A program made the position numbers and the translations under genes. Below are positions 1-49,061 of a stretch of 49,061 nt of DNA, piece by piece. A model generated the notes under the pieces. The model was not told where the DNA came from. It made no database searches and was given only the letters and a program-made list of their open reading frames with translations. The stretch's first letter is position 1. Every line of letters begins with the position of its first letter. The stretch is taken from assembly GCA_017623675.1 (NCBI GenBank), contig JAGAOO010000072.1, forward strand, positions 1 through 49,061. Direction: 5' to 3'. The stretch is from Lachnospiraceae bacterium (lineage in GTDB: Bacteria; Bacillota; Clostridia; Lachnospirales; Lachnospiraceae).

Positions 1-121
1 ATTTCCTTTTACTGTTTTTAAGGTTGTATGGTTGGTTTCATGTGCTTCGTTTCCTTCACACATGACCGTTCCCATACGGTCCGTTTTCTGAAATTCTTTA
101 GAATTTTCAGGGTTGTCTTAT

Positions 122-210
122 TGTTTAATTATCAAGGTTCTGTTTGTTTTTGCTGTCGCTCTTACCGCGTCAGCAATGACAATATTATCACTCTGGCAAA
201 CTATTGTCAA
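122..210 (-). promoter_or_regulatory. Strong promoter and leader, probably of an rRNA operon running off the left edge
   Basis: On the minus strand there is a consensus -35 TTGACA (205-210), a 17-nt spacer and a -10 TAATAT (182-187). About 45 nt downstream lies GAACCTTGATAATTAAACA (122-140), which resembles the boxA-like leader seen before rRNA genes in Lachnospiraceae. A small dyad (GACCGT/ACGGTC, 64-81) follows. No credible protein gene lies in 1-285. I infer that a 16S rRNA gene starts just beyond the left edge on the minus strand; the gene itself is not visible, so the assignment rests on the promoter and leader alone. Confidence 0.55.
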
Positions 211-285
211 CAACTTTTTTAAAAATTTTGCAAGTTTTTAAAAGGCCTTATTTTACCATTTAAAATTACTCGTTTTTTTGTGGTT

Positions 286-990
286 TTACAGAAACAACAC
301 ATTAGAAACATCTGTAATTGTATCCAATAACCAATTATGCTGGAACAAATAAGACAGGATTGGATTACTATTAATCTGAGAATAGGCTTGTATCCCTAAT
401 GGGGTATTGCCAATTAAAGAAATAACTACAAAAAGACTCCAGACGATTGCCAAGGTCTGTATTACACCCAGTACAATTCCCCCGGTCTTATCAATACCTT
501 TAATAATTGGTATTTCAGTCAATGCATGCGATACATGCAACAACACAAATAGACCGACAGAAAGGATTATCTGAATCACCACATATGCCAGACAGTTTAT
601 AAAGATACAACTCAGATAATGTGCAATGTATTCTTGAAAGGTTTTTACATTCAAGCCCTCATACACATCTGAATTATTATTATTAACAATTGCCATTTTC
701 AATGCCTCAGGACATGGCAACGTATCAATGAATACCATTTGTTCATTTTTAGTGGCGGTTTCCTGAGTAATGTCTAATTGCAATTGTTTAATAACAGCAG
801 ACTCTACTTTTTCATCCAAAGTTGTATATTCCTGAATTGCCTTACTGACATGTGGTGTTGCATAAAAAGAGAGAACCATAGCAAGTACAGTTGCTCCAAC
901 AATTAATACGGAGCGAAATAAGCCCCGTACATATCCTCTCCATATGCATAATATCGCGATAATTAAAATGATTATTCCCAGTATGTTCAT
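286..990 (-). CDS. cvpA: CvpA family membrane protein
   Basis: This 234-aa integral membrane protein has hydrophobic segments at about residues 2-20, 25-45, 105-130 and 160-215. The early WRGYVRGLFRS motif is typical of the CvpA (colicin V production) family. Members are inner-membrane proteins of poorly defined role, linked to envelope homeostasis. The ATG is preceded by GAGGT. It lies 13 nt downstream of the DUF5711 gene, so the two probably form an operon, and it is the last gene before the presumed rRNA promoter. Family assignment is from the hydrophobic pattern and N-terminal motif; no specific role can be inferred here. Confidence 0.8.
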   Translation of the reverse strand: MNILGIIILIIAILCIWRGYVRGLFRSVLIVGATVLAMVLSFYATPHVSKAIQEYTTLDEKVESAVIKQLQLDITQETATKNEQMVFIDTLPCPEALKMAIVNNNNSDVYEGLNVKTFQEYIAHYLSCIFINCLAYVVIQIILSVGLFVLLHVSHALTEIPIIKGIDKTGGIVLGVIQTLAIVWSLFVVISLIGNTPLGIQAYSQINSNPILSYLFQHNWLLDTITDVSNVLFL

Positions 991-1003
991 GCTACCTCTA
1001 CAA

Positions 1004-2248
1004 TTAACTTTCTTCTTCCTCTGTATATTTCAACTTTACTACTTCTGTTCCATCATCATAAACGATAATATATTTTAGTGGAGTACCGGTCGGAACAATA
1101 TTCTTTACTTCTTTTGAAAATGCATATGAAAATTTCAAATTGCCCTGCATATCATATATTCTGGATTCAGAAGTACCAATAACAATCAGCTCTGTCTCAG
1201 TCGCATACACATTATTATATGAAAAATTCAATGACTCGCTAAAATGTTCATTTCCATTTGTGTCAAAACATCGAATCTGATACAGGGCATCTTCTCCTTC
1301 TCCACCCTTTTCAATAACACCAATATATTTGCTGTTATAGAATATACTTTGAATCTCTCCTTGAAAATTGTTAATTACACACTTTTCACTTGGTTTTTCT
1401 TTCATGCTGTAAATAATAAACTGGTTGTCGCCAAATGCACAAATGGTATCATTGTTCAAAAATTCCACCTGCGGAACAATCGTATCTCCCAGATTGTTAA
1501 ATCCTCCTACTAACCGGTCCGTTTCATTCTGACCTACTTCACCAAAATTGTAAGCAGCTATTGTATTGGTGACATCAATTCCTTCTATGGTTATGTAACT
1601 GCTTATCATTTTCTTTCCATCCTCTGAAAGAGCAACGTCCAATGGATACCCACTGTCCGCAATGGTAGTCCGCATTCCAACCAGTTCAGTTCCAAATTTA
1701 TCATACAGCTTAATAAGGTTTTCCGTTTCGTTTTCCAAAACAACAGCAAAAACCCCCTGGGAAGCCACATCTATATTACATATGGTATATGGGGTTTCTA
1801 TCATATCCACCTTACCACCAGCATTGAATATATATACACTGTTTCCGTTTAAATCTGCAACTGCAATGTATTCATCGCAAATTGCAACCGACGGCTGTTT
1901 CATTTTATAGCTTTCTACCCAGACTGCGGTTCCACTTTTATCCAAATAGCAAATACCTTCTTTACTGTATTTTATAAAGCTTCCATTAAACGGCAGATAT
2001 GACATCTGCGTTGTATCAGAGCTTTCTACTTTGCTAAGAACCTCATAATCATTGTATTGTTTGTTTTTGTTCCAAATCAATACTGCTGACACTAAAATCA
2101 CACATACAACAACAGGAACCAAAATAACCCAATGATGACTTCTTCTTTCCTTCGGTTCCTCTTCCGGCTGTGTATTGAATTCTAATATCTTCTTTTGCGG
2201 TTCCTGCCTGTTAGAGCCTTGATTTTTTCTTTGTTTCTCTTTTGCCAT
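1004..2248 (-). CDS. DUF5711 family membrane-anchored beta-propeller-like protein
   Basis: This 414-aa protein has a charged N-terminal cytoplasmic region (1-40), one membrane segment (about 42-60) and a long extracellular part of short beta-strand repeats of the kind found in propellers (for example YIAVADLNGNSVYIF). That layout matches the DUF5711 proteins common in Lachnospiraceae, whose function is unknown. It sits directly upstream of cvpA, apparently co-transcribed, and downstream of a LysM protein, so an envelope-related role is plausible. The start is supported by an AAGGAATAGG ribosome site just before the ATG. Confidence 0.7.
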   Translation of the reverse strand: MAKEKQRKNQGSNRQEPQKKILEFNTQPEEEPKERRSHHWVILVPVVVCVILVSAVLIWNKNKQYNDYEVLSKVESSDTTQMSYLPFNGSFIKYSKEGICYLDKSGTAVWVESYKMKQPSVAICDEYIAVADLNGNSVYIFNAGGKVDMIETPYTICNIDVASQGVFAVVLENETENLIKLYDKFGTELVGMRTTIADSGYPLDVALSEDGKKMISSYITIEGIDVTNTIAAYNFGEVGQNETDRLVGGFNNLGDTIVPQVEFLNNDTICAFGDNQFIIYSMKEKPSEKCVINNFQGEIQSIFYNSKYIGVIEKGGEGEDALYQIRCFDTNGNEHFSESLNFSYNNVYATETELIVIGTSESRIYDMQGNLKFSYAFSKEVKNIVPTGTPLKYIIVYDDGTEVVKLKYTEEEES

Positions 2249-2345
2249 TCCTATTCCTTCTTTATGTTCAACTTCTTACTTCTATTATAGCCATGGGTTA
2301 CACAACGATTTTAACATATTTTCCCCTATTGGACTACTCCTAAAT

Positions 2346-3575
2346 TTACGGAATTGTAGGAATTAATATCTGCTGTCCTACATAGATTTCATCTCCATTT
2401 TCCATCTCATTTGCTTCCATAATATTATCTACATATAAAATGGAATGATACATGGAATAGCTAATAGAAGATAAGGTATCTCCATCCTGTACCGTATAAT
2501 ATTTTGGTGTTCCGTTTGTTGATACTGACACCACTTCCGTTGTGGCAGTATCTTCTGTTGTAGCGTTTTCTGTTGTAGTGTTTTGTGTCGTAGTATTTTC
2601 TGTCGCAGTATTTTCTTCCGTATCCGTTGTGGTTTGGGTGGTATCTTCCGAGGTTGATGTCACCTCCGTACCTTCTTCCTCTGAGTTTGGTTTTACATTG
2701 GCATTTACCGAGACCACATTGGTAACCGGTTCTTCCGTGGTCTGTTCATTCATGATGCCAATTCGATGCAATTCCGTTTCTATATTCTTCAACTGTTCGT
2801 AGCTGTTAATCACACTAATACCCAAAGCCAGAAAGGCTACCGTCAGTAAAGAACTGGCTACATAAAGATAACTGATTGGCTTTCGCTCATGTTCCGGTGC
2901 AGGCTTTTGTTCCAGTCTGCTTCGATATCGCTTTAACAACTCCTGATCCCGCTGTGCGATATCCGTCTCTGATTCCACCATATGATTTCGCTGAGTTGCC
3001 ATATAGCTTTGCATGGCATCATTTCTGGTATAATATATGTAATAACCGCTTTGCTTTTTTAGTCCATTATTCTCGAATAAATACCATGCATCCTCTTCTT
3101 CTAATGAATCAATCATAAATAATGCTTTGTCACGTCCCGGGAAATTATCTACATGTATCTTTGTGATTTTATCATTGATTTGTGTAGAGAAGCCCATGCG
3201 GGACAGGAACCATCCCACCACCTCCAAATCCGGAAAATACCTTTTCACATCATTATAAATATTGCTCCAGATTTCATTTGTAAACTCAATTTCCTCCAAG
3301 TCTAATTCCATATTTTGCGCCTCTAAGGCTCCACTAATGAACAATACCCCCTGGTTGTCCACCTGTTTATATTCACCAAGCAGTATGGCACCTCTGGCAT
3401 ATGTATTCCCCGGCTTTGCTAATTGACTTAAGTATGTCATAACATAGTCTTCTACATAAATGCGTCGATTTCCTTGTGGGGTTCCTATCTGTCGTATATT
3501 TTTCGGGAGCCGAATTCCCTGAAGCTCTCCGTTATTTATCTCTTCTTCTGCGTTATCGTATATCACTTCTATCAT
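2346..3575 (-). CDS. Membrane-anchored LysM-domain protein
   Basis: This 409-aa protein has an N-terminal domain (about 1-200) with a JAB/MPN-like pattern (GAILLGEY ... VVGWFLS) but without the metal-binding HxH of active JAMM proteases. One membrane helix follows at about 232-255, then a Thr/Glu-rich linker (about 295-350). The C-terminal LysM domain starts with YYTVQDGDTLSSIS and ends LIPTIP. LysM binds peptidoglycan, so the C-terminus should face the wall. The linker is encoded by 15-bp tandem repeats and may vary in length. The ATG follows GGGAG. It probably heads the cluster with the DUF5711 and CvpA genes, which lie 97 nt downstream. Enzymatic activity is not evident. Confidence 0.75.
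   Translation of the reverse strand: MIEVIYDNAEEEINNGELQGIRLPKNIRQIGTPQGNRRIYVEDYVMTYLSQLAKPGNTYARGAILLGEYKQVDNQGVLFISGALEAQNMELDLEEIEFTNEIWSNIYNDVKRYFPDLEVVGWFLSRMGFSTQINDKITKIHVDNFPGRDKALFMIDSLEEEDAWYLFENNGLKKQSGYYIYYTRNDAMQSYMATQRNHMVESETDIAQRDQELLKRYRSRLEQKPAPEHERKPISYLYVASSLLTVAFLALGISVINSYEQLKNIETELHRIGIMNEQTTEEPVTNVVSVNANVKPNSEEEGTEVTSTSEDTTQTTTDTEENTATENTTTQNTTTENATTEDTATTEVVSVSTNGTPKYYTVQDGDTLSSISYSMYHSILYVDNIMEANEMENGDEIYVGQQILIPTIP
2554..2613 (-). repeat. 15-bp tandem repeat (four units) in the LysM-protein linker
   Basis: Four consecutive 15-bp units of the type TCTGTTGTAGTGTTT (plus-strand reading) at 2554, 2569, 2584 and 2599 encode five-residue Thr/Asn/Glu-rich units. Unit length is a multiple of three, so copy-number change keeps the frame. 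Confidence 0.75.
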
Positions 3576-3829
3576 GCTGCTTCTCCCGCCTTTCCTGTCT
3601 TCGGTTCTTTGTTAGAAGCATCATAGCACTGAGAAATCAGTTTCCTTATCAAATCCTGTCGTCTCTCATTTATATTCATACGCAATTTTTATATAGTTTC
3701 GACACCAACGTTCCTATCTCATATCACGTTCCTATGAACCTTCAAAAACCGACACATCATACTATGTCTAAACTTTCATTTCCGGTTCATACTTTATAAA
3801 ATACGAATCTAAATTGAAATGGTGCAAAT

Positions 3830-4375
3830 ATGAAAAAGACAATTTATTTTAATTCTTCAGACCAGTTTGCTTATGAGGCACTTGGGCGGGAGTTGTATAA
3901 TTTATTGGAAACCGACCGTAAGAGTTCGCAGCCAATTATTATCCTATGCATAGGAACAGATCGTGTTACCGGGGACTCATTAGGTCCGTTGGTCGGTAAC
4001 CAGCTCCTTTCTTCTGCAAACAACTTTATTGTATATGGCAATCTGGAGCAGCCGGTGCACGCAATCAATCTTATGGATACTTTGAAAGAAATCTATGAAG
4101 AATACAAGAACCCATTTGTGATTGCCATAGATGCTTCCTTAGGTTCCAAAGACCATATCGGATATGTCACCCTTCGTCAAGGGCCATTAAAGCCCGGGCA
4201 AGGGATTTCTAAGGATTTGCCGGCAATCGGGGATATATCCATTACCGGCATTGTCAATCTTTCCGGGAGACCCGGTGCTTTCCTATTACAAAATACTCGG
4301 TTATACACTGTCATGAAGCTTGTAGACTGTATTACTCTCGGCATTAATCATGCGGAGGATTTCTTTCCTATCTAA
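3830..4375 (+). CDS. yyaC: YyaC-like spore protease family protein
   Basis: This 181-aa protein carries the conserved YyaC block IGTDRVTGDSLGPLVG at about residues 42-57, an acidic segment IAIDASLGSKDHIGYV, and a glycine-rich PAIGDISITGIVNLSG region. YyaC is a sporulation protein related to the germination protease GPR fold. It is one of the markers that the host forms spores. It is transcribed alone, divergent from the LysM gene across a 254-nt gap in which I recognised no clear sigma-A promoter. A 15-bp hairpin terminator follows. Confidence 0.85.
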   Translation: MKKTIYFNSSDQFAYEALGRELYNLLETDRKSSQPIIILCIGTDRVTGDSLGPLVGNQLLSSANNFIVYGNLEQPVHAINLMDTLKEIYEEYKNPFVIAIDASLGSKDHIGYVTLRQGPLKPGQGISKDLPAIGDISITGIVNLSGRPGAFLLQNTRLYTVMKLVDCITLGINHAEDFFPI

Positions 4376-4405
4376 GACCAATGGCAGATACCAAACTATA
4401 GGAAC

Positions 4406-4450
4406 TAATAAAAGAACAAGACCTTGCATTAAGTTCTTGTTCTTTTATTA
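4406..4450. terminator. Bidirectional intrinsic terminator between convergent genes
   Basis: Perfect 15-bp inverted repeat (arms 4406-4420 and 4436-4450, core AAAGAACAAG/CTTGTTCTTT) with a 15-nt loop. The arms are A- and T-rich at their outer ends, so the hairpin can serve both yyaC (+) and the convergent gene (-). Confidence 0.8.
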
Positions 4451-4455
4451 CAAAT

Positions 4456-5607
4456 CTATTCACCTTCTGTAGCTTGTACCTTATGCGGTGCTTCGCCCTT
4501 ATAAATAGCAATACCTTCTGAAATAGTTTCAATCTGCTCCGTTTCCATTATATGAATAATATCATTTAATACATCTTCCTTGCAGATATTTTTACCCAGA
4601 TACTTTGCATATTTATTCGTAATTCCAATGGATACTTCTTTAATCTGATTCTCAATCTGATTCCGTTCTTCCTCTACGGCTTCCTCCTGGCGCTTCATTT
4701 CTTCCAGTTTTCCAAGTCGTCTGCCGTTGATTTCATCCGTTATGGCTGCTTTGGTATTCTTTTCAAATTCCTTCATTGCTGCTTGCTTCTCACTGGCAAT
4801 GGCATCCATCTCTGACTGGAATTGTTCAATCTTTGCATCATATGCACCCAGACCATACTGACTTTCATCCTTATCTTTATTAATGGCATTCTTAATTGCC
4901 TTAATATTTTTTTCATTCGCAATAATCTGGTTTCGAATCTTTCTTCCTTCAGCAATGGTATCTCTGTGTTTCACCTTGGTCAAATTGAAAATCAGGAAGT
5001 AAAGACCAAGTACAATAACTATAACTGCTGCAATCACAACTGCCATAAACCAGGAAGCTGCTGCAACCGGGGTTCCTACCAAAACTACTTGGGAAAACAG
5101 CATATAAATTCCAAAAGGAAGCCCTGCCAAACCAATAATAATTAATAAAAGCAGGAAAAAGATTTCCTTAAAGCCCTTCGGCATAAATAAAACATAGTAC
5201 AAGCTGGTCTGACAAAACGCCGGCACATGATTCTTCTTAAATAAAGTCTTTAATTCTGTCTTCAGCTCCCGGCTGTTTTCCTTTACGCCGGCAGTCTCCT
5301 CATCCACTCTCTGCCCTACTCGCTCTGACTTTTCTTTATCCTTCTTGTCCTGGGCCTTTTTAACTTTCTTTCGACTGGCATCCAGCTGATTGTCGTAAGT
5401 GCTTTCAATTTCCGCCTTGCGCTTTTTGATGGTGGTTGCAATCTCATCATGAATCGACTTTTCTTCCTGTGAAATTGCCTTCCTCATCTTATCTTCTTTT
5501 TCCTTCAGCTGCTTCTGCTGCTGTTCTAATTGATTGTTGTAAACCACTTCATCTCTTGCTTGAATTAAAAAATCTACATTTTGATTAAAAACGTTTTCCG
5601 TATCCAT
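4456..5607 (-). CDS. Coiled-coil membrane protein of unknown function
   Basis: This 383-aa protein is not recognised. Residues about 20-130 are Lys/Glu/Gln-rich and predicted coiled coil. Two long hydrophobic segments follow at about 145-175 and 180-212, and residues 215-330 are again coiled-coil. The layout is two cytoplasmic helical arms joined by a membrane hairpin. It appears monocistronic, flanked by a terminator and a divergent CBS gene. No catalytic motif is visible. A scaffolding or envelope-stress role would be speculation. Confidence 0.6.
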   Translation of the reverse strand: MDTENVFNQNVDFLIQARDEVVYNNQLEQQQKQLKEKEDKMRKAISQEEKSIHDEIATTIKKRKAEIESTYDNQLDASRKKVKKAQDKKDKEKSERVGQRVDEETAGVKENSRELKTELKTLFKKNHVPAFCQTSLYYVLFMPKGFKEIFFLLLLIIIGLAGLPFGIYMLFSQVVLVGTPVAAASWFMAVVIAAVIVIVLGLYFLIFNLTKVKHRDTIAEGRKIRNQIIANEKNIKAIKNAINKDKDESQYGLGAYDAKIEQFQSEMDAIASEKQAAMKEFEKNTKAAITDEINGRRLGKLEEMKRQEEAVEEERNQIENQIKEVSIGITNKYAKYLGKNICKEDVLNDIIHIMETEQIETISEGIAIYKGEAPHKVQATEGE

Positions 5608-5720
5608 ACCTATACCTCCATTGTTTACATTTTAGCAAACCATGAATTATTTCACAACCATTTCTTCTATATTTAGACAGAATTATCACAATTTTTTAAT
5701 AAAATGTTCATGCCTTTCCA

Positions 5721-5749
5721 TTGTACAACTCTGATTTTTTTTATATAAT
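5721..5749 (+). promoter_or_regulatory. Promoter of the CBS-domain gene
   Basis: TTGTAC (5721-5726) and TATAAT (5744-5749) are separated by 17 nt, ending about 50 nt before the start codon. Confidence 0.65.
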
Positions 5750-5800
5750 AGAAGTGTATGAATTGTAAGCACACATTTAACAGGAGGACAAAGCGATTCC

Positions 5801-6220
5801 ATGAACATATTATTCTTTTTAATTCCAAAAAGTGAAGTAATATATATTGAAGCAGGCATTACCATTCGCAGAGCATTAATGCAGATTCAATCTCATACTT
5901 ATACCGCCATTCCTATCATATCAGATGATGGAGAATACATTGGCACCATTACCGAGGGAGATTTCCTTCGACATTTTAAGAACATTACCGCCGGCGAACC
6001 GGAACCGGACTTAAATGAAAATGTCCTTACCATCAACCGCTCTGTCAGTTATGATCCGGTTTCCATCAATGCTGACATCGAAGACTTAATTTCAAAGGTT
6101 ACAAACCAGAACTTTGTTCCTGTCGTGGATGATAATCACAAGTTCATTGGTATTATTACACGAAAAGATGTAATACAGTACATATATAATAAGTTAAAAT
6201 CCAACCAAATGCTTTCATAA
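5801..6220 (+). CDS. Two-CBS-domain protein
   Basis: This 139-aa protein is made of two CBS motifs (about 15-62 and 72-128). Signatures are IPIISDDGEYIGTITEGDFLR and VPVVDDNHKFIGIITRKDV. CBS pairs bind adenosyl ligands such as AMP, ATP or c-di-AMP and usually regulate a partner. Here no catalytic domain is attached, so it is a stand-alone sensor of unknown target. AGGAGGA precedes the ATG, with a good promoter upstream and a terminator just past the stop, so it is probably monocistronic. Confidence 0.85.
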   Translation: MNILFFLIPKSEVIYIEAGITIRRALMQIQSHTYTAIPIISDDGEYIGTITEGDFLRHFKNITAGEPEPDLNENVLTINRSVSYDPVSINADIEDLISKVTNQNFVPVVDDNHKFIGIITRKDVIQYIYNKLKSNQMLS

Positions 6221-6222
6221 CA

Positions 6223-6444
6223 TCAATTATGGAAACGGGCAGGAGCACCTACTCCTGCTCCTTTTTTATGTTGAAGAAAAAGTCGTAAAACCTTCTGTAT
6301 CCCCCAAATAAGCACTTCCATTCCCAGCCATGTCAAAAAAGTAATTGTCAGTTCCAGCTTCGTCACTTCAATACCTGCAATCACATAGCACAACATAGTT
6401 GCCATGAAGCCTCCAATCGAAAATAAACCATATACTTTATTCAT
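6223..6444 (-). CDS. Small two-helix membrane protein
   Basis: A 73-aa hydrophobic protein starting MNKVYGLFSIGG, with two membrane segments (about 5-25 and 32-55). I chose this start rather than one 78 nt upstream because GGAGG lies 8 nt before it. The 3' end overlaps the terminator hairpin of the convergent CBS gene. No family recognised. It lies just downstream of, and on the same strand as, the histidine kinase gene and may be co-transcribed. Confidence 0.5.
   Translation of the reverse strand: MNKVYGLFSIGGFMATMLCYVIAGIEVTKLELTITFLTWLGMEVLIWGIQKVLRLFLQHKKGAGVGAPARFHN
6239..6267 (+). terminator. Intrinsic terminator of the CBS gene
   Basis: GCAGGAG (6239-6245) pairs with CTCCTGC (6252-6258) around a 6-nt loop and is followed by a T6 run at 6262-6267. 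It lies inside the 3' end of the convergent small membrane-protein gene. Confidence 0.7.
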
Positions 6445-6528
6445 ATCATGTTCCTCCTTCGTTATCTCCATTCCGGAGTCAGCATAACATGCAAGAATGC
6501 CAATCCATGGCAGAATTGGCATTCTATT

Positions 6529-9231
6529 TTAATTCTTTTTATTTTTTTTCTCCGCTTTTTCGATTGCAGCCACAGTTTTATCTTCCAAGCCTTCCTGCTT
6601 TTCCTCCATATCCACAATTTCCTGACTGATAAATTCCGGAAATGTAATCATGACCTTGAATAAATCACCGTCCAGATAAATCTGAAATTCTCCATCCTGC
6701 AGTTTCACCAAGTCCTGAGCTATGGATAAGCCCAACCCACTTCCTTCCGTTGTTCTGGACTGGTCTCCCCGGACAAATCGCTCCATTAATTCTTTTGCAT
6801 CGATATTCAGCGGTGCCTTCGAAATATTCTTAATGGACAGCTCAATTCGTTCCTTCTCATTTTTCAAGTCAACATAAACTCTGGTTTTAGGCATTGCATA
6901 CTTATATATATTCTGGAATAAATTTTCCAGAATTCGGAAGGTTCTTCTTCCATCGGCAAAAATCATATAAGACTGTTCTTGAATACTATCCACAATCTGC
7001 AATTCCTGTTCTGCAAATTTATCCTCGAACTCACCAAGTGTTTGCCGCAATAATTCACCAAAATCAATAGGCACTCGTTCTAATTCAATATTACCGGTAG
7101 TAATCTTGGATACCTCAACCAAATCCTCCGTCAACTGTTTTAAACGCCAGGACTTTCGATCTAATACTTCTATATAATGTAACACATTTTCATTGTCAAT
7201 ATGCTCTCGTTTAATCAAGTCTACATAATTAATAATAGAAGTAAGCGGAGTTTTAATATCATGAGATACATTGGTAATCAGCTCTGCTTTCATACGTTCA
7301 TCATAAATACTTTTTTCAACTGCTTTCTGAAGTCCATCACTTAAATGTTCAATATTATCTATGATTTCCTGTTCCGTGCCCAACCGCTTCATAGGTTTTG
7401 TCTTATATTCCAAATCTCCCTCTGCTAAAGCTTTGGTAGCATCCCGAACAGACTGCTCTCCTTTTGCCTGCCAGAGCATCAGCACCAGCACTGTTACATT
7501 CAATATGGCAATTATCATCAGACCAATCAAAGTCAACCAACTGTATCCAGACATCACCAAAACCAATCCAAACAGCGTAACCATCCAATAAAGCAAAAAT
7601 AATTCAACAACCCGCGCCATCAGATTCTTCTGTCGGGAAATAGAGCTCACAAGCTTTTTTCCCAAGAGGAACAACCAGCGCACTAAGCTTTTTTCAAACA
7701 ACTGCCGTTTTTTTCCTCTTCTTACAAGACTTAAAAGGCCTGTAATCATTAGGATATATCCTGACGCAAAAGAAATATTAAACAGGAATTCATCAACATA
7801 ACGATAATACATGGCTGACTCTAACTGGTTATAGCATTGTACAACCAAAAGGCAAAAACCAATTATCATAGCTGCCAATATAATCTCTATCGGAATCTTA
7901 TCTATCACCGTCAAATGTATCGTTTCATCATCTTTTGATACCTTTCCACTACTACGAAGCATACCAATCAACATAATAACAGATATAATACCCATTATAA
8001 TTGCAATCACCAATGCCGGAATCGTATACGGATAAAAATCCTTAAATATTTGATTTCCCTCTGAAAACACATCATCATATGGGTATGTGGTGTATATTCC
8101 CACATATAACCCCTCATCCGGTTTTAAAACTTCCAGACATTGCACAATTCCTGTAACATATTCATCCGTCAGATAAACATTATCGAAATTATGAAATTCC
8201 ACCGTATATTCTCCACTGGCGGTAGGCTTAATACATAAATACAAATTACAATTCACCAGTTTATCCAAGCTTCCGATATTACTGTAAACTTGTTTGTCAG
8301 AAACTGTATAATATGCAATACTCCGCTGCTCATATAAGAGATTCTCTACTTCTCTCACATAATCCAAATAGTCTGTTCCAATTTTTTGTTCCAGTATCTC
8401 TTCTTTACTTGTAAACTGGCAAAATAAAAGCTCTATATCATTGCCAAATCCTTCTTTCTCCGGAAAGTACAAATAATCAGGAATGGTATACCAGCCATAC
8501 AGACTGGAATAAAACATATCTTCTTCCGGAGAATACACAAATACTACTCCATCATAGTAACCAATATAAGAATTGGCTGAAAAAGAAGCATCAATATATT
8601 GGATACCTCCTTCCGTTGTCACTTCCGTACCATCATAATTCTCTGGTCCATTCTCCTCGTCAGCAATAAAGTTTTCAAAATCTTCATCCGAAAAACCATC
8701 TACTACAGTCGAATTAGGATTTGCATGTGACAACAATAAATCTATATAATCTTCCCTTGATATTACATAAAAATCAGAGGTGACTTTAACCGTTCTTGAA
8801 TCCAGGGCTATACTATACCAATCATCATTATAATTCTCATTGCTATCTAAATAAACTTCAGTAACATTGTATCCATCTGTATAGAAATAATAATCCTGAC
8901 TGTTCAGCCAATCCTTAAGCCGATAAGTTTTTTTATTATACAAATTAACAGAAGAACCATCATAATACATTTCCGTTATACTTATGGTTTCCAGCGGAAT
9001 TTTTTTTTCATAATTTTCTACCCAATAAGCACTAGACTCTAATGCAATCAGGGTATTGGTCAATTCATCCGCAAATTTTCGGGTTTCCGGGAATTGTTTA
9101 CACTGCAAATCCTTATATCCAAATTCCCAGCCCATAAACAGAAAGAATCCAGTTGTACAAAATGTAATAAACAGGGCTAACCCTAATGCTGCAACACTGA
9201 TTAACTTTTTTACCACAACTGATGGGCGCAT
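6529..9231 (-). CDS. Large membrane sensor histidine kinase
   Basis: A 900-aa kinase. An N-terminal membrane helix (about 10-32) is followed by a large extracellular sensor region (about 35-390), a multi-helix membrane block (about 395-595), and a cytoplasmic HAMP-like linker (GDLEYKTKPMKRLG). The HisKA domain has phospho-acceptor His657 in SHDIKTP, and the HATPase domain has N box (ENLFQN) and G box (GSGLGLSIAQ). The C-terminal tail is Lys/Glu-rich. It should autophosphorylate and pass phosphate to the regulator encoded 27 nt upstream in the same transcript. The unusually large extracytoplasmic domain suggests sensing of an external or envelope signal, not identifiable here. Confidence 0.92.
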   Translation of the reverse strand: MRPSVVVKKLISVAALGLALFITFCTTGFFLFMGWEFGYKDLQCKQFPETRKFADELTNTLIALESSAYWVENYEKKIPLETISITEMYYDGSSVNLYNKKTYRLKDWLNSQDYYFYTDGYNVTEVYLDSNENYNDDWYSIALDSRTVKVTSDFYVISREDYIDLLLSHANPNSTVVDGFSDEDFENFIADEENGPENYDGTEVTTEGGIQYIDASFSANSYIGYYDGVVFVYSPEEDMFYSSLYGWYTIPDYLYFPEKEGFGNDIELLFCQFTSKEEILEQKIGTDYLDYVREVENLLYEQRSIAYYTVSDKQVYSNIGSLDKLVNCNLYLCIKPTASGEYTVEFHNFDNVYLTDEYVTGIVQCLEVLKPDEGLYVGIYTTYPYDDVFSEGNQIFKDFYPYTIPALVIAIIMGIISVIMLIGMLRSSGKVSKDDETIHLTVIDKIPIEIILAAMIIGFCLLVVQCYNQLESAMYYRYVDEFLFNISFASGYILMITGLLSLVRRGKKRQLFEKSLVRWLFLLGKKLVSSISRQKNLMARVVELFLLYWMVTLFGLVLVMSGYSWLTLIGLMIIAILNVTVLVLMLWQAKGEQSVRDATKALAEGDLEYKTKPMKRLGTEQEIIDNIEHLSDGLQKAVEKSIYDERMKAELITNVSHDIKTPLTSIINYVDLIKREHIDNENVLHYIEVLDRKSWRLKQLTEDLVEVSKITTGNIELERVPIDFGELLRQTLGEFEDKFAEQELQIVDSIQEQSYMIFADGRRTFRILENLFQNIYKYAMPKTRVYVDLKNEKERIELSIKNISKAPLNIDAKELMERFVRGDQSRTTEGSGLGLSIAQDLVKLQDGEFQIYLDGDLFKVMITFPEFISQEIVDMEEKQEGLEDKTVAAIEKAEKKNKKN

Positions 9232-9258
9232 ACTATTCCCTGCCTTTCCTCCTATATT

Positions 9259-9951
9259 TTAATCCAACCGATCCATCTTATATCCCACTCCCCACATCAC
9301 CTTAATATATTTTGGTTCCTTAGGGTTAATCTCTATTTTTTCCCGAATCCTTCGAATATGTACGGACACAATATTCTCAGTAGCGTAGGAATCTCCTTCC
9401 CAAATGCTTTCATATATTTGAGAACTGGAAAATACAATTCCCGGATTCTGCATAAAAAGCCGGACAATCTTATATTCCGTTGGTGTCAGCTTGATTGGTT
9501 CTCCATCTAATGTAACCTGCTTTTTATCATCCTCTAACATCAAACCACCGTTAACCAATACATTTTTTCTGGTTTCCGGCATACTACCCAGCTTGGAATA
9601 ACGTCGCAATTGTGATTTTACCCTTGCCACTAATTCCAATGGATTAAAGGGCTTGGTCACATAATCATCTGCCCCAATGGTCAAACCCATGATTTTATCT
9701 GTATCCTCAGATTTTGCCGATAGGATGATCACCGGTATATTACTCTTCTTTCGCAACTCCAATACTGCATGAATACCATCCAGATTCGGCATCATTACAT
9801 CAATAATCATCAACTGCATATCCTGTGAATTTACTAATTCCAATGCCTGTACACCATCGTATGCCCTCCAGACGGTATAACCTTCCTGTTCCAAATATAT
9901 ACTAATTGCCTCAACAATTTCTCTATCATCATCGCACACTAAAATATTCAT
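9259..9951 (-). CDS. OmpR/PhoB-type response regulator
   Basis: About 230 aa. A receiver domain (about 1-115) has the acidic pair in CDDD, the phospho-acceptor Asp in IIDVMMPNLDG, and the conserved Lys in DDYVTKPFNPLEL. A winged-helix DNA-binding domain (about 135-228) carries LTPTEYKIVRLFMQNPG and a VHIRRIREKIE recognition region. The ATG at 9951 is preferred because GAGGTG lies just upstream; a GTG 6 nt earlier is possible. It pairs with the following histidine kinase gene. Confidence 0.93.
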   Translation of the reverse strand: MNILVCDDDREIVEAISIYLEQEGYTVWRAYDGVQALELVNSQDMQLMIIDVMMPNLDGIHAVLELRKKSNIPVIILSAKSEDTDKIMGLTIGADDYVTKPFNPLELVARVKSQLRRYSKLGSMPETRKNVLVNGGLMLEDDKKQVTLDGEPIKLTPTEYKIVRLFMQNPGIVFSSSQIYESIWEGDSYATENIVSVHIRRIREKIEINPKEPKYIKVMWGVGYKMDRLD

Positions 9952-10030
9952 TTTCACACCTCATCTTCCCGTATTTTTCCTCAACTCTACTATGCGTCAA
10001 ACTACTTTGTTACATTTGCCAAGCTTATCA

Positions 10031-10105
10031 TATCAAAGGAACCTTAAGAAAACTTTTTCAGAATATGAAGATATTCTTAAAACAAGGTTCCATCCTCCTT
10101 TGATA
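10031..10105. repeat. Nested inverted repeat at the 3' end of the C39-like gene
   Basis: Outer arms TATCAAAGGAACCTT (10031-10045) and AAGGTTCC plus TCCTTTGATA (10084-10105, with a 4-nt insertion) flank an inner perfect repeat AGAATAT-GAAG-ATATTCT (10060-10077). It spans the stop codon of the C39-like gene. There is no T tract, so it may be a transcript-stabilising structure rather than a classic terminator. Confidence 0.45.
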
Positions 10106-10829
10106 AATACAGCAGACTGCTGGTTAACGTATCCCCTTCCTCTTGAATGTATTTCCGATATTCTTCATAATCAATATAATATTCCTGTCCCCAGGAAGAA
10201 ATCTGAAGCATAATCCGTTTATGCTTAAATCCAAGGATTCCAGTCACAACTACAAAATGACTATGCACAGAACTATTATTACTTAGAATAAATTCCTTTT
10301 TTTCCTTCCACGTGTAAAATGGAATTCCTTTTCCACGAAAAACCAGAGGCGTATTGGGTCCTACTGCAAGGATAACCGGGATATCTTCCTTTAACATCTT
10401 TCTCATTACACGAAGCATCTGCTGATCATCCATAAAGCCCTTCCACGAAATTGTCATTGGTATCCGGTATTTTATGCAATACCGTCGAACAGCTGCAGCA
10501 ATGGCAAAACCATTCATTCCACTGCCCGGCACCACCGGTGCATATGTATTCATCATATATAAAATATAAGTTTCATAATCCTTCCATTCCAATACCGGAT
10601 GGTTTCCCCTTGCCAGACTGGTTGCGCCTGTCACATACATATGATTCTCTTTCGACAAATAGAGCAGCAAGTCTGCCATAGCAATAACTCCGCACCCCCA
10701 TTTATGTAACACATACTCCCGACTCATCCATTTATCCATTGAAAACCAGGTCTGACTTCCACCGTAAGAATTCTGACCCTGGTGATTAATACAGATATAT
10801 TCCGGATTTTGCAATCCAATCATTTTCAT
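10077..10829 (-). CDS. C39-like (papain-fold) peptidase family protein
   Basis: A 250-aa protein with a peptidase C39-like pattern: a candidate catalytic Cys in KWGCGVIAMADLL (about 43-55), a candidate His in SHFVVVTGI (about 190-198) and a downstream hydrophobic SSWGQEYYIDYEEY block. No signal peptide or membrane helix is visible, so it is probably cytoplasmic. It may cleave peptides or be a catalytically altered relative. GGAGG lies before the ATG. It sits alone between the two-component system and a terminator of the MATE operon. Confidence 0.55.
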   Translation of the reverse strand: MKMIGLQNPEYICINHQGQNSYGGSQTWFSMDKWMSREYVLHKWGCGVIAMADLLLYLSKENHMYVTGATSLARGNHPVLEWKDYETYILYMMNTYAPVVPGSGMNGFAIAAAVRRYCIKYRIPMTISWKGFMDDQQMLRVMRKMLKEDIPVILAVGPNTPLVFRGKGIPFYTWKEKKEFILSNNSSVHSHFVVVTGILGFKHKRIMLQISSWGQEYYIDYEEYRKYIQEEGDTLTSSLLYLSKEDGTLF

Positions 10830-10870
10830 TACTTTCCCTCCTTCTTTCTATTCTGCTTCATTATACGCAC

Positions 10871-10898
10871 AAAAAGGCAGAACCGTCAATGTTCTGCC
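10871..10898 (-). terminator. Intrinsic terminator of the NUDIX-MATE operon
   Basis: On the minus strand GGCAGAAC pairs with GTTCTGCC (10876-10883 and 10891-10898) around a 7-nt loop and is followed by five T (10871-10875), just past the MATE stop codon. Confidence 0.8.
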
Positions 10899-10921
10899 TC
10901 TATTCCACTTCCTATTGATAA

Positions 10922-12253
10922 TTATGAAACTGTTTTCCGAATTCGTGCATCCGAAAAGAATGTAATACACAATAGAATCGTACATAATATCCATGTTGCC
11001 GGCTCAGAGATGATAATTCCAAAATATCCCATCCGTTCTGCCAGTATCCATGCCACAATCAGTTTTCCCAGCAGTTCAATTCCGCTGGAAATCATTGGCA
11101 CAATTTTTCTTCCCAAGCCCTGCATGGCATTTCTTAAAATGATTAATATTCCCAACACAAAATAGAATGGTGTGTCAAACCGAAGATACCGCTGTGCAGT
11201 TTCAACAATTTCCGGTGTTGTAGCACCGGAAATCAATCGGATTAAAAATGGTGCAAATAAATATACAGTGGCAATTACAAAAACTGCCCAAATCCAGGAT
11301 ATCAAAATCGCGTCCCGTATTCCGGTACGAATCCGGTCATATCTGCCGGCTCCGTAATTCTGCCCGGTAAAGGTTGCTGCTGCCACACCTAGGGTGCTGA
11401 ACGGCAGCATGAATATTTCACTTATTTTTCTTGCTATGGTGTGTGCCGAAATGATTCCTGTACCAAATTTGTTAATAGCTCCCTGCAGAATCAAGGTTCC
11501 AATGGATACAAAGCACAACATAAATGCCATTGCCAGACCTTGACCCATTAATTCACCAATTACTTTTATATCAAAGCTGAAATCCTCTTGTTTTAAATGT
11601 AATTCAGGACATTTCTTGATTATATAAATGATACAGCATACGAAAGATATGGCTTGGGCAATTACCGTAGCATATGCCGCACCCTGTACATCCATACGAA
11701 GAACACCAACAAATAAAATATCCAGCCCTACATTAATAGCGGTTGCCATTATCAAAAATATCAGTGGGCGTATGGTATCCCCCAGGGCTCGAAGAATAGC
11801 CGCACACAAATTATAAGCAGCCGTAAATATCATGAACATAATAATTACCCGGATATATCCTGTGCAGCGTTCAAAGATATCTTCCGGTGTATTTAATAAC
11901 ACTAATAAAGGTCGTATCAGAAAGAGAGAGATAACTGTAACCAGTACAGTGATTCCCAAGCACAGACAAATTGCATTTGCCACTGCCTGACGCATACGTT
12001 TCATGTCCTTTGCTCCATAGAATTTGGCAACTACAATTCCAAATCCATTGCCCAGTCCATTTAACGCACCAACAATCAGATTAAATATGGGACTACTGGC
12101 TCCAATAGCTGCCAAGGCATCTTCTCCCAAAATCTCGCCTACAACTTTAGTATCTACTATATTATATAATTGTTGAAAAATATTTCCGATTAATAATGGT
12201 ACTGAAAATGCTATCAGTAAGCGGATAATATTCCCTTTGGTTAAATCCTTCAT
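10922..12253 (-). CDS. MATE family efflux transporter
   Basis: A 443-aa polytopic membrane protein with about 12 helices. The MATE-typical N-terminus IRLLIAFSVPLLIGNIFQQLYNIVDTKVVG is shared by the DinF/NorM-like branch, and the second half repeats the fold (GQGLAMAFMLCFVSIGTLILQ). Such proteins export cationic drugs or metabolites using Na+ or H+ gradients. The start lies 3 nt after the NUDIX stop with GGAAGG inside the NUDIX 3' end, so translation is probably coupled. Substrate unknown. Confidence 0.9.
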   Translation of the reverse strand: MKDLTKGNIIRLLIAFSVPLLIGNIFQQLYNIVDTKVVGEILGEDALAAIGASSPIFNLIVGALNGLGNGFGIVVAKFYGAKDMKRMRQAVANAICLCLGITVLVTVISLFLIRPLLVLLNTPEDIFERCTGYIRVIIMFMIFTAAYNLCAAILRALGDTIRPLIFLIMATAINVGLDILFVGVLRMDVQGAAYATVIAQAISFVCCIIYIIKKCPELHLKQEDFSFDIKVIGELMGQGLAMAFMLCFVSIGTLILQGAINKFGTGIISAHTIARKISEIFMLPFSTLGVAAATFTGQNYGAGRYDRIRTGIRDAILISWIWAVFVIATVYLFAPFLIRLISGATTPEIVETAQRYLRFDTPFYFVLGILIILRNAMQGLGRKIVPMISSGIELLGKLIVAWILAERMGYFGIIISEPATWILCTILLCITFFSDARIRKTVS

Positions 12254-12256
12254 TTG

Positions 12257-12823
12257 CTATCCTTCCAGTCTGCTCCACAAGTAACAATAGGCCTGTGTCC
12301 TTGCTGCGAACAACTCTGTTTTTAAAAGTTTTCGAACTTCCTCCTTCGTATACCAGGCAGCCTCTATTTCCTCTACGGTAGAATTGCTTGGTGCCATCGT
12401 TCCTCCTGCAATTCCTACAATACACTGATTCTTTTCATTACTAAAACCAACTGCACTATAACTATCGCGAATCACATCCAGAATTGAAATCAGATCCAAT
12501 CCCGTCTCTTCCTTCAATTCTCTGGCTGCGCTGACCTCAGGTGTTTCTCCCGGATCGATTAATCCGGCAGGAAAATTGTAAACCCAGCCTCCAACTGCCA
12601 TTCGATACTCCCGATTTAAAAGGATTCGCTTCCGTTCTTCATCTTCCACAATTACCACTACGGCATCTGTTTTATGCTGACTCAAATCCGTAAATGTCTT
12701 TAATTCTTTATCCCGGCTAATCATCTCATAAACCTTTTCTTTTCCATCAACGGTTTTATATGTAACATCATAACGGCTGATGAAATGTCCTTGATGTACC
12801 GGTTCAATCTTTTGAAATTCCAT
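12257..12823 (-). CDS. NUDIX hydrolase, ADP-ribose pyrophosphatase-like
   Basis: A 188-aa protein with a full NUDIX box GETPEVSAARELKEETGL (about 91-108; consensus GX5EX7REUXEEXGU). The preceding VYNFPAGLID is typical of ADP-ribose/nucleoside-diphosphate-sugar pyrophosphatases. It would hydrolyse a nucleotide diphosphate linked to another moiety in the cytoplasm. GGAGGT lies 5 nt before the ATG. First gene of a two-gene operon with the MATE transporter; no functional link between the two is obvious. Confidence 0.88.
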   Translation of the reverse strand: MEFQKIEPVHQGHFISRYDVTYKTVDGKEKVYEMISRDKELKTFTDLSQHKTDAVVVIVEDEERKRILLNREYRMAVGGWVYNFPAGLIDPGETPEVSAARELKEETGLDLISILDVIRDSYSAVGFSNEKNQCIVGIAGGTMAPSNSTVEEIEAAWYTKEEVRKLLKTELFAARTQAYCYLWSRLEG

Positions 12824-12862
12824 GTGCGACCTCCATATTTTACTAGATACATTTAATTATTA

Positions 12863-13138
12863 CTATCCATACAATTCATCATGCGACCAAAGACTAATTA
12901 TTTTGACTGCTTTCTCCTCTTCACAGACTTCATGGACCAGACGGTGTTTAATATTAAGTCTGCGGGAATATGCACCTTGCAAATCCCCCTGCAGCTTTTC
13001 ATATGGTGGCGGTGTCTGATATGGATTTTCACGAATAATATCAATCAATGCCTTTGCCTTATTATCCAGCTTTGCCGCCTTCAATTTAGGTATATCGCTC
13101 ACCGCCTTTTGGGTGTAATAAATCTGATACACTACCAT
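12863..13138 (-). CDS. yoeB: YoeB/Txe-type toxin (ribosome-dependent mRNase)
   Basis: A 91-aa RelE-superfamily toxin. The C-terminal half has the YoeB pattern: a lysine-rich PPPYEKLQGDLQGAYSRR segment, NIKHRLVHEV and terminal LWSHDELYG, where the His-Asp-Glu-Leu-Tyr ending carries the catalytic residues typical of YoeB/Txe. It cleaves mRNA in the ribosomal A site. I place the start at 13138 (ATG inside the antitoxin stop region, with GAGGTGAG upstream), overlapping the antitoxin by 7 nt, which implies coupled translation. Confidence 0.88.
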   Translation of the reverse strand: MVVYQIYYTQKAVSDIPKLKAAKLDNKAKALIDIIRENPYQTPPPYEKLQGDLQGAYSRRLNIKHRLVHEVCEEEKAVKIISLWSHDELYG

Positions 13139-13380
13139 CTCACCTCGGCTTCCGGCAAACATTCCTCTAACGGGGTATTCAGTCCTTCTACTATTTTATC
13201 CTTCATACCCGGCATAGAACTGAGATATACTGTTTCCATCAGACCATTATAATCTTCCTCACTTATAATAACCGCATTTCCGTCTTTGGTACTGACATTT
13301 ACGGGTTCATTAAATTTGATTGTCTGTTCCAGAATATTAAACAGATTTTTTCGAAAGTTTGTAATATTGGTATTCAACAT
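13132..13380 (-). CDS. yefM: YefM/Phd-type antitoxin
   Basis: An 82-aa antitoxin with the Phd/YefM N-terminal DNA-binding fold: MLNTNITNFRKNLFNILEQ, then VNVSTKDGNAVIISEEDYNGLMET. The acidic C-terminus (GLNTPLEECLPEAEVRW) should neutralise the toxin. AGGAG precedes the ATG. Upstream are two pairs of TGTACA-type hexamers, the core recognised by YefM, so autorepression is expected. Confidence 0.88.
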   Translation of the reverse strand: MLNTNITNFRKNLFNILEQTIKFNEPVNVSTKDGNAVIISEEDYNGLMETVYLSSMPGMKDKIVEGLNTPLEECLPEAEVRW

Positions 13381-13396
13381 AATATCATCTCCTTTA

Positions 13397-13454
13397 TGTA
13401 CATAATAACGTACATTCTATTATATGTCAATATTCATGTACATGATTATGTACA
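13397..13454. promoter_or_regulatory. YefM-YoeB operator: two pairs of TGTACA-type sites
   Basis: TGTACA occurs at 13397-13402, 13437-13442 and 13449-13454, and CGTACA at 13409-13414. Each pair has 12-bp start-to-start spacing, and the pairs are 40 bp apart. TGTACA is the known core of the E. coli yefM-yoeB operator. Confidence 0.75.
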
Positions 13455-13484
13455 TTTTCTTAGTGACTTATACCTACAAATTTC

Positions 13485-13513
13485 TTGCACTAACATATAT
13501 CCTATGGTAATAT
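13485..13513 (+). promoter_or_regulatory. Promoter of the histidine phosphatase gene
   Basis: TTGCAC (13485-13490) and TAATAT (13508-13513) with a 17-nt spacer, 27 nt before the ATG. Confidence 0.55.
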
Positions 13514-13540
13514 ACTTAAATTAACAATAAGGAGTCAGTT

Positions 13541-14167
13541 ATGGAAATATATATTGTCCGTCATGGCGAAACAGAATGGAATAAATACAAACTATTACAG
13601 GGAAGCACTGATATTCCCTTAAGTGATAACGGAAGATTACTTGCACGTCTTTCCGGGGAAGCCTTGGCAAATACCCCCTTTGACCGGATTTACTCCAGTC
13701 CTCTCTCTCGTGCTTATGAAACTGCCTGCCTGTTCCGAGGAAAACAAAAAGTAGAAATCATTACCGATGACCGTTTACGGGAATTGTGCTTTGGCGATTT
13801 TGAAGGACAGAATATGTCCGAGCTTTTAGCCAATCAAGACTATACCTTCCGTTATTTCTTTAAACAGCCACATTTGTACGAAGCTCCAGCCAATGGAGAA
13901 TCCTTAGAGCATCTATGCCAACGGGCTGCTTCCTTTATGGAAGAGATTATTCTGCCTTTGGAAAGTAGCTGTAATCGAGTTATGATTGTCGCCCATGGTG
14001 CAATGAATAAAGCACTTATGACCTATGTAAAGAAGCATGACTTGTCACAATTCTGGACCGGAGGGCTACAGAAAAATTGTAATGTTATTATATTAAAGCT
14101 GGAAAACCGAAAATTCGAAATTATCGATGAAACCCATATTTTCTATAATGAAGATGCAGTTGAGTAA
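13541..14167 (+). CDS. Histidine phosphatase (phosphoglycerate-mutase-like)
   Basis: A 208-aa protein starting MEIYIVRHGETEWN, the RHG motif in which the histidine becomes phosphorylated. The IYSSPLSRAYETA segment and the second histidine in VMIVAHGAMNKALM complete the branch-1 signature. Members dephosphorylate small phosphometabolites; the exact substrate cannot be told from sequence. AAGGAG lies before the ATG. The stop codon is embedded in the loop of its own terminator hairpin. Confidence 0.9.
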   Translation: MEIYIVRHGETEWNKYKLLQGSTDIPLSDNGRLLARLSGEALANTPFDRIYSSPLSRAYETACLFRGKQKVEIITDDRLRELCFGDFEGQNMSELLANQDYTFRYFFKQPHLYEAPANGESLEHLCQRAASFMEEIILPLESSCNRVMIVAHGAMNKALMTYVKKHDLSQFWTGGLQKNCNVIILKLENRKFEIIDETHIFYNEDAVE

Positions 14168-14194
14168 GTTTATTCCTCAACTGCTTTCTTTTAT
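14156..14194 (+). terminator. Intrinsic terminator overlapping the phosphatase stop codon
   Basis: GCAGTTGAG (14156-14164) pairs with CTCAACTGC (14176-14184), loop 11 nt, followed by a T-rich tract. The TAA stop lies in the loop. Confidence 0.8.
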
Positions 14195-14226
14195 TCCTCA
14201 AATCTTTCTCGATTTTTTTACCTTTT

Positions 14227-14254
14227 TCACATTTTTTCATTCCCAACATACTAT
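14227..14254 (+). promoter_or_regulatory. Candidate sigma-E type promoter of the cotJ operon
   Basis: CATACTAT (14247-14254) matches the sigma-E -10 consensus (CATACANT) with TCACATT (14227-14233) 13 nt upstream as a partial -35. cotJ of Bacillus is sigma-E controlled, so the call fits, but the -35 match is weak. Confidence 0.45.
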
Positions 14255-14298
14255 AACCATATAACACCGCAAATGCGGAATAGAAAGGAAGGCTTATT

Positions 14299-14541
14299 AT
14301 GGAACCAGTTCGTTATCCAAGAGGTCACAATATGTCACCGGGATATAGCAGAGTTTCAAATCCCTCAATGCCTTGCAAGGATAGCTTTCATGATGATATT
14401 GATAGATTTCCGGTAGGCATGTCATATGTGCCTTGGCAATCCTGGGGAGAGTTATATCCACCGGAAAAAGGATTGTGTGAGGGAACCATTTTCATGGATT
14501 TAAACCAAATCTTCTGTGGAAAGAGAGGGAATCGTGGATGA
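14299..14541 (+). CDS. cotJA: Spore coat-associated protein CotJA
   Basis: An 80-aa protein with the CotJA pattern: VGMSYVPWQSWGELYPPEKGLCEGTIF, in which the P-W-Q-x-W-x-x-x-Y core is diagnostic. It is made in the mother cell during sporulation and goes to the inner coat with CotJC. AAGGAAGG precedes the ATG. Its TGA overlaps the cotJB ATG (ATGA). Confidence 0.93.
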   Translation: MEPVRYPRGHNMSPGYSRVSNPSMPCKDSFHDDIDRFPVGMSYVPWQSWGELYPPEKGLCEGTIFMDLNQIFCGKRGNRG

Positions 14542-14795
14542 ACAACATGAATCAAAAACAATTACTCAGATATATCGACGCTGTCAGTCTTGCGCTGGAC
14601 GATGTAACGCTATTCCTCGACACCCATCCTCACAATGCAGAGGCCCTGGAATATTACAACATCTACAAGGAAAAGCGCACACAGGCTGTCAGGGATTATA
14701 CCAGGTTCTTTGGACCATTGAATCGATACAACGTCACCTGTAACAATGAATGGCAATGGAATCAAGGTCCTTGGCCTTGGCAAGGGGAGGTGTAA
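14538..14795 (+). CDS. cotJB: Spore coat protein CotJB
   Basis: An 85-aa protein with the CotJB features: an N-terminal helix LLRYIDAVSLALDDVTLFLDTHP, an ALEYYNIYKEKRTQAVRDYTRFFGPL core and a Trp/Pro-rich tail ending WQWNQGPWPWQGEV. It is needed with CotJA for CotJC assembly in Bacillus. It overlaps cotJA by 4 nt and is followed after 3 nt by the truncated cotJC; GGGGAGG in its 3' end serves as the cotJC ribosome site. Confidence 0.92.
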   Translation: MNNMNQKQLLRYIDAVSLALDDVTLFLDTHPHNAEALEYYNIYKEKRTQAVRDYTRFFGPLNRYNVTCNNEWQWNQGPWPWQGEV

Positions 14796-14798
14796 CTT

Positions 14799-14909
14799 AT
14801 GTGGGTATATGAAAAACGATTACAATTTCCGGTCAGTATTAAAGAAACAAATCCGCAACTGGCACAGGCAATTATATCGCAATACGGTGGTGCCAATGGC
14901 AGGATATAA
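14799..14909 (+). pseudogene. cotJC: cotJC, 5' fragment interrupted at codon 31 by an inserted element
   Basis: The ORF starts MWVYEKRLQFPVSIKETNP and runs to SQYGG, a clear CotJC (manganese-catalase-like coat protein) N-terminus in the expected place after cotJB. After the two glycine codons GGTGGT (14886-14891) homology stops: five foreign residues and a stop follow, giving only 36 aa against about 190 for the family. The missing continuation, GGPDGESGAAMRYLSQRYSM, resumes in the same frame at 22231. I infer that an element inserted at GGTGGT. As it stands this fragment cannot make a working CotJC. Confidence 0.9.
14883..14906 (+). other. attL: left junction of the cotJC element
   Basis: cotJC sequence ends at core GGTGGT (14886-14891); the element side continues CCAATGGCA-GGATATA (14893-14908). 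This half-site is the inverted counterpart of TATATC-TGCCATTGG at the right end (22217-22231), with one extra G. Confidence 0.8.
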
Positions 14910-14920
14910 TTTCAATTGTT

Positions 14921-14964
14921 TTTACTTTCAAATTATTGAAAGTAAACTTTCACTATGATATTCT
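14921..14964 (+). promoter_or_regulatory. Palindrome overlapping a candidate promoter for the AI-2E permease
   Basis: An 11-bp inverted repeat (arms 14921-14931 and 14936-14946, core TTACTTTCAA/TTGAAAGTAA, loop ATTA) lies just inside the element. TTGAAA (14936-14941), 17 nt, TATTCT (14959-14964) form a possible promoter whose -35 is within the palindrome, suggesting operator control. It could alternatively be part of the recombinase site. 14910-15038 holds nothing else I recognise. Confidence 0.45.
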
Positions 14965-15038
14965 GAATATGACTTTGAAATAAGGAAACACTTAACATAT
15001 ATTTTCTATCCTACCGGATTACAGAAAGGAAGTTACAT

Positions 15039-16379
15039 ATGGAACGAAAGGATTTAGAACAAATTATTTTAAAAACCATTATATTTTTAGTAATTGGCGT
15101 ACTGATTGTTATGCATTTTGATTTGGCAATTCAGGGATTACTTATACTTATCGGTTTTATGTCACCAATGTTGCTGGGATTTGCCATAGCTTTTGTAATC
15201 AATGTTATTTTAGTACGTTTGGAAAAAATCTATTTTCCAAAAACCAAAAATCGGTTTATACAAAAAAGCCGCCGTCCGGTTTGTATTCTTCTGGCACTTT
15301 TGATTATTCTACTTGTCATTGCTTTTGTTATTGTCATGGTAATACCGGAGTTGATAGATGCAGTTACCTTGATAACTAAGGAAATATCTGACTCCTATGA
15401 AACGATTCTAAACCAATTAGGAAACCTGATTCACAAGGTTCCACCTTTGGAAGAATGGCTATACACCAATCTGGAAATCGACCTTAAGAATCCGGCAGAA
15501 ATTAATTGGGAAAGCTTTATCGGAAAAGTAGTATCCATGCTGTTAGGAAGTGATGAACCCGGCAAATTGGGAAGCTTTATGGATTCTACTGTAAGCATTG
15601 CCTCCAGCATCGGAAGTGGCATTGTTACCTTCTTTATCGCTTTAGTATTCGGAATCTATGCCCTGTCTTCCAAGGAACGTTTAAGCAGACAGGTAAAGCA
15701 GCTTGTATATGCATACATCCGACCGAAGACAGCAGATAAGATTTATCATGTCTGCCATGTCGCAAATGATACTTTTTCCAACTTTATTGTCGGACAGTGT
15801 ACAGAAGCTGTAATACTGGGTGTGCTCTGTATCATTGGCATGTCCATTTTCCGATTCCCTTGTGCAGTCATGGTTGGTACACTGGTAGGTGCCACTGCCT
15901 TAATTCCGATTATTGGTGCTTATATTGGAGCAATCGTTGGTTCATTAATGGTATTGACACAAAGTGGTCCATGGCAAATGCTATTCTTTATTTTGTTTAT
16001 TATTGTTTTGCAACAGTTGGAAGGAAATTTAATCTATCCAAAGGTAGTTGGCTCTTCCGTGGGTCTGCCCGGTATCTGGGTACTTGCTGCTGTAACAATT
16101 GGAGGCAGTATCAACGGTATCTTTGGCATGCTCTTAGGCGTTCCTACCGCAGCAACCATATATCGGTTGCTGGGAGAAAACAGCCAAAAACGTGTAATGC
16201 ACAGAGTTCAGCAGAATCAAAAGATTCCAACAGATTTATTGAAGGCATTAACACCGGAACCAGAAGCCGTTTCTTCTGAAACAAAATCCGAACCTGAGTC
16301 TGAACAGCAGAATAACAACTCAGATGGGGATGATGTATTAGACGAAATTGTATCAGCTTTGGATACTGATGAAAACTAA
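15039..16379 (+). CDS. AI-2E family transporter (TqsA/PerM-like permease)
   Basis: A 446-aa membrane protein with the AI-2E/UPF0118 layout: paired N-terminal helices (about 10-60), a third at 72-100, an extramembrane domain (105-190), and a C-terminal block of helices (about 195-385) with the conserved IPIIGAYIGAIVG and LLGVPTAATIYRLL motifs. A 60-aa Glu/Ser-rich cytoplasmic tail follows. Family members export small solutes or act as Na+/H+ antiporters; the substrate is unknown. It converges on potD with stop codons overlapping by 4 nt. Confidence 0.9.
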   Translation: MERKDLEQIILKTIIFLVIGVLIVMHFDLAIQGLLILIGFMSPMLLGFAIAFVINVILVRLEKIYFPKTKNRFIQKSRRPVCILLALLIILLVIAFVIVMVIPELIDAVTLITKEISDSYETILNQLGNLIHKVPPLEEWLYTNLEIDLKNPAEINWESFIGKVVSMLLGSDEPGKLGSFMDSTVSIASSIGSGIVTFFIALVFGIYALSSKERLSRQVKQLVYAYIRPKTADKIYHVCHVANDTFSNFIVGQCTEAVILGVLCIIGMSIFRFPCAVMVGTLVGATALIPIIGAYIGAIVGSLMVLTQSGPWQMLFFILFIIVLQQLEGNLIYPKVVGSSVGLPGIWVLAAVTIGGSINGIFGMLLGVPTAATIYRLLGENSQKRVMHRVQQNQKIPTDLLKALTPEPEAVSSETKSEPESEQQNNNSDGDDVLDEIVSALDTDEN

Positions 16380-17434
16380 TTCGCTGCTTTCACTTTCGTC
16401 CACAGTTCTGCAAAGTACTCCTTAATTTCCTGTTCCTGATACCGGAACACTTCATCATTCTCACCCTCAACGTCCGGAAGATATGCACTGTTCCCGGCAA
16501 AATCCTCCTCTGCTGCCTTCGTTCTTGCCTCTACTACCGGAGAAGTATATCCAACTGCTACGGTATTGGCATATGCATGTTCTGCATCCAGCATAAAATT
16601 AATATAGGCATGTGCCAGTTCTACTTCCGTACAATCACTGGTAATAACCATGGCATCCTGCCAGATATTCGTACCTTCCTCCGGCTCGTAGTATTCCAAA
16701 TCTTCATTTTCAGACATAATATAGGCTGCATCACCGGAATATACCACTGCCATTGCTTTGTTACCGGAAATCATGTTATCTATTACATCGTCTCCCGCAT
16801 ATACCGGATTCATGGTATCACGCTGTTCAATTAACCACTGATATGCCTCGTCGATTTCATCTTTGTTGGTGGTATTCATGGAATATCCCAATGCCTTTAA
16901 TGCAATCATGAAGGAATCCCGTTCAGAATCATACATATAGATATCTCCGGCGTATTTTTCATTTCGGAGAATCTCCCATCCATCCTCTAAATCCGCTTCA
17001 TCTACCACTGTAGTATCATATAAGATACCCACTGTACCATAAAAGAACGGAACAGAGTAGGTATTATCCGGATCAAATTCTTCACCCATTACTGCCTCAT
17101 CCAGTCCGTCTGCATTCGGAATCAATGACCAATCGATTGCCTGTAGTCCATCTTCCTTGATCAAGCGTTCAATCATGTAATCAGAAGGTACTAATACATC
17201 ATATGCCTCACCACTCTGAATCTTGGTATACATTGATTCATTAGAATCAAACGTTTCATAGATTACCTTACAGTTATATTCCTTCTCGAAATCTCTTAAC
17301 AAACTGGTATCAATATATTCGCCCCAGCTATAAACCTTTAGTGTCGGTTTGTCTGAACCACATCCGGTCAGCATTCCTGTTAATAATGCGAGTCCTGTTA
17401 TCAGACATAACGCTTTCTTCATCATCTTTTTCAT
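16376..17434 (-). CDS. potD: Spermidine/putrescine ABC transporter substrate-binding lipoprotein PotD
   Basis: A 352-aa lipoprotein with signal peptide and lipobox LLTGMLTGC (Cys25). The PotD/PotF fold is recognised by LKVYSWGEYID, YDVLVPSDYMIERL and VPFFYGTVGILYD. It captures polyamine outside the membrane and passes it to PotBC. It is last in the potA-B-C-D run, 2 nt after potC. Asp/Glu/Trp residues of the polyamine pocket are present in these motifs; spermidine versus putrescine preference cannot be told. Confidence 0.93.
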   Translation of the reverse strand: MKKMMKKALCLITGLALLTGMLTGCGSDKPTLKVYSWGEYIDTSLLRDFEKEYNCKVIYETFDSNESMYTKIQSGEAYDVLVPSDYMIERLIKEDGLQAIDWSLIPNADGLDEAVMGEEFDPDNTYSVPFFYGTVGILYDTTVVDEADLEDGWEILRNEKYAGDIYMYDSERDSFMIALKALGYSMNTTNKDEIDEAYQWLIEQRDTMNPVYAGDDVIDNMISGNKAMAVVYSGDAAYIMSENEDLEYYEPEEGTNIWQDAMVITSDCTEVELAHAYINFMLDAEHAYANTVAVGYTSPVVEARTKAAEEDFAGNSAYLPDVEGENDEVFRYQEQEIKEYFAELWTKVKAAN

Positions 17435-17436
17435 TC

Positions 17437-18264
17437 TTATTCCTCCTTGAGTTCCTGTGGTTTTTCTATTAAAATTGCTTTTCTTTCCCGTTTTTTTCGA
17501 ACCATGATTGGTATAACATTGATTACTACCAAGGTAATGACAATTACCAGAATTACGAGGGTAGACAATGCATTAATGGTCGGGTTGGTTCGTTTCGTCA
17601 TGTTATATACAATAATGGAAATATTAGACACACCATTTCCGGTTACAAAGTAAGAGATTACAAAATCATCAAAGGACATGGTAAATGCCAATAACACCCC
17701 GGCAAAAATTCCTTCCTTTAACATCGGCAGAATAACCTTTGTCAATGCCTGAAAAGGCGTTGCCCCCAAATCCATTGCCGCATTTGCCAGATTGGGATCC
17801 AGATTCCGCACCTTGGGGTATACACTGGTAATCACATATGGTGTACAAAATGCAACATGTGCCAGCAGCATAGTCAGATATCCTTTTTCCATCTTCATGG
17901 AAGAAAACAAAATCATTAATCCAATGGCTGTTACAATATCCGGATTCATAATCGGAATATTGTTGACATTGATTATAACCTCCTTCAAAACCTTACGGGA
18001 CTTGGAAAGACCAATCGCCGTTATAGTTCCCAGAATTGTAGATATTGCAGTTGCCAATAAGGCAATTGTTACGGATACATATACTGCATTCATAATCTCT
18101 CCGTTGGAGAAAAGATTCTCATACCAGCGCAGAGAAAAGCTTTCAAACTTCGTCAGTGATTTTGACGAGTTAAAGGAATATACCATAGTTACCACAATTG
18201 GCAGATAAAGGAAAATAAAGCAAAGTATAATATAGATGACAGGAGCTATTTTTTTCTTCTTCAT
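17437..18264 (-). CDS. potC: Spermidine/putrescine ABC transporter permease PotC
   Basis: A 275-aa permease with six membrane helices (first about 8-30) and the ABC permease EAA loop AAMDLGATPFQALTKVILPML. VVTMVYSFNSS and MSFDDFVISYF are typical of PotC. It pairs with PotB in the membrane channel. Spaced 3 nt from potB and 2 nt from potD. Confidence 0.93.
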   Translation of the reverse strand: MKKKKIAPVIYIILCFIFLYLPIVVTMVYSFNSSKSLTKFESFSLRWYENLFSNGEIMNAVYVSVTIALLATAISTILGTITAIGLSKSRKVLKEVIINVNNIPIMNPDIVTAIGLMILFSSMKMEKGYLTMLLAHVAFCTPYVITSVYPKVRNLDPNLANAAMDLGATPFQALTKVILPMLKEGIFAGVLLAFTMSFDDFVISYFVTGNGVSNISIIVYNMTKRTNPTINALSTLVILVIVITLVVINVIPIMVRKKRERKAILIEKPQELKEE

Positions 18265-18267
18265 GCT

Positions 18268-19095
18268 CTATTCCTCCTCTATCTCGTCTTTATCAATTCG
18301 TTTCATCGAGGTAATTGCAATTAGTATAATAAATGCAAGAATTACGGATATGGCACTGCCAAAGTTCCAATCGCCCACAGAAATGAACTGATTCTCTATT
18401 AAATTACCAATTAACATATACTGTCCGCCACCTAACAGCTTCGGAATAACGAAGGTGGAAATAGACAACAGAAAGGTCATGATAATTCCATTTAACACAC
18501 CCGGAATGGACAGCTTAAAGGTCACCCTCCAAAATGTCTGGAATCGATTGGCTCCCAAGTCCATGGCTGCCTCATGTAGAGAATGATCAATCTTACATAA
18601 AGAGGTGTGTATCGGAATAACCATAAACGGAAGCAAATCACTTACCAATCCTATGACAACTGCGAAGTCAGTATACATCATCGTAACCGGTTCCAGTCCG
18701 AAAAGGCCTAAAATTGCATTAATAATACCATTGTCTGACAGTAGACAAATCCATGCATAGGTACGAAGCAGGGTATTGATCCACATAGGAATCGTAACAA
18801 GCAACACCAGTAAGCTCTGTACTCTTTCGCTGAATTTGGTAATCAGGTATGCCAGAATATATCCTAAAAACAGACAGATTCCCACGGACAACAAACCTAG
18901 CTGGAAGGATTTCACAAACACCGCCACATAGATGGGTTCTGTCATTTTCTTAAAATTCTCTAAGGTGAACTGGATGTTAATCAAATCATTTCCACCGGTT
19001 GTAACAGAGTATAATACAATTAACAACAGTGGCACGAGAATCATAACAACTGCCCAAACCATATAAGGTCGAATTAATTTCACAAAATGTTTCAT
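18268..19095 (-). CDS. potB: Spermidine/putrescine ABC transporter permease PotB
   Basis: A 275-aa permease with six helices and the EAA-type loop EAAMDLGANRFQTFWRVTF. WINTLLRTYAWICLLSDNGIIN is characteristic of PotB. It forms the heterodimeric channel with PotC and is coupled to PotA. AAGGAG lies 8 nt before the ATG; 12 nt separate it from potA. Confidence 0.93.
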   Translation of the reverse strand: MKHFVKLIRPYMVWAVVMILVPLLLIVLYSVTTGGNDLINIQFTLENFKKMTEPIYVAVFVKSFQLGLLSVGICLFLGYILAYLITKFSERVQSLLVLLVTIPMWINTLLRTYAWICLLSDNGIINAILGLFGLEPVTMMYTDFAVVIGLVSDLLPFMVIPIHTSLCKIDHSLHEAAMDLGANRFQTFWRVTFKLSIPGVLNGIIMTFLLSISTFVIPKLLGGGQYMLIGNLIENQFISVGDWNFGSAISVILAFIILIAITSMKRIDKDEIEEE

Positions 19096-19107
19096 CGCAG
19101 CTCTCCT

Positions 19108-20154
19108 TTATTCCCAATCCATACGGTACATAACATGAATATCATCCGGCCCGAACTTCAATCCTACCTGCAAGCCTACTTCAAAATAATCCGTTGTATG
19201 AATCATGTAATCCCGATGTTCTGTTTCTACAACTATTTCATGATGTACGCCTTTGAATACTATGGACTTTACTGTTCCTGTAAGTTTTGCTTCCTCCGGC
19301 TTAACAATATCAATATCCTCCGGACGAATTACCACTTCCACACATTCATTTTCCTTAAAGCCTTTGTCCACACATTCAAATTCGAATCCATCAAAGGATA
19401 CCAGCAAATCCTTCACCATGATTGCTTCTACAATATTGGATTCTCCGATAAAATTAGCAACAAAGCGGTTCTCCGGCTCATTGTAAATATCCTCCGGAGT
19501 TCCTACCTGCTGAATGATTCCTTCATGCATAACCACAACTGTATCAGACATAGACAAGGCTTCTTCCTGGTCATGGGTGACAAAAATGAAGGTAATTCCT
19601 ACTTCCTTCTGAATCTTCTTTAACTCACCCTGCATTTCCTTCCTTAGCTTGGCATCCAAGGCTCCTAACGGTTCATCTAATAACAGAACCTTCGGTTCAT
19701 TCACCAAAGCCCGTGCAATGGCAACCCGTTGCTGCTGACCGCCGGAAAGTTTGGTGACATCCCGCTTGTCAAACCCTTCCAAGCCCACCAGCTTCAGCGT
19801 TTTCTTAACTTTATGCTCAATCAGGCTTTTATCCATTTTCTTAATTTTCAAACCAAAGGCTACATTATCATATACATTTAAGAATGGAAATAATGCGTAT
19901 TTCTGGAATACGGTATTAACCTCCCGCTTATAAGGGGGAATCTTAGAGATATCCACGCCGTCAAATAATACCTCCCCACTGCTTGGCTCGTCAAAGCCTG
20001 CAATAATCCGCAGAGTCGTGGTTTTTCCACAGCCGGAAGGTCCAAGCAATGTCAAAAACTCGTTTTCGTAAATTTTCAAATCTATCCCTTTTAATACCTG
20101 CTGGTCGTCAAAGTTCTTTGTTAATCCTTTTAACTCAATTAATACGTCGCTCAT
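19108..20154 (-). CDS. potA: Spermidine/putrescine ABC transporter ATPase PotA
   Basis: A 348-aa ATPase: Walker [10 protein letters not shown] (about 38-46), Q loop in [13 protein letters not shown], signature [15 protein letters not shown], Walker [13 protein letters not shown], switch His in VTHDQEEAL, and a C-terminal TOBE-like regulatory region (about 240-348). I place the start at 20154 ([10 protein letters not shown]) because AGGAGG lies 6 nt before it; an upstream start would add 16 residues without a ribosome site. It energises polyamine import. Confidence 0.94.
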
Positions 20155-20227
20155 CGCCAACCTCCTAAACTTGTGAATTCTTCTGCTTAATATAACCGGC
20201 ATACTTAATTATCTTTTTTCCATTCTA

Positions 20228-20761
20228 TCAAAAACTTGGTGGTGTTGATACCCAAAGCAACACCGCACCACAGTCGGATGTCAAATAATGCTTATGAGAA
20301 GGTGTGAAATAAAATGACTCCTCTTTCTTCGCCTTAAACACCTGACTGCCAAGATGAATCTCCACACTTCCCTTCAACACATATCCGAATTCCTCTCCTT
20401 CATGAGGATTATCAGGATAGGTAGAGCCACCGGGTTCGATGGTTACCAGAATCGGCTCCATCATGTTCTTTTGGGCATTAGGAATAATCCATTCTATGGT
20501 ATTCTTTAACTCCGAATCCTTCTTTTCAAAAAAGTCCCCTTTGCGAAAGACTACCTGCTTATCCTCAGAATCATTAAAAAATGTTTTTAAATCCGTACCC
20601 AGACATTGAAGAATGTCTACCAACGTTGCAATGGATGGCGAGGTCAAATCCCGCTCCACTTGGGAAATAAAACCTTTTGTCAACTCTGCCCTGTCTGCCA
20701 ATTCTTCCTGTGTCAGGTTCTTCTGTATTCGTAATGCCTTGATTTTCTTACCAATTTCCAT
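20228..20761 (-). CDS. XRE-cupin regulator of the polyamine transport operon
   Basis: A 177-aa protein: N-terminal XRE helix-turn-helix (about 1-58, IGKKIKALRIQKNLTQEELADRAELTKGFISQVERD) and a C-terminal cupin (about 105-175, GGSTYPDNPHEGEEFGYVLKG...F). PuuR-type regulators with this plan sense polyamines or related metabolites and control transport or catabolism. It is the first gene of the potABCD transcript, 73 nt before potA. The start at 20761 (MEIGKK) has AGGT upstream; an earlier in-frame ATG would include the operator. Confidence 0.88.
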   Translation of the reverse strand: MEIGKKIKALRIQKNLTQEELADRAELTKGFISQVERDLTSPSIATLVDILQCLGTDLKTFFNDSEDKQVVFRKGDFFEKKDSELKNTIEWIIPNAQKNMMEPILVTIEPGGSTYPDNPHEGEEFGYVLKGSVEIHLGSQVFKAKKEESFYFTPSHKHYLTSDCGAVLLWVSTPPSF

Positions 20762-20783
20762 CTCATTTACCTGTTTCTTAATT

Positions 20784-20849
20784 CTAAACTCCAAGTTTAG
20801 TTTTGCTAAACTCCAAAACAAATTATACATAGTTTTTATGGAACGTCAA
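20784..20849 (-). promoter_or_regulatory. Promoter and three-half-site operator of the regulator-potABCD operon
   Basis: On the minus strand TTGACG (20844-20849), 16 nt, TATAAT (20822-20827). Just downstream, half-sites CTAAAC (20784-20789), GTTTAG (20795-20800) and CTAAAC (20806-20811) alternate in orientation every 11 bp. CTAAACTCCAA is repeated exactly 22 bp apart. The sites cover the expected transcription start, fitting autorepression by the XRE protein. Confidence 0.7.
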
Positions 20850-20941
20850 TAGTAATTTCAAATTTTGTTTCATTTTTACGAAATACATACTTTTTTTTGT
20901 TCTTTCATAGACTACAACAAGATTATGAAACGGTGATATCT

Positions 20942-22198
20942 ATGAATCAAACTACAAGGATTGGTGCCGCCTACATTCGGGTTTCAACAGAAGATCAGAT
21001 GGAATTCTCGCCGGACAGCCAGCTAAAACGAATTCAGGAATACGCCGGACAACATAACATTCGGATACCGGAGGAATATATTTTCGTAGATGAAGGAATC
21101 AGTGGCAGAACTGCCAGTAAGCGACCTGCTTTCCAAAATATGATTCGTCTCGCCCGAACCAGACAGGCATTTCAGACCATTCTTGTCTGGAAATTCTCCC
21201 GTTTTGCAAGAAACCGGCAGGACAGCATCTTTTATAAATCCATGCTTCGTAAGGATTGTGGAATTGAGGTAATTTCCATTACAGAACCTCTCAGTCATGA
21301 CCCTACTTCTATGTTAATTGAAGCACTGTTAGAAGCCATGGATGAATATTATTCCATCAATCTGGCACAGGAGGTAAGACGTGGGATGCAGGAACGCTTT
21401 TCCCGTGGGAAAGCAATTTCAATTCCTCCTTTTGGATACCGGATGGGAGAGGAATCCTTTGAACCCGACCCCGAACAGGCAAAGTGGGTAACATATATGT
21501 TTGAGGCTTATGCAGCGGGTGATAGTCTGAGTCATATTGCAGATATTTTAGAGCAAGCCGATGTACTTACAAACCGGGGTAATCTATTTCAACCCAGAAG
21601 TATTACATATATTCTGATGAATCCGGTATATATTGGTAAGCTGAGAAAAAGTATCCATCCGAAGCAACAGGATTCCTCTGTCCTTACCACATATAACAGA
21701 AGGTATGATAGATTTTATGAACACTCCCCAATGGATTACGTTGACGGGATTCATCCTCCACTGATTGAACAATCTCTTTGGAATCAGGCACAGGAACGTC
21801 GGCACACAGAGCATTTATCTTATGCCGGTTCTCATGCTTGTCCTTTATCCTCCCCATATGCTGATTTATCATCTAATTCTTCTCCGGTATATTTTCTGCA
21901 AGGCTTGGTACATTGCAGCCATTGTGGTGCTTATCTGGTACACATTCATAAAGGTACTGCCTTTCAATGCAGCAACTATAACCACGGAAAATGTAAATCG
22001 TCCCACTATGTTAAAAGTGAACTGTTGGAGCTTCTTGTCTGTGAATCTGTTACTCCCCTCCTTCCTCCGGCTATTGCGTTTAGTATTCATAATCCACATG
22101 CAACGGCAGAAGAGAAAAATGAGATATTGAAACAGATTGGCAGAACTATTATTTACGACAGGGAATTGAAAAAAGTAGGATTTGCCAGTGATAACTAA
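20942..22198 (+). CDS. Serine recombinase of the cotJC element
   Basis: A 418-aa serine recombinase. The resolvase domain (about 6-150) has catalytic Ser15 in AAYIRVSTEDQ and the conserved arginines in VWKFSRFARNRQD. The recombinase domain (about 160-265) includes IPPFGYRM and the ILMNPVYIGKLRK motif. The zinc-ribbon region (about 340-370) has CSHC and a second Cys pair in FQCSNYNHGKC. It resembles SpoIVCA-type integrases but is shorter than the usual 480-550 aa, lacking most of a C-terminal coiled coil. The ATG at 20942 is chosen over an upstream alternative start. It ends 32 nt before the right att core, so it presumably integrates and excises this element. Confidence 0.92.
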   Translation: MNQTTRIGAAYIRVSTEDQMEFSPDSQLKRIQEYAGQHNIRIPEEYIFVDEGISGRTASKRPAFQNMIRLARTRQAFQTILVWKFSRFARNRQDSIFYKSMLRKDCGIEVISITEPLSHDPTSMLIEALLEAMDEYYSINLAQEVRRGMQERFSRGKAISIPPFGYRMGEESFEPDPEQAKWVTYMFEAYAAGDSLSHIADILEQADVLTNRGNLFQPRSITYILMNPVYIGKLRKSIHPKQQDSSVLTTYNRRYDRFYEHSPMDYVDGIHPPLIEQSLWNQAQERRHTEHLSYAGSHACPLSSPYADLSSNSSPVYFLQGLVHCSHCGAYLVHIHKGTAFQCSNYNHGKCKSSHYVKSELLELLVCESVTPLLPPAIAFSIHNPHATAEEKNEILKQIGRTIIYDRELKKVGFASDN

Positions 22199-22212
22199 CT
22201 GTCCAGCCTTAG

Positions 22213-22236
22213 CCACTATATCTGCCATTGGGTGGT
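22213..22236 (+). other. attR: right junction of the cotJC element
   Basis: Element-side TATATC-TGCCATTGG (22217-22231) runs into core GGTGGT (22231-22236), after which cotJC coding resumes in the same frame as at attL. Confidence 0.8.
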
Positions 22237-22338
22237 CCGGATGGTGAATCCGGTGCTGCCATGCGGTATTTATCCCAGCGATATTCTATGAAAAATGCCA
22301 GAGTTGCAGGGGTATTAACGGACATCGCAACAGAGGAA
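22231..22338 (+). pseudogene. cotJC: cotJC, middle fragment
   Basis: Read in the frame set by GGTGGT, this stretch encodes GGPDGESGAAMRYLSQRYSM followed by KNARVAGVLTDIATEE, matching CotJC directly after its SQYGG segment (family motif YGGxDGELxxxxRYLxQRY...LLTDIGTEE). It is the continuation of the 5' fragment at 14799. Homology stops at GAGGAA (22338); the next residues do not match the expected (L/F)AH(L/M)EM. No start codon of its own. The rest of cotJC (about 120 codons) is not in the window and may lie beyond the far end of the ICE. Confidence 0.85.
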
Positions 22339-22411
22339 TCTGCACCGAGAAGATATCTGTTTATAGGCAGAGAGAAACCCATTCTCCCTGCCTCTCCATC
22401 AATTATCTGCC

Positions 22412-22600
22412 TCATCTGCCTCGAAAGAACCTTTCAATTTGGGTTACTATCATATCGAATTCACGAGGATGCATAATTATCCATCGGAACGCAAATATAA
22501 TTATCAGAATTAGACAAACAGTCAGAACCAGCAACACAAATGTAACTAAAAGTGATGTCTGTACCGATGTCAACTGAAACAGTAATTCTTCGTAATCCAT
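22412..22600 (-). CDS. Small single-pass membrane protein
   Basis: A 62-aa protein starting MDYEELLFQL with one long hydrophobic helix (about 17-43) and a basic C-terminus ending RFFRGR. GGAGGGG lies before the ATG. It is the leftmost gene of the conjugative element. No family recognised; the position suggests an accessory element protein. Confidence 0.5.
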   Translation of the reverse strand: MDYEELLFQLTSVQTSLLVTFVLLVLTVCLILIIIFAFRWIIMHPREFDMIVTQIERFFRGR

Positions 22601-22667
22601 AGAACCCCTCCTTTCAATTCTATAATGATACAGAATCAAAAGGATGTCAAAAAAAACGCAAAAAAAG

Positions 22668-23324
22668 TTATTTATAGTCCGCCAGCATCTTTTTATGCTG
22701 CTTAATTTCTTTCTTTGTACGTGGCACCTTATAAATTATATTGCCATACTTAAGCATAGGCGGATGTTCCAAAGTTGGATTGCACTTATACCCTTTTTCC
22801 ATAAGCATTTCGGCAAATTCGCACATATGCCAAATCACACCGTCCACATAAAAATAATTATCGTCAATATACCGAATGGATAACCGTCTTTCACGATTTT
22901 GTGAATCTACAAGCACGACATATCCACTATTTTCAATTTGAACCATCACCTGCCATCCGGTATTAATGATATAAACCACATTCGGATGAGGTGGAAACTG
23001 TCTTTTACCAAATCGGTATGCACCTTTTGGTACAGCTTGTGCTAAAGTATATGAATTATTAAGCCATGTAACCAAATTCATATCACGGGTGGATATCAGA
23101 TTGCAGAAAGCCGCCAAATCTCCTCTGCAGTAATCGTTAACCGCAAGCGCAATCTGATTACCGCGAATATTCATGTCATCAATACTTAACAGGAGCTGCA
23201 GTTGTTCCCAGTCAGTTTTTTCATTATCCAGCATTGCACGAAGTACATCTGAAGCTTCTTTGTTACCTTCAGATAAAATCTCAATCACTGTATTAATATT
23301 TCCGGTTTTAATGTATTCTCTCAT
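22668..23324 (-). CDS. ICE-encoded protein of unknown function
   Basis: A 218-aa soluble protein, not recognised. The first 90 residues are helical and acidic; the middle (about 95-170) is rich in short beta strands (VVYIINTGWQVMVQI, GYVVLVDSQNRERRLSIRYID). TGGAGGT precedes the ATG. Last larger gene of the conjugative operon, separated from the DUF5688 gene by a hairpin. Probably an accessory function expressed with transfer genes. Confidence 0.55.
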   Translation of the reverse strand: MREYIKTGNINTVIEILSEGNKEASDVLRAMLDNEKTDWEQLQLLLSIDDMNIRGNQIALAVNDYCRGDLAAFCNLISTRDMNLVTWLNNSYTLAQAVPKGAYRFGKRQFPPHPNVVYIINTGWQVMVQIENSGYVVLVDSQNRERRLSIRYIDDNYFYVDGVIWHMCEFAEMLMEKGYKCNPTLEHPPMLKYGNIIYKVPRTKKEIKQHKKMLADYK

Positions 23325-23340
23325 GATTTACCTCCAATCA

Positions 23341-23372
23341 AATAAGCCACAGCACTTATGCCATGGCTTATT
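23341..23372 (-). terminator. Weak hairpin between ICE genes
   Basis: AATAAGCCA (23341-23349) and TGGCTTATT (23364-23372) form a 9-bp stem with a 14-nt loop between the DUF5688 stop and the next gene. No strong T tract on the coding strand, so termination is uncertain. Confidence 0.4.
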
Positions 23373-23375
23373 TTA

Positions 23376-24326
23376 CTATCTGCTTTTGCTTTTTTCTTTA
23401 ATTGGCGAGTCTGCAGTCAGACATTTCACCTGTCGTTTCGTCGCATCGTATCCATATACTTCATTAGATAAGAAATCCTGCGGTTGTAATACTGATGAAT
23501 TAACTTCTTTCACCATGCTTTGATACTCTTCCAGTTCATTAGACTCCGCTTTTTTCACTGCCAATACCTCATGTATAGATGAAGGAAGTATCGCAAAATC
23601 ATTGCCGGAAAAATACTTCTCGCTGACACCGGCTAGAAACTCTTTATCTGTGATACAGGACGCACCATCTATTCCCTCTTTGGTTGTAAGAACCACCATA
23701 ACCGGAGAATCCTCAAAGTTTATCCCCACATCCTCACTATCCATTAATTCATTCATCTTCTCATAAAGATGCATCGAAACCAATTCCTCTTTCATGTTCT
23801 CGGATGCCACTTTGTCAATTGCATCCAGAGTCACGCCCCACCGTTCCATGATTTCCTTTGTCACAGCAACACTGCCTCTTCCTTCCCCATCTGAGAATAC
23901 CTTCGCACGATAGACAACTGCTAAATCTGACAGTTTCTTATGTGGCATAGTTTTAAGCATGTCCTTATTTGTTTCAAAGTTTATCACTCGCTTGTAGATA
24001 CTATTTTTCATCTCATTATAATTTACAATCCTGTCTGCAATGTTTTCACTATGTTTTAATACATGCTGTGCATTATTAATAACCGCTGCCTTTACCTTCT
24101 CTATGGTTTCATTATAAGAGACTGCACCAATATGATATCCCTGGTAAAAATCATCTAAGTATAATACAGGAGCCACATTTGAATCCTCATTTGCTCGAAT
24201 ATTTACACCATGCAACACCTGACCGTTATTCTTTGTTACTTCATTGTACTCAAGTTTATATCCAATCAATTCCGACTGAACTTCATCAATAAGAGTCCTA
24301 AAGAATTTTTCCTTACTTTGCATCAT
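23376..24326 (-). CDS. DUF5688 family protein
   Basis: A 316-aa soluble protein with the DUF5688 pattern common on Clostridia conjugative elements: an N-terminal GVNIRANEDSNVAPVLYLDDFYQGYHIG segment, a central LAVVYRAKVFSDGEGRGSVAVT block, and a late FAILPSSIHEVLAV segment. Function unknown. Its ATG overlaps the 3' end of a 36-codon ORF by 14 nt, suggesting coupled translation. Confidence 0.72.
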   Translation of the reverse strand: MMQSKEKFFRTLIDEVQSELIGYKLEYNEVTKNNGQVLHGVNIRANEDSNVAPVLYLDDFYQGYHIGAVSYNETIEKVKAAVINNAQHVLKHSENIADRIVNYNEMKNSIYKRVINFETNKDMLKTMPHKKLSDLAVVYRAKVFSDGEGRGSVAVTKEIMERWGVTLDAIDKVASENMKEELVSMHLYEKMNELMDSEDVGINFEDSPVMVVLTTKEGIDGASCITDKEFLAGVSEKYFSGNDFAILPSSIHEVLAVKKAESNELEEYQSMVKEVNSSVLQPQDFLSNEVYGYDATKRQVKCLTADSPIKEKSKSR

Positions 24327-24423
24327 TCTTATCCCCCTTCTTATCCTTCAACAATCTCTCTCCATATACAGCTAAGCGCTGCTTTTGTGCTTCTGAAATT
24401 TCTTTCTTATTCTGAGTTTCCAT
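24313..24423 (-). CDS. 36-aa charged small protein upstream of the DUF5688 gene
   Basis: An ORF METQNKKEISEAQKQRLAVY ending DKKGDKNDAK with an AAGGAG ribosome site 9 nt before the ATG. Strongly charged and helical. It overlaps the DUF5688 start by 14 nt, so it could be a real small protein or a leader ORF that couples translation. Confidence 0.5.
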   Translation of the reverse strand: METQNKKEISEAQKQRLAVYGERLLKDKKGDKNDAK

Positions 24424-24437
24424 TACTCTTCTCCTTT

Positions 24438-24788
24438 CTATCTACTCTTTTGCTTTCCTTTTTTCTTTGTCTCATTCTTCTCATCCGGCAAATCCACTTG
24501 TTTCGCCTGCTCCTGATTAGGGGGCATCTCATCCATCACTTTCTGATATGTATTTAGAATCTCATTTACTATTTCCGTATAAAGTTCCTTATTTAACGGA
24601 AATGCCACATCTTCATAAGTACCATCCGCTTTTGCTCTGGAAGGGAACGAAACAAAATTCTTTCCATCTTTTCCTTCCATAACTCGAATACCTTTAATCA
24701 CAAACGACTCATCCAATGTGAAGCTTCCTATTGCTCTTACTGCATTGTCGGAATTAATAACACTCAACCGTACATCTGTTACCTTCAT
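24438..24788 (-). CDS. spoVG: SpoVG family protein encoded on the ICE
   Basis: A 116-aa protein. Residues 1-85 match SpoVG closely in pattern: MKVTDVRLSVINSDNAVRAIGSFTLDESFVIKGIRV, FVSFPSRAKADGTYEDVAFPLN, then a helix EIVNEILNTYQ. The last 30 residues are a charged tail. SpoVG is a small nucleic-acid-binding global regulator of sporulation, septation and virulence genes. On this element it sits between the VirD4 gene and accessory genes, so it may regulate element or host genes. Confidence 0.85.
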   Translation of the reverse strand: MKVTDVRLSVINSDNAVRAIGSFTLDESFVIKGIRVMEGKDGKNFVSFPSRAKADGTYEDVAFPLNKELYTEIVNEILNTYQKVMDEMPPNQEQAKQVDLPDEKNETKKKGKQKSR

Positions 24789-24877
24789 AAAAATCAGCCT
24801 CCTGCTATAATAATTTTATATATAAATCATACTGAACTTGACATCTCTTTTCCACATAATCACAGTATCTTCAAGTA

Positions 24878-26914
24878 TCACCCTAAAAAACCATTTGCTT
24901 TTTGATATGCAACAATATACTGTTCTGCAGTTTGTTCATTCTTTAACACTGACAGGACCTGTCCATCGGTTAATCCGGACATAACAGCCTTTTGTAACAA
25001 TGCCTGCTGGTTTTCTGAAAGGGTTTCTTTCCGGAGCAGATGTTCCAACGTATCATATTTATCCCAATCAATTGTAAGTACAGGATGTTCACGGTGAATA
25101 CTTTTCTTTGATTCAATTTGCTCTAATACACTCTGGATTTCATCAATAGTCATTGTTGTTATTTTTATTTTATCCGGATATTCCTTCTGATTTGCTTCAT
25201 ACTCTGCAAGTTCTTCCGGAGATAATGCTTTCACCTCATCTTCACTAAATACCGGCAAAGGAGCATGCCTGTATATACCTAACTCTTTCGCATGAACGTA
25301 TTCCGCTGCATGAAAGGTTTGATACTTTAAATCCAAAACCGGATACTGACCTCTCACGAACACAAGACACTTGCTGTTATCCAGATGTTTTACCTCTTCC
25401 GATGTCATTAACTTTCTTCCAACTGTATCCGTACTCTGTGAGGAAGAACCATGAGAACCCCGGCTGACAGAAGAAGATTTTTTATAAATTGTTCCATCAC
25501 CAAGAACATCCGATATATACTCAAATGTTGATTTCTCATTACCGCCGAGATACACCATGACATCACAGTTGCCGGGTATTGATTCCCAGTCGTCTTTATA
25601 CATAGCTTTAATCTGTGCCATGTTTTGGATTATGACAATTGCAGACAGATTCCGGGAACGTATTGTAGACAGCAGCGACAGGAAATTGTGAGGCAGGGCA
25701 ATATTCGCAAATTCATCCAGGACAAACGTTACCGCTATAGGCAGTTCGCCATGATAGACCTGGTCTGCAAGATAATACAGTTCCCGGAACATTTGTGTAT
25801 ATAACATTCCCGGAACAAAATTATAAGTCGTGTCTTCATCTGGAATAACACAGTATATAATGGTCTTTGTCTTGCCATCCAAATCCTTTCCGGTTCCAAG
25901 CATTCCAATATCGAAATCATCACGCGAAAAAATCCGGCGTAAATCCGGATTGTCAAACGGAGCAAGCCGGGCATTTGCACTGATAATAATTGACCGTACC
26001 GTATCACCAGCACCACGCATTACCCGGTTATAATTAATCTTTGCCGGATGTCCGTCTGGAAGATCATCCATTAAAACATCCAATTCCGTATCATTCCCTT
26101 CCTCATCAAACTCTGCCATAGCGAGAAGGTCTAACACTTTATTCATGTTACGTTCCGTTGGCGGACATTCCATCCATACATAGAAAAAAAGTGCCTGCAG
26201 CAACATACTTTCTGACTTTTCCCAGAACGGATCCGATGAAGTGGAACCCTTCGGCGTTGTATTTGCAATCAGATTTGTTATCAGTCGTGGCACATCTGAC
26301 TGTTGTTTTAAATACTCAAACGGATTATAACAATCACTTTCTTTCATATTAATAAGATTAAGAACTTTCACGATGTAGCCTTGTTCCTTCATGTAATGTG
26401 CTGTATCTGCAAGTAGCTCCCCTTTGGGGTCTGTCACTACATAAGATGCGTTTGCCTGGAACAGATTCGGGCGGACTTCAAATAATGATTTTCCAGCACC
26501 GGAACCACCAATAATAAAAGTATTGTTATTTATTCGTGTCTTTTTTGAATTAAGGCTGATTCGGAGTGCATTGGAATATATTCTGTTATTGTGACAATCA
26601 TCACGATCGGCGAATCGTTTTGTGATTTTTTCCACATTTCCCCATTGGGCAGTGCCGTATTCTTTACCAGGCATGAATCGCTGTTTGGATTTATCATTCA
26701 AATAAATCATAAACACAACTCCGGCTCCGATTAAAAGAAAAATGGGTGTATAGATGTTAAAATACCACCCGAACGGCTTCTGCATGACAGCAGTTAAATT
26801 CTCAACAAATATAAAAATCGTGACACCCTTTTCCCATGCTCCAGCAAGCAGATAGGCGATGTATTCAATTATAATTCCTATCAGGATATAAACCCATATT
26901 GAAGTCTTTTTCAT
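24878..26914 (-). CDS. VirD4/TraG-type conjugation coupling ATPase
   Basis: A 678-aa type IV coupling protein: two N-terminal membrane helices (about 7-28 and 52-72), Walker A IIGGSGAGKS (about 133-142), an ADPF-rich TraG core, and Walker B FVLDEFANIA. It docks the relaxase-DNA complex to the secretion channel and pumps DNA. GGAGG lies before the ATG. Its gene contains a one-mismatch copy of the ICE palindrome (25086-25100). Confidence 0.93.
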   Translation of the reverse strand: MKKTSIWVYILIGIIIEYIAYLLAGAWEKGVTIFIFVENLTAVMQKPFGWYFNIYTPIFLLIGAGVVFMIYLNDKSKQRFMPGKEYGTAQWGNVEKITKRFADRDDCHNNRIYSNALRISLNSKKTRINNNTFIIGGSGAGKSLFEVRPNLFQANASYVVTDPKGELLADTAHYMKEQGYIVKVLNLINMKESDCYNPFEYLKQQSDVPRLITNLIANTTPKGSTSSDPFWEKSESMLLQALFFYVWMECPPTERNMNKVLDLLAMAEFDEEGNDTELDVLMDDLPDGHPAKINYNRVMRGAGDTVRSIIISANARLAPFDNPDLRRIFSRDDFDIGMLGTGKDLDGKTKTIIYCVIPDEDTTYNFVPGMLYTQMFRELYYLADQVYHGELPIAVTFVLDEFANIALPHNFLSLLSTIRSRNLSAIVIIQNMAQIKAMYKDDWESIPGNCDVMVYLGGNEKSTFEYISDVLGDGTIYKKSSSVSRGSHGSSSQSTDTVGRKLMTSEEVKHLDNSKCLVFVRGQYPVLDLKYQTFHAAEYVHAKELGIYRHAPLPVFSEDEVKALSPEELAEYEANQKEYPDKIKITTMTIDEIQSVLEQIESKKSIHREHPVLTIDWDKYDTLEHLLRKETLSENQQALLQKAVMSGLTDGQVLSVLKNEQTAEQYIVAYQKANGFLG
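25086..25100. repeat. Degenerate ICE palindrome inside the VirD4 gene
   Basis: TGTTCACGGTGAATA differs by one base from the 15-bp palindrome core. Possibly chance; noted because three other intragenic copies occur. Confidence 0.4.
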
Positions 26915-26941
26915 AATACCTCCATACTTAATTTAAAAATA

Positions 26942-26967
26942 AAAAACCCATCCGCAGATAGGTTTTT
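26942..26967. terminator. Weak bidirectional hairpin upstream of the VirD4 gene
   Basis: AAAAACC (26942-26948) and GGTTTTT (26961-26967), 12-nt loop, between the 298-aa gene and the VirD4 gene. Few G-C pairs. Confidence 0.4.
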
Positions 26968-26978
26968 AATATCACAAC

Positions 26979-27875
26979 TTATTTGATTTTTCCACTCTGT
27001 ACTTTTGGTGTTTGTGTTTTAGCAGCAAATGGTTTCATTGTTCTGGTACGATAGTGGACTGAATATAATTCTTTCGCTGTTTTCATGCCTTTTGAAGTTC
27101 CGTCTGGTCCAAACACCTCAAGTTTACTGTTTGGGTCAGTAAATACAAAATATGTTTTTTCATTATCCAGCAAGAACAACTTATCCACCGGCATCCTCAC
27201 ATAATCATCTGTACGTGGAATCCGGCTTTCAATATAATCGTCAGTTACACTATGCACCATTTTCTTATTTATTGTAAATGTCTGTAAATCCGGATTACTC
27301 AAGCACTTCTCATATTCGCCCATATTCATGAACCGCTTCTGTTCCGGCGATAAATCCTTTTCCGGTTTTGACATTTTCATCTTCTTAATTTCTTCATCAT
27401 ACTCGGCTTTCTTATCCTCCGTTGCATTATCAACGTATTCCTGTGGCGTTACCATTTTAAAACTTTCATTCTGTATCAGCCCCATCTTTTCCGCCAACTG
27501 GATTACCCGCGGTGATGCATTCGTTGGAAACATTATCTCTCTTTTTCCATCTTTAACGTTCAGGTCAGAGGCTTCGCAATATAACACGCCCCATTCCTTC
27601 ATTGCACTTTTTACTTCCTGTAATCGCTGTTCGTCCACCTGTATCATCATGACATCGCCACCAGTGACCTTCATCAGTTTGTCTACATTGGTTTCACCGG
27701 AAACTTTCTCTTTCAGATACTGCTCCCGGATGGACTGGACAAAATATAATGCACTTCTCAGTCCTTCCACTGTTCCAGATGCAATTCTAACGGCGATTTC
27801 CCCTACTTCGCATGGTACTTTGATAATCTCTACTGGTGCTTTTGCTATCTCTATTGCTGCTTGTACTTCTTCCAT
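26979..27875 (-). CDS. ICE accessory protein of unknown function
   Basis: A 298-aa protein, not recognised with confidence. The N-terminus (1-60) is helical with alternating hydrophobic residues (IVKVPCEVGEIAVRIASGTVEG style). A short alpha/beta domain with VDEQRLQEVKSAMKEWGVLYCEA follows, and the C-terminal half is basic. It lies directly upstream of the VirD4 gene, a place often taken in Gram-positive conjugative elements by PcfB/DUF3801-like relaxosome accessory proteins. I offer that only as a guess from position. AAGGAGG precedes the ATG. Confidence 0.55.
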   Translation of the reverse strand: MEEVQAAIEIAKAPVEIIKVPCEVGEIAVRIASGTVEGLRSALYFVQSIREQYLKEKVSGETNVDKLMKVTGGDVMMIQVDEQRLQEVKSAMKEWGVLYCEASDLNVKDGKREIMFPTNASPRVIQLAEKMGLIQNESFKMVTPQEYVDNATEDKKAEYDEEIKKMKMSKPEKDLSPEQKRFMNMGEYEKCLSNPDLQTFTINKKMVHSVTDDYIESRIPRTDDYVRMPVDKLFLLDNEKTYFVFTDPNSKLEVFGPDGTSKGMKTAKELYSVHYRTRTMKPFAAKTQTPKVQSGKIK

Positions 27876-27996
27876 GGTTAATTCCTCCTTGACTGTTTTT
27901 TAATTTAATCTCTTGCTCTGTAATCAGGCGCTGGTTGCGAACAGTCTGCTTTGTCTGCTCTTTCATAAGGCGTTTTACTTCCTCCAAATTTTCCAA
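27787..27996 (-). CDS. Possible small charged protein (TTG start)
   Basis: A 69-codon ORF starting TTG one base after the stop of the preceding gene, with GAGGAGG upstream. It begins LENLEEVKRLMKEQTKQTVRNQ. Its last third overlaps the next gene by 89 nt in another frame and becomes Ser/Arg-rich, so only the first part looks protein-like. Real or not, translation here could deliver ribosomes to the next start. Confidence 0.3.
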   Translation of the reverse strand: MENLEEVKRLMKEQTKQTVRNQRLITEQEIKLKNSQGGINHGRSTSSNRDSKSTSRDYQSTMRSRGNRR

Positions 27997-27997
27997 G

Positions 27998-28816
27998 CTA
28001 TCCCTCCTCACTTTCATCATATTCATCTTCCAATTCCTCATCTTCATAGGAATCCAATTCATCCTGTTGAACCTCTAGTTCATCCTCTGGTGGCTTTTGT
28101 GGCTTTTCCTGAACGTTCTGAGGAACGTTGTAATGGTTTCTCGCTTCATACAGCAGACGAAGTTGTTTCATGGTTTGTGCCGAGTTTTCGGGTTTGGCAA
28201 TTAGCTGTATCTGCTCTTCCGGCAAGTTTGCTGAATATGCTTCTGTCAGTTCCTGTAACTGCTCCGGATTATATTTTCCTTTCTCAATCAGACTTCGGAT
28301 TTCATCCTTCGCTGTTTTTTTTCCGGAGAACAAAAAGGCATTTCTTTTTCTATCCTGTTCGCCGTGAACACTTTTTAGTTGTAGAAGAACGCTTTTTAAT
28401 AATTCAGCATTCTTGCTTTCTGCCACTTGGAATTCATTTTGAATACTTCTTAAAAACTCTTCCTGCCGAGAATTCATTGCTCTATTAGTTACAATCATAT
28501 CATCTGATAATTGTTGCAGACGTTGAACCTTTGCATTCACTTGTTGGAATAAAAGTGAGATATCTTCTCCTATAAGGTAGCGTTTTCTCATTTGTTTCAT
28601 CTGTTCCGGTGATATTTCTGCAGTATAGTAGTCTTCTATTTCATCCAGCGAAATTCCGTCACATAAAGCAGTTCTGATTTCATTCATTTGCTCCGGGGTG
28701 TATTGCTCCTTATGCTCTTGCAGATAGTCGACAGCCTCTTTCGATAACTGTAGTTTTGCAAGGGTTATCTGCATCTGCTTTTTTAACTGTTCATTTTTTG
28801 ATAATTCTTCTTCCAT
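27998..28816 (-). CDS. Helical acidic ICE protein of unknown function
   Basis: A 272-aa protein from MEEELSKNEQLKKQM. Almost entirely helical, with Gln/Glu-rich coiled-coil stretches (about 90-150) and two similar short modules YTPEQMNEI...DGISLDEIEDYYTAEISPEQM and YNPEQLQELTEAY...LPEEQIQLI. The tail is extremely acidic (EDEELEDEYDESEEG). It lies next to the relaxase gene, so an accessory relaxosome role is possible. Contains a one-mismatch ICE palindrome at 28356. The start is set by GAGGTGGAG before the second ATG. Confidence 0.55.
   Translation of the reverse strand: MEEELSKNEQLKKQMQITLAKLQLSKEAVDYLQEHKEQYTPEQMNEIRTALCDGISLDEIEDYYTAEISPEQMKQMRKRYLIGEDISLLFQQVNAKVQRLQQLSDDMIVTNRAMNSRQEEFLRSIQNEFQVAESKNAELLKSVLLQLKSVHGEQDRKRNAFLFSGKKTAKDEIRSLIEKGKYNPEQLQELTEAYSANLPEEQIQLIAKPENSAQTMKQLRLLYEARNHYNVPQNVQEKPQKPPEDELEVQQDELDSYEDEELEDEYDESEEG
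28356..28370. repeat. Degenerate ICE palindrome in a coding region
   Basis: TGTTCGCCGTGAACA, one mismatch to the core, flanked by CTTTTT as in full copies. Confidence 0.45.
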
Positions 28817-28863
28817 ACTCCACCTCATCTCATTATATAAAATTCGTTCCTGTGGTTCATCTT

Positions 28864-30150
28864 TTACTTAGTATCTTTCAGTATCGGCTTTGTCTGTTCC
28901 TTACTGTAAACGGTTTCCAAATCGTCTAACAGATTTTGTTCCCGGATTACACTTCTCTTTTGAAAATATAAATTCTCAAGTTGCTTTGCCGAATTAGATT
29001 CAAACAAAAAAACTTCTTCCGGGTTATAGCCCTGTTGCTTTAGCAGTTCTTTTGCCTGCTCCTCCGGATAGTTTTTAATAATGACAATAGCAGACTGCAG
29101 ACCTTTTCTTTCTTCAAAAAGCTGTGTTCGCTCCTTAGATATTATTTCTGCCTGCAGCTGTAGTTGGCTTTTCCGCGAAACAATATCTTGAAGTGTTCGA
29201 ATTCCATTCGTTTCCATATAGGTACTAGCCTTGTTTATCATCTGCAGTTTTGCCTGTTCCGTTTTGTACTTCCATTGTTCATTTTTCAGTTTAGACCTTG
29301 TCCCGGATGCACGATATCCGGCTCGCCGGATTATCGTCGATGTATCCTGCTCCTGCAGTTCAACCTTTGGCATTTCAATTGGTTCACCTTTGATTCGCTT
29401 TTCAATAGCTTCCAGAGAATAAGCAAATCCTAATCGCTGTGTTCGGATTCCTTTGGTTTGTCCCGGCAGCTTAAGGGACAGATGTTTTCCATATCTTACT
29501 GTGATACCTTCATTCCGCAGTCGGTCAACCATATCATCTACGGACGAGGATTGTTTAATGAACGCATCAATTTTTTCTCTTAATTGATTCATGATTTCCG
29601 GCTGTGTTTTCCGCAATGTATCATCTTCCCACATGGCATAACTTTCTTTGCGACACACACCGGGCAGAGCCACATCTATGGTTTCAAGTCCATAACGGTC
29701 ACAGATACGATTCGTGATAGGTTGAATCTCTTTCGCCCAGTCACCATTCGAATAATGAAACTTAAGACCATCAACACAGGATACAGAGTTGAAAACTAAA
29801 TGCCCGTGAATATGTCCTTTGTCTTCATGGACAGAGAAAATGCATTCATAATTCATTCCAATATATTCTCTGGCAAACTCATTCATGATTTGAAATGCAG
29901 TATCAGAGTCCACCTCACCCGGATTGAATGACAGGATCATGTGATACCCCTGTCTCTGTTCCGTCTTATTAAATATCTCTTTAGTAGCCGTCATCGCTTT
30001 TAATACATTTGCTCTGGAACAGTTCAGTGTTCCAACCAGTTTTCCATTTCGGGTCTTGTTTGGATTACAAATATAATCAATTGCATTTTTCAAATGCTTT
30101 GTCGGTTCTCCCGGTGATTCATTGATATTTAAAATTTTTGTTATCGCCAT
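28864..30150 (-). CDS. mobA: MobA/VirD2-like relaxase (MOB-P type)
   Basis: A 428-aa relaxase. The N-terminal domain (about 1-190) has motif I around YHMILSF, the catalytic Ser/Tyr region upstream, and the HxH metal motif in HEDKGHIHGHLVFNSV. The C-terminal half is helical and basic. It should nick oriT and lead the strand through the channel. The start at 30150 (MAITKIL) has GGAGG 8 nt upstream; an upstream in-frame start would translate the ICE palindrome (as VFTVNTF), which looks like leader rather than coding sequence. mobC and the candidate oriT lie directly upstream. Confidence 0.92.
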   Translation of the reverse strand: MAITKILNINESPGEPTKHLKNAIDYICNPNKTRNGKLVGTLNCSRANVLKAMTATKEIFNKTEQRQGYHMILSFNPGEVDSDTAFQIMNEFAREYIGMNYECIFSVHEDKGHIHGHLVFNSVSCVDGLKFHYSNGDWAKEIQPITNRICDRYGLETIDVALPGVCRKESYAMWEDDTLRKTQPEIMNQLREKIDAFIKQSSSVDDMVDRLRNEGITVRYGKHLSLKLPGQTKGIRTQRLGFAYSLEAIEKRIKGEPIEMPKVELQEQDTSTIIRRAGYRASGTRSKLKNEQWKYKTEQAKLQMINKASTYMETNGIRTLQDIVSRKSQLQLQAEIISKERTQLFEERKGLQSAIVIIKNYPEEQAKELLKQQGYNPEEVFLFESNSAKQLENLYFQKRSVIREQNLLDDLETVYSKEQTKPILKDTK

Positions 30151-30169
30151 GATTGATTCCTCCAAAAAA

Positions 30170-30186
30170 GTGTTCACCGTGAACAC
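30170..30186. repeat. ICE palindrome copy, mobA leader
   Basis: Exact 17-mer GTGTTCACCGTGAACAC, 20 nt before the mobA start. On the coding strand it is followed by T6 then GGAGG. It abuts the mobC stop codon. Confidence 0.9.
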
Positions 30187-30519
30187 CTACTCGTCCAAAT
30201 GTTTCAGATATTGATACAGCATCTCTCTCGCCGATGAGACACCATCTAGCAATTCCTGCATGTCCGTTGGCGAATAAATATTACTGTTATTACGATAGGC
30301 AATCTGGTTAATGTTGTTTCCGATCCGGTTAATCTCATAAATCAGATTCCTGATTTCCTCCATATATTTTTTATCATCCTTGCCTCCTTCCTTTTTCCCA
30401 AGCGTATGGAACCGGATGTACTTTGACACATCTAACCGGTCCTGTTCTGCCTGCTCTCTGATATATTCCAATTCTTTTTTTGTGAACCTCACCGGCACCA
30501 ATTCTGTGCGTCTTTCCAC
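30187..30519 (-). CDS. mobC: MobC-like relaxosome accessory protein
   Basis: A 110-aa protein with an N-terminal ribbon-helix-helix (about 8-45, VPVRFTKKELEYIREQAEQDRLDVSKYIR) and the MobC-family helix IRNLIYEINRIGNNINQIA. It binds oriT and helps the relaxase open the nic site. GTG start with GGAGG 7 nt upstream. It lies between the candidate oriT and mobA. Confidence 0.9.
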   Translation of the reverse strand: MERRTELVPVRFTKKELEYIREQAEQDRLDVSKYIRFHTLGKKEGGKDDKKYMEEIRNLIYEINRIGNNINQIAYRNNSNIYSPTDMQELLDGVSSAREMLYQYLKHLDE

Positions 30520-30714
30520 CGTCTTTCCTCCATTTTTTCTTTATTCAGAACGTATTTACATTCCCGGCTTCAACACCATTTTGTATTTACAATTCCGTAT
30601 TGCATCTTGTATGGCAAGATACGCACTTTGTATTACATTTTCCCTTCGGAAAAATGTATATACAAAGCACATCTTGCAAAAGGGATACCCCCTTGAACCC
30701 CCATGTAAACAGGT
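30520..30714. other. Candidate oriT
   Basis: A 195-nt gap upstream of mobC contains no ORF but dense secondary structure. ATCTTG/CAAGAT lies at 30604-30620. A larger hairpin has CTTTGTA (30626-30632) pairing TACAAAG (30661-30667) and an inner stem CATTTTCC/GGAAAAATG around CTTC. It is followed by a G/C-run stretch AAGGGATACCCCCTTG (30680-30695). Position next to mobC-mobA and the hairpin-then-conserved-run layout fit a MOB-P oriT; the nic site is not identified. Confidence 0.55.
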
Positions 30715-31653
30715 CTAACGACCTGCAGTATGTACCTTACGATTCGTCTGTAAACCAGTGCTGGCACACTTCATTTTCAGACTTTCATTGTAATCCTTGC
30801 CTTGTGCCGGGGGCTGTATAGACACCTCGTATCCCCGGCTTTTATACTTTGCTTTTAATTCCTCCGCAGCATTTTTCCCTGGCACATCAGCATCAAGGCA
30901 TAAGTCGATATGCGTTATTTCCGGATGTTCCTTTAAGTATGTTTCGAGAGGTGCATCAAACAGCATTCCTAACGCAAGCCGATGTACCTGGGATTCCTGA
31001 ATGGTCATTGTCCATTCTGAAAGCAGGTCAATAGCAGCTTCAAAAACCTTCACCCGGTTGCTACCCGGAACCGGAATATTAAACCCAAAATTTTTATCAT
31101 TACCCGGTACATCACCCTTGAATGGTACACTGTCATTTGTTCCACGCATAAATGCGTGACGAACAACGCCGTCCTTATCTCTGGATAAAAAAACAACATT
31201 ATGATGCGGATCTGATTCATAGAGCAGATGATTTTTTACGCAATAATCAACTATCTCTGGTGCAATACAACGCGTCTTTATGAGATAAGCAAACGCGCGC
31301 CGATAAGAAGTCGCTTTCGGTGGCAGTTCTAATTCCTTATCACTTTCCACGGGCTGTTCTTTCCTCATCTGACGAACATCCATGTTCGGATGCAGGTTTG
31401 TGAAATCAATCAGAAGCTGTACCGCTTCCTGGAATCCATAGTCACCCATGTACTGAATGAATGTGATTGCATCACCGCCAACTTTCGTGCTGTGCCTGCA
31501 GAACGTATTGTGATGATAAATCCGAAGGCTGTCATGTTCCTGCAGCGTATAAACGCTGCCTATTTTTTTTGGTGTATACCCCATATAACGTGCCAGCTCC
31601 ACCAAATCCGTTCTGTCTTTTAACTCTTGCAAAAAAGCTTCATCATAGTGCAT
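30715..31653 (-). CDS. DUF3991/Toprim domain protein (primase-like)
   Basis: A 312-aa protein. The N-terminal domain (about 1-100) has the DUF3991-type opening LKDRTDLVELARYMGYTPKKIGSVYTLQEHDSLRIY. A Toprim domain (about 195-290) has the Glu in VFEAAIDLLSE and the DxD in HIDLCLDADVPG. Such proteins are common on conjugative elements and are thought to be primase- or nuclease-like replication accessories. GGAGTG precedes the ATG at 31653. Confidence 0.87.
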   Translation of the reverse strand: MHYDEAFLQELKDRTDLVELARYMGYTPKKIGSVYTLQEHDSLRIYHHNTFCRHSTKVGGDAITFIQYMGDYGFQEAVQLLIDFTNLHPNMDVRQMRKEQPVESDKELELPPKATSYRRAFAYLIKTRCIAPEIVDYCVKNHLLYESDPHHNVVFLSRDKDGVVRHAFMRGTNDSVPFKGDVPGNDKNFGFNIPVPGSNRVKVFEAAIDLLSEWTMTIQESQVHRLALGMLFDAPLETYLKEHPEITHIDLCLDADVPGKNAAEELKAKYKSRGYEVSIQPPAQGKDYNESLKMKCASTGLQTNRKVHTAGR

Positions 31654-31680
31654 TTTACTCACTCCTTCCAAATAAAAAAG

Positions 31681-31697
31681 GTGTTCACCGTGAACAC
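31681..31697. repeat. ICE palindrome copy, Toprim-gene leader and end of the ArdC gene
   Basis: Exact 17-mer, 28 nt before the Toprim start, with T6 after it on the coding strand. The ArdC gene ends inside it (last residues CSR, stop TGA 31685-31687). The flanking pair is G-C here where other copies have A-T. Confidence 0.9.
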
Positions 31698-34558
31698 CTT
31701 GCTTTTTTTACTGGAGCTGCTTTGAAAACACTTTTGTTTTGTGTTTCCTTAAATGTCGAAACAAATTCCTTTACTTCTTCCACACTCCTACAACGCTTGC
31801 CAAAACCACAACGCCCATTGTTTATTTTCTCTACGTTGAATGGATACTCTGGATTTTCTGTTTCGGAAACTTTGAAAAAGTTTTCCTCATCCTGTCTATA
31901 TGGTTCCACTATCTCTTTGGCACGTTTCAACGCGGATTCGTAATTATTATTTAGACACCGCACCGCATCCTCTCTTATTCTCGCGAAACCGCATGAATCA
32001 TATGAATAATTCTTATACAGTTCGTGTTCAGTAAACGGAAGGTTCTTTCCCATTAATTCTTTTGTTTCCAGATCAAACGAAACAAGTGTTTTTCCGTAAA
32101 CATCAATTAGTCCTCCGCTTCCATCCTCATAGCGTTTCCATCCCTTGGCTTGATAAATCGGATGTAATTCTTTCTCAGGGATAAGTTCCATATTGCCACG
32201 CTCCTTTTCATTCAAATATTGTTCTGCTGAGATTAAATACTCTGGGATATCCTCATTGCGGATAGGGTTAAAATCGACCTGCATACCCTCAATCGCAAAA
32301 TCACCAGCATTTAATAAACTAAATAAATCATCTTCTCGGATATCTCCTTCATACGCAACTACGAAATCAAGGTCAGAGTTTTCCGTTGCGATTCCTCTGC
32401 TCCGGCTTCCTGTCAGAATCACATCTGCAACAAATATATCCAACCCCTCTTCTTGCAAACGAGAAAAAATATGTTCAGATGCAAGATTCTCGACTTCCTT
32501 ATATGTTTCTCCGGCAACCGGAATATATTTCTTTTCTGTTTCTGCCCGAAACTTATTTGCCGAACGCCTGCTTTGCACCCTCTGATTGTGTAGTGCTACC
32601 GGTGTAAAGCCAATGCTGTCAACATATAATTCCTCATACTTATCTTCATGCCGATAAACTAAGATGTCACTCACTGACAATGAATGTCCCAGGTAGTTCG
32701 CCGGGCGTTCAACATCATTCAGCACTTGAAACACAGTTTCTGGATTCAGCATTTTCTCATCTGTTACTGGTGTCGCATAAATACACTCATAATTCTCTGC
32801 GGAAATCTCTACTTCTTTTCTTAACAAATCAGATGTCGAAACAAATTCCAGTTCTTCATTTCCACCTTTTAACTGATAGACTCCAAGCATATCTTGCGGT
32901 GAAAAATGAAGAGCTGTCATGTTATCATTCAACTGTTTTTCATATGCACGAAATTGATTTGTCATTTGATTAAGAACCGCTGCATCCTCTGTTATCAAAG
33001 CCGCTTCTTTGTCCATCCCTTTATTCTCGCAATATACTTTCGCCCAGCTCATATTTATACTTGAAACTCTGTTATCCTCCAGCGCTACCAGACTGGATGC
33101 GAGAATTCTATCCATAGTATCAACCCCATACCGGCGTGCCAAAGCATGCATCGATGCCGGAGCCAATACATTTCCTTTATACACAAAGTCAGCAAGCTCC
33201 CGCAGGCGTTTTTTACATGCGTCAACTTTTTCATCCTTAGTTTCAGAGAGGGCACCTTTTGTCATAACTACATGCTCCAGTTCTTTTGCCAATTCTGCCT
33301 TACCAACATTTTGGAGAAAGGAAATCAACCCTCCATCCCCATCTCCTATATCTTGGCGCTCCGAAATACTTCTACCGTCCGGCATATAGATTGTGAATTT
33401 TGTCTTTGCGTATCCAATATGGATACTACCAATTTCACCACGTCCAAAAGCATCTTGAACCGCTTCATAGCCACCATAGGTTTCTATCTCCTGTTTCCTC
33501 TTCTCGATCCAATCTGCGTCTGCCTGTTTCATCAATCGGTCAAACTCTTCAACTGAGTAAACTTTTCCTTCTTCAAAAACCAAAGACTCAGACCATTCAC
33601 ATTTAATATACGGAGCTTGAGCAGGAGTATCATTTTCCAATTCATCTTTGGCTTTTATATTCTCCAAATACCGTTCATACCGCTCTTCCAAATAGGTTGC
33701 TGCTTTCTGTGCATCATTCATGGCTCGAAACAATTCATTAGGGTCGCTCTCCAGAGCCTGTATCCAGGATTCCAAATATTCCGTATGACTGTTGAAGTGC
33801 TGTGCATCTAATGTTATACCAAGGTCTGTCTGGATAAAGAAAGCACCTAATTCTGCCCGTAATTCTTCTTTTGCATAACCCGAAGAACCGAATACATTTA
33901 TAAGGCTTCTGTTCAAGCGTTCCGGATGTCCTGTGGAATGCACCATTTCATGCAATTGTGTTGCTAAAAAGGAAGTCTGGTCTAAAAAAGCATCTCGAAA
34001 AGGAAGTACAATTCTATCGTTTTTTGGGGAATAATATGCTCTTCCCTCATTCGTTTCAACAATCGGACACTCAGAAGACGCAATAAAGTCTTCTGCAATC
34101 TGCAGAATTTCATCATGTTCCAGTTTCTTTTCCTGTGTTAATTCCGGAATTCCATCAATCTGCGATGCATTGAATACAACAAACGTATTCACTATTGGTT
34201 TGTCAAGCCTTACTTTAACCTTTTCCATTTCTCCGGTATCCGGATTTTCTTTTTCCACCACCTTTTCAAATATGTACTTTTCCAGACAAACTCCCTTTTC
34301 ACCTTTTTTCACATTCCATCCCATACTTTTCGCTTGCTTGAACGTAACCCATCTTCCATCCTTGTAACCATGGTCAAGCGCTGCGATATAGAGTCTCACT
34401 AAATTGGCACCGCGATATTTCGCATGAGAAACAGGATTGTGAATTGCAAAAGACGACCTATCCCAGTTTGGCTTTGGTAATACATAACCGTTCTTCATGT
34501 TCTCGATAATTCGTTCAACGAGAGCCCTGCGTTCTTCCATTATTTTTTCATTACCCAT
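31685..34558 (-). CDS. Polyvalent ArdC-like antirestriction protein with zincin and nucleotidyltransferase domains
   Basis: A 957-aa multi-domain protein. Residues about 8-130 are an ArdC N-terminal ssDNA-binding domain (VRLYIAALDHGYKDGRWVTFKQAKSMGW, VKKGEKG). A zinc metallopeptidase follows with HEMVHSTGH at 203-211. The middle (about 330-690) holds several small LPD-like modules. A minimal nucleotidyltransferase motif GSRSRG...SDLDF lies at about 717-733. The C-terminus is a YqaJ-free helical region. Polyvalent proteins enter the recipient with the DNA and block host defence. The nucleotidyltransferase piece is unusual. The 3' end is formed by the ICE palindrome. Confidence 0.85.
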   Translation of the reverse strand: MGNEKIMEERRALVERIIENMKNGYVLPKPNWDRSSFAIHNPVSHAKYRGANLVRLYIAALDHGYKDGRWVTFKQAKSMGWNVKKGEKGVCLEKYIFEKVVEKENPDTGEMEKVKVRLDKPIVNTFVVFNASQIDGIPELTQEKKLEHDEILQIAEDFIASSECPIVETNEGRAYYSPKNDRIVLPFRDAFLDQTSFLATQLHEMVHSTGHPERLNRSLINVFGSSGYAKEELRAELGAFFIQTDLGITLDAQHFNSHTEYLESWIQALESDPNELFRAMNDAQKAATYLEERYERYLENIKAKDELENDTPAQAPYIKCEWSESLVFEEGKVYSVEEFDRLMKQADADWIEKRKQEIETYGGYEAVQDAFGRGEIGSIHIGYAKTKFTIYMPDGRSISERQDIGDGDGGLISFLQNVGKAELAKELEHVVMTKGALSETKDEKVDACKKRLRELADFVYKGNVLAPASMHALARRYGVDTMDRILASSLVALEDNRVSSINMSWAKVYCENKGMDKEAALITEDAAVLNQMTNQFRAYEKQLNDNMTALHFSPQDMLGVYQLKGGNEELEFVSTSDLLRKEVEISAENYECIYATPVTDEKMLNPETVFQVLNDVERPANYLGHSLSVSDILVYRHEDKYEELYVDSIGFTPVALHNQRVQSRRSANKFRAETEKKYIPVAGETYKEVENLASEHIFSRLQEEGLDIFVADVILTGSRSRGIATENSDLDFVVAYEGDIREDDLFSLLNAGDFAIEGMQVDFNPIRNEDIPEYLISAEQYLNEKERGNMELIPEKELHPIYQAKGWKRYEDGSGGLIDVYGKTLVSFDLETKELMGKNLPFTEHELYKNYSYDSCGFARIREDAVRCLNNNYESALKRAKEIVEPYRQDEENFFKVSETENPEYPFNVEKINNGRCGFGKRCRSVEEVKEFVSTFKETQNKSVFKAAPVKKARCSR

Positions 34559-34668
34559 GATTCATTCACCTCGTAACTTTCTTCATAATCTTCATCATCG
34601 ACTACTGCGTCTGATTCATCCGGAATACCGTATTCCTCTTTGAATTGCTTAATTTGTTCCTCTGTCAT
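34540..34668 (-). CDS. 42-aa acidic small protein upstream of the ArdC gene
   Basis: An ORF MTEEQIKQFKEEYGIPDESD, continuing with a very acidic stretch and ending SWVMKK. GGAAGGGAG lies before the ATG. It follows a palindrome leader directly and overlaps the ArdC start by 19 nt, so it may be a coupled small protein. Confidence 0.55.
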   Translation of the reverse strand: MTEEQIKQFKEEYGIPDESDAVVDDEDYEESYEVNESWVMKK

Positions 34669-34691
34669 GTTCTCATCTCCCTTCCAAAAAA

Positions 34692-34708
34692 GTGTTCACC
34701 GTGAACAC
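34692..34708. repeat. ICE palindrome copy, leader of the 42-aa ORF and ArdC gene
   Basis: Exact 17-mer, 24 nt before the small-ORF start, T6 then GGAAGGGAG on the coding strand. Confidence 0.9.
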
Positions 34709-34720
34709 TTTTAAAACTAA

Positions 34721-34751
34721 AAAAAGGAAACTCTGTTCGAATTTCCTTTTT
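34721..34751. terminator. Terminator-like hairpin just upstream of a palindrome leader
   Basis: AAAAAGGAAA (34721-34730) and TTTCCTTTTT (34742-34751), 11-nt loop, after the beta-helix gene and 13 nt before the palindrome at 34692. Confidence 0.6.
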
Positions 34752-34782
34752 ATCCGTTTGAAATTTAACATTATAAATTCTC

Positions 34783-35688
34783 TTAATTACATACCTTCAT
34801 TTGTTCTCCAATTTTAGTGAAACCACTTATTTCTGCATCGCCACACACTATAGCCCTTCCACTTATTTCTGCATCGCCATATACTTTCGCATTGCCACAC
34901 ACTTTTGCATCTTCACACACCATTGCTTTGCCATAGATTTCCGAATTTCCAAATACTTCTACATCATGGTACAGAGTTGCCATGCCATGCACTTTTGCAT
35001 TTCTACCCACTTTTGAAAAGCCACACACCATTGCACTATCATAAACCTCAGCGTTATCACATATCATGGCGGAATCTAATATTCTTGCATGATTGTATAT
35101 TTTGGCATAGTCACCAGCTTCAGCAGAACCAAGAATTTCTGCATCATCGTATATCATTGCATCTCCATATACTCTAGCCTCACCGGATACTTTTGCATTG
35201 TCGAATATCTTTGCTCTTTCACATACCGTCGCTCCGTTATGCACCATAGCATATTTATATACTTCTGCCCTTCCATACACATGCGAGAAATCCAATACCT
35301 TTGCATGATTATATATCTTTGCACGCCCAAAAACCTTGCCAACACCACGCACTACTGCATCGTCATATATTATTGCATCTCCATATACAACTGCCCTATC
35401 ACGGATTTTTGCGTTACCACTTACTCTTGCTCTTTCATATACCATTGCACTATCATAAATCCATGCGTTTCCATCTTGGGATAAGTTACTCTCACTTTCT
35501 ATAAATCCGCCTCGGTCACCTGCTTTAACATCATCAAAAGATATCAGTGCCTCAATTCTATAAAGCACTCGCTCATCCAGCTCCAGCACATCATCTGTTA
35601 GCTTATACTTTTTCTGTTCACGCAACAAATTAAATGTCTCTATCAAACGACTCGCATGTTCCGTCCACAAAAATTCCTCTTCTTCCAT
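34783..35688 (-). CDS. YdcK-like beta-helix repeat protein
   Basis: About 301 aa. After a helical N-terminus, KLTDDVLELDERVLYRIEAL and DVKAGDRGGFIESESNLSQ match YdcK-type proteins. Residues about 85-300 are a long run of six-residue units of the type NAKVYG-DAEISG-RAIVCG, predicted to form a beta helix. Relatives occur on phages and mobile elements; function unknown, with a possible surface or adaptor role. I prefer ATG 35688 (GGGAG upstream); a GTG at 35712 overlaps the stop of the preceding gene's alternative frame. Confidence 0.7.
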   Translation of the reverse strand: MEEEEFLWTEHASRLIETFNLLREQKKYKLTDDVLELDERVLYRIEALISFDDVKAGDRGGFIESESNLSQDGNAWIYDSAMVYERARVSGNAKIRDRAVVYGDAIIYDDAVVRGVGKVFGRAKIYNHAKVLDFSHVYGRAEVYKYAMVHNGATVCERAKIFDNAKVSGEARVYGDAMIYDDAEILGSAEAGDYAKIYNHARILDSAMICDNAEVYDSAMVCGFSKVGRNAKVHGMATLYHDVEVFGNSEIYGKAMVCEDAKVCGNAKVYGDAEISGRAIVCGDAEISGFTKIGEQMKVCN

Positions 35689-35708
35689 TTGATTCATCTC
35701 CCGCTTAG

Positions 35709-37425
35709 TCACCTACTCGCCATCGGACTCTTCCTGAATGGTTTAGTGACATCCTGTTGCTCTACTTTTGCAAGTGCCTCTTCAATAGTAGAACCGCTTG
35801 CAAGCAACTTTTTAATCATGGCTATGGTATCTTCATCTTTTAGGCGAACGCTTATTGCTTGTTTCCAAATTTTTATGCGTCTTTCCCAAATTTTTTTGCA
35901 TTTCTTGAAGTTTATCCTCTGTCAGAGCACCATGCTTCTTTACATAATCCATAATTTCGTTAAGCATTTTTGCTTCGCCTCTTGCTTCGCATTCTTCACC
36001 AAATGACATAACTCTGCCCTCTACCATAGATGTTTCACTTCCTTTCATTGCTTCCGGTACATTCCGGTATAAATGTTTATTTATATCGTTAAGTGCTTCA
36101 AATAGTCCGGCACTATCCAAATCATTAATTTTTCCATTCTTATACAACTCATCCAGTATTATTATACACGACTTCATTGTCTTTTTGTAGTCAGAAAGTA
36201 TCTTTTCTTTTGTTTCCGGCTTCAAATCTTTTTCAGTCAGTCTTCTGGTTCGTAGCAATTGAAAAGGGAGCAACAGATACAGCTTTTTCTCTGCAAGCTG
36301 CTCCGGTGTCATAGAAAGTGCCTTAACTGTTTCTGCATGACGAATAATCGTTCCATCCTCACCAAAGCGAAGTTCCAATACATATTTGTCCGGAGTATTC
36401 CTATTATGTTGAAGATAAATTACCTTTGGTCTTGCAAACTCCATTATCATTCTGTTCGGCTCTTCGATTCGGTTTTCCCTTGCCTCTTCAAACTCATAAT
36501 CAAACAACCGGATTGACATGGAATCATCGTTTTTCATTTGGAACTCAAGGTGATACTTTTTCCCTTCAACCAGAAACATTAAATCCGAACGAAGCTCTTT
36601 GGAATCTGCCCGTATATATTCTGTATCTAAATGTGTTACCTGTGTTTTGTTCCTATCATAATCCGTACCAAACACTGCGTTTATAAAATCAACCACAACC
36701 GGAACAGAGAGACCAAACAGCTTTTTCATCAGTATATCATAAAAATTATGATTCTGACTGATTTTACTTTTTGCTATGCTTTCTTTTTGTTCCAGGCGTT
36801 TCGGAACCACCGGAGAACCATTTCGAATCCGTTCCAGTGTCTTAATACTATTTTGGACTATCGTTTTTAGTTTATCATGGCTATAGGTTCCATAAAAAAT
36901 TTCGTTTTTATCCAGCAATTCCGTTATTTCACAGTCTTTTTTCTGGCTTTCTTCTAAATTATGAATCCGCCCTTCCTGTTGGAAGTTCTGTGACACATCC
37001 CTGTTTACTACAAAAACAAAATTCTGATATTGATTGTGTAATGCCAAAAGCCCGGCAGAATACTCTTTCGTCAGTTCTTTGTTATAGATTCCATTCAGCA
37101 GTATTGGCGAGTCTGTAACTACAAAATCCACCTTGCCAATTTTGGTATCCACCCGCTTCATCTGCTCCTGCAGTATTTCAAACTGATGTGCCTCTGTTCC
37201 ATCCAGTTTATCAAAATCTTCGGCGTATACATAATCCTTTGCAACTTCTGAAACATATTCGGCATTATATCCCAGTTTTTTAAGTTGCTGGCAGATATCC
37301 ATGCAGGCTACCGTCTTTCCTGCTCCCGGACCACCAAAAGCATTAATGACTAAAGTCTTGCGGTTTCTTTTCTCCTGTTCCGAATCAACCAGCTTCTTGT
37401 GTTCGTTAATAAAATTACTATCCAC
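35709..37425 (-). CDS. P-loop NTPase fused to an Rpn-type PD-(D/E)XK nuclease domain, frameshifted near the C-terminus
   Basis: As annotated, frame 1 gives 530 aa (37425 to 35833). The P-loop NTPase domain (about 25-190) has GGPGAGKT at 31-38 and DFVVTDSPILLN. The Rpn/PDDEXK domain (about 225-450) has RSDLMFLVEGKKYHLEFQMK as the D...ExQ core. The frame ends in a stray tail NKRSPKR after an A7 run (T7 at 35891-35897). If that run had one A fewer, the reading continues KIWERRIKIWKQAISVRLKD and on to a stop at 35709-35711, which overlaps the next GTG as GTGA. GTG start, GGAGGAG upstream. NTPase-nuclease fusion suggests a regulated nuclease, perhaps defence-related. Confidence 0.75.
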
Positions 37426-37709
37426 TATACATTCTCCTCCCTTAGTGTCCTCTCAATGTACTGTATGGCTTCGGCAGTTGATATTTCCTTTTCATGTCTG
37501 ACAAGATAAATATAGTCGAGCAGCCCTTCAACCGGATAAAGCACATAAACATCTTCTTCCGAAAACGAAAGTTGTTCCACATCAGACACAATCTGCTTTT
37601 TTGTTTGAATTTCATTTGCTTTTTCATAGATATTTTGTTTCGATGTCAACATGATTAGTTTTTCGAACATAAAGTAATCATTTTTCACCCGATCAATCAT
37701 ATTCAGCAT
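37425..37709 (-). CDS. Small DUF3848-like ICE protein
   Basis: A 94-aa protein with a pattern recalling DUF3848 (FMFEKLIMLTSKQNIYEKANEIQTKKQIVSDV) and an acidic helical C-terminus. The start overlaps the topB 3' end, with GGAGG inside topB; its stop shares bases with the next GTG. Family call is tentative; function unknown. Confidence 0.5.
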   Translation of the reverse strand: MLNMIDRVKNDYFMFEKLIMLTSKQNIYEKANEIQTKKQIVSDVEQLSFSEEDVYVLYPVEGLLDYIYLVRHEKEISTAEAIQYIERTLREENV

Positions 37710-39829
37710 GTTTTCTTCCTCCTTTTATGTGTTGCAAATTCCAGCGTATGTTCCAGATTTGTAAATTTAGCATCCTTTTTCCATCCCGATGGTATAATAT
37801 AGGCATCAAAATTCCCTTTGCTTCCTTTCAGTCCTTTCACTAAAATCTTTCTATTCTGCATAAAGGCATCCATCATTTCATCTGTGATATCTTTTCCATA
37901 TATCTTGTTAAAAGAAAAATCATTATTCGAAATACAGTAAAACCCATATTTGGAACGCCGAATCGTGCCGGAACAGAACGGGCAGACATAACTCTTTTCA
38001 TCCGGTGTCAAAGCAGCAACATCCGTTGCATCCGCTTCCTGTATGATTTTTTGTAATTCGTCTGCAGTCTGCTTTATACACGCATCAATGGTTATTTCAC
38101 CATTGCGAACCGCTATCAGACGCTGATTCAGTTCAACCGTTTTCTGCTTATAGAGATTAATATGAAACGAATCCAGTGTTTGAATTAATAATTCTCCTCT
38201 GGATTCTAAATAATAACTATTCTCTTTCAGCGAAATATAATTGCTGTCAATCGCATTTTGAATAATCCCGGTTCTGGTTGCCTGTGTTCCAATGGATAAT
38301 CCAGAAGCAATCGCTTTATAATCATCTTCCTCCTCGTCCTTAAACGGATTGCGTAAATAATTATCCAGACCTTCAACAGTCAAATGTTTTGGCGGAGTCG
38401 TTTCCTTCTCAGATGCCATCCAGTGAATTAACAGTTCTTCGCCCTCTGAAAAGGCTGGCACATCCTTATCTTTCTTCTCCGTATTATCATATTTTAAGAA
38501 TCCAAAACGTATCGTCTCTTTGCCAGTTAATTCAAAAGAATGTTCTCCATTCTGGATAGTAACTGTAGTGTCTGATACTACACAGTCTTCTTCTGCAAAT
38601 ACTGCACAAAATCGGTTATATATAACCTCATATGTCTTTCTTATCGTATCTGCAGTTATTTTCTTATTATTGGCTTTGCTTTGTGCAGCAGAAACCAGTT
38701 CTCCGAACGAGGACGGAATTTTATGTGTCGGACGCAAAGCACTATGCCCGATAACCTTTGCATCATCGAATACAGTTTTGTCCGTCCGCATTGCAATATG
38801 AATTTCCGGATTGGCTTTTTTAATTGCTGCTAGTACATCTTCTACCTTTTCCATTTCCGTAGTTGCCAGGAATTCGGAATCGGTTCGTGGATAGGTTAAA
38901 TATCCGGCTTCATATAACGCCTGGATACAGCCCATGGAATCAGTAAGACTAATCTTGTGCAGTTTTGCTATCCGGCTTTGTGCCTTACCCAAATCAAACA
39001 GCTTTGGTCGGGAAATCTTCTTTTCCTTTTTCTGAACCTTTGTAACAGTTGTTTTGCCGGATTGTAACTGATGTACCAATGTCTTCACCTGTGCATCCGA
39101 CATTCTCGGCTCACTATTTTTCTTTATCAAGACATACTTGATTCCATCCTTCGTACCTGTTCCTTCTGCCTGTAAATAAGGAGCAGGTTTGAAGTTACGG
39201 ATTGCAATTTCCCGGTCATAAATCTTCTTGACTATCGGAATCAACACCCGACCAACACGCAGGATTGGATAAGCATTTGTCCGGTTTGTAATATATCGGG
39301 TCAAATTAATCCCATACAGCCAGTCTAAATAAGTACGTGCCAGTCCTTCATTGTACAATGCATCATAATCACTGTCCGGCTTTATATTATTGATGGCATC
39401 CCGGATACCAGCTTCTGTCTGGTCGTCCGTCCATATCCGGTAAACAGGCAATTTACAGCCAGCCTTGGATAACACCATTCGTACAATTACCTCTCCTTCC
39501 CGGTCTGCATCGCCGCAGTGAAAAACTTTTTCAATATCCGTCCGCTTTAGCAGTTTTTGTAATACCTCATACTGTTCTGCTATGGATTCCTTTAACTTAA
39601 ACTCAAACGGTTCCGGAATATACGGTAAAGGCACCTTTTTCCAACTGCTCTCTCCGGTATAATCATCAATCCCTTTTAAGCCAAATAAATGTCCTATGCA
39701 CCAGCTTACTATATAATTATTCCCTTCATAGTATCCCTGTTTTCGTTCAGCACTCTCGCCCATAAGCGACAACGCACCAACGCAGTTACTGGCAAGTTTT
39801 GGTTTTTCTGCAATAATCAGTGTTTTCAT
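37703..39829 (-). CDS. topB: Type IA DNA topoisomerase III
   Basis: A 708-aa enzyme starting MKTLIIAEKPKLA. Toprim domain with DADREGEVIVR (about 97-107), catalytic Tyr in AGYLTYPRTDSEF (about 314), and a C-terminal zinc-binding CPFC...GFYCIS region. It relaxes and decatenates single-stranded-bearing DNA, a common companion of conjugative transfer. GGAG precedes the ATG at 39829; a 6-codon upstream extension is less likely. Confidence 0.94.
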   Translation of the reverse strand: MKTLIIAEKPKLASNCVGALSLMGESAERKQGYYEGNNYIVSWCIGHLFGLKGIDDYTGESSWKKVPLPYIPEPFEFKLKESIAEQYEVLQKLLKRTDIEKVFHCGDADREGEVIVRMVLSKAGCKLPVYRIWTDDQTEAGIRDAINNIKPDSDYDALYNEGLARTYLDWLYGINLTRYITNRTNAYPILRVGRVLIPIVKKIYDREIAIRNFKPAPYLQAEGTGTKDGIKYVLIKKNSEPRMSDAQVKTLVHQLQSGKTTVTKVQKKEKKISRPKLFDLGKAQSRIAKLHKISLTDSMGCIQALYEAGYLTYPRTDSEFLATTEMEKVEDVLAAIKKANPEIHIAMRTDKTVFDDAKVIGHSALRPTHKIPSSFGELVSAAQSKANNKKITADTIRKTYEVIYNRFCAVFAEEDCVVSDTTVTIQNGEHSFELTGKETIRFGFLKYDNTEKKDKDVPAFSEGEELLIHWMASEKETTPPKHLTVEGLDNYLRNPFKDEEEDDYKAIASGLSIGTQATRTGIIQNAIDSNYISLKENSYYLESRGELLIQTLDSFHINLYKQKTVELNQRLIAVRNGEITIDACIKQTADELQKIIQEADATDVAALTPDEKSYVCPFCSGTIRRSKYGFYCISNNDFSFNKIYGKDITDEMMDAFMQNRKILVKGLKGSKGNFDAYIIPSGWKKDAKFTNLEHTLEFATHKRRKKTC

Positions 39830-39849
39830 CTCATTTACTCCTTTCAAAA

Positions 39850-39866
39850 GTGTTCACCGTGAACAC
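39850..39866. repeat. ICE palindrome copy, topB leader
   Basis: Exact 17-mer, 21 nt before the topB start; AAAA on the left, so T4 follows on the coding strand, then GGAG. Confidence 0.9.
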
Positions 39867-39868
39867 TT

Positions 39869-41176
39869 TCATTCCATTGTTTCACTTGGAACATAAGTAA
39901 CACTCCAACAATTTTTCAAGATTTCTTCTATAGTAGAGTAATCCCATTGTCTCTCTGTTTTTTTACGACTTGCCGGGTCTGCAACCAGAATCCTTCCTTC
40001 CTCTGTTATGCCACGAATTACCATGAAATGACCGGTTCCCCGATAAAGAGCATTACCGGAACCATCTGACTTTCCAACACTTATTACTACCATTCCGCCA
40101 TCCTGAATACATTCAAGGGCAGCATATAAGTTTTTGCCATGGTTTTCACCTGTCAAGCCAAGCTTCTGAACACCGGAAGTAAAGCACGACCACCATGTTA
40201 CACCATTCCTGTAATAGCCATTCTCTACTACCCAGTTTGCAGCAACATCCGGCGTCATAATTTCTCCGGTTAAATTAGAATAAACAATTGCAAGTGTCGT
40301 TGGACCGCAGCCAGACTTTTTAATCGTTTCTCCTTCGGTTATTTCATAACTCGCCCAAGGTTCTTCGTATTGGCTATAATATACACAATCATCAATATAT
40401 CCACCGGCATATGAGGATGAATCACATAGCATTGCAAGCGGAATAGAAAGAAACGGTATTACAATTAACAGGAACACAGAAGAAAACATCAGTATGGCAG
40501 TTAACGGGGATGTCGTCCATTTAAGGGTTGTTCCCAGCCTGCGAAAAAACATGCCAAGTTCCATAAGTGCAGCTTTTCCCGCATTTTGAACGAATCCATT
40601 TCCATCTCCCTCAAAACTGGTTGTATCCTTCAACCCTTCCAGCATCTTCTGTTTTGTCGAAATACGTACAATTCTTTTATCAATTGCATTACCAGCAACA
40701 TCCCCAACAAAGTTCCCAATAAAGCTCCCGGCAGCAAATCCTATTACGGTTCCAATTAACGGATTAACCGCAAATCCGGTTGCGGTTCCTGCTGCAGTAC
40801 CTGCAACAGTTGTCACAGTTGCTGTCGAACCGGTTGCAGCAGTGGTTACAATAAACGAAGCACTGTCTTTTGCTGCCTTTTGGGAAATCTGCTTTGTGGT
40901 TTCCTTTGCAGCCTGTTTCGCTGATTCTTCGGCAGCTTTCTTCATTGCTTCTTTGGATGCTTCTCTTGTTATGTCGCGAACGGAATTCTTTGACGCTTCA
41001 CCAGAAATCTTATTCCCAATTGCTTTACCAGCTTTACCGGATAAGTAATTAATTCCTTTTTCCTGTTCTGCTTTTACTGATTCCAAGAAACGCTTGTCCT
41101 GTTCCATTATGAACGAATCCGCCTCCTGTTCACGGTGAACATCAGTATTTGTATTCGATTTTTGTATAAAGTCCAT
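39869..41176 (-). CDS. Membrane-anchored C39-like peptidase of the transfer operon
   Basis: A 435-aa protein. An Ala/Lys-rich helical region (about 35-110) and a Gly/Ala-rich segment (GTAAGTATGFAVNPLIG...) precede one strong membrane helix (about 220-250). A C39-type peptidase domain follows (about 270-435) with the Cys in KKSGCGPTTLAIVYSN, the His in GTGHFMVIRGI and DPAS. It takes the place of the wall-hydrolase (NlpC/P60 or CHAP) seen in Tn916-like systems, so it may open the cell wall for the channel. It contains an exact palindrome near its 5' end. The ATG at 41176 has AAGGAG upstream. Confidence 0.8.
   Translation of the reverse strand: MDFIQKSNTNTDVHREQEADSFIMEQDKRFLESVKAEQEKGINYLSGKAGKAIGNKISGEASKNSVRDITREASKEAMKKAAEESAKQAAKETTKQISQKAAKDSASFIVTTAATGSTATVTTVAGTAAGTATGFAVNPLIGTVIGFAAGSFIGNFVGDVAGNAIDKRIVRISTKQKMLEGLKDTTSFEGDGNGFVQNAGKAALMELGMFFRRLGTTLKWTTSPLTAILMFSSVFLLIVIPFLSIPLAMLCDSSSYAGGYIDDCVYYSQYEEPWASYEITEGETIKKSGCGPTTLAIVYSNLTGEIMTPDVAANWVVENGYYRNGVTWWSCFTSGVQKLGLTGENHGKNLYAALECIQDGGMVVISVGKSDGSGNALYRGTGHFMVIRGITEEGRILVADPASRKKTERQWDYSTIEEILKNCWSVTYVPSETME
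41127..41141. repeat. ICE palindrome copy inside the C39-peptidase gene
   Basis: TGTTCACGGTGAACA, exact 15-bp core, about codons 12-16 of the gene, encoding VHREQ. Confidence 0.85.
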
Positions 41177-41189
41177 ACGAACCAACTCC

Positions 41190-43556
41190 TTATGATGATT
41201 GACGGAATTTATCAGGGTCTGTGTTCAGTATCTTATAAACCTCTGTATTATCCGGAATTACATTATCAAATGGCAATATTGTTTTCCCATGACGCAAAAG
41301 ACCACATCCCGGCTCCGCATCTTTCACATATTTTACTTCCTCATCCGTGAAACCATAAACATCCTGTACCGCTTCAATATTTTGCTGGGAACAAATAATA
41401 GCAAACGATGCAGCATTTACCATTGCCTTACTGGTTTTGTTTTTACAAATATCTGAAACCTCGTGTGTGATGCCCGTACAGAATCCAAAGAACTTACGAA
41501 GTTCTCTCCATAACTTATCAATATAATCTGCAGACTGCTCGGTTTTTAAAAACTCATGAGCTTCATCAATATAAATCCATGTTGCGACTCCTCGCAGATA
41601 ATTGCGGTATACCCTCTGGCGTAACGACTCCATAATAATAAATAATGTAACCGACCAGATATCTTTCGGAATATCCCGAAAACCATAAACCAAAAACGGT
41701 GCATCCACATCAACATTTCCTTCATGACCAAACATGTCAAGTGTTCCTGTAGTGAACAGTTCCAAAGCAAGTGCCATTTCAGCAGCAATGTCCTGTGTAG
41801 AAGCATCCTGCATATCAAGCAGCACATTTCGGTATTCTGTCATGGTGGGTTGCTTTGTCTTTGGCGAAATGGCTCCATTCTCATATGGTGCATAAAGAAG
41901 CCTTAATGCTCGTTCACATACCGATTTTTCCTGTGCAATCAGTCCGCGGTTATACATCTGTTCCAGTACACCAGTCATCCAGCCTACTTTATTGGCTGTT
42001 ATTTCAGACGGAGGTATATAATCCGGAATCTCCAATCCGTTTATATGCCACTTACAGGCTGGACGGATATCCAGATAGGTACCATGAAACACATCACACA
42101 AAGGGGCATACTCATTGTTTGGGTCTAATACAATAATCTCATTCTTGGCATTTCCATGGGAACATAAGAAATTAAGAAGCATTTCCCACTTTGCTTCCAT
42201 TGACTTTCCGGAACCCGGCTCACCAAAAATCCAGGCATTACCATTTTTCAATTCAGAACGGTTTCCAAGCAGAAGATTTTTATTCAGCTTATTGATGCCA
42301 TAGAACTTTCCTCCCGGAATCAATAAGTCCTGAGAATGGAATGGCATAAACGCTGTTAGGTCAGCGGTTGTCATACTTCGCATATATCCGGTCTGGCACT
42401 TGCCGATTGGTAATACAGTTGCCAATCCCTCTCTCTGCTTCATAGTCATCACTCCAAGAATCAATGATTCTCCTTCTGCAAGGGATTTAATAGCTTCTGT
42501 TGACTGTTCCAGTTCTTCTTTGCTGTCACCCATTATAACCAGTGTCAGCCCGGCATATGATAATTTCATATCCTGTTCCTTCACCTGCTTCATGATGTCC
42601 GCAAGGTCTGTTTTCTCTTCCTGGACTACAGTGGAAATTTCACTGGAATACTCTTTGTTTTTATTCCTTGTCTTTTGCTGTTGTCTTATCTTTTTCTCAA
42701 CTGCCCGGTATTTTGCCTGGATTAAATTATCCGCTACTGCCTTTGGCATTGGGTGTACATCCAATGCAAGCAGGAATCTTACGGAAGTGTCCGTAAGTGC
42801 ATGAATAATTCCATTATCTAATTGTGCCGGGAGTTTCCGCATACACATTGCCCGACCAAACTGATTTCCCATGACAAAGTAATCATCATAAAACTTAATG
42901 CTCGCCGGAGCGATATCATTTAAAAAATCACGCCCGGATTCCACTGTTTTATCAAAATCAAAATGAAATGGTACATTATGATCCTCTCCCGACTGATAAA
43001 AGTCATAAAGCACTTTTAGTCTGTCATTACACTTAAGTTCTTCAATCGTGGATTTGATATCTCGAAACTTATTAACCAGCTGTTGTTCCAGGGTGATGAA
43101 ATAATTCTTTGCTGCCTCATAGGCATCTCTCTCAACCGTCAGTGTTATATAACGGTCCTGTTCAATTCCTTTTCGCCCTTCTTCAATTCTGGACTCGATA
43201 ATTCCGTTTACCTCTTCTCGCAAATAATCATATCCATCATTATGAAGCTGTAGCAGTGCCTGCTTGCGGAATAACTGTTCATCCTTTGCACGGTTCATGA
43301 CACTGATTTTGAACCGGACGGAAAGACTTGATAATGCTTTCAAATAAGCGTAAATAAATTCTATCTGTTCATCCTCGGAAAGCATTGCATAATTAACATC
43401 CGAGAACCGATATGTTTTCGACCACAGATTGTTGCCGAGATAAAAAATTCCATCTGCAGCAATGGCTTCTATTTCAATTGTGTCCTGTGTACTTTTTGCA
43501 ACCGGAACCCGACTGGAATCCGGTTTTGAATATTGTTCTGCTGAATTCTTTAGCAC
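41190..43556 (-). CDS. VirB4-type conjugation ATPase
   Basis: A 788-aa VirB4/TrsE-like ATPase: a central domain with Walker A IFGEPGSGKSMEAKW (about 425), Walker B TWIYIDEAHEF (about 648), and typical ELRKFFGFCTGITHEVSD. It energises assembly of the type IV channel. It overlaps PrgI by 7 nt; GTG start. Confidence 0.93.
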   Translation of the reverse strand: MLKNSAEQYSKPDSSRVPVAKSTQDTIEIEAIAADGIFYLGNNLWSKTYRFSDVNYAMLSEDEQIEFIYAYLKALSSLSVRFKISVMNRAKDEQLFRKQALLQLHNDGYDYLREEVNGIIESRIEEGRKGIEQDRYITLTVERDAYEAAKNYFITLEQQLVNKFRDIKSTIEELKCNDRLKVLYDFYQSGEDHNVPFHFDFDKTVESGRDFLNDIAPASIKFYDDYFVMGNQFGRAMCMRKLPAQLDNGIIHALTDTSVRFLLALDVHPMPKAVADNLIQAKYRAVEKKIRQQQKTRNKNKEYSSEISTVVQEEKTDLADIMKQVKEQDMKLSYAGLTLVIMGDSKEELEQSTEAIKSLAEGESLILGVMTMKQREGLATVLPIGKCQTGYMRSMTTADLTAFMPFHSQDLLIPGGKFYGINKLNKNLLLGNRSELKNGNAWIFGEPGSGKSMEAKWEMLLNFLCSHGNAKNEIIVLDPNNEYAPLCDVFHGTYLDIRPACKWHINGLEIPDYIPPSEITANKVGWMTGVLEQMYNRGLIAQEKSVCERALRLLYAPYENGAISPKTKQPTMTEYRNVLLDMQDASTQDIAAEMALALELFTTGTLDMFGHEGNVDVDAPFLVYGFRDIPKDIWSVTLFIIMESLRQRVYRNYLRGVATWIYIDEAHEFLKTEQSADYIDKLWRELRKFFGFCTGITHEVSDICKNKTSKAMVNAASFAIICSQQNIEAVQDVYGFTDEEVKYVKDAEPGCGLLRHGKTILPFDNVIPDNTEVYKILNTDPDKFRQSS

Positions 43557-43966
43557 GGTTTCTCACTCTCCTTTCTTTTCTTCTCCATCATTCGGGATAC
43601 CATTCGGTCAACAAATCCCTTCTGGTCTTGTACCATATCCGCAGGATTGCTGCACACAATTGCTGTCTTAGGATTTTCTGTTGAATCATAAAAAAGCATT
43701 GGCTGATTCACATTCTTTTTTGCCTGGCGGTATTCCGGCAAGGTCATTCCGTTCCGTTTGAAAAAACCAACATATCCAATTGGTGCAGCAACAATCAAAC
43801 CGATATACCCGGCAATCGTCAGATTAGCACCCAATATTGTTGCCACCACCGTAACCAGCAGCGTAACCACTAATGTAATGACAGAATACAGTATCTGTCT
43901 TTTTGTCAGTAATGCCAGACCGCCCGGCTTTATCTCATCGAGATTCCGACTTGTTCGAATTGTCAT
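43550..43966 (-). CDS. PrgI family membrane protein
   Basis: A 138-aa protein starting MTIRTSRNLDEIKPGG with two adjacent membrane helices (about 25-65) and RNGMTLPEYRQAKKNV, the PrgI/VirB3-like pattern. It sits between the VirB6-like and VirB4 genes as in Gram-positive type IV systems. The ATG 43966 follows AAGGAG. Confidence 0.87.
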   Translation of the reverse strand: MTIRTSRNLDEIKPGGLALLTKRQILYSVITLVVTLLVTVVATILGANLTIAGYIGLIVAAPIGYVGFFKRNGMTLPEYRQAKKNVNQPMLFYDSTENPKTAIVCSNPADMVQDQKGFVDRMVSRMMEKKRKESEKPC

Positions 43967-43986
43967 GAATATACTCCTTTCCAAAA

Positions 43987-44003
43987 GTGTTCACGGTGAA
44001 CAC
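43987..44003. repeat. ICE palindrome copy, prgI leader
   Basis: Exact 17-mer with centre base G (GTGTTCACGGTGAACAC), 21 nt before the prgI start; T4 then GGAG on the coding strand. Confidence 0.9.
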
Positions 44004-44007
44004 TTTT

Positions 44008-44919
44008 TTATCCAATCATTTTTTGTAGCAATTGTTCACTGCCCTTCGCACTGGCAACTGTTAAGCAGCAGGTAAAAATGTTCTTAAACATTTCGAGCAA
44101 TATCCTTGTAAATGCCAGTGTTGATGCACTGGCATTTTGCATGCTGCCAAGTACCGCATTTTCCAGTGTTGGAATTCCACCTTTCAACAGGGCATTACAA
44201 ATCAGAATTGCAATCATAATACCAACCGCTTCCAGGGCAAGAACAATGAAATACTTAAAATACTGCAAGCCCGTCCTCTTAATTTCCGGTGGACCACTCA
44301 TGCTTGAAATAGCAAGTGGTGCAAATGGTAATGCAAACAGGATTTTTACATACCGAAAATAAACGACATAGACCAAAATTCCTGCACAAATCATCATGAC
44401 TAAAGCAGTAATCAGACACAGAATTAGTACAATAAGCTGTTCAATGAAATTTGCATCACTCCACACCTGCATTGACCCGAAAATATCAGATGTGCTTAAC
44501 TGCAGTCCATCAAAACTGCTTCCCGAAATCTGCAACATTAATCCGCCGACTACCGAAAGAACTCCGCTTAAAATCATTCTCGAATTTGACATCAAAAACT
44601 CAGCCAATATTAATGAAACAATACTTTTTACAATGGTATACATATCAAACCTTGTGTCTTCAAAGGAAGATTCAAATAGTCCATATAAGAAAAAAAGCAC
44701 CAGCATAGTGGTGCCAATTGCAACAAAGCAAGGTTGGATTTTATCAATGAGAGCAATCGGCTCGCCACCCGCAAAAGAATCTATATCTTCCCCTAGTAAT
44801 GTAAAAGCTATTCCTATTGTCTTATTCCAAAAATTTGCGGCTACATTCAGAATGGAAACACCTGCTGATAACAAAACCAAGTCTTTTACAAGTTCTAAAA
44901 TTCCAATCATACCCTTCAC
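44008..44919 (-). CDS. VirB6/TrbL-like polytopic membrane protein
   Basis: A 303-aa protein with about six to eight hydrophobic segments and no large soluble part, ending in a Ser/Lys-rich helix. Gene order (pilin-like, this, PrgI, VirB4) matches the VirB6/TrbL channel component of Gram-positive conjugation systems. Its GTG start directly follows the previous stop. Confidence 0.82.
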   Translation of the reverse strand: MKGMIGILELVKDLVLLSAGVSILNVAANFWNKTIGIAFTLLGEDIDSFAGGEPIALIDKIQPCFVAIGTTMLVLFFLYGLFESSFEDTRFDMYTIVKSIVSLILAEFLMSNSRMILSGVLSVVGGLMLQISGSSFDGLQLSTSDIFGSMQVWSDANFIEQLIVLILCLITALVMMICAGILVYVVYFRYVKILFALPFAPLAISSMSGPPEIKRTGLQYFKYFIVLALEAVGIMIAILICNALLKGGIPTLENAVLGSMQNASASTLAFTRILLEMFKNIFTCCLTVASAKGSEQLLQKMIG

Positions 44920-45183
44920 CTACCATGTGATTCCCAAAAAGGTCAACAATCCTCCGATGCCTGCCATTAATATCCCTCCGATAAGTCCTTTGGCTGCACT
45001 GGAAGTACCGGATTCATCATTGGATTTCCACGCAGTCAAAAGTTCAGATAAATTCTTAATAATCATAATAATTCCAACTAATGCAACTGCGGATAACAAA
45101 AGATTAATCAATACTCGAAGCGGATTGAGAAAATCCGTATTTCCTGCTGTTAAAATAGTAAACATGTTGTATAACATAACCAT
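44920..45183 (-). CDS. Maff2/VirB2-like small membrane protein
   Basis: An 87-aa protein with two membrane helices (about 24-45 and 66-85) and a Ser/Gly-rich loop DESGTSSAAKGLIGGILMAGIGG, the Maff2-type layout of pilin-like proteins on mobile elements. AGGTGG precedes the ATG. Confidence 0.75.
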   Translation of the reverse strand: MVMLYNMFTILTAGNTDFLNPLRVLINLLLSAVALVGIIMIIKNLSELLTAWKSNDESGTSSAAKGLIGGILMAGIGGLLTFLGITW

Positions 45184-45200
45184 AATTTTATTCCACCTTT

Positions 45201-46358
45201 CTATTTTCCATCTCTATTTGTAAATGATTCTGGTTTTGCTTTTCTTACCACGATAGACTGTTCACCGTGAACACTTTCCTCTTCTTCCTTTTGTTTCTTC
45301 CTTTTTCTCTTTGGAAGCATAATGAAAATAAACAGCAACAGCGTCACAAGTATAATGATTAAGAGCAGTATTATCTGCCATAGTGTAACCGGCGAAGCTG
45401 CCTTATACCGTGCCTCCGATTTGCAGTAATATATAGATGCTTCTTCTACTTGTTCTTGGAAGTCCTCATCTGTGACCGTATAAGTTGCTGTGACATCATA
45501 TAATTTCCCGGTTTTACAGTTGTCAGATTCATAATTAATCCGGTATTCACCAAGTAATTGTTTGCCACGCACTATCGCATCCCGGCAATTCACTCCATGC
45601 TCCTCATATATATCCGAAGTCCATTCCATAGTCTCAATCGTGAATGATTCAACCGGAAGCCCGGCAGCTTCTATTATGATTGCTTTTGAACGTTCTGGAA
45701 GAACTGGTGCTTCTTTATCGAGGTACACCCTTTCATTCCCAATCAGAAAATACTCCGCTTCATATACTTCCAACGTGAAATTCAGCTCAAAGCCATCTCT
45801 CCAAGCGTATGGTGTTGATAATTCCATATTCTTGAAAGGCAATTCCTGAACGGTTGTTTCCTGGGTGATCGGCGAGTCATATTCTATCGAATCCGTAGCC
45901 GGGATAGAATTTATATCCGGTTCGGCATATACCAAGCCGGACATCTGATAACTGCTTAATTGCTCTGTCTGTTCCTGTATTGTTACATCCTGTTCCGATA
46001 ATTCATAAGACACTCCCGATTCCTGCAGGGATTTTTCTATTCCTTCCAGTTCAGCAGAAGTCAGTCCGGTAAATGTAACCGTTTTTTTATCCTGCTGTAT
46101 GTCCGGTTCTTCAACTGTTACAACTTCCGTATCGCTGCTTAATAATTCATACTTCCTGTTCTGCAAGGTGATTTCAGGTTCAAATACATACTCTTCGACT
46201 GAGCCAATGCAGGTATATTCAACTGTTTCCGTGTAATAATTGTGGTTCCAATTATAAACACTGGAAGTCTTAACATCTGATACACTGTTTGCTGCAAAAA
46301 CAGGTGTAGTGCCAGTCAGAACAGCCAATAAAGCAGCAATGATTCCTTTCTTGTTCAT
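45201..46358 (-). CDS. Secreted, C-terminally anchored ICE protein of unknown function
   Basis: A 385-aa protein from MNKKGIIAALLAVLTGTTPVFA (signal peptide, cleavage after about residue 22). The extracellular part (about 25-330) has beta-rich segments (VEEYVFEPEITLQNRKYELL, YAWRDGFELNFTLEVYEAEYF). One C-terminal membrane helix (about 335-360) and a Lys/Arg-rich cytoplasmic tail follow. It lies among channel genes, so it may act in cell-cell contact. AAGGAG lies before the ATG; the palindrome leader lies upstream. Confidence 0.65.
   Translation of the reverse strand: MNKKGIIAALLAVLTGTTPVFAANSVSDVKTSSVYNWNHNYYTETVEYTCIGSVEEYVFEPEITLQNRKYELLSSDTEVVTVEEPDIQQDKKTVTFTGLTSAELEGIEKSLQESGVSYELSEQDVTIQEQTEQLSSYQMSGLVYAEPDINSIPATDSIEYDSPITQETTVQELPFKNMELSTPYAWRDGFELNFTLEVYEAEYFLIGNERVYLDKEAPVLPERSKAIIIEAAGLPVESFTIETMEWTSDIYEEHGVNCRDAIVRGKQLLGEYRINYESDNCKTGKLYDVTATYTVTDEDFQEQVEEASIYYCKSEARYKAASPVTLWQIILLLIIILVTLLLFIFIMLPKRKRKKQKEEEESVHGEQSIVVRKAKPESFTNRDGK
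45259..45273. repeat. ICE palindrome copy inside the 3' end of the anchored-protein gene
   Basis: TGTTCACCGTGAACA, exact 15-bp core, 76 nt before the pilin-like gene start. Confidence 0.85.
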
Positions 46359-46389
46359 TTGATTAATCACTCCTTTCAAAATAAAAAAA

Positions 46390-46406
46390 GTGTTCACCGT
46401 GAACAC
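46390..46406. repeat. ICE palindrome copy, anchored-protein leader
   Basis: Exact 17-mer, 32 nt before the start; T7 then GGAG on the coding strand. A second hairpin (46424-46439) lies just upstream. Confidence 0.9.
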
Positions 46407-46423
46407 TTTTTGCAATAAAAAAA

Positions 46424-46446
46424 CAACCGTTTCCGGTTGCTTTTTG
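46424..46446. terminator. Terminator-like hairpin upstream of a palindrome leader
   Basis: CAACCG (46424-46429) and CGGTTG (46434-46439), loop TTTC, flanked by A- and T-runs on both sides; lies between the Rpn-like gene and the palindrome at 46390. Confidence 0.6.
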
Positions 46447-46467
46447 TTCCATATGGTTCATATAATT

Positions 46468-47382
46468 CTATCTTGATTTACCTGTCGGTTTCCTGTTTAT
46501 TGTATGCTGCATACTCTTTTTCTGCATGGTTTCCACAGCAAGAAAAGCCTTTTCCAATGAGCAGTTATTTTGTTCCGCATACTTTCTTATTTTGTCTATT
46601 ATCTCTGCTTTTCCTTCTATTTTTCCTCTTGCTTCGGCATCTTCAATATCTACCTCATGCTGGGCTTTTGCTATTTCTTCTCTGGTTGGCACTTCCAACA
46701 ACATACCGCTCACTTCCTTTCTGTTCTTTTTCAGATAGGTTTCCAACCGATGCTCTTTGATGCACTCATCGATTGCCCTGTCTACTGCTGATTCCTTGTT
46801 TCTTTCTTTTTTATTATACACCCTAATGCGATGAATTAAAACAGAATAATCCTCCAGCGTCTTACATTTTTTCATTAATTCCCGGTTTTTTCCGTAATTA
46901 ATGTTATAAGCTTCTACTTTCATCTCAATACAACTTCCGCTTTTCGCAAAACAATCTGAAAGTTTCATCTGGTATCGTTCCTGCTTTTCTGCCAGTCCAT
47001 TATAGAACACAATGAATTTGGGCGTTGGGAATTTCACTAGTCTCGTTGTATACATTAATTTTCCGAGATTATGCTCTTTGATATAGCGATTATAGCTCTC
47101 AGCAATGTACAAAAAGCCTCGCATCGGCATATTGGGGCATTCCGCACTCTGATGCTCCCAAAGGTTTAATTCCTCGCTGATAATAAAGGAGCTGTCATTA
47201 TACATTCCAACATACAAATCGCCTTCACCAATGGTTGTAACTTCTATTTGTGATTCATCTGTATAATTACTATTATTCAGAGCATTATATAATTCCAGTA
47301 TTTCCTTCTTTCCATTAAAAATCGAAGTGAAAACTCTTGATTTGTAGTCATGTTGCACTTCTCTTATCCTCTCCCGTTCCAA
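46468..47382 (-). CDS. Rpn-type nuclease/transposase-like protein
   Basis: A 304-aa protein with an Rpn/PDDEXK-like N-terminal half (about 1-175): SRVFTSIFNGKKEILELYNALNN, then strands YVGMYNDSSFIISEELNLWEHQS in the place of the D...ExQ core, where a strict ExQ is replaced by ELNLWEHQ. The C-terminal half is helical with a charged HEVDIEDAEARGKIEGKAEIIDKI motif typical of this family. Rpn proteins promote recombination or act in defence. TTG start with AGGAGG upstream. Confidence 0.72.
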   Translation of the reverse strand: MERERIREVQHDYKSRVFTSIFNGKKEILELYNALNNSNYTDESQIEVTTIGEGDLYVGMYNDSSFIISEELNLWEHQSAECPNMPMRGFLYIAESYNRYIKEHNLGKLMYTTRLVKFPTPKFIVFYNGLAEKQERYQMKLSDCFAKSGSCIEMKVEAYNINYGKNRELMKKCKTLEDYSVLIHRIRVYNKKERNKESAVDRAIDECIKEHRLETYLKKNRKEVSGMLLEVPTREEIAKAQHEVDIEDAEARGKIEGKAEIIDKIRKYAEQNNCSLEKAFLAVETMQKKSMQHTINRKPTGKSR

Positions 47383-47408
47383 ACGCTCTCCTCCTTTCCA
47401 ATAAAAAA

Positions 47409-47425
47409 GTGTTCACCGTGAACAC
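47409..47425. repeat. ICE palindrome copy, Rpn-gene leader
   Basis: Exact 17-mer, 27 nt before the TTG start; T6 then GGAGG on the coding strand. Confidence 0.9.
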
Positions 47426-47427
47426 TT

Positions 47428-49061
47428 TTATCTCTTCTGTTTTACAATAAACAGTTTCAATGCAATTGCCAGCATCATCACAAGAACAGCTATTGCAAAT
47501 TCCGGATACTGGATATCTCCGGTCATTGGAGTTCCGGCAACCAATTGTCCTCTTCGGAATTTATTCTCATAACGAACATGCAGGACACCCACGATTGCAG
47601 TATTAATATAATCTGCTGTTACCGTTTCGCCATCCTCACGGATTTCAAACTTACACAATTCCGTATTCAGATAGTAATGCTCGTTTGCTTCTATCTCCTT
47701 AAGGTAATACCTGCCATATACAAGATTTTCAATGAAGATTTCTCCATTTTCATCTGTAGTATAATCGCCCAGGTATTCATCCGGTATCTCTGAATCCTCA
47801 AATGTCCGATAAAGAGAAAAAGTAGCACCCGGCAATCGCTTGTCCGGTATCTGTAGCGAGGTCTTTACCAGTTTGAAACTACCATATATTCTCCGGTCAG
47901 ACATTTTAACAATTACAGGCTCTGGTTTGTCTGTTACTGTAAACTCCACATCATCCGCTAATGTCCATCCTTCCGGTGCTTCTGCTTCATGCAGACGATA
48001 TTCACCATGCGGCAGATTCTTAATAACATAATAATCATCTGCACTGGTCCATGAATCAATTAAATTATCGTCAGAATCATACAGTTCCAGCTTGGCTCCG
48101 TCCAATGGATTTCCTTCTTCATCCTGTTTCAGAAACTGTACTCTGGTTTCTTTATCCTGCATAACGACTGATACGGTTTCATTTCTGTCTGTGACAGAAA
48201 ACACTTTATCCTCTGCCAGTACATGTCCGCTTGGTGCCTTTGTTTCATGTAAGCGGTACTCTCCATGAGAAAGGTTCGTGATGGCATGCGGAGTTGTGGT
48301 ACTGGTCCATGAATCAATCAGATTATCGTCTGAATCATACAGTTCCAGCTTGGCTCCGGCAAGCGGATTTCCGTCTTCGTCCTGTTTTAGGAACTGGACT
48401 TTCGTTTCACGCTCAACCATAGTTTTGTTTGCAGGTCCATTCATTGTAACCTGTACCGTCACAGGGTCTGCAATTGTCCATCCATCCGGGGCAGACTCTT
48501 CTACCCATGTGTAAGTTCCAAAGGACAATCCTTTTACTACATGTTCCGTTCCGTCCGAAACCCATGTATCAACTACTTGCCCTGCAGAGTTGTACAGTTT
48601 CATCGTAGCCCCAAGAACCGGATTTCCGTCTGCATCCTCTTTCTTTAATCGGACAGTAGTAAAATCATCACGCATGGTTATCGTCTGTGTGGTTCCGGCA
48701 TCAGCATCATAAGTAAATTGTATTGCCTGTGCCAAAACGTGTTTATCCGGTGCGATAGTTTCTGTTAATGTATAACTGCCACTGGCAAGATTATGAATCA
48801 CATGAGGACTCGTTCCAGACACCCATGTATCTACTGTTTGTCCAGCAGCATTTGTAAGTTTTAATGTTGCTCCCGGCAGTTCGTTCTCACCGGTAATTTC
48901 TTTCTTACTGATTTGCAACACAGATTCAGTATATACATTCATGTAAGCACGTACCGGGTCAGGACGGGAACTATTGCACAAAACCAAATCCTGTGCAGCA
49001 CTCGTATTTTTAACATATGTAATGTTTCCTGTCGAAGCTACATACTGATTGCTTGTCACTA
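47428..49061 (-). CDS. CnaB-repeat surface adhesin, partial (N-terminus beyond the edge)
   Basis: At least 543 aa, missing its N-terminus at the window edge. Four to five CnaB/SpaA-like units of about 86 aa (for example PLAGAKLELYDSDDNLIDSW...GEYRLHETKAPSGHVLAEDK) with the Lys/Glu pattern of self-forming isopeptide bonds. C-terminal TPMTG sorting-like motif, a hydrophobic helix (about 518-537) and a basic KQKR tail. Probably a wall-attached contact protein for conjugation. The TPMTG motif departs from LPXTG, so sortase use is uncertain. Confidence 0.8.
   Translation of the reverse strand, partial: VTSNQYVASTGNITYVKNTSAAQDLVLCNSSRPDPVRAYMNVYTESVLQISKKEITGENELPGATLKLTNAAGQTVDTWVSGTSPHVIHNLASGSYTLTETIAPDKHVLAQAIQFTYDADAGTTQTITMRDDFTTVRLKKEDADGNPVLGATMKLYNSAGQVVDTWVSDGTEHVVKGLSFGTYTWVEESAPDGWTIADPVTVQVTMNGPANKTMVERETKVQFLKQDEDGNPLAGAKLELYDSDDNLIDSWTSTTTPHAITNLSHGEYRLHETKAPSGHVLAEDKVFSVTDRNETVSVVMQDKETRVQFLKQDEEGNPLDGAKLELYDSDDNLIDSWTSADDYYVIKNLPHGEYRLHEAEAPEGWTLADDVEFTVTDKPEPVIVKMSDRRIYGSFKLVKTSLQIPDKRLPGATFSLYRTFEDSEIPDEYLGDYTTDENGEIFIENLVYGRYYLKEIEANEHYYLNTELCKFEIREDGETVTADYINTAIVGVLHVRYENKFRRGQLVAGTPMTGDIQYPEFAIAVLVMMLAIALKLFIVKQKR
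48046..48408 (-). repeat. 258-bp direct repeat within the adhesin gene
   Basis: Two copies starting at 48046 and 48304 (spacing 258 bp, 86 codons) share long near-identical stretches (GGTCCATGAATCAAT and downstream). This marks recent duplication of a CnaB unit. Confidence 0.7.

Follow-up and report, generated by a model that had tools for sequence, protein, structure and literature searches.

The window, which is the whole stretch of 49,061 nucleotides that was analysed, carries a split spore-coat gene of the Mn-catalase type, cotJC, and raises the question of how a coat protein could be made from a gene whose codons are parted by kilobases of other DNA.

A coat gene in three pieces

cotJC is broken into three pieces by two elements, each with its own recombinase (Table 1). 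Element 1 interrupts the gene at codons 30-31 and element 2, of about 42 kb, at codons 63-65. The match of piece 1 to PF05067 scored 26.3 bits, slightly below the cut-off of 27, and its unexcised frame stops at a TAA (14907-14909). An earlier reading of the DNA by itself (the sequence-only reading) had claimed that the gene is split in frame, and this was confirmed: GGTGGT stands at 14886 and 22231 in the same codon frame, ...ISQYGG being joined to PDGESGAAMRYL.... The fragment at 22231 had been taken there for CotJC resumed, which held for 36 codons (22231-22338) and failed beyond them, a second core, ACAGAGGAA, lying at 22330. Element 2 was absent from that reading. Joining all three pieces gave an intact CotJC of 215 aa with no interruption, and these complementary, single-copy pieces were the sole cotJC found in the source genome (93.8% complete).

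By its gene content, element 2 is an ICE, with relaxase, coupling protein, VirB4-type ATPase and an integrase (rec2, on contig C36). The window and C36 share a 14-bp overlap, with an ORF spanning the joint. In a congener, G400, a single contig gave the order NUDIX-PGM-cotJA-cotJB-cotJC1-element-cotJC2-HD-ATPase, which ties C36 to the cotJC locus of the window.

Table 1. Positions of features in the window and on contig C36 of the same genome
Feature	Position	Strand	Remark
CATACTATA, SigE/K-type -10	52 bp upstream of cotJA		
cotJA	14299..14541	+	ORF; homologue adjoins cotJB/cotJC in relatives
cotJB	14538..14795	+	ORF
cotJC piece 1, codons 1-31	14799..14891	+	PF05067 match
Core GGTGGT, left copy	14886..14891	+	attL of element 1
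Element 1	14892..22230		7,345 bp measured from core to core
AI-2E family transporter	15039..16379	+	Cargo; PF01594
potD-like polyamine-binding protein	16376..17434	-	Cargo; PotD model best, under its NCBIfam cut-off
potC-like permease	17437..18264	-	Cargo; ORF named from position beside potD/potA
potB-like permease	18268..19095	-	Cargo; ORF named from position
potA-like ATPase	19108..20154	-	Cargo; NF043075 and TIGR01187 above cut-off
HTH-cupin regulator	20228..20830	-	Cargo; PuuR-like, under NCBIfam cut-off
Putative SigE/SigK-type promoter	20887..20914	+	ATACTT, 13 bp, CATAGACTA; precedes rec1
rec1, large serine recombinase, 418 aa	20942..22198	+	Resolvase, recombinase, zinc-ribbon domains
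Core GGTGGT, right copy	22231..22236	+	attR of element 1
cotJC piece 2, codons 30-65	22231..22338	+	Profile match and joined reading frame
Core ACAGAGGAA, left copy	22330..22338	+	Element 2; right copy at C36:15364
Element 2, left part (ICE)	22339..49061		Seems to continue into C36:1-15363
VirD4-type coupling protein	24878..26914	-	ICE; PF02534
MobA/VirD2-type relaxase	28864..30186	-	ICE; PF03432
VirB4-type ATPase	41190..43556	-	ICE; PF19044 and PF03135
rec2, serine recombinase of element 2	C36:13775-15313		At end of element, then cotJC piece 3
cotJC piece 3, codons 63-215	C36:15364-15825		After rec2

Splits of cotJC in relatives

The uninterrupted cotJC that the sequence-only reading expected in relatives was present in a congener, G399, as one match over codons 1-211. 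Across eight genomes of the genus, the state of cotJC ranged from intact through one split to more than one: it was split at codon 31 only in G400 and G402, at codon 65 only in G106 (which holds an extra fragment, codons 165-203, elsewhere), and at both in the source genome (G000) and G401. Two fragmented assemblies gave splits at 31 and ~136 (G397) and pieces 1-39 and 25-66 (G398). cotJB was 74-91% identical across the five congeners compared. At family level, at least 54 of 243 cotJC-positive genomes were split, at codons ~31, 65, 136 or ~170. A control gene, YyaC, was matched in 145 genomes and twice in seven of them, with none of the pairs parted by an insertion.

A further 71 relatives were gathered by recombinase sequence alone. 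The split at codons 30-31 is more than chance, since it is shared by all of the loci holding both flanks (35/35); cotJB gave 44 near-full-length matches and no partial ones in the 71 loci, at E < 1e-3. In one locus, L088 (R. flavefaciens), cotJC is split near codon 10, a candidate fifth site. No such split was found in L076 or L094, which have extra recombinases of the same clade, so that the fifth site has a single example. No report of cotJC as the host of such an element was found in literature listings and abstracts.

Split cotJC is under strong purifying selection: dN/dS was 0.026-0.070 for the whole gene wherever dS was computable (dS about 1-3 or saturated) and 0.020-0.069 for codons 66-213. 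These low values could be partly ancestral if insertions were recent or replaced; rec2 of the source genome is only 56-59% identical to rec2 of G401 and G106.

Recombinases, sites and sporulation signals

Both recombinases matched PF00239 (resolvase) and PF07508 (recombinase) above cut-off; the zinc ribbon passed in rec1 only. Within element 1, rec1 lies at the right end; it retains the catalytic-domain residues R13, S15, R87 and R90, which are among the invariant columns. In the PDB its fold was matched best by complexes of serine integrases with DNA, with 9dxd at the top (E 4e-16). The coiled-coil motif that would follow the zinc ribbon is absent from rec1: the tail past the last Cys/His match has 62 aa, against about 145 in long relatives, and in the predicted structure comprises helices 359-373, 376-383 and 389-397, with no long hairpin. 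Recombinase clade largely predicts the insertion site within cotJC.

Many long recombinases are accompanied by a small protein ('LPS', PHROG 26314), a candidate directionality factor (RDF). Its structure model had a pLDDT of 83; the best PDB match was no better than E 3.8, nothing in Pfam was above cut-off (one member), and the best E across members was no better than 0.008. The LPS profile had no match in the window, and rec1 is not accompanied by a small divergent ORF; some long recombinases outside the 35 two-flank loci were also without a partner match. An unrelated or host-encoded directionality factor for rec1 is possible.

GGTGGT is the entire exact repeat at the ends of element 1, its copies being 7,345 bp apart. 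Joined, these ends read TATATC-TGCCATTGG-GTGGTG-CCAATGGCA-GGATATA, so that the attP-like dyad of the sequence-only reading was recovered together with its outer symmetry. Over 35 sites (the window and 34 of the 35 two-flank loci, L099 being left out), element-side arms paired at a mean of 68%, whereas shuffled arms and rejoined attB each gave 40%. In the window's own dyad 11 of 22 positions paired, apparently because one arm is one base longer. The choice of GG as crossover dinucleotide fitted the relatives L073, L059 and L091, whose cores differ at wobble positions and retain the GG pairs, and GG is the predicted crossover point in the core of element 1. The cargo potB-like permease was 85-92% identical to homologues in the five nearest elements. 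From its recombinase, core repeats, in-frame rejoining and the empty site in relatives, element 1 is best read, as had been proposed, as a skin-like gene-intervening element, and its excision is predicted.

Upstream regions of recombinases at site A (the codon-31 type) were searched for promoter motifs. A SigE/K -10 preceded 14 of 31 such recombinases in Lachnospiraceae, against 2.2 in shuffled sequence and 13 of 204 other ORFs of the same loci (Fisher p 2e-7); outside Lachnospiraceae no clear enrichment was seen (5/33 vs 2.3 shuffled). SpoIVA was above cut-off in all eight genus genomes. Sigma-K-family matches were likewise found in 8/8, with the strict cut-off passed in one; the source genome scored 286.8 bits, below the cut-off of 298.65, which no control genome reached either. 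The joined attP pattern of an excised circle occurred in none of the eight genus assemblies, which is as expected of vegetative DNA but lends no support to excision either.

Excision, its alternatives and known systems

That many relatives are cut at the same few places in cotJC suggests that the gene is rejoined by DNA excision at sporulation. From the split, the cores, the dyads, the relatives, the selection and the motif enrichment, a probability of roughly 0.8 is given to skin-like elements being excised in the mother cell and cotJC restored. The course that we infer is that a mother-cell promoter would fire and rec1 be made, which would pair both GGTGGT sites and cross over at GG, the 7,345 bp leaving as a circle. 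rec2 would likewise remove the ICE at ACAGAGGAA. Full CotJC would be encoded only after both removals, on mRNA from the cotJA promoter, and the forespore would retain the elements, so that progeny would lose nothing. Having neither coiled coil nor partner protein, rec1 would work without a directionality factor.

An improbable alternative is that these are ordinary mobile elements with an attachment site in a conserved gene, which excise and move in growing cells and repair cotJC as a by-product, without developmental control. Element 2, as an ICE, would suit it, and clade-A-like integrases are found in phages too: a complete circular caudovirus (PQ006094.1) encodes an integrase that aligns to 84% of rec1 with 48% identity and has the same attP-like dyad, with GGAGGT, and in IMG/VR contig L204 cotJC codons 28-65 adjoin the integrase. 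The site-A attP pattern occurred in one viral contig, L209, without a recombinase-1 or LPS match, a hit that is due to chance or unexplained; no rec2 relatives were confirmed in viral contigs. The promoter-motif enrichment and the purifying selection on split cotJC speak against such by-product repair, as does the lack of phage or transfer genes recognisable by eye in element 1 and 10 site-A elements (those of the 71 loci whose ORFs were listed). Recombinases without a coiled coil may, moreover, join separate molecules poorly; in the available part of one report, their intermolecular recombination was undetected (PMC5814800).

Less probable still is that the elements are dead insertions, fixed with the loss of cotJC. 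The gene was undetected in 154 of 397 family genomes and may therefore be dispensable, and damaged-looking copies exist: the L099 recombinase has only 275 aa, and in L116, where rejoining would restore R at codon 30, the recombinase frame is broken in two, so that not every element copy need function. However, dN/dS between split genes is 0.02-0.07 with dS near or over 1, and the catalytic residues of rec1 and the exact core repeat are retained. An assembly chimera or a separate paralogue is hardly credible: the window and C36 are draft contigs with a joint of 14 bp, but an artefact is ruled out by the cotJC splits of the single-contig genomes G282, G319 and G391 and by G400, with the entire locus on one contig, and the paralogue that the sequence-only reading had feared at 22231 by a genome that yields only three complementary, single-copy pieces.

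Mother-cell excision being preferred, a wider reading is offered tentatively: gut Clostridia would routinely splice cotJC at the DNA level, and the codon-31 integrase with LPS would have turned into a one-way, partnerless excisase. Separate recombinase lineages would have settled at no fewer than four fixed codons, and perhaps at five, probably with up to three interruptions within one gene (G173). A phage integrase with LPS at codon 31 would have given rise, perhaps more than once, to a recombinase without coiled coil or partner, acting as an intramolecular excisase under a mother-cell promoter; with intermolecular integration lost, the element would be a resident DNA intron gathering ordinary metabolic genes.

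The splits form natural replicates for asking why mother-cell genes harbour such elements, and a natural set for how a mobile integrase might turn excision-only. Genome annotation may record split cotJC genes as missing or damaged, and the recombinases, att sites and partner protein are testable tools.

rec1 shares its domains with the A118/LI, phiC31 and SPbeta (SprA/YokA) integrases and differs in having no coiled-coil tail. The NCBIfam model of XisF, of the fdxN element, matched rec1 at 84.5 bits and rec2 at 122.9 bits, far under its cut-off of 375 bits, so that neither is an XisF member. Excision of the fdxN element by XisF is developmental, in a host and a process that differ from those of cotJC.

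Like element 1, skin in sigK (B. subtilis, C. difficile) combines a large serine recombinase with a short core repeat, and interrupts a mother-cell gene that is rejoined exactly, according to the accessible parts of the reports (PMC5025042, PMC517825). The host of skin is a sigma factor gene, whereas that of element 1 is a coat-protein gene; in element 1, of 7.3 kb, phage genes were not recognised, and neither was a directionality-factor gene, whereas the skin of C. difficile depends on CD1234; and cotJC is entered at several separate sites across species. gin in gerE (B. cereus ATCC10987) is also a non-prophage gene-intervening element with a serine recombinase and was shown to be excised during sporulation; as far as the report is accessible, it differs in having a length of 28.6 kb, three recombinases and GirX as RDF, in its Bacillus host and in using one site, and it has been placed in B. 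subtilis 168 (PMC5595907). SPbeta/spsM, vfbin/spoVFB, vrin/spoVR and yin/yabG also lie within sporulation genes and differ in being prophage-like, in other host genes and with one element per gene (PMC4191935, PMC10747680, accessible parts). The published interruptions compared are described there as single elements, one per gene, whereas a single coat gene, cotJC, is interrupted in no fewer than one in five of the sampled family genomes that carry it, by several recombinase lineages, at the same few codons.

Two interruptions of cotJC in one genome

The genome to which the window belongs (G000) is a draft of 84 contigs, 93.8% complete, and the window is its contig C4. The CotJC reading frame departs at codons 30-31 and meets a stop at 14907-14909. 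The sequence-only reading held that a skin-like element bounded by GGTGGT splits cotJC in frame, and this was borne out: a second GGTGGT lies at 22231, 7,345 bp downstream of the first, with the phase unchanged. Element 1, so delimited (site A), carries a large serine recombinase of 418 aa (rec1), an AI-2E transporter, a potABCD-like operon for polyamine uptake and an HTH-cupin regulator. The piece beginning at 22231 had been taken as the resumption of CotJC; it is in frame, but lasts only 36 codons and is split again at 22330.

This second interruption (element 2, site B) continues on contig C36, where a second large serine recombinase (rec2) is followed, at the other core copy, by CotJC codons 63-215. 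The three cotJC pieces, joined, give a stop-free CotJC of 215 aa. The end of C4 and the start of C36 have 14 bp in common and an 839-aa frame spans the joint, so that element 2 would measure about 42.1 kb if this joint is correct. By its gene content element 2 is an ICE. Its ends, when joined, form the dyad AGATACCTTCTTGGCACAGA-GGAA-TCTGCACCGAGAAGATATCT, whose arms, on a count made by eye, pair at 16 of 20 positions. It would be unusual for a conjugative element, here one of ~42 kb at cotJC codon 65, to act in a skin-like manner.

Coordinates of the features (C, contigs; L, extracted loci)
Feature	Location	Position	Remarks
cotJA, cotJB, start of cotJC	window	14299-14891	
Putative promoter	window	20887-20914	ATACTT-13-CATAGACTA
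Element 2 core, first copy	window	starts 22330	ACAGAGGAA
Element 2: relaxase, VirD4-type and VirB4-type genes	window	22339 to end of C4	
Element 2: ParA/ParB-like genes	C36	1-15363	named by eye
Element 2 core, second copy	C36	15364	
cotJC split near codon 10	L088	1332-9470, reverse complement	parts ~8.1 kb apart; recombinase of another clade
1.24-kb element inside cotJC	L119	7240-8480	~254-aa serine recombinase, small protein
1.24-kb element inside cotJC	L120	6340-7570	~254-aa serine recombinase, small protein
cotJC codons 28-65 beside integrase	L204	5282-5395	42.8-kb viral contig
Site-A attP pattern	L209	852-878 (-)	viral contig
Stray cotJC fragment, codons 165-203	L050 (G106:C26)	1504-1611 (-)	part already included in main cotJC
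Stretch with potD homologue	L185 (G399:C34)	4228-8815	potD homologue ~3 kb from cotJC

Split cotJC in the genus and the family

All eight genus genomes had cotJC matches. The uninterrupted cotJC that the sequence-only reading had proposed to look for in relatives occurs in the congener G399. The gene is split at codon 31 only in G400 and G402, at codon 65 only in G106 (main cotJC; the stray fragment lies on another contig), at both codons in G000 and G401, and at codons 31 and ~136, on separate contigs, in G397; G398 yielded only pieces 1-39 and 25-66. In G400 the entire locus lies on a single contig, including the HD and ATPase genes found downstream of the third piece on C36. The order and strands of cotJ, PGM and HD in G399 are unlike those in G400, and no rec1 match was found in the G399 contig stretch bearing the potD homologue; the nearby potD and the rearranged order may be left over from an exchange of cargo or from an inversion.

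Within the genus, pairwise dN/dS of joined cotJC was 0.026-0.070 wherever dS was computable; codons 66-213 gave 0.020-0.069, and dS was either saturated or about 1 to 3. Where both members are split at codon 65 it was 0.033 (G000-G106), 0.057 (G000-G401) and 0.042 (G106-G401). The reading relies on codons 66-213 and on the pairs that exclude G400, because in G400 pairs the first 29 codons were drawn from the element (an alignment error) and in G000 two codons by the second core derive from the element side.

In the family, cotJC was matched in 243 of 397 genomes; 68 of these, picked by eye for weak best matches, were re-searched and the places read manually. In 52 of them one interruption or more could be seen from both its sides (on different contigs in some drafts, and with the middle cotJC stretch missing in G011, G173 and G338), with splits at codon ~31 in 13 genomes, ~65 in 31, ~136 in 12 and ~170 in 8, and two or more split sites in 11. 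Three split genomes (G282, G319 and G391) are single-contig. The other 16 comprised one intact gene (G055), one frameshift (G037), eight single halves and six ambiguous cases. With G000 and G106 added, cotJC is split in at least 54 of 243 genomes, a lower bound with 68 re-searched. The yyaC-like gene of the window, used as a control, matched in 145 of the same 397 genomes, at least seven of which had two matches; when these seven were re-searched the second match was weak in six (E 5e-6 or worse), and the gene of G281 lies in two pieces 78 bp apart within one open frame. No insertion-split yyaC-like gene was seen among the matches listed for the 397 genomes.

Recombinases, insertion sites and promoter motifs

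The rec1-type recombinase sequence alone retrieved 71 loci, sorted by rule into 35 with both cotJC flanks, 26 with one and 10 with none; two of the last (L055 and L106) contain a cotJC piece mis-sorted by the rule, and in 8 of 71 no cotJC match was found within the DNA fetched. Five of the eight genus genomes recur among these loci (identical recombinases), so the two sets overlap. The split falls at codons 30-31 in all 35 two-flank loci, matching the suggestion that relatives be searched for an insertion at the same codon, and GG is still encoded by the left core copy in 34 and the right in 33. Site-A elements range from 1.24 to 10.7 kb, with the recombinase in either orientation; 6 of 10 listed elements carry genes judged by eye to be Trk, AdhE, SulP, xanthine dehydrogenase/MobA, amidase or carboxypeptidase. 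Among the one-flank loci, L125 carries a piece that stops at codon 65, and its recombinase belongs to the codon-65 group. L204 is an apparent prophage in cotJC. Three codon-136 splits (L164, L165 and L166) gave no rec1 or rec2 match at E 1e-8; another recombinase type may act there.

On a recombinase tree of 116 rows (109 distinct; a quick build with long branches), site labels changed 5 times, against a possible minimum of 4 and a shuffled mean of 37, none of 200 shuffles being as low. All 73 rows of the codon-31 clade are at codon 31. Codon 136 (6 rows) and codon ~170 (7 rows, two being the same gene of G142) each form a single clade, and codon 65 forms two main clades and a stray long branch (L120); three more Ruminococcus rows, script-labelled A, sit in a codon-65 clade. 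In one of them, L088, the recombinase lies within a split near codon 10.

The promoter consensus drew in part on PMC517825 and PMC5025042, and CATANAHT or CATANNNTA was sought within ~100 bp upstream. Upstream sequences were dropped if they were duplicates, were shorter than 100 bp or belonged to a gene for which the script located no start. The motif preceded 14 of 31 site-A recombinases in Lachnospiraceae (shuffled 2.2 ± 1.5), 9 of 21 at site B (shuffled 1.9) and 5 of 33 at site A outside Lachnospiraceae (shuffled 2.3); for other ORFs of the same loci the counts were 13/204 (Lachnospiraceae loci) and 31/551 (all). These counts cover sites A and B, usable upstream rows being none for codon 136 and one for codon ~170. 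CATACTATA is present in the cotJA promoter region.

A partner protein and comparison with known systems

Many site-A elements encode a 60-110-aa candidate directionality partner (LPS; start M..LxALPS), beside an att end and often divergent from the recombinase; 10 of 14 aligned members matched PHROG 26314 (annotated function unknown). Recombinases were classed as long by length and tail, with a structure model for rec1 alone (pLDDT 84.8, pTM 0.58). In the two-flank loci a full partner accompanied 18 of 18 long recombinases; with the 17 short ones (no coiled-coil tail) it was full in one (L063), truncated in six and without a match in ten, including L095, which has a 58-aa ORF of faint likeness. 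Fisher's test over these 35 loci gave p 4e-9, for rows that are not independent: the tree requires about 6 changes between long and short (5-7 in bootstraps), of which just 2 are demanded by well-supported branches; distinct rows, window included, were 18 long with partner, 1 short with and 15 short without.

The link is strong within these loci and is not universal. Outside them, in stretches most of which contain only part of an element, the DNA fetched contained a partner match for 5 long recombinases and none for 19; the element of L191 (G074, both flanks) is complete and its recombinase is long, yet it gave no partner match, and the short recombinase of L086 has a full partner. In L119 and L120 a similar small protein stands where the partner would be, that of L120 matching DUF6514. 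The -10 motif lies upstream of 13 of 29 partners (shuffled 2.2), in intergenic DNA partly shared with the recombinase counts. The partner profile, built from cotJC elements without the circular phage PQ006094.1, matches that phage beside its integrase (E 5e-21), and the stretch between the two has the attP-like dyad of the site-A elements, with GGAGGT. On L209 no rec1 or LPS match accompanies the attP pattern.

Elements have been described in sigK, spsM, spoVFB, spoVR, gerE and yabG; in the portions of the literature searched, with most subscription papers outside coverage, none was found with cotJC as host. C. difficile phi027 adjoins a CotJC-like gene, interruption not being stated in the part consulted (PMC11222575), and gut mobile elements carry sporulation genes, catalase and spore coat being unmentioned in the excerpt available (PMC6907783). 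The effect of removing the coiled coil varies between enzymes (PMC10754689): phiC31 integrase without it is inactive, and LI integrase without it can still carry out intramolecular attP x attB and attL x attR recombination (PMC5814800). By analogy with LI, excision by rec1 without a partner is plausible.
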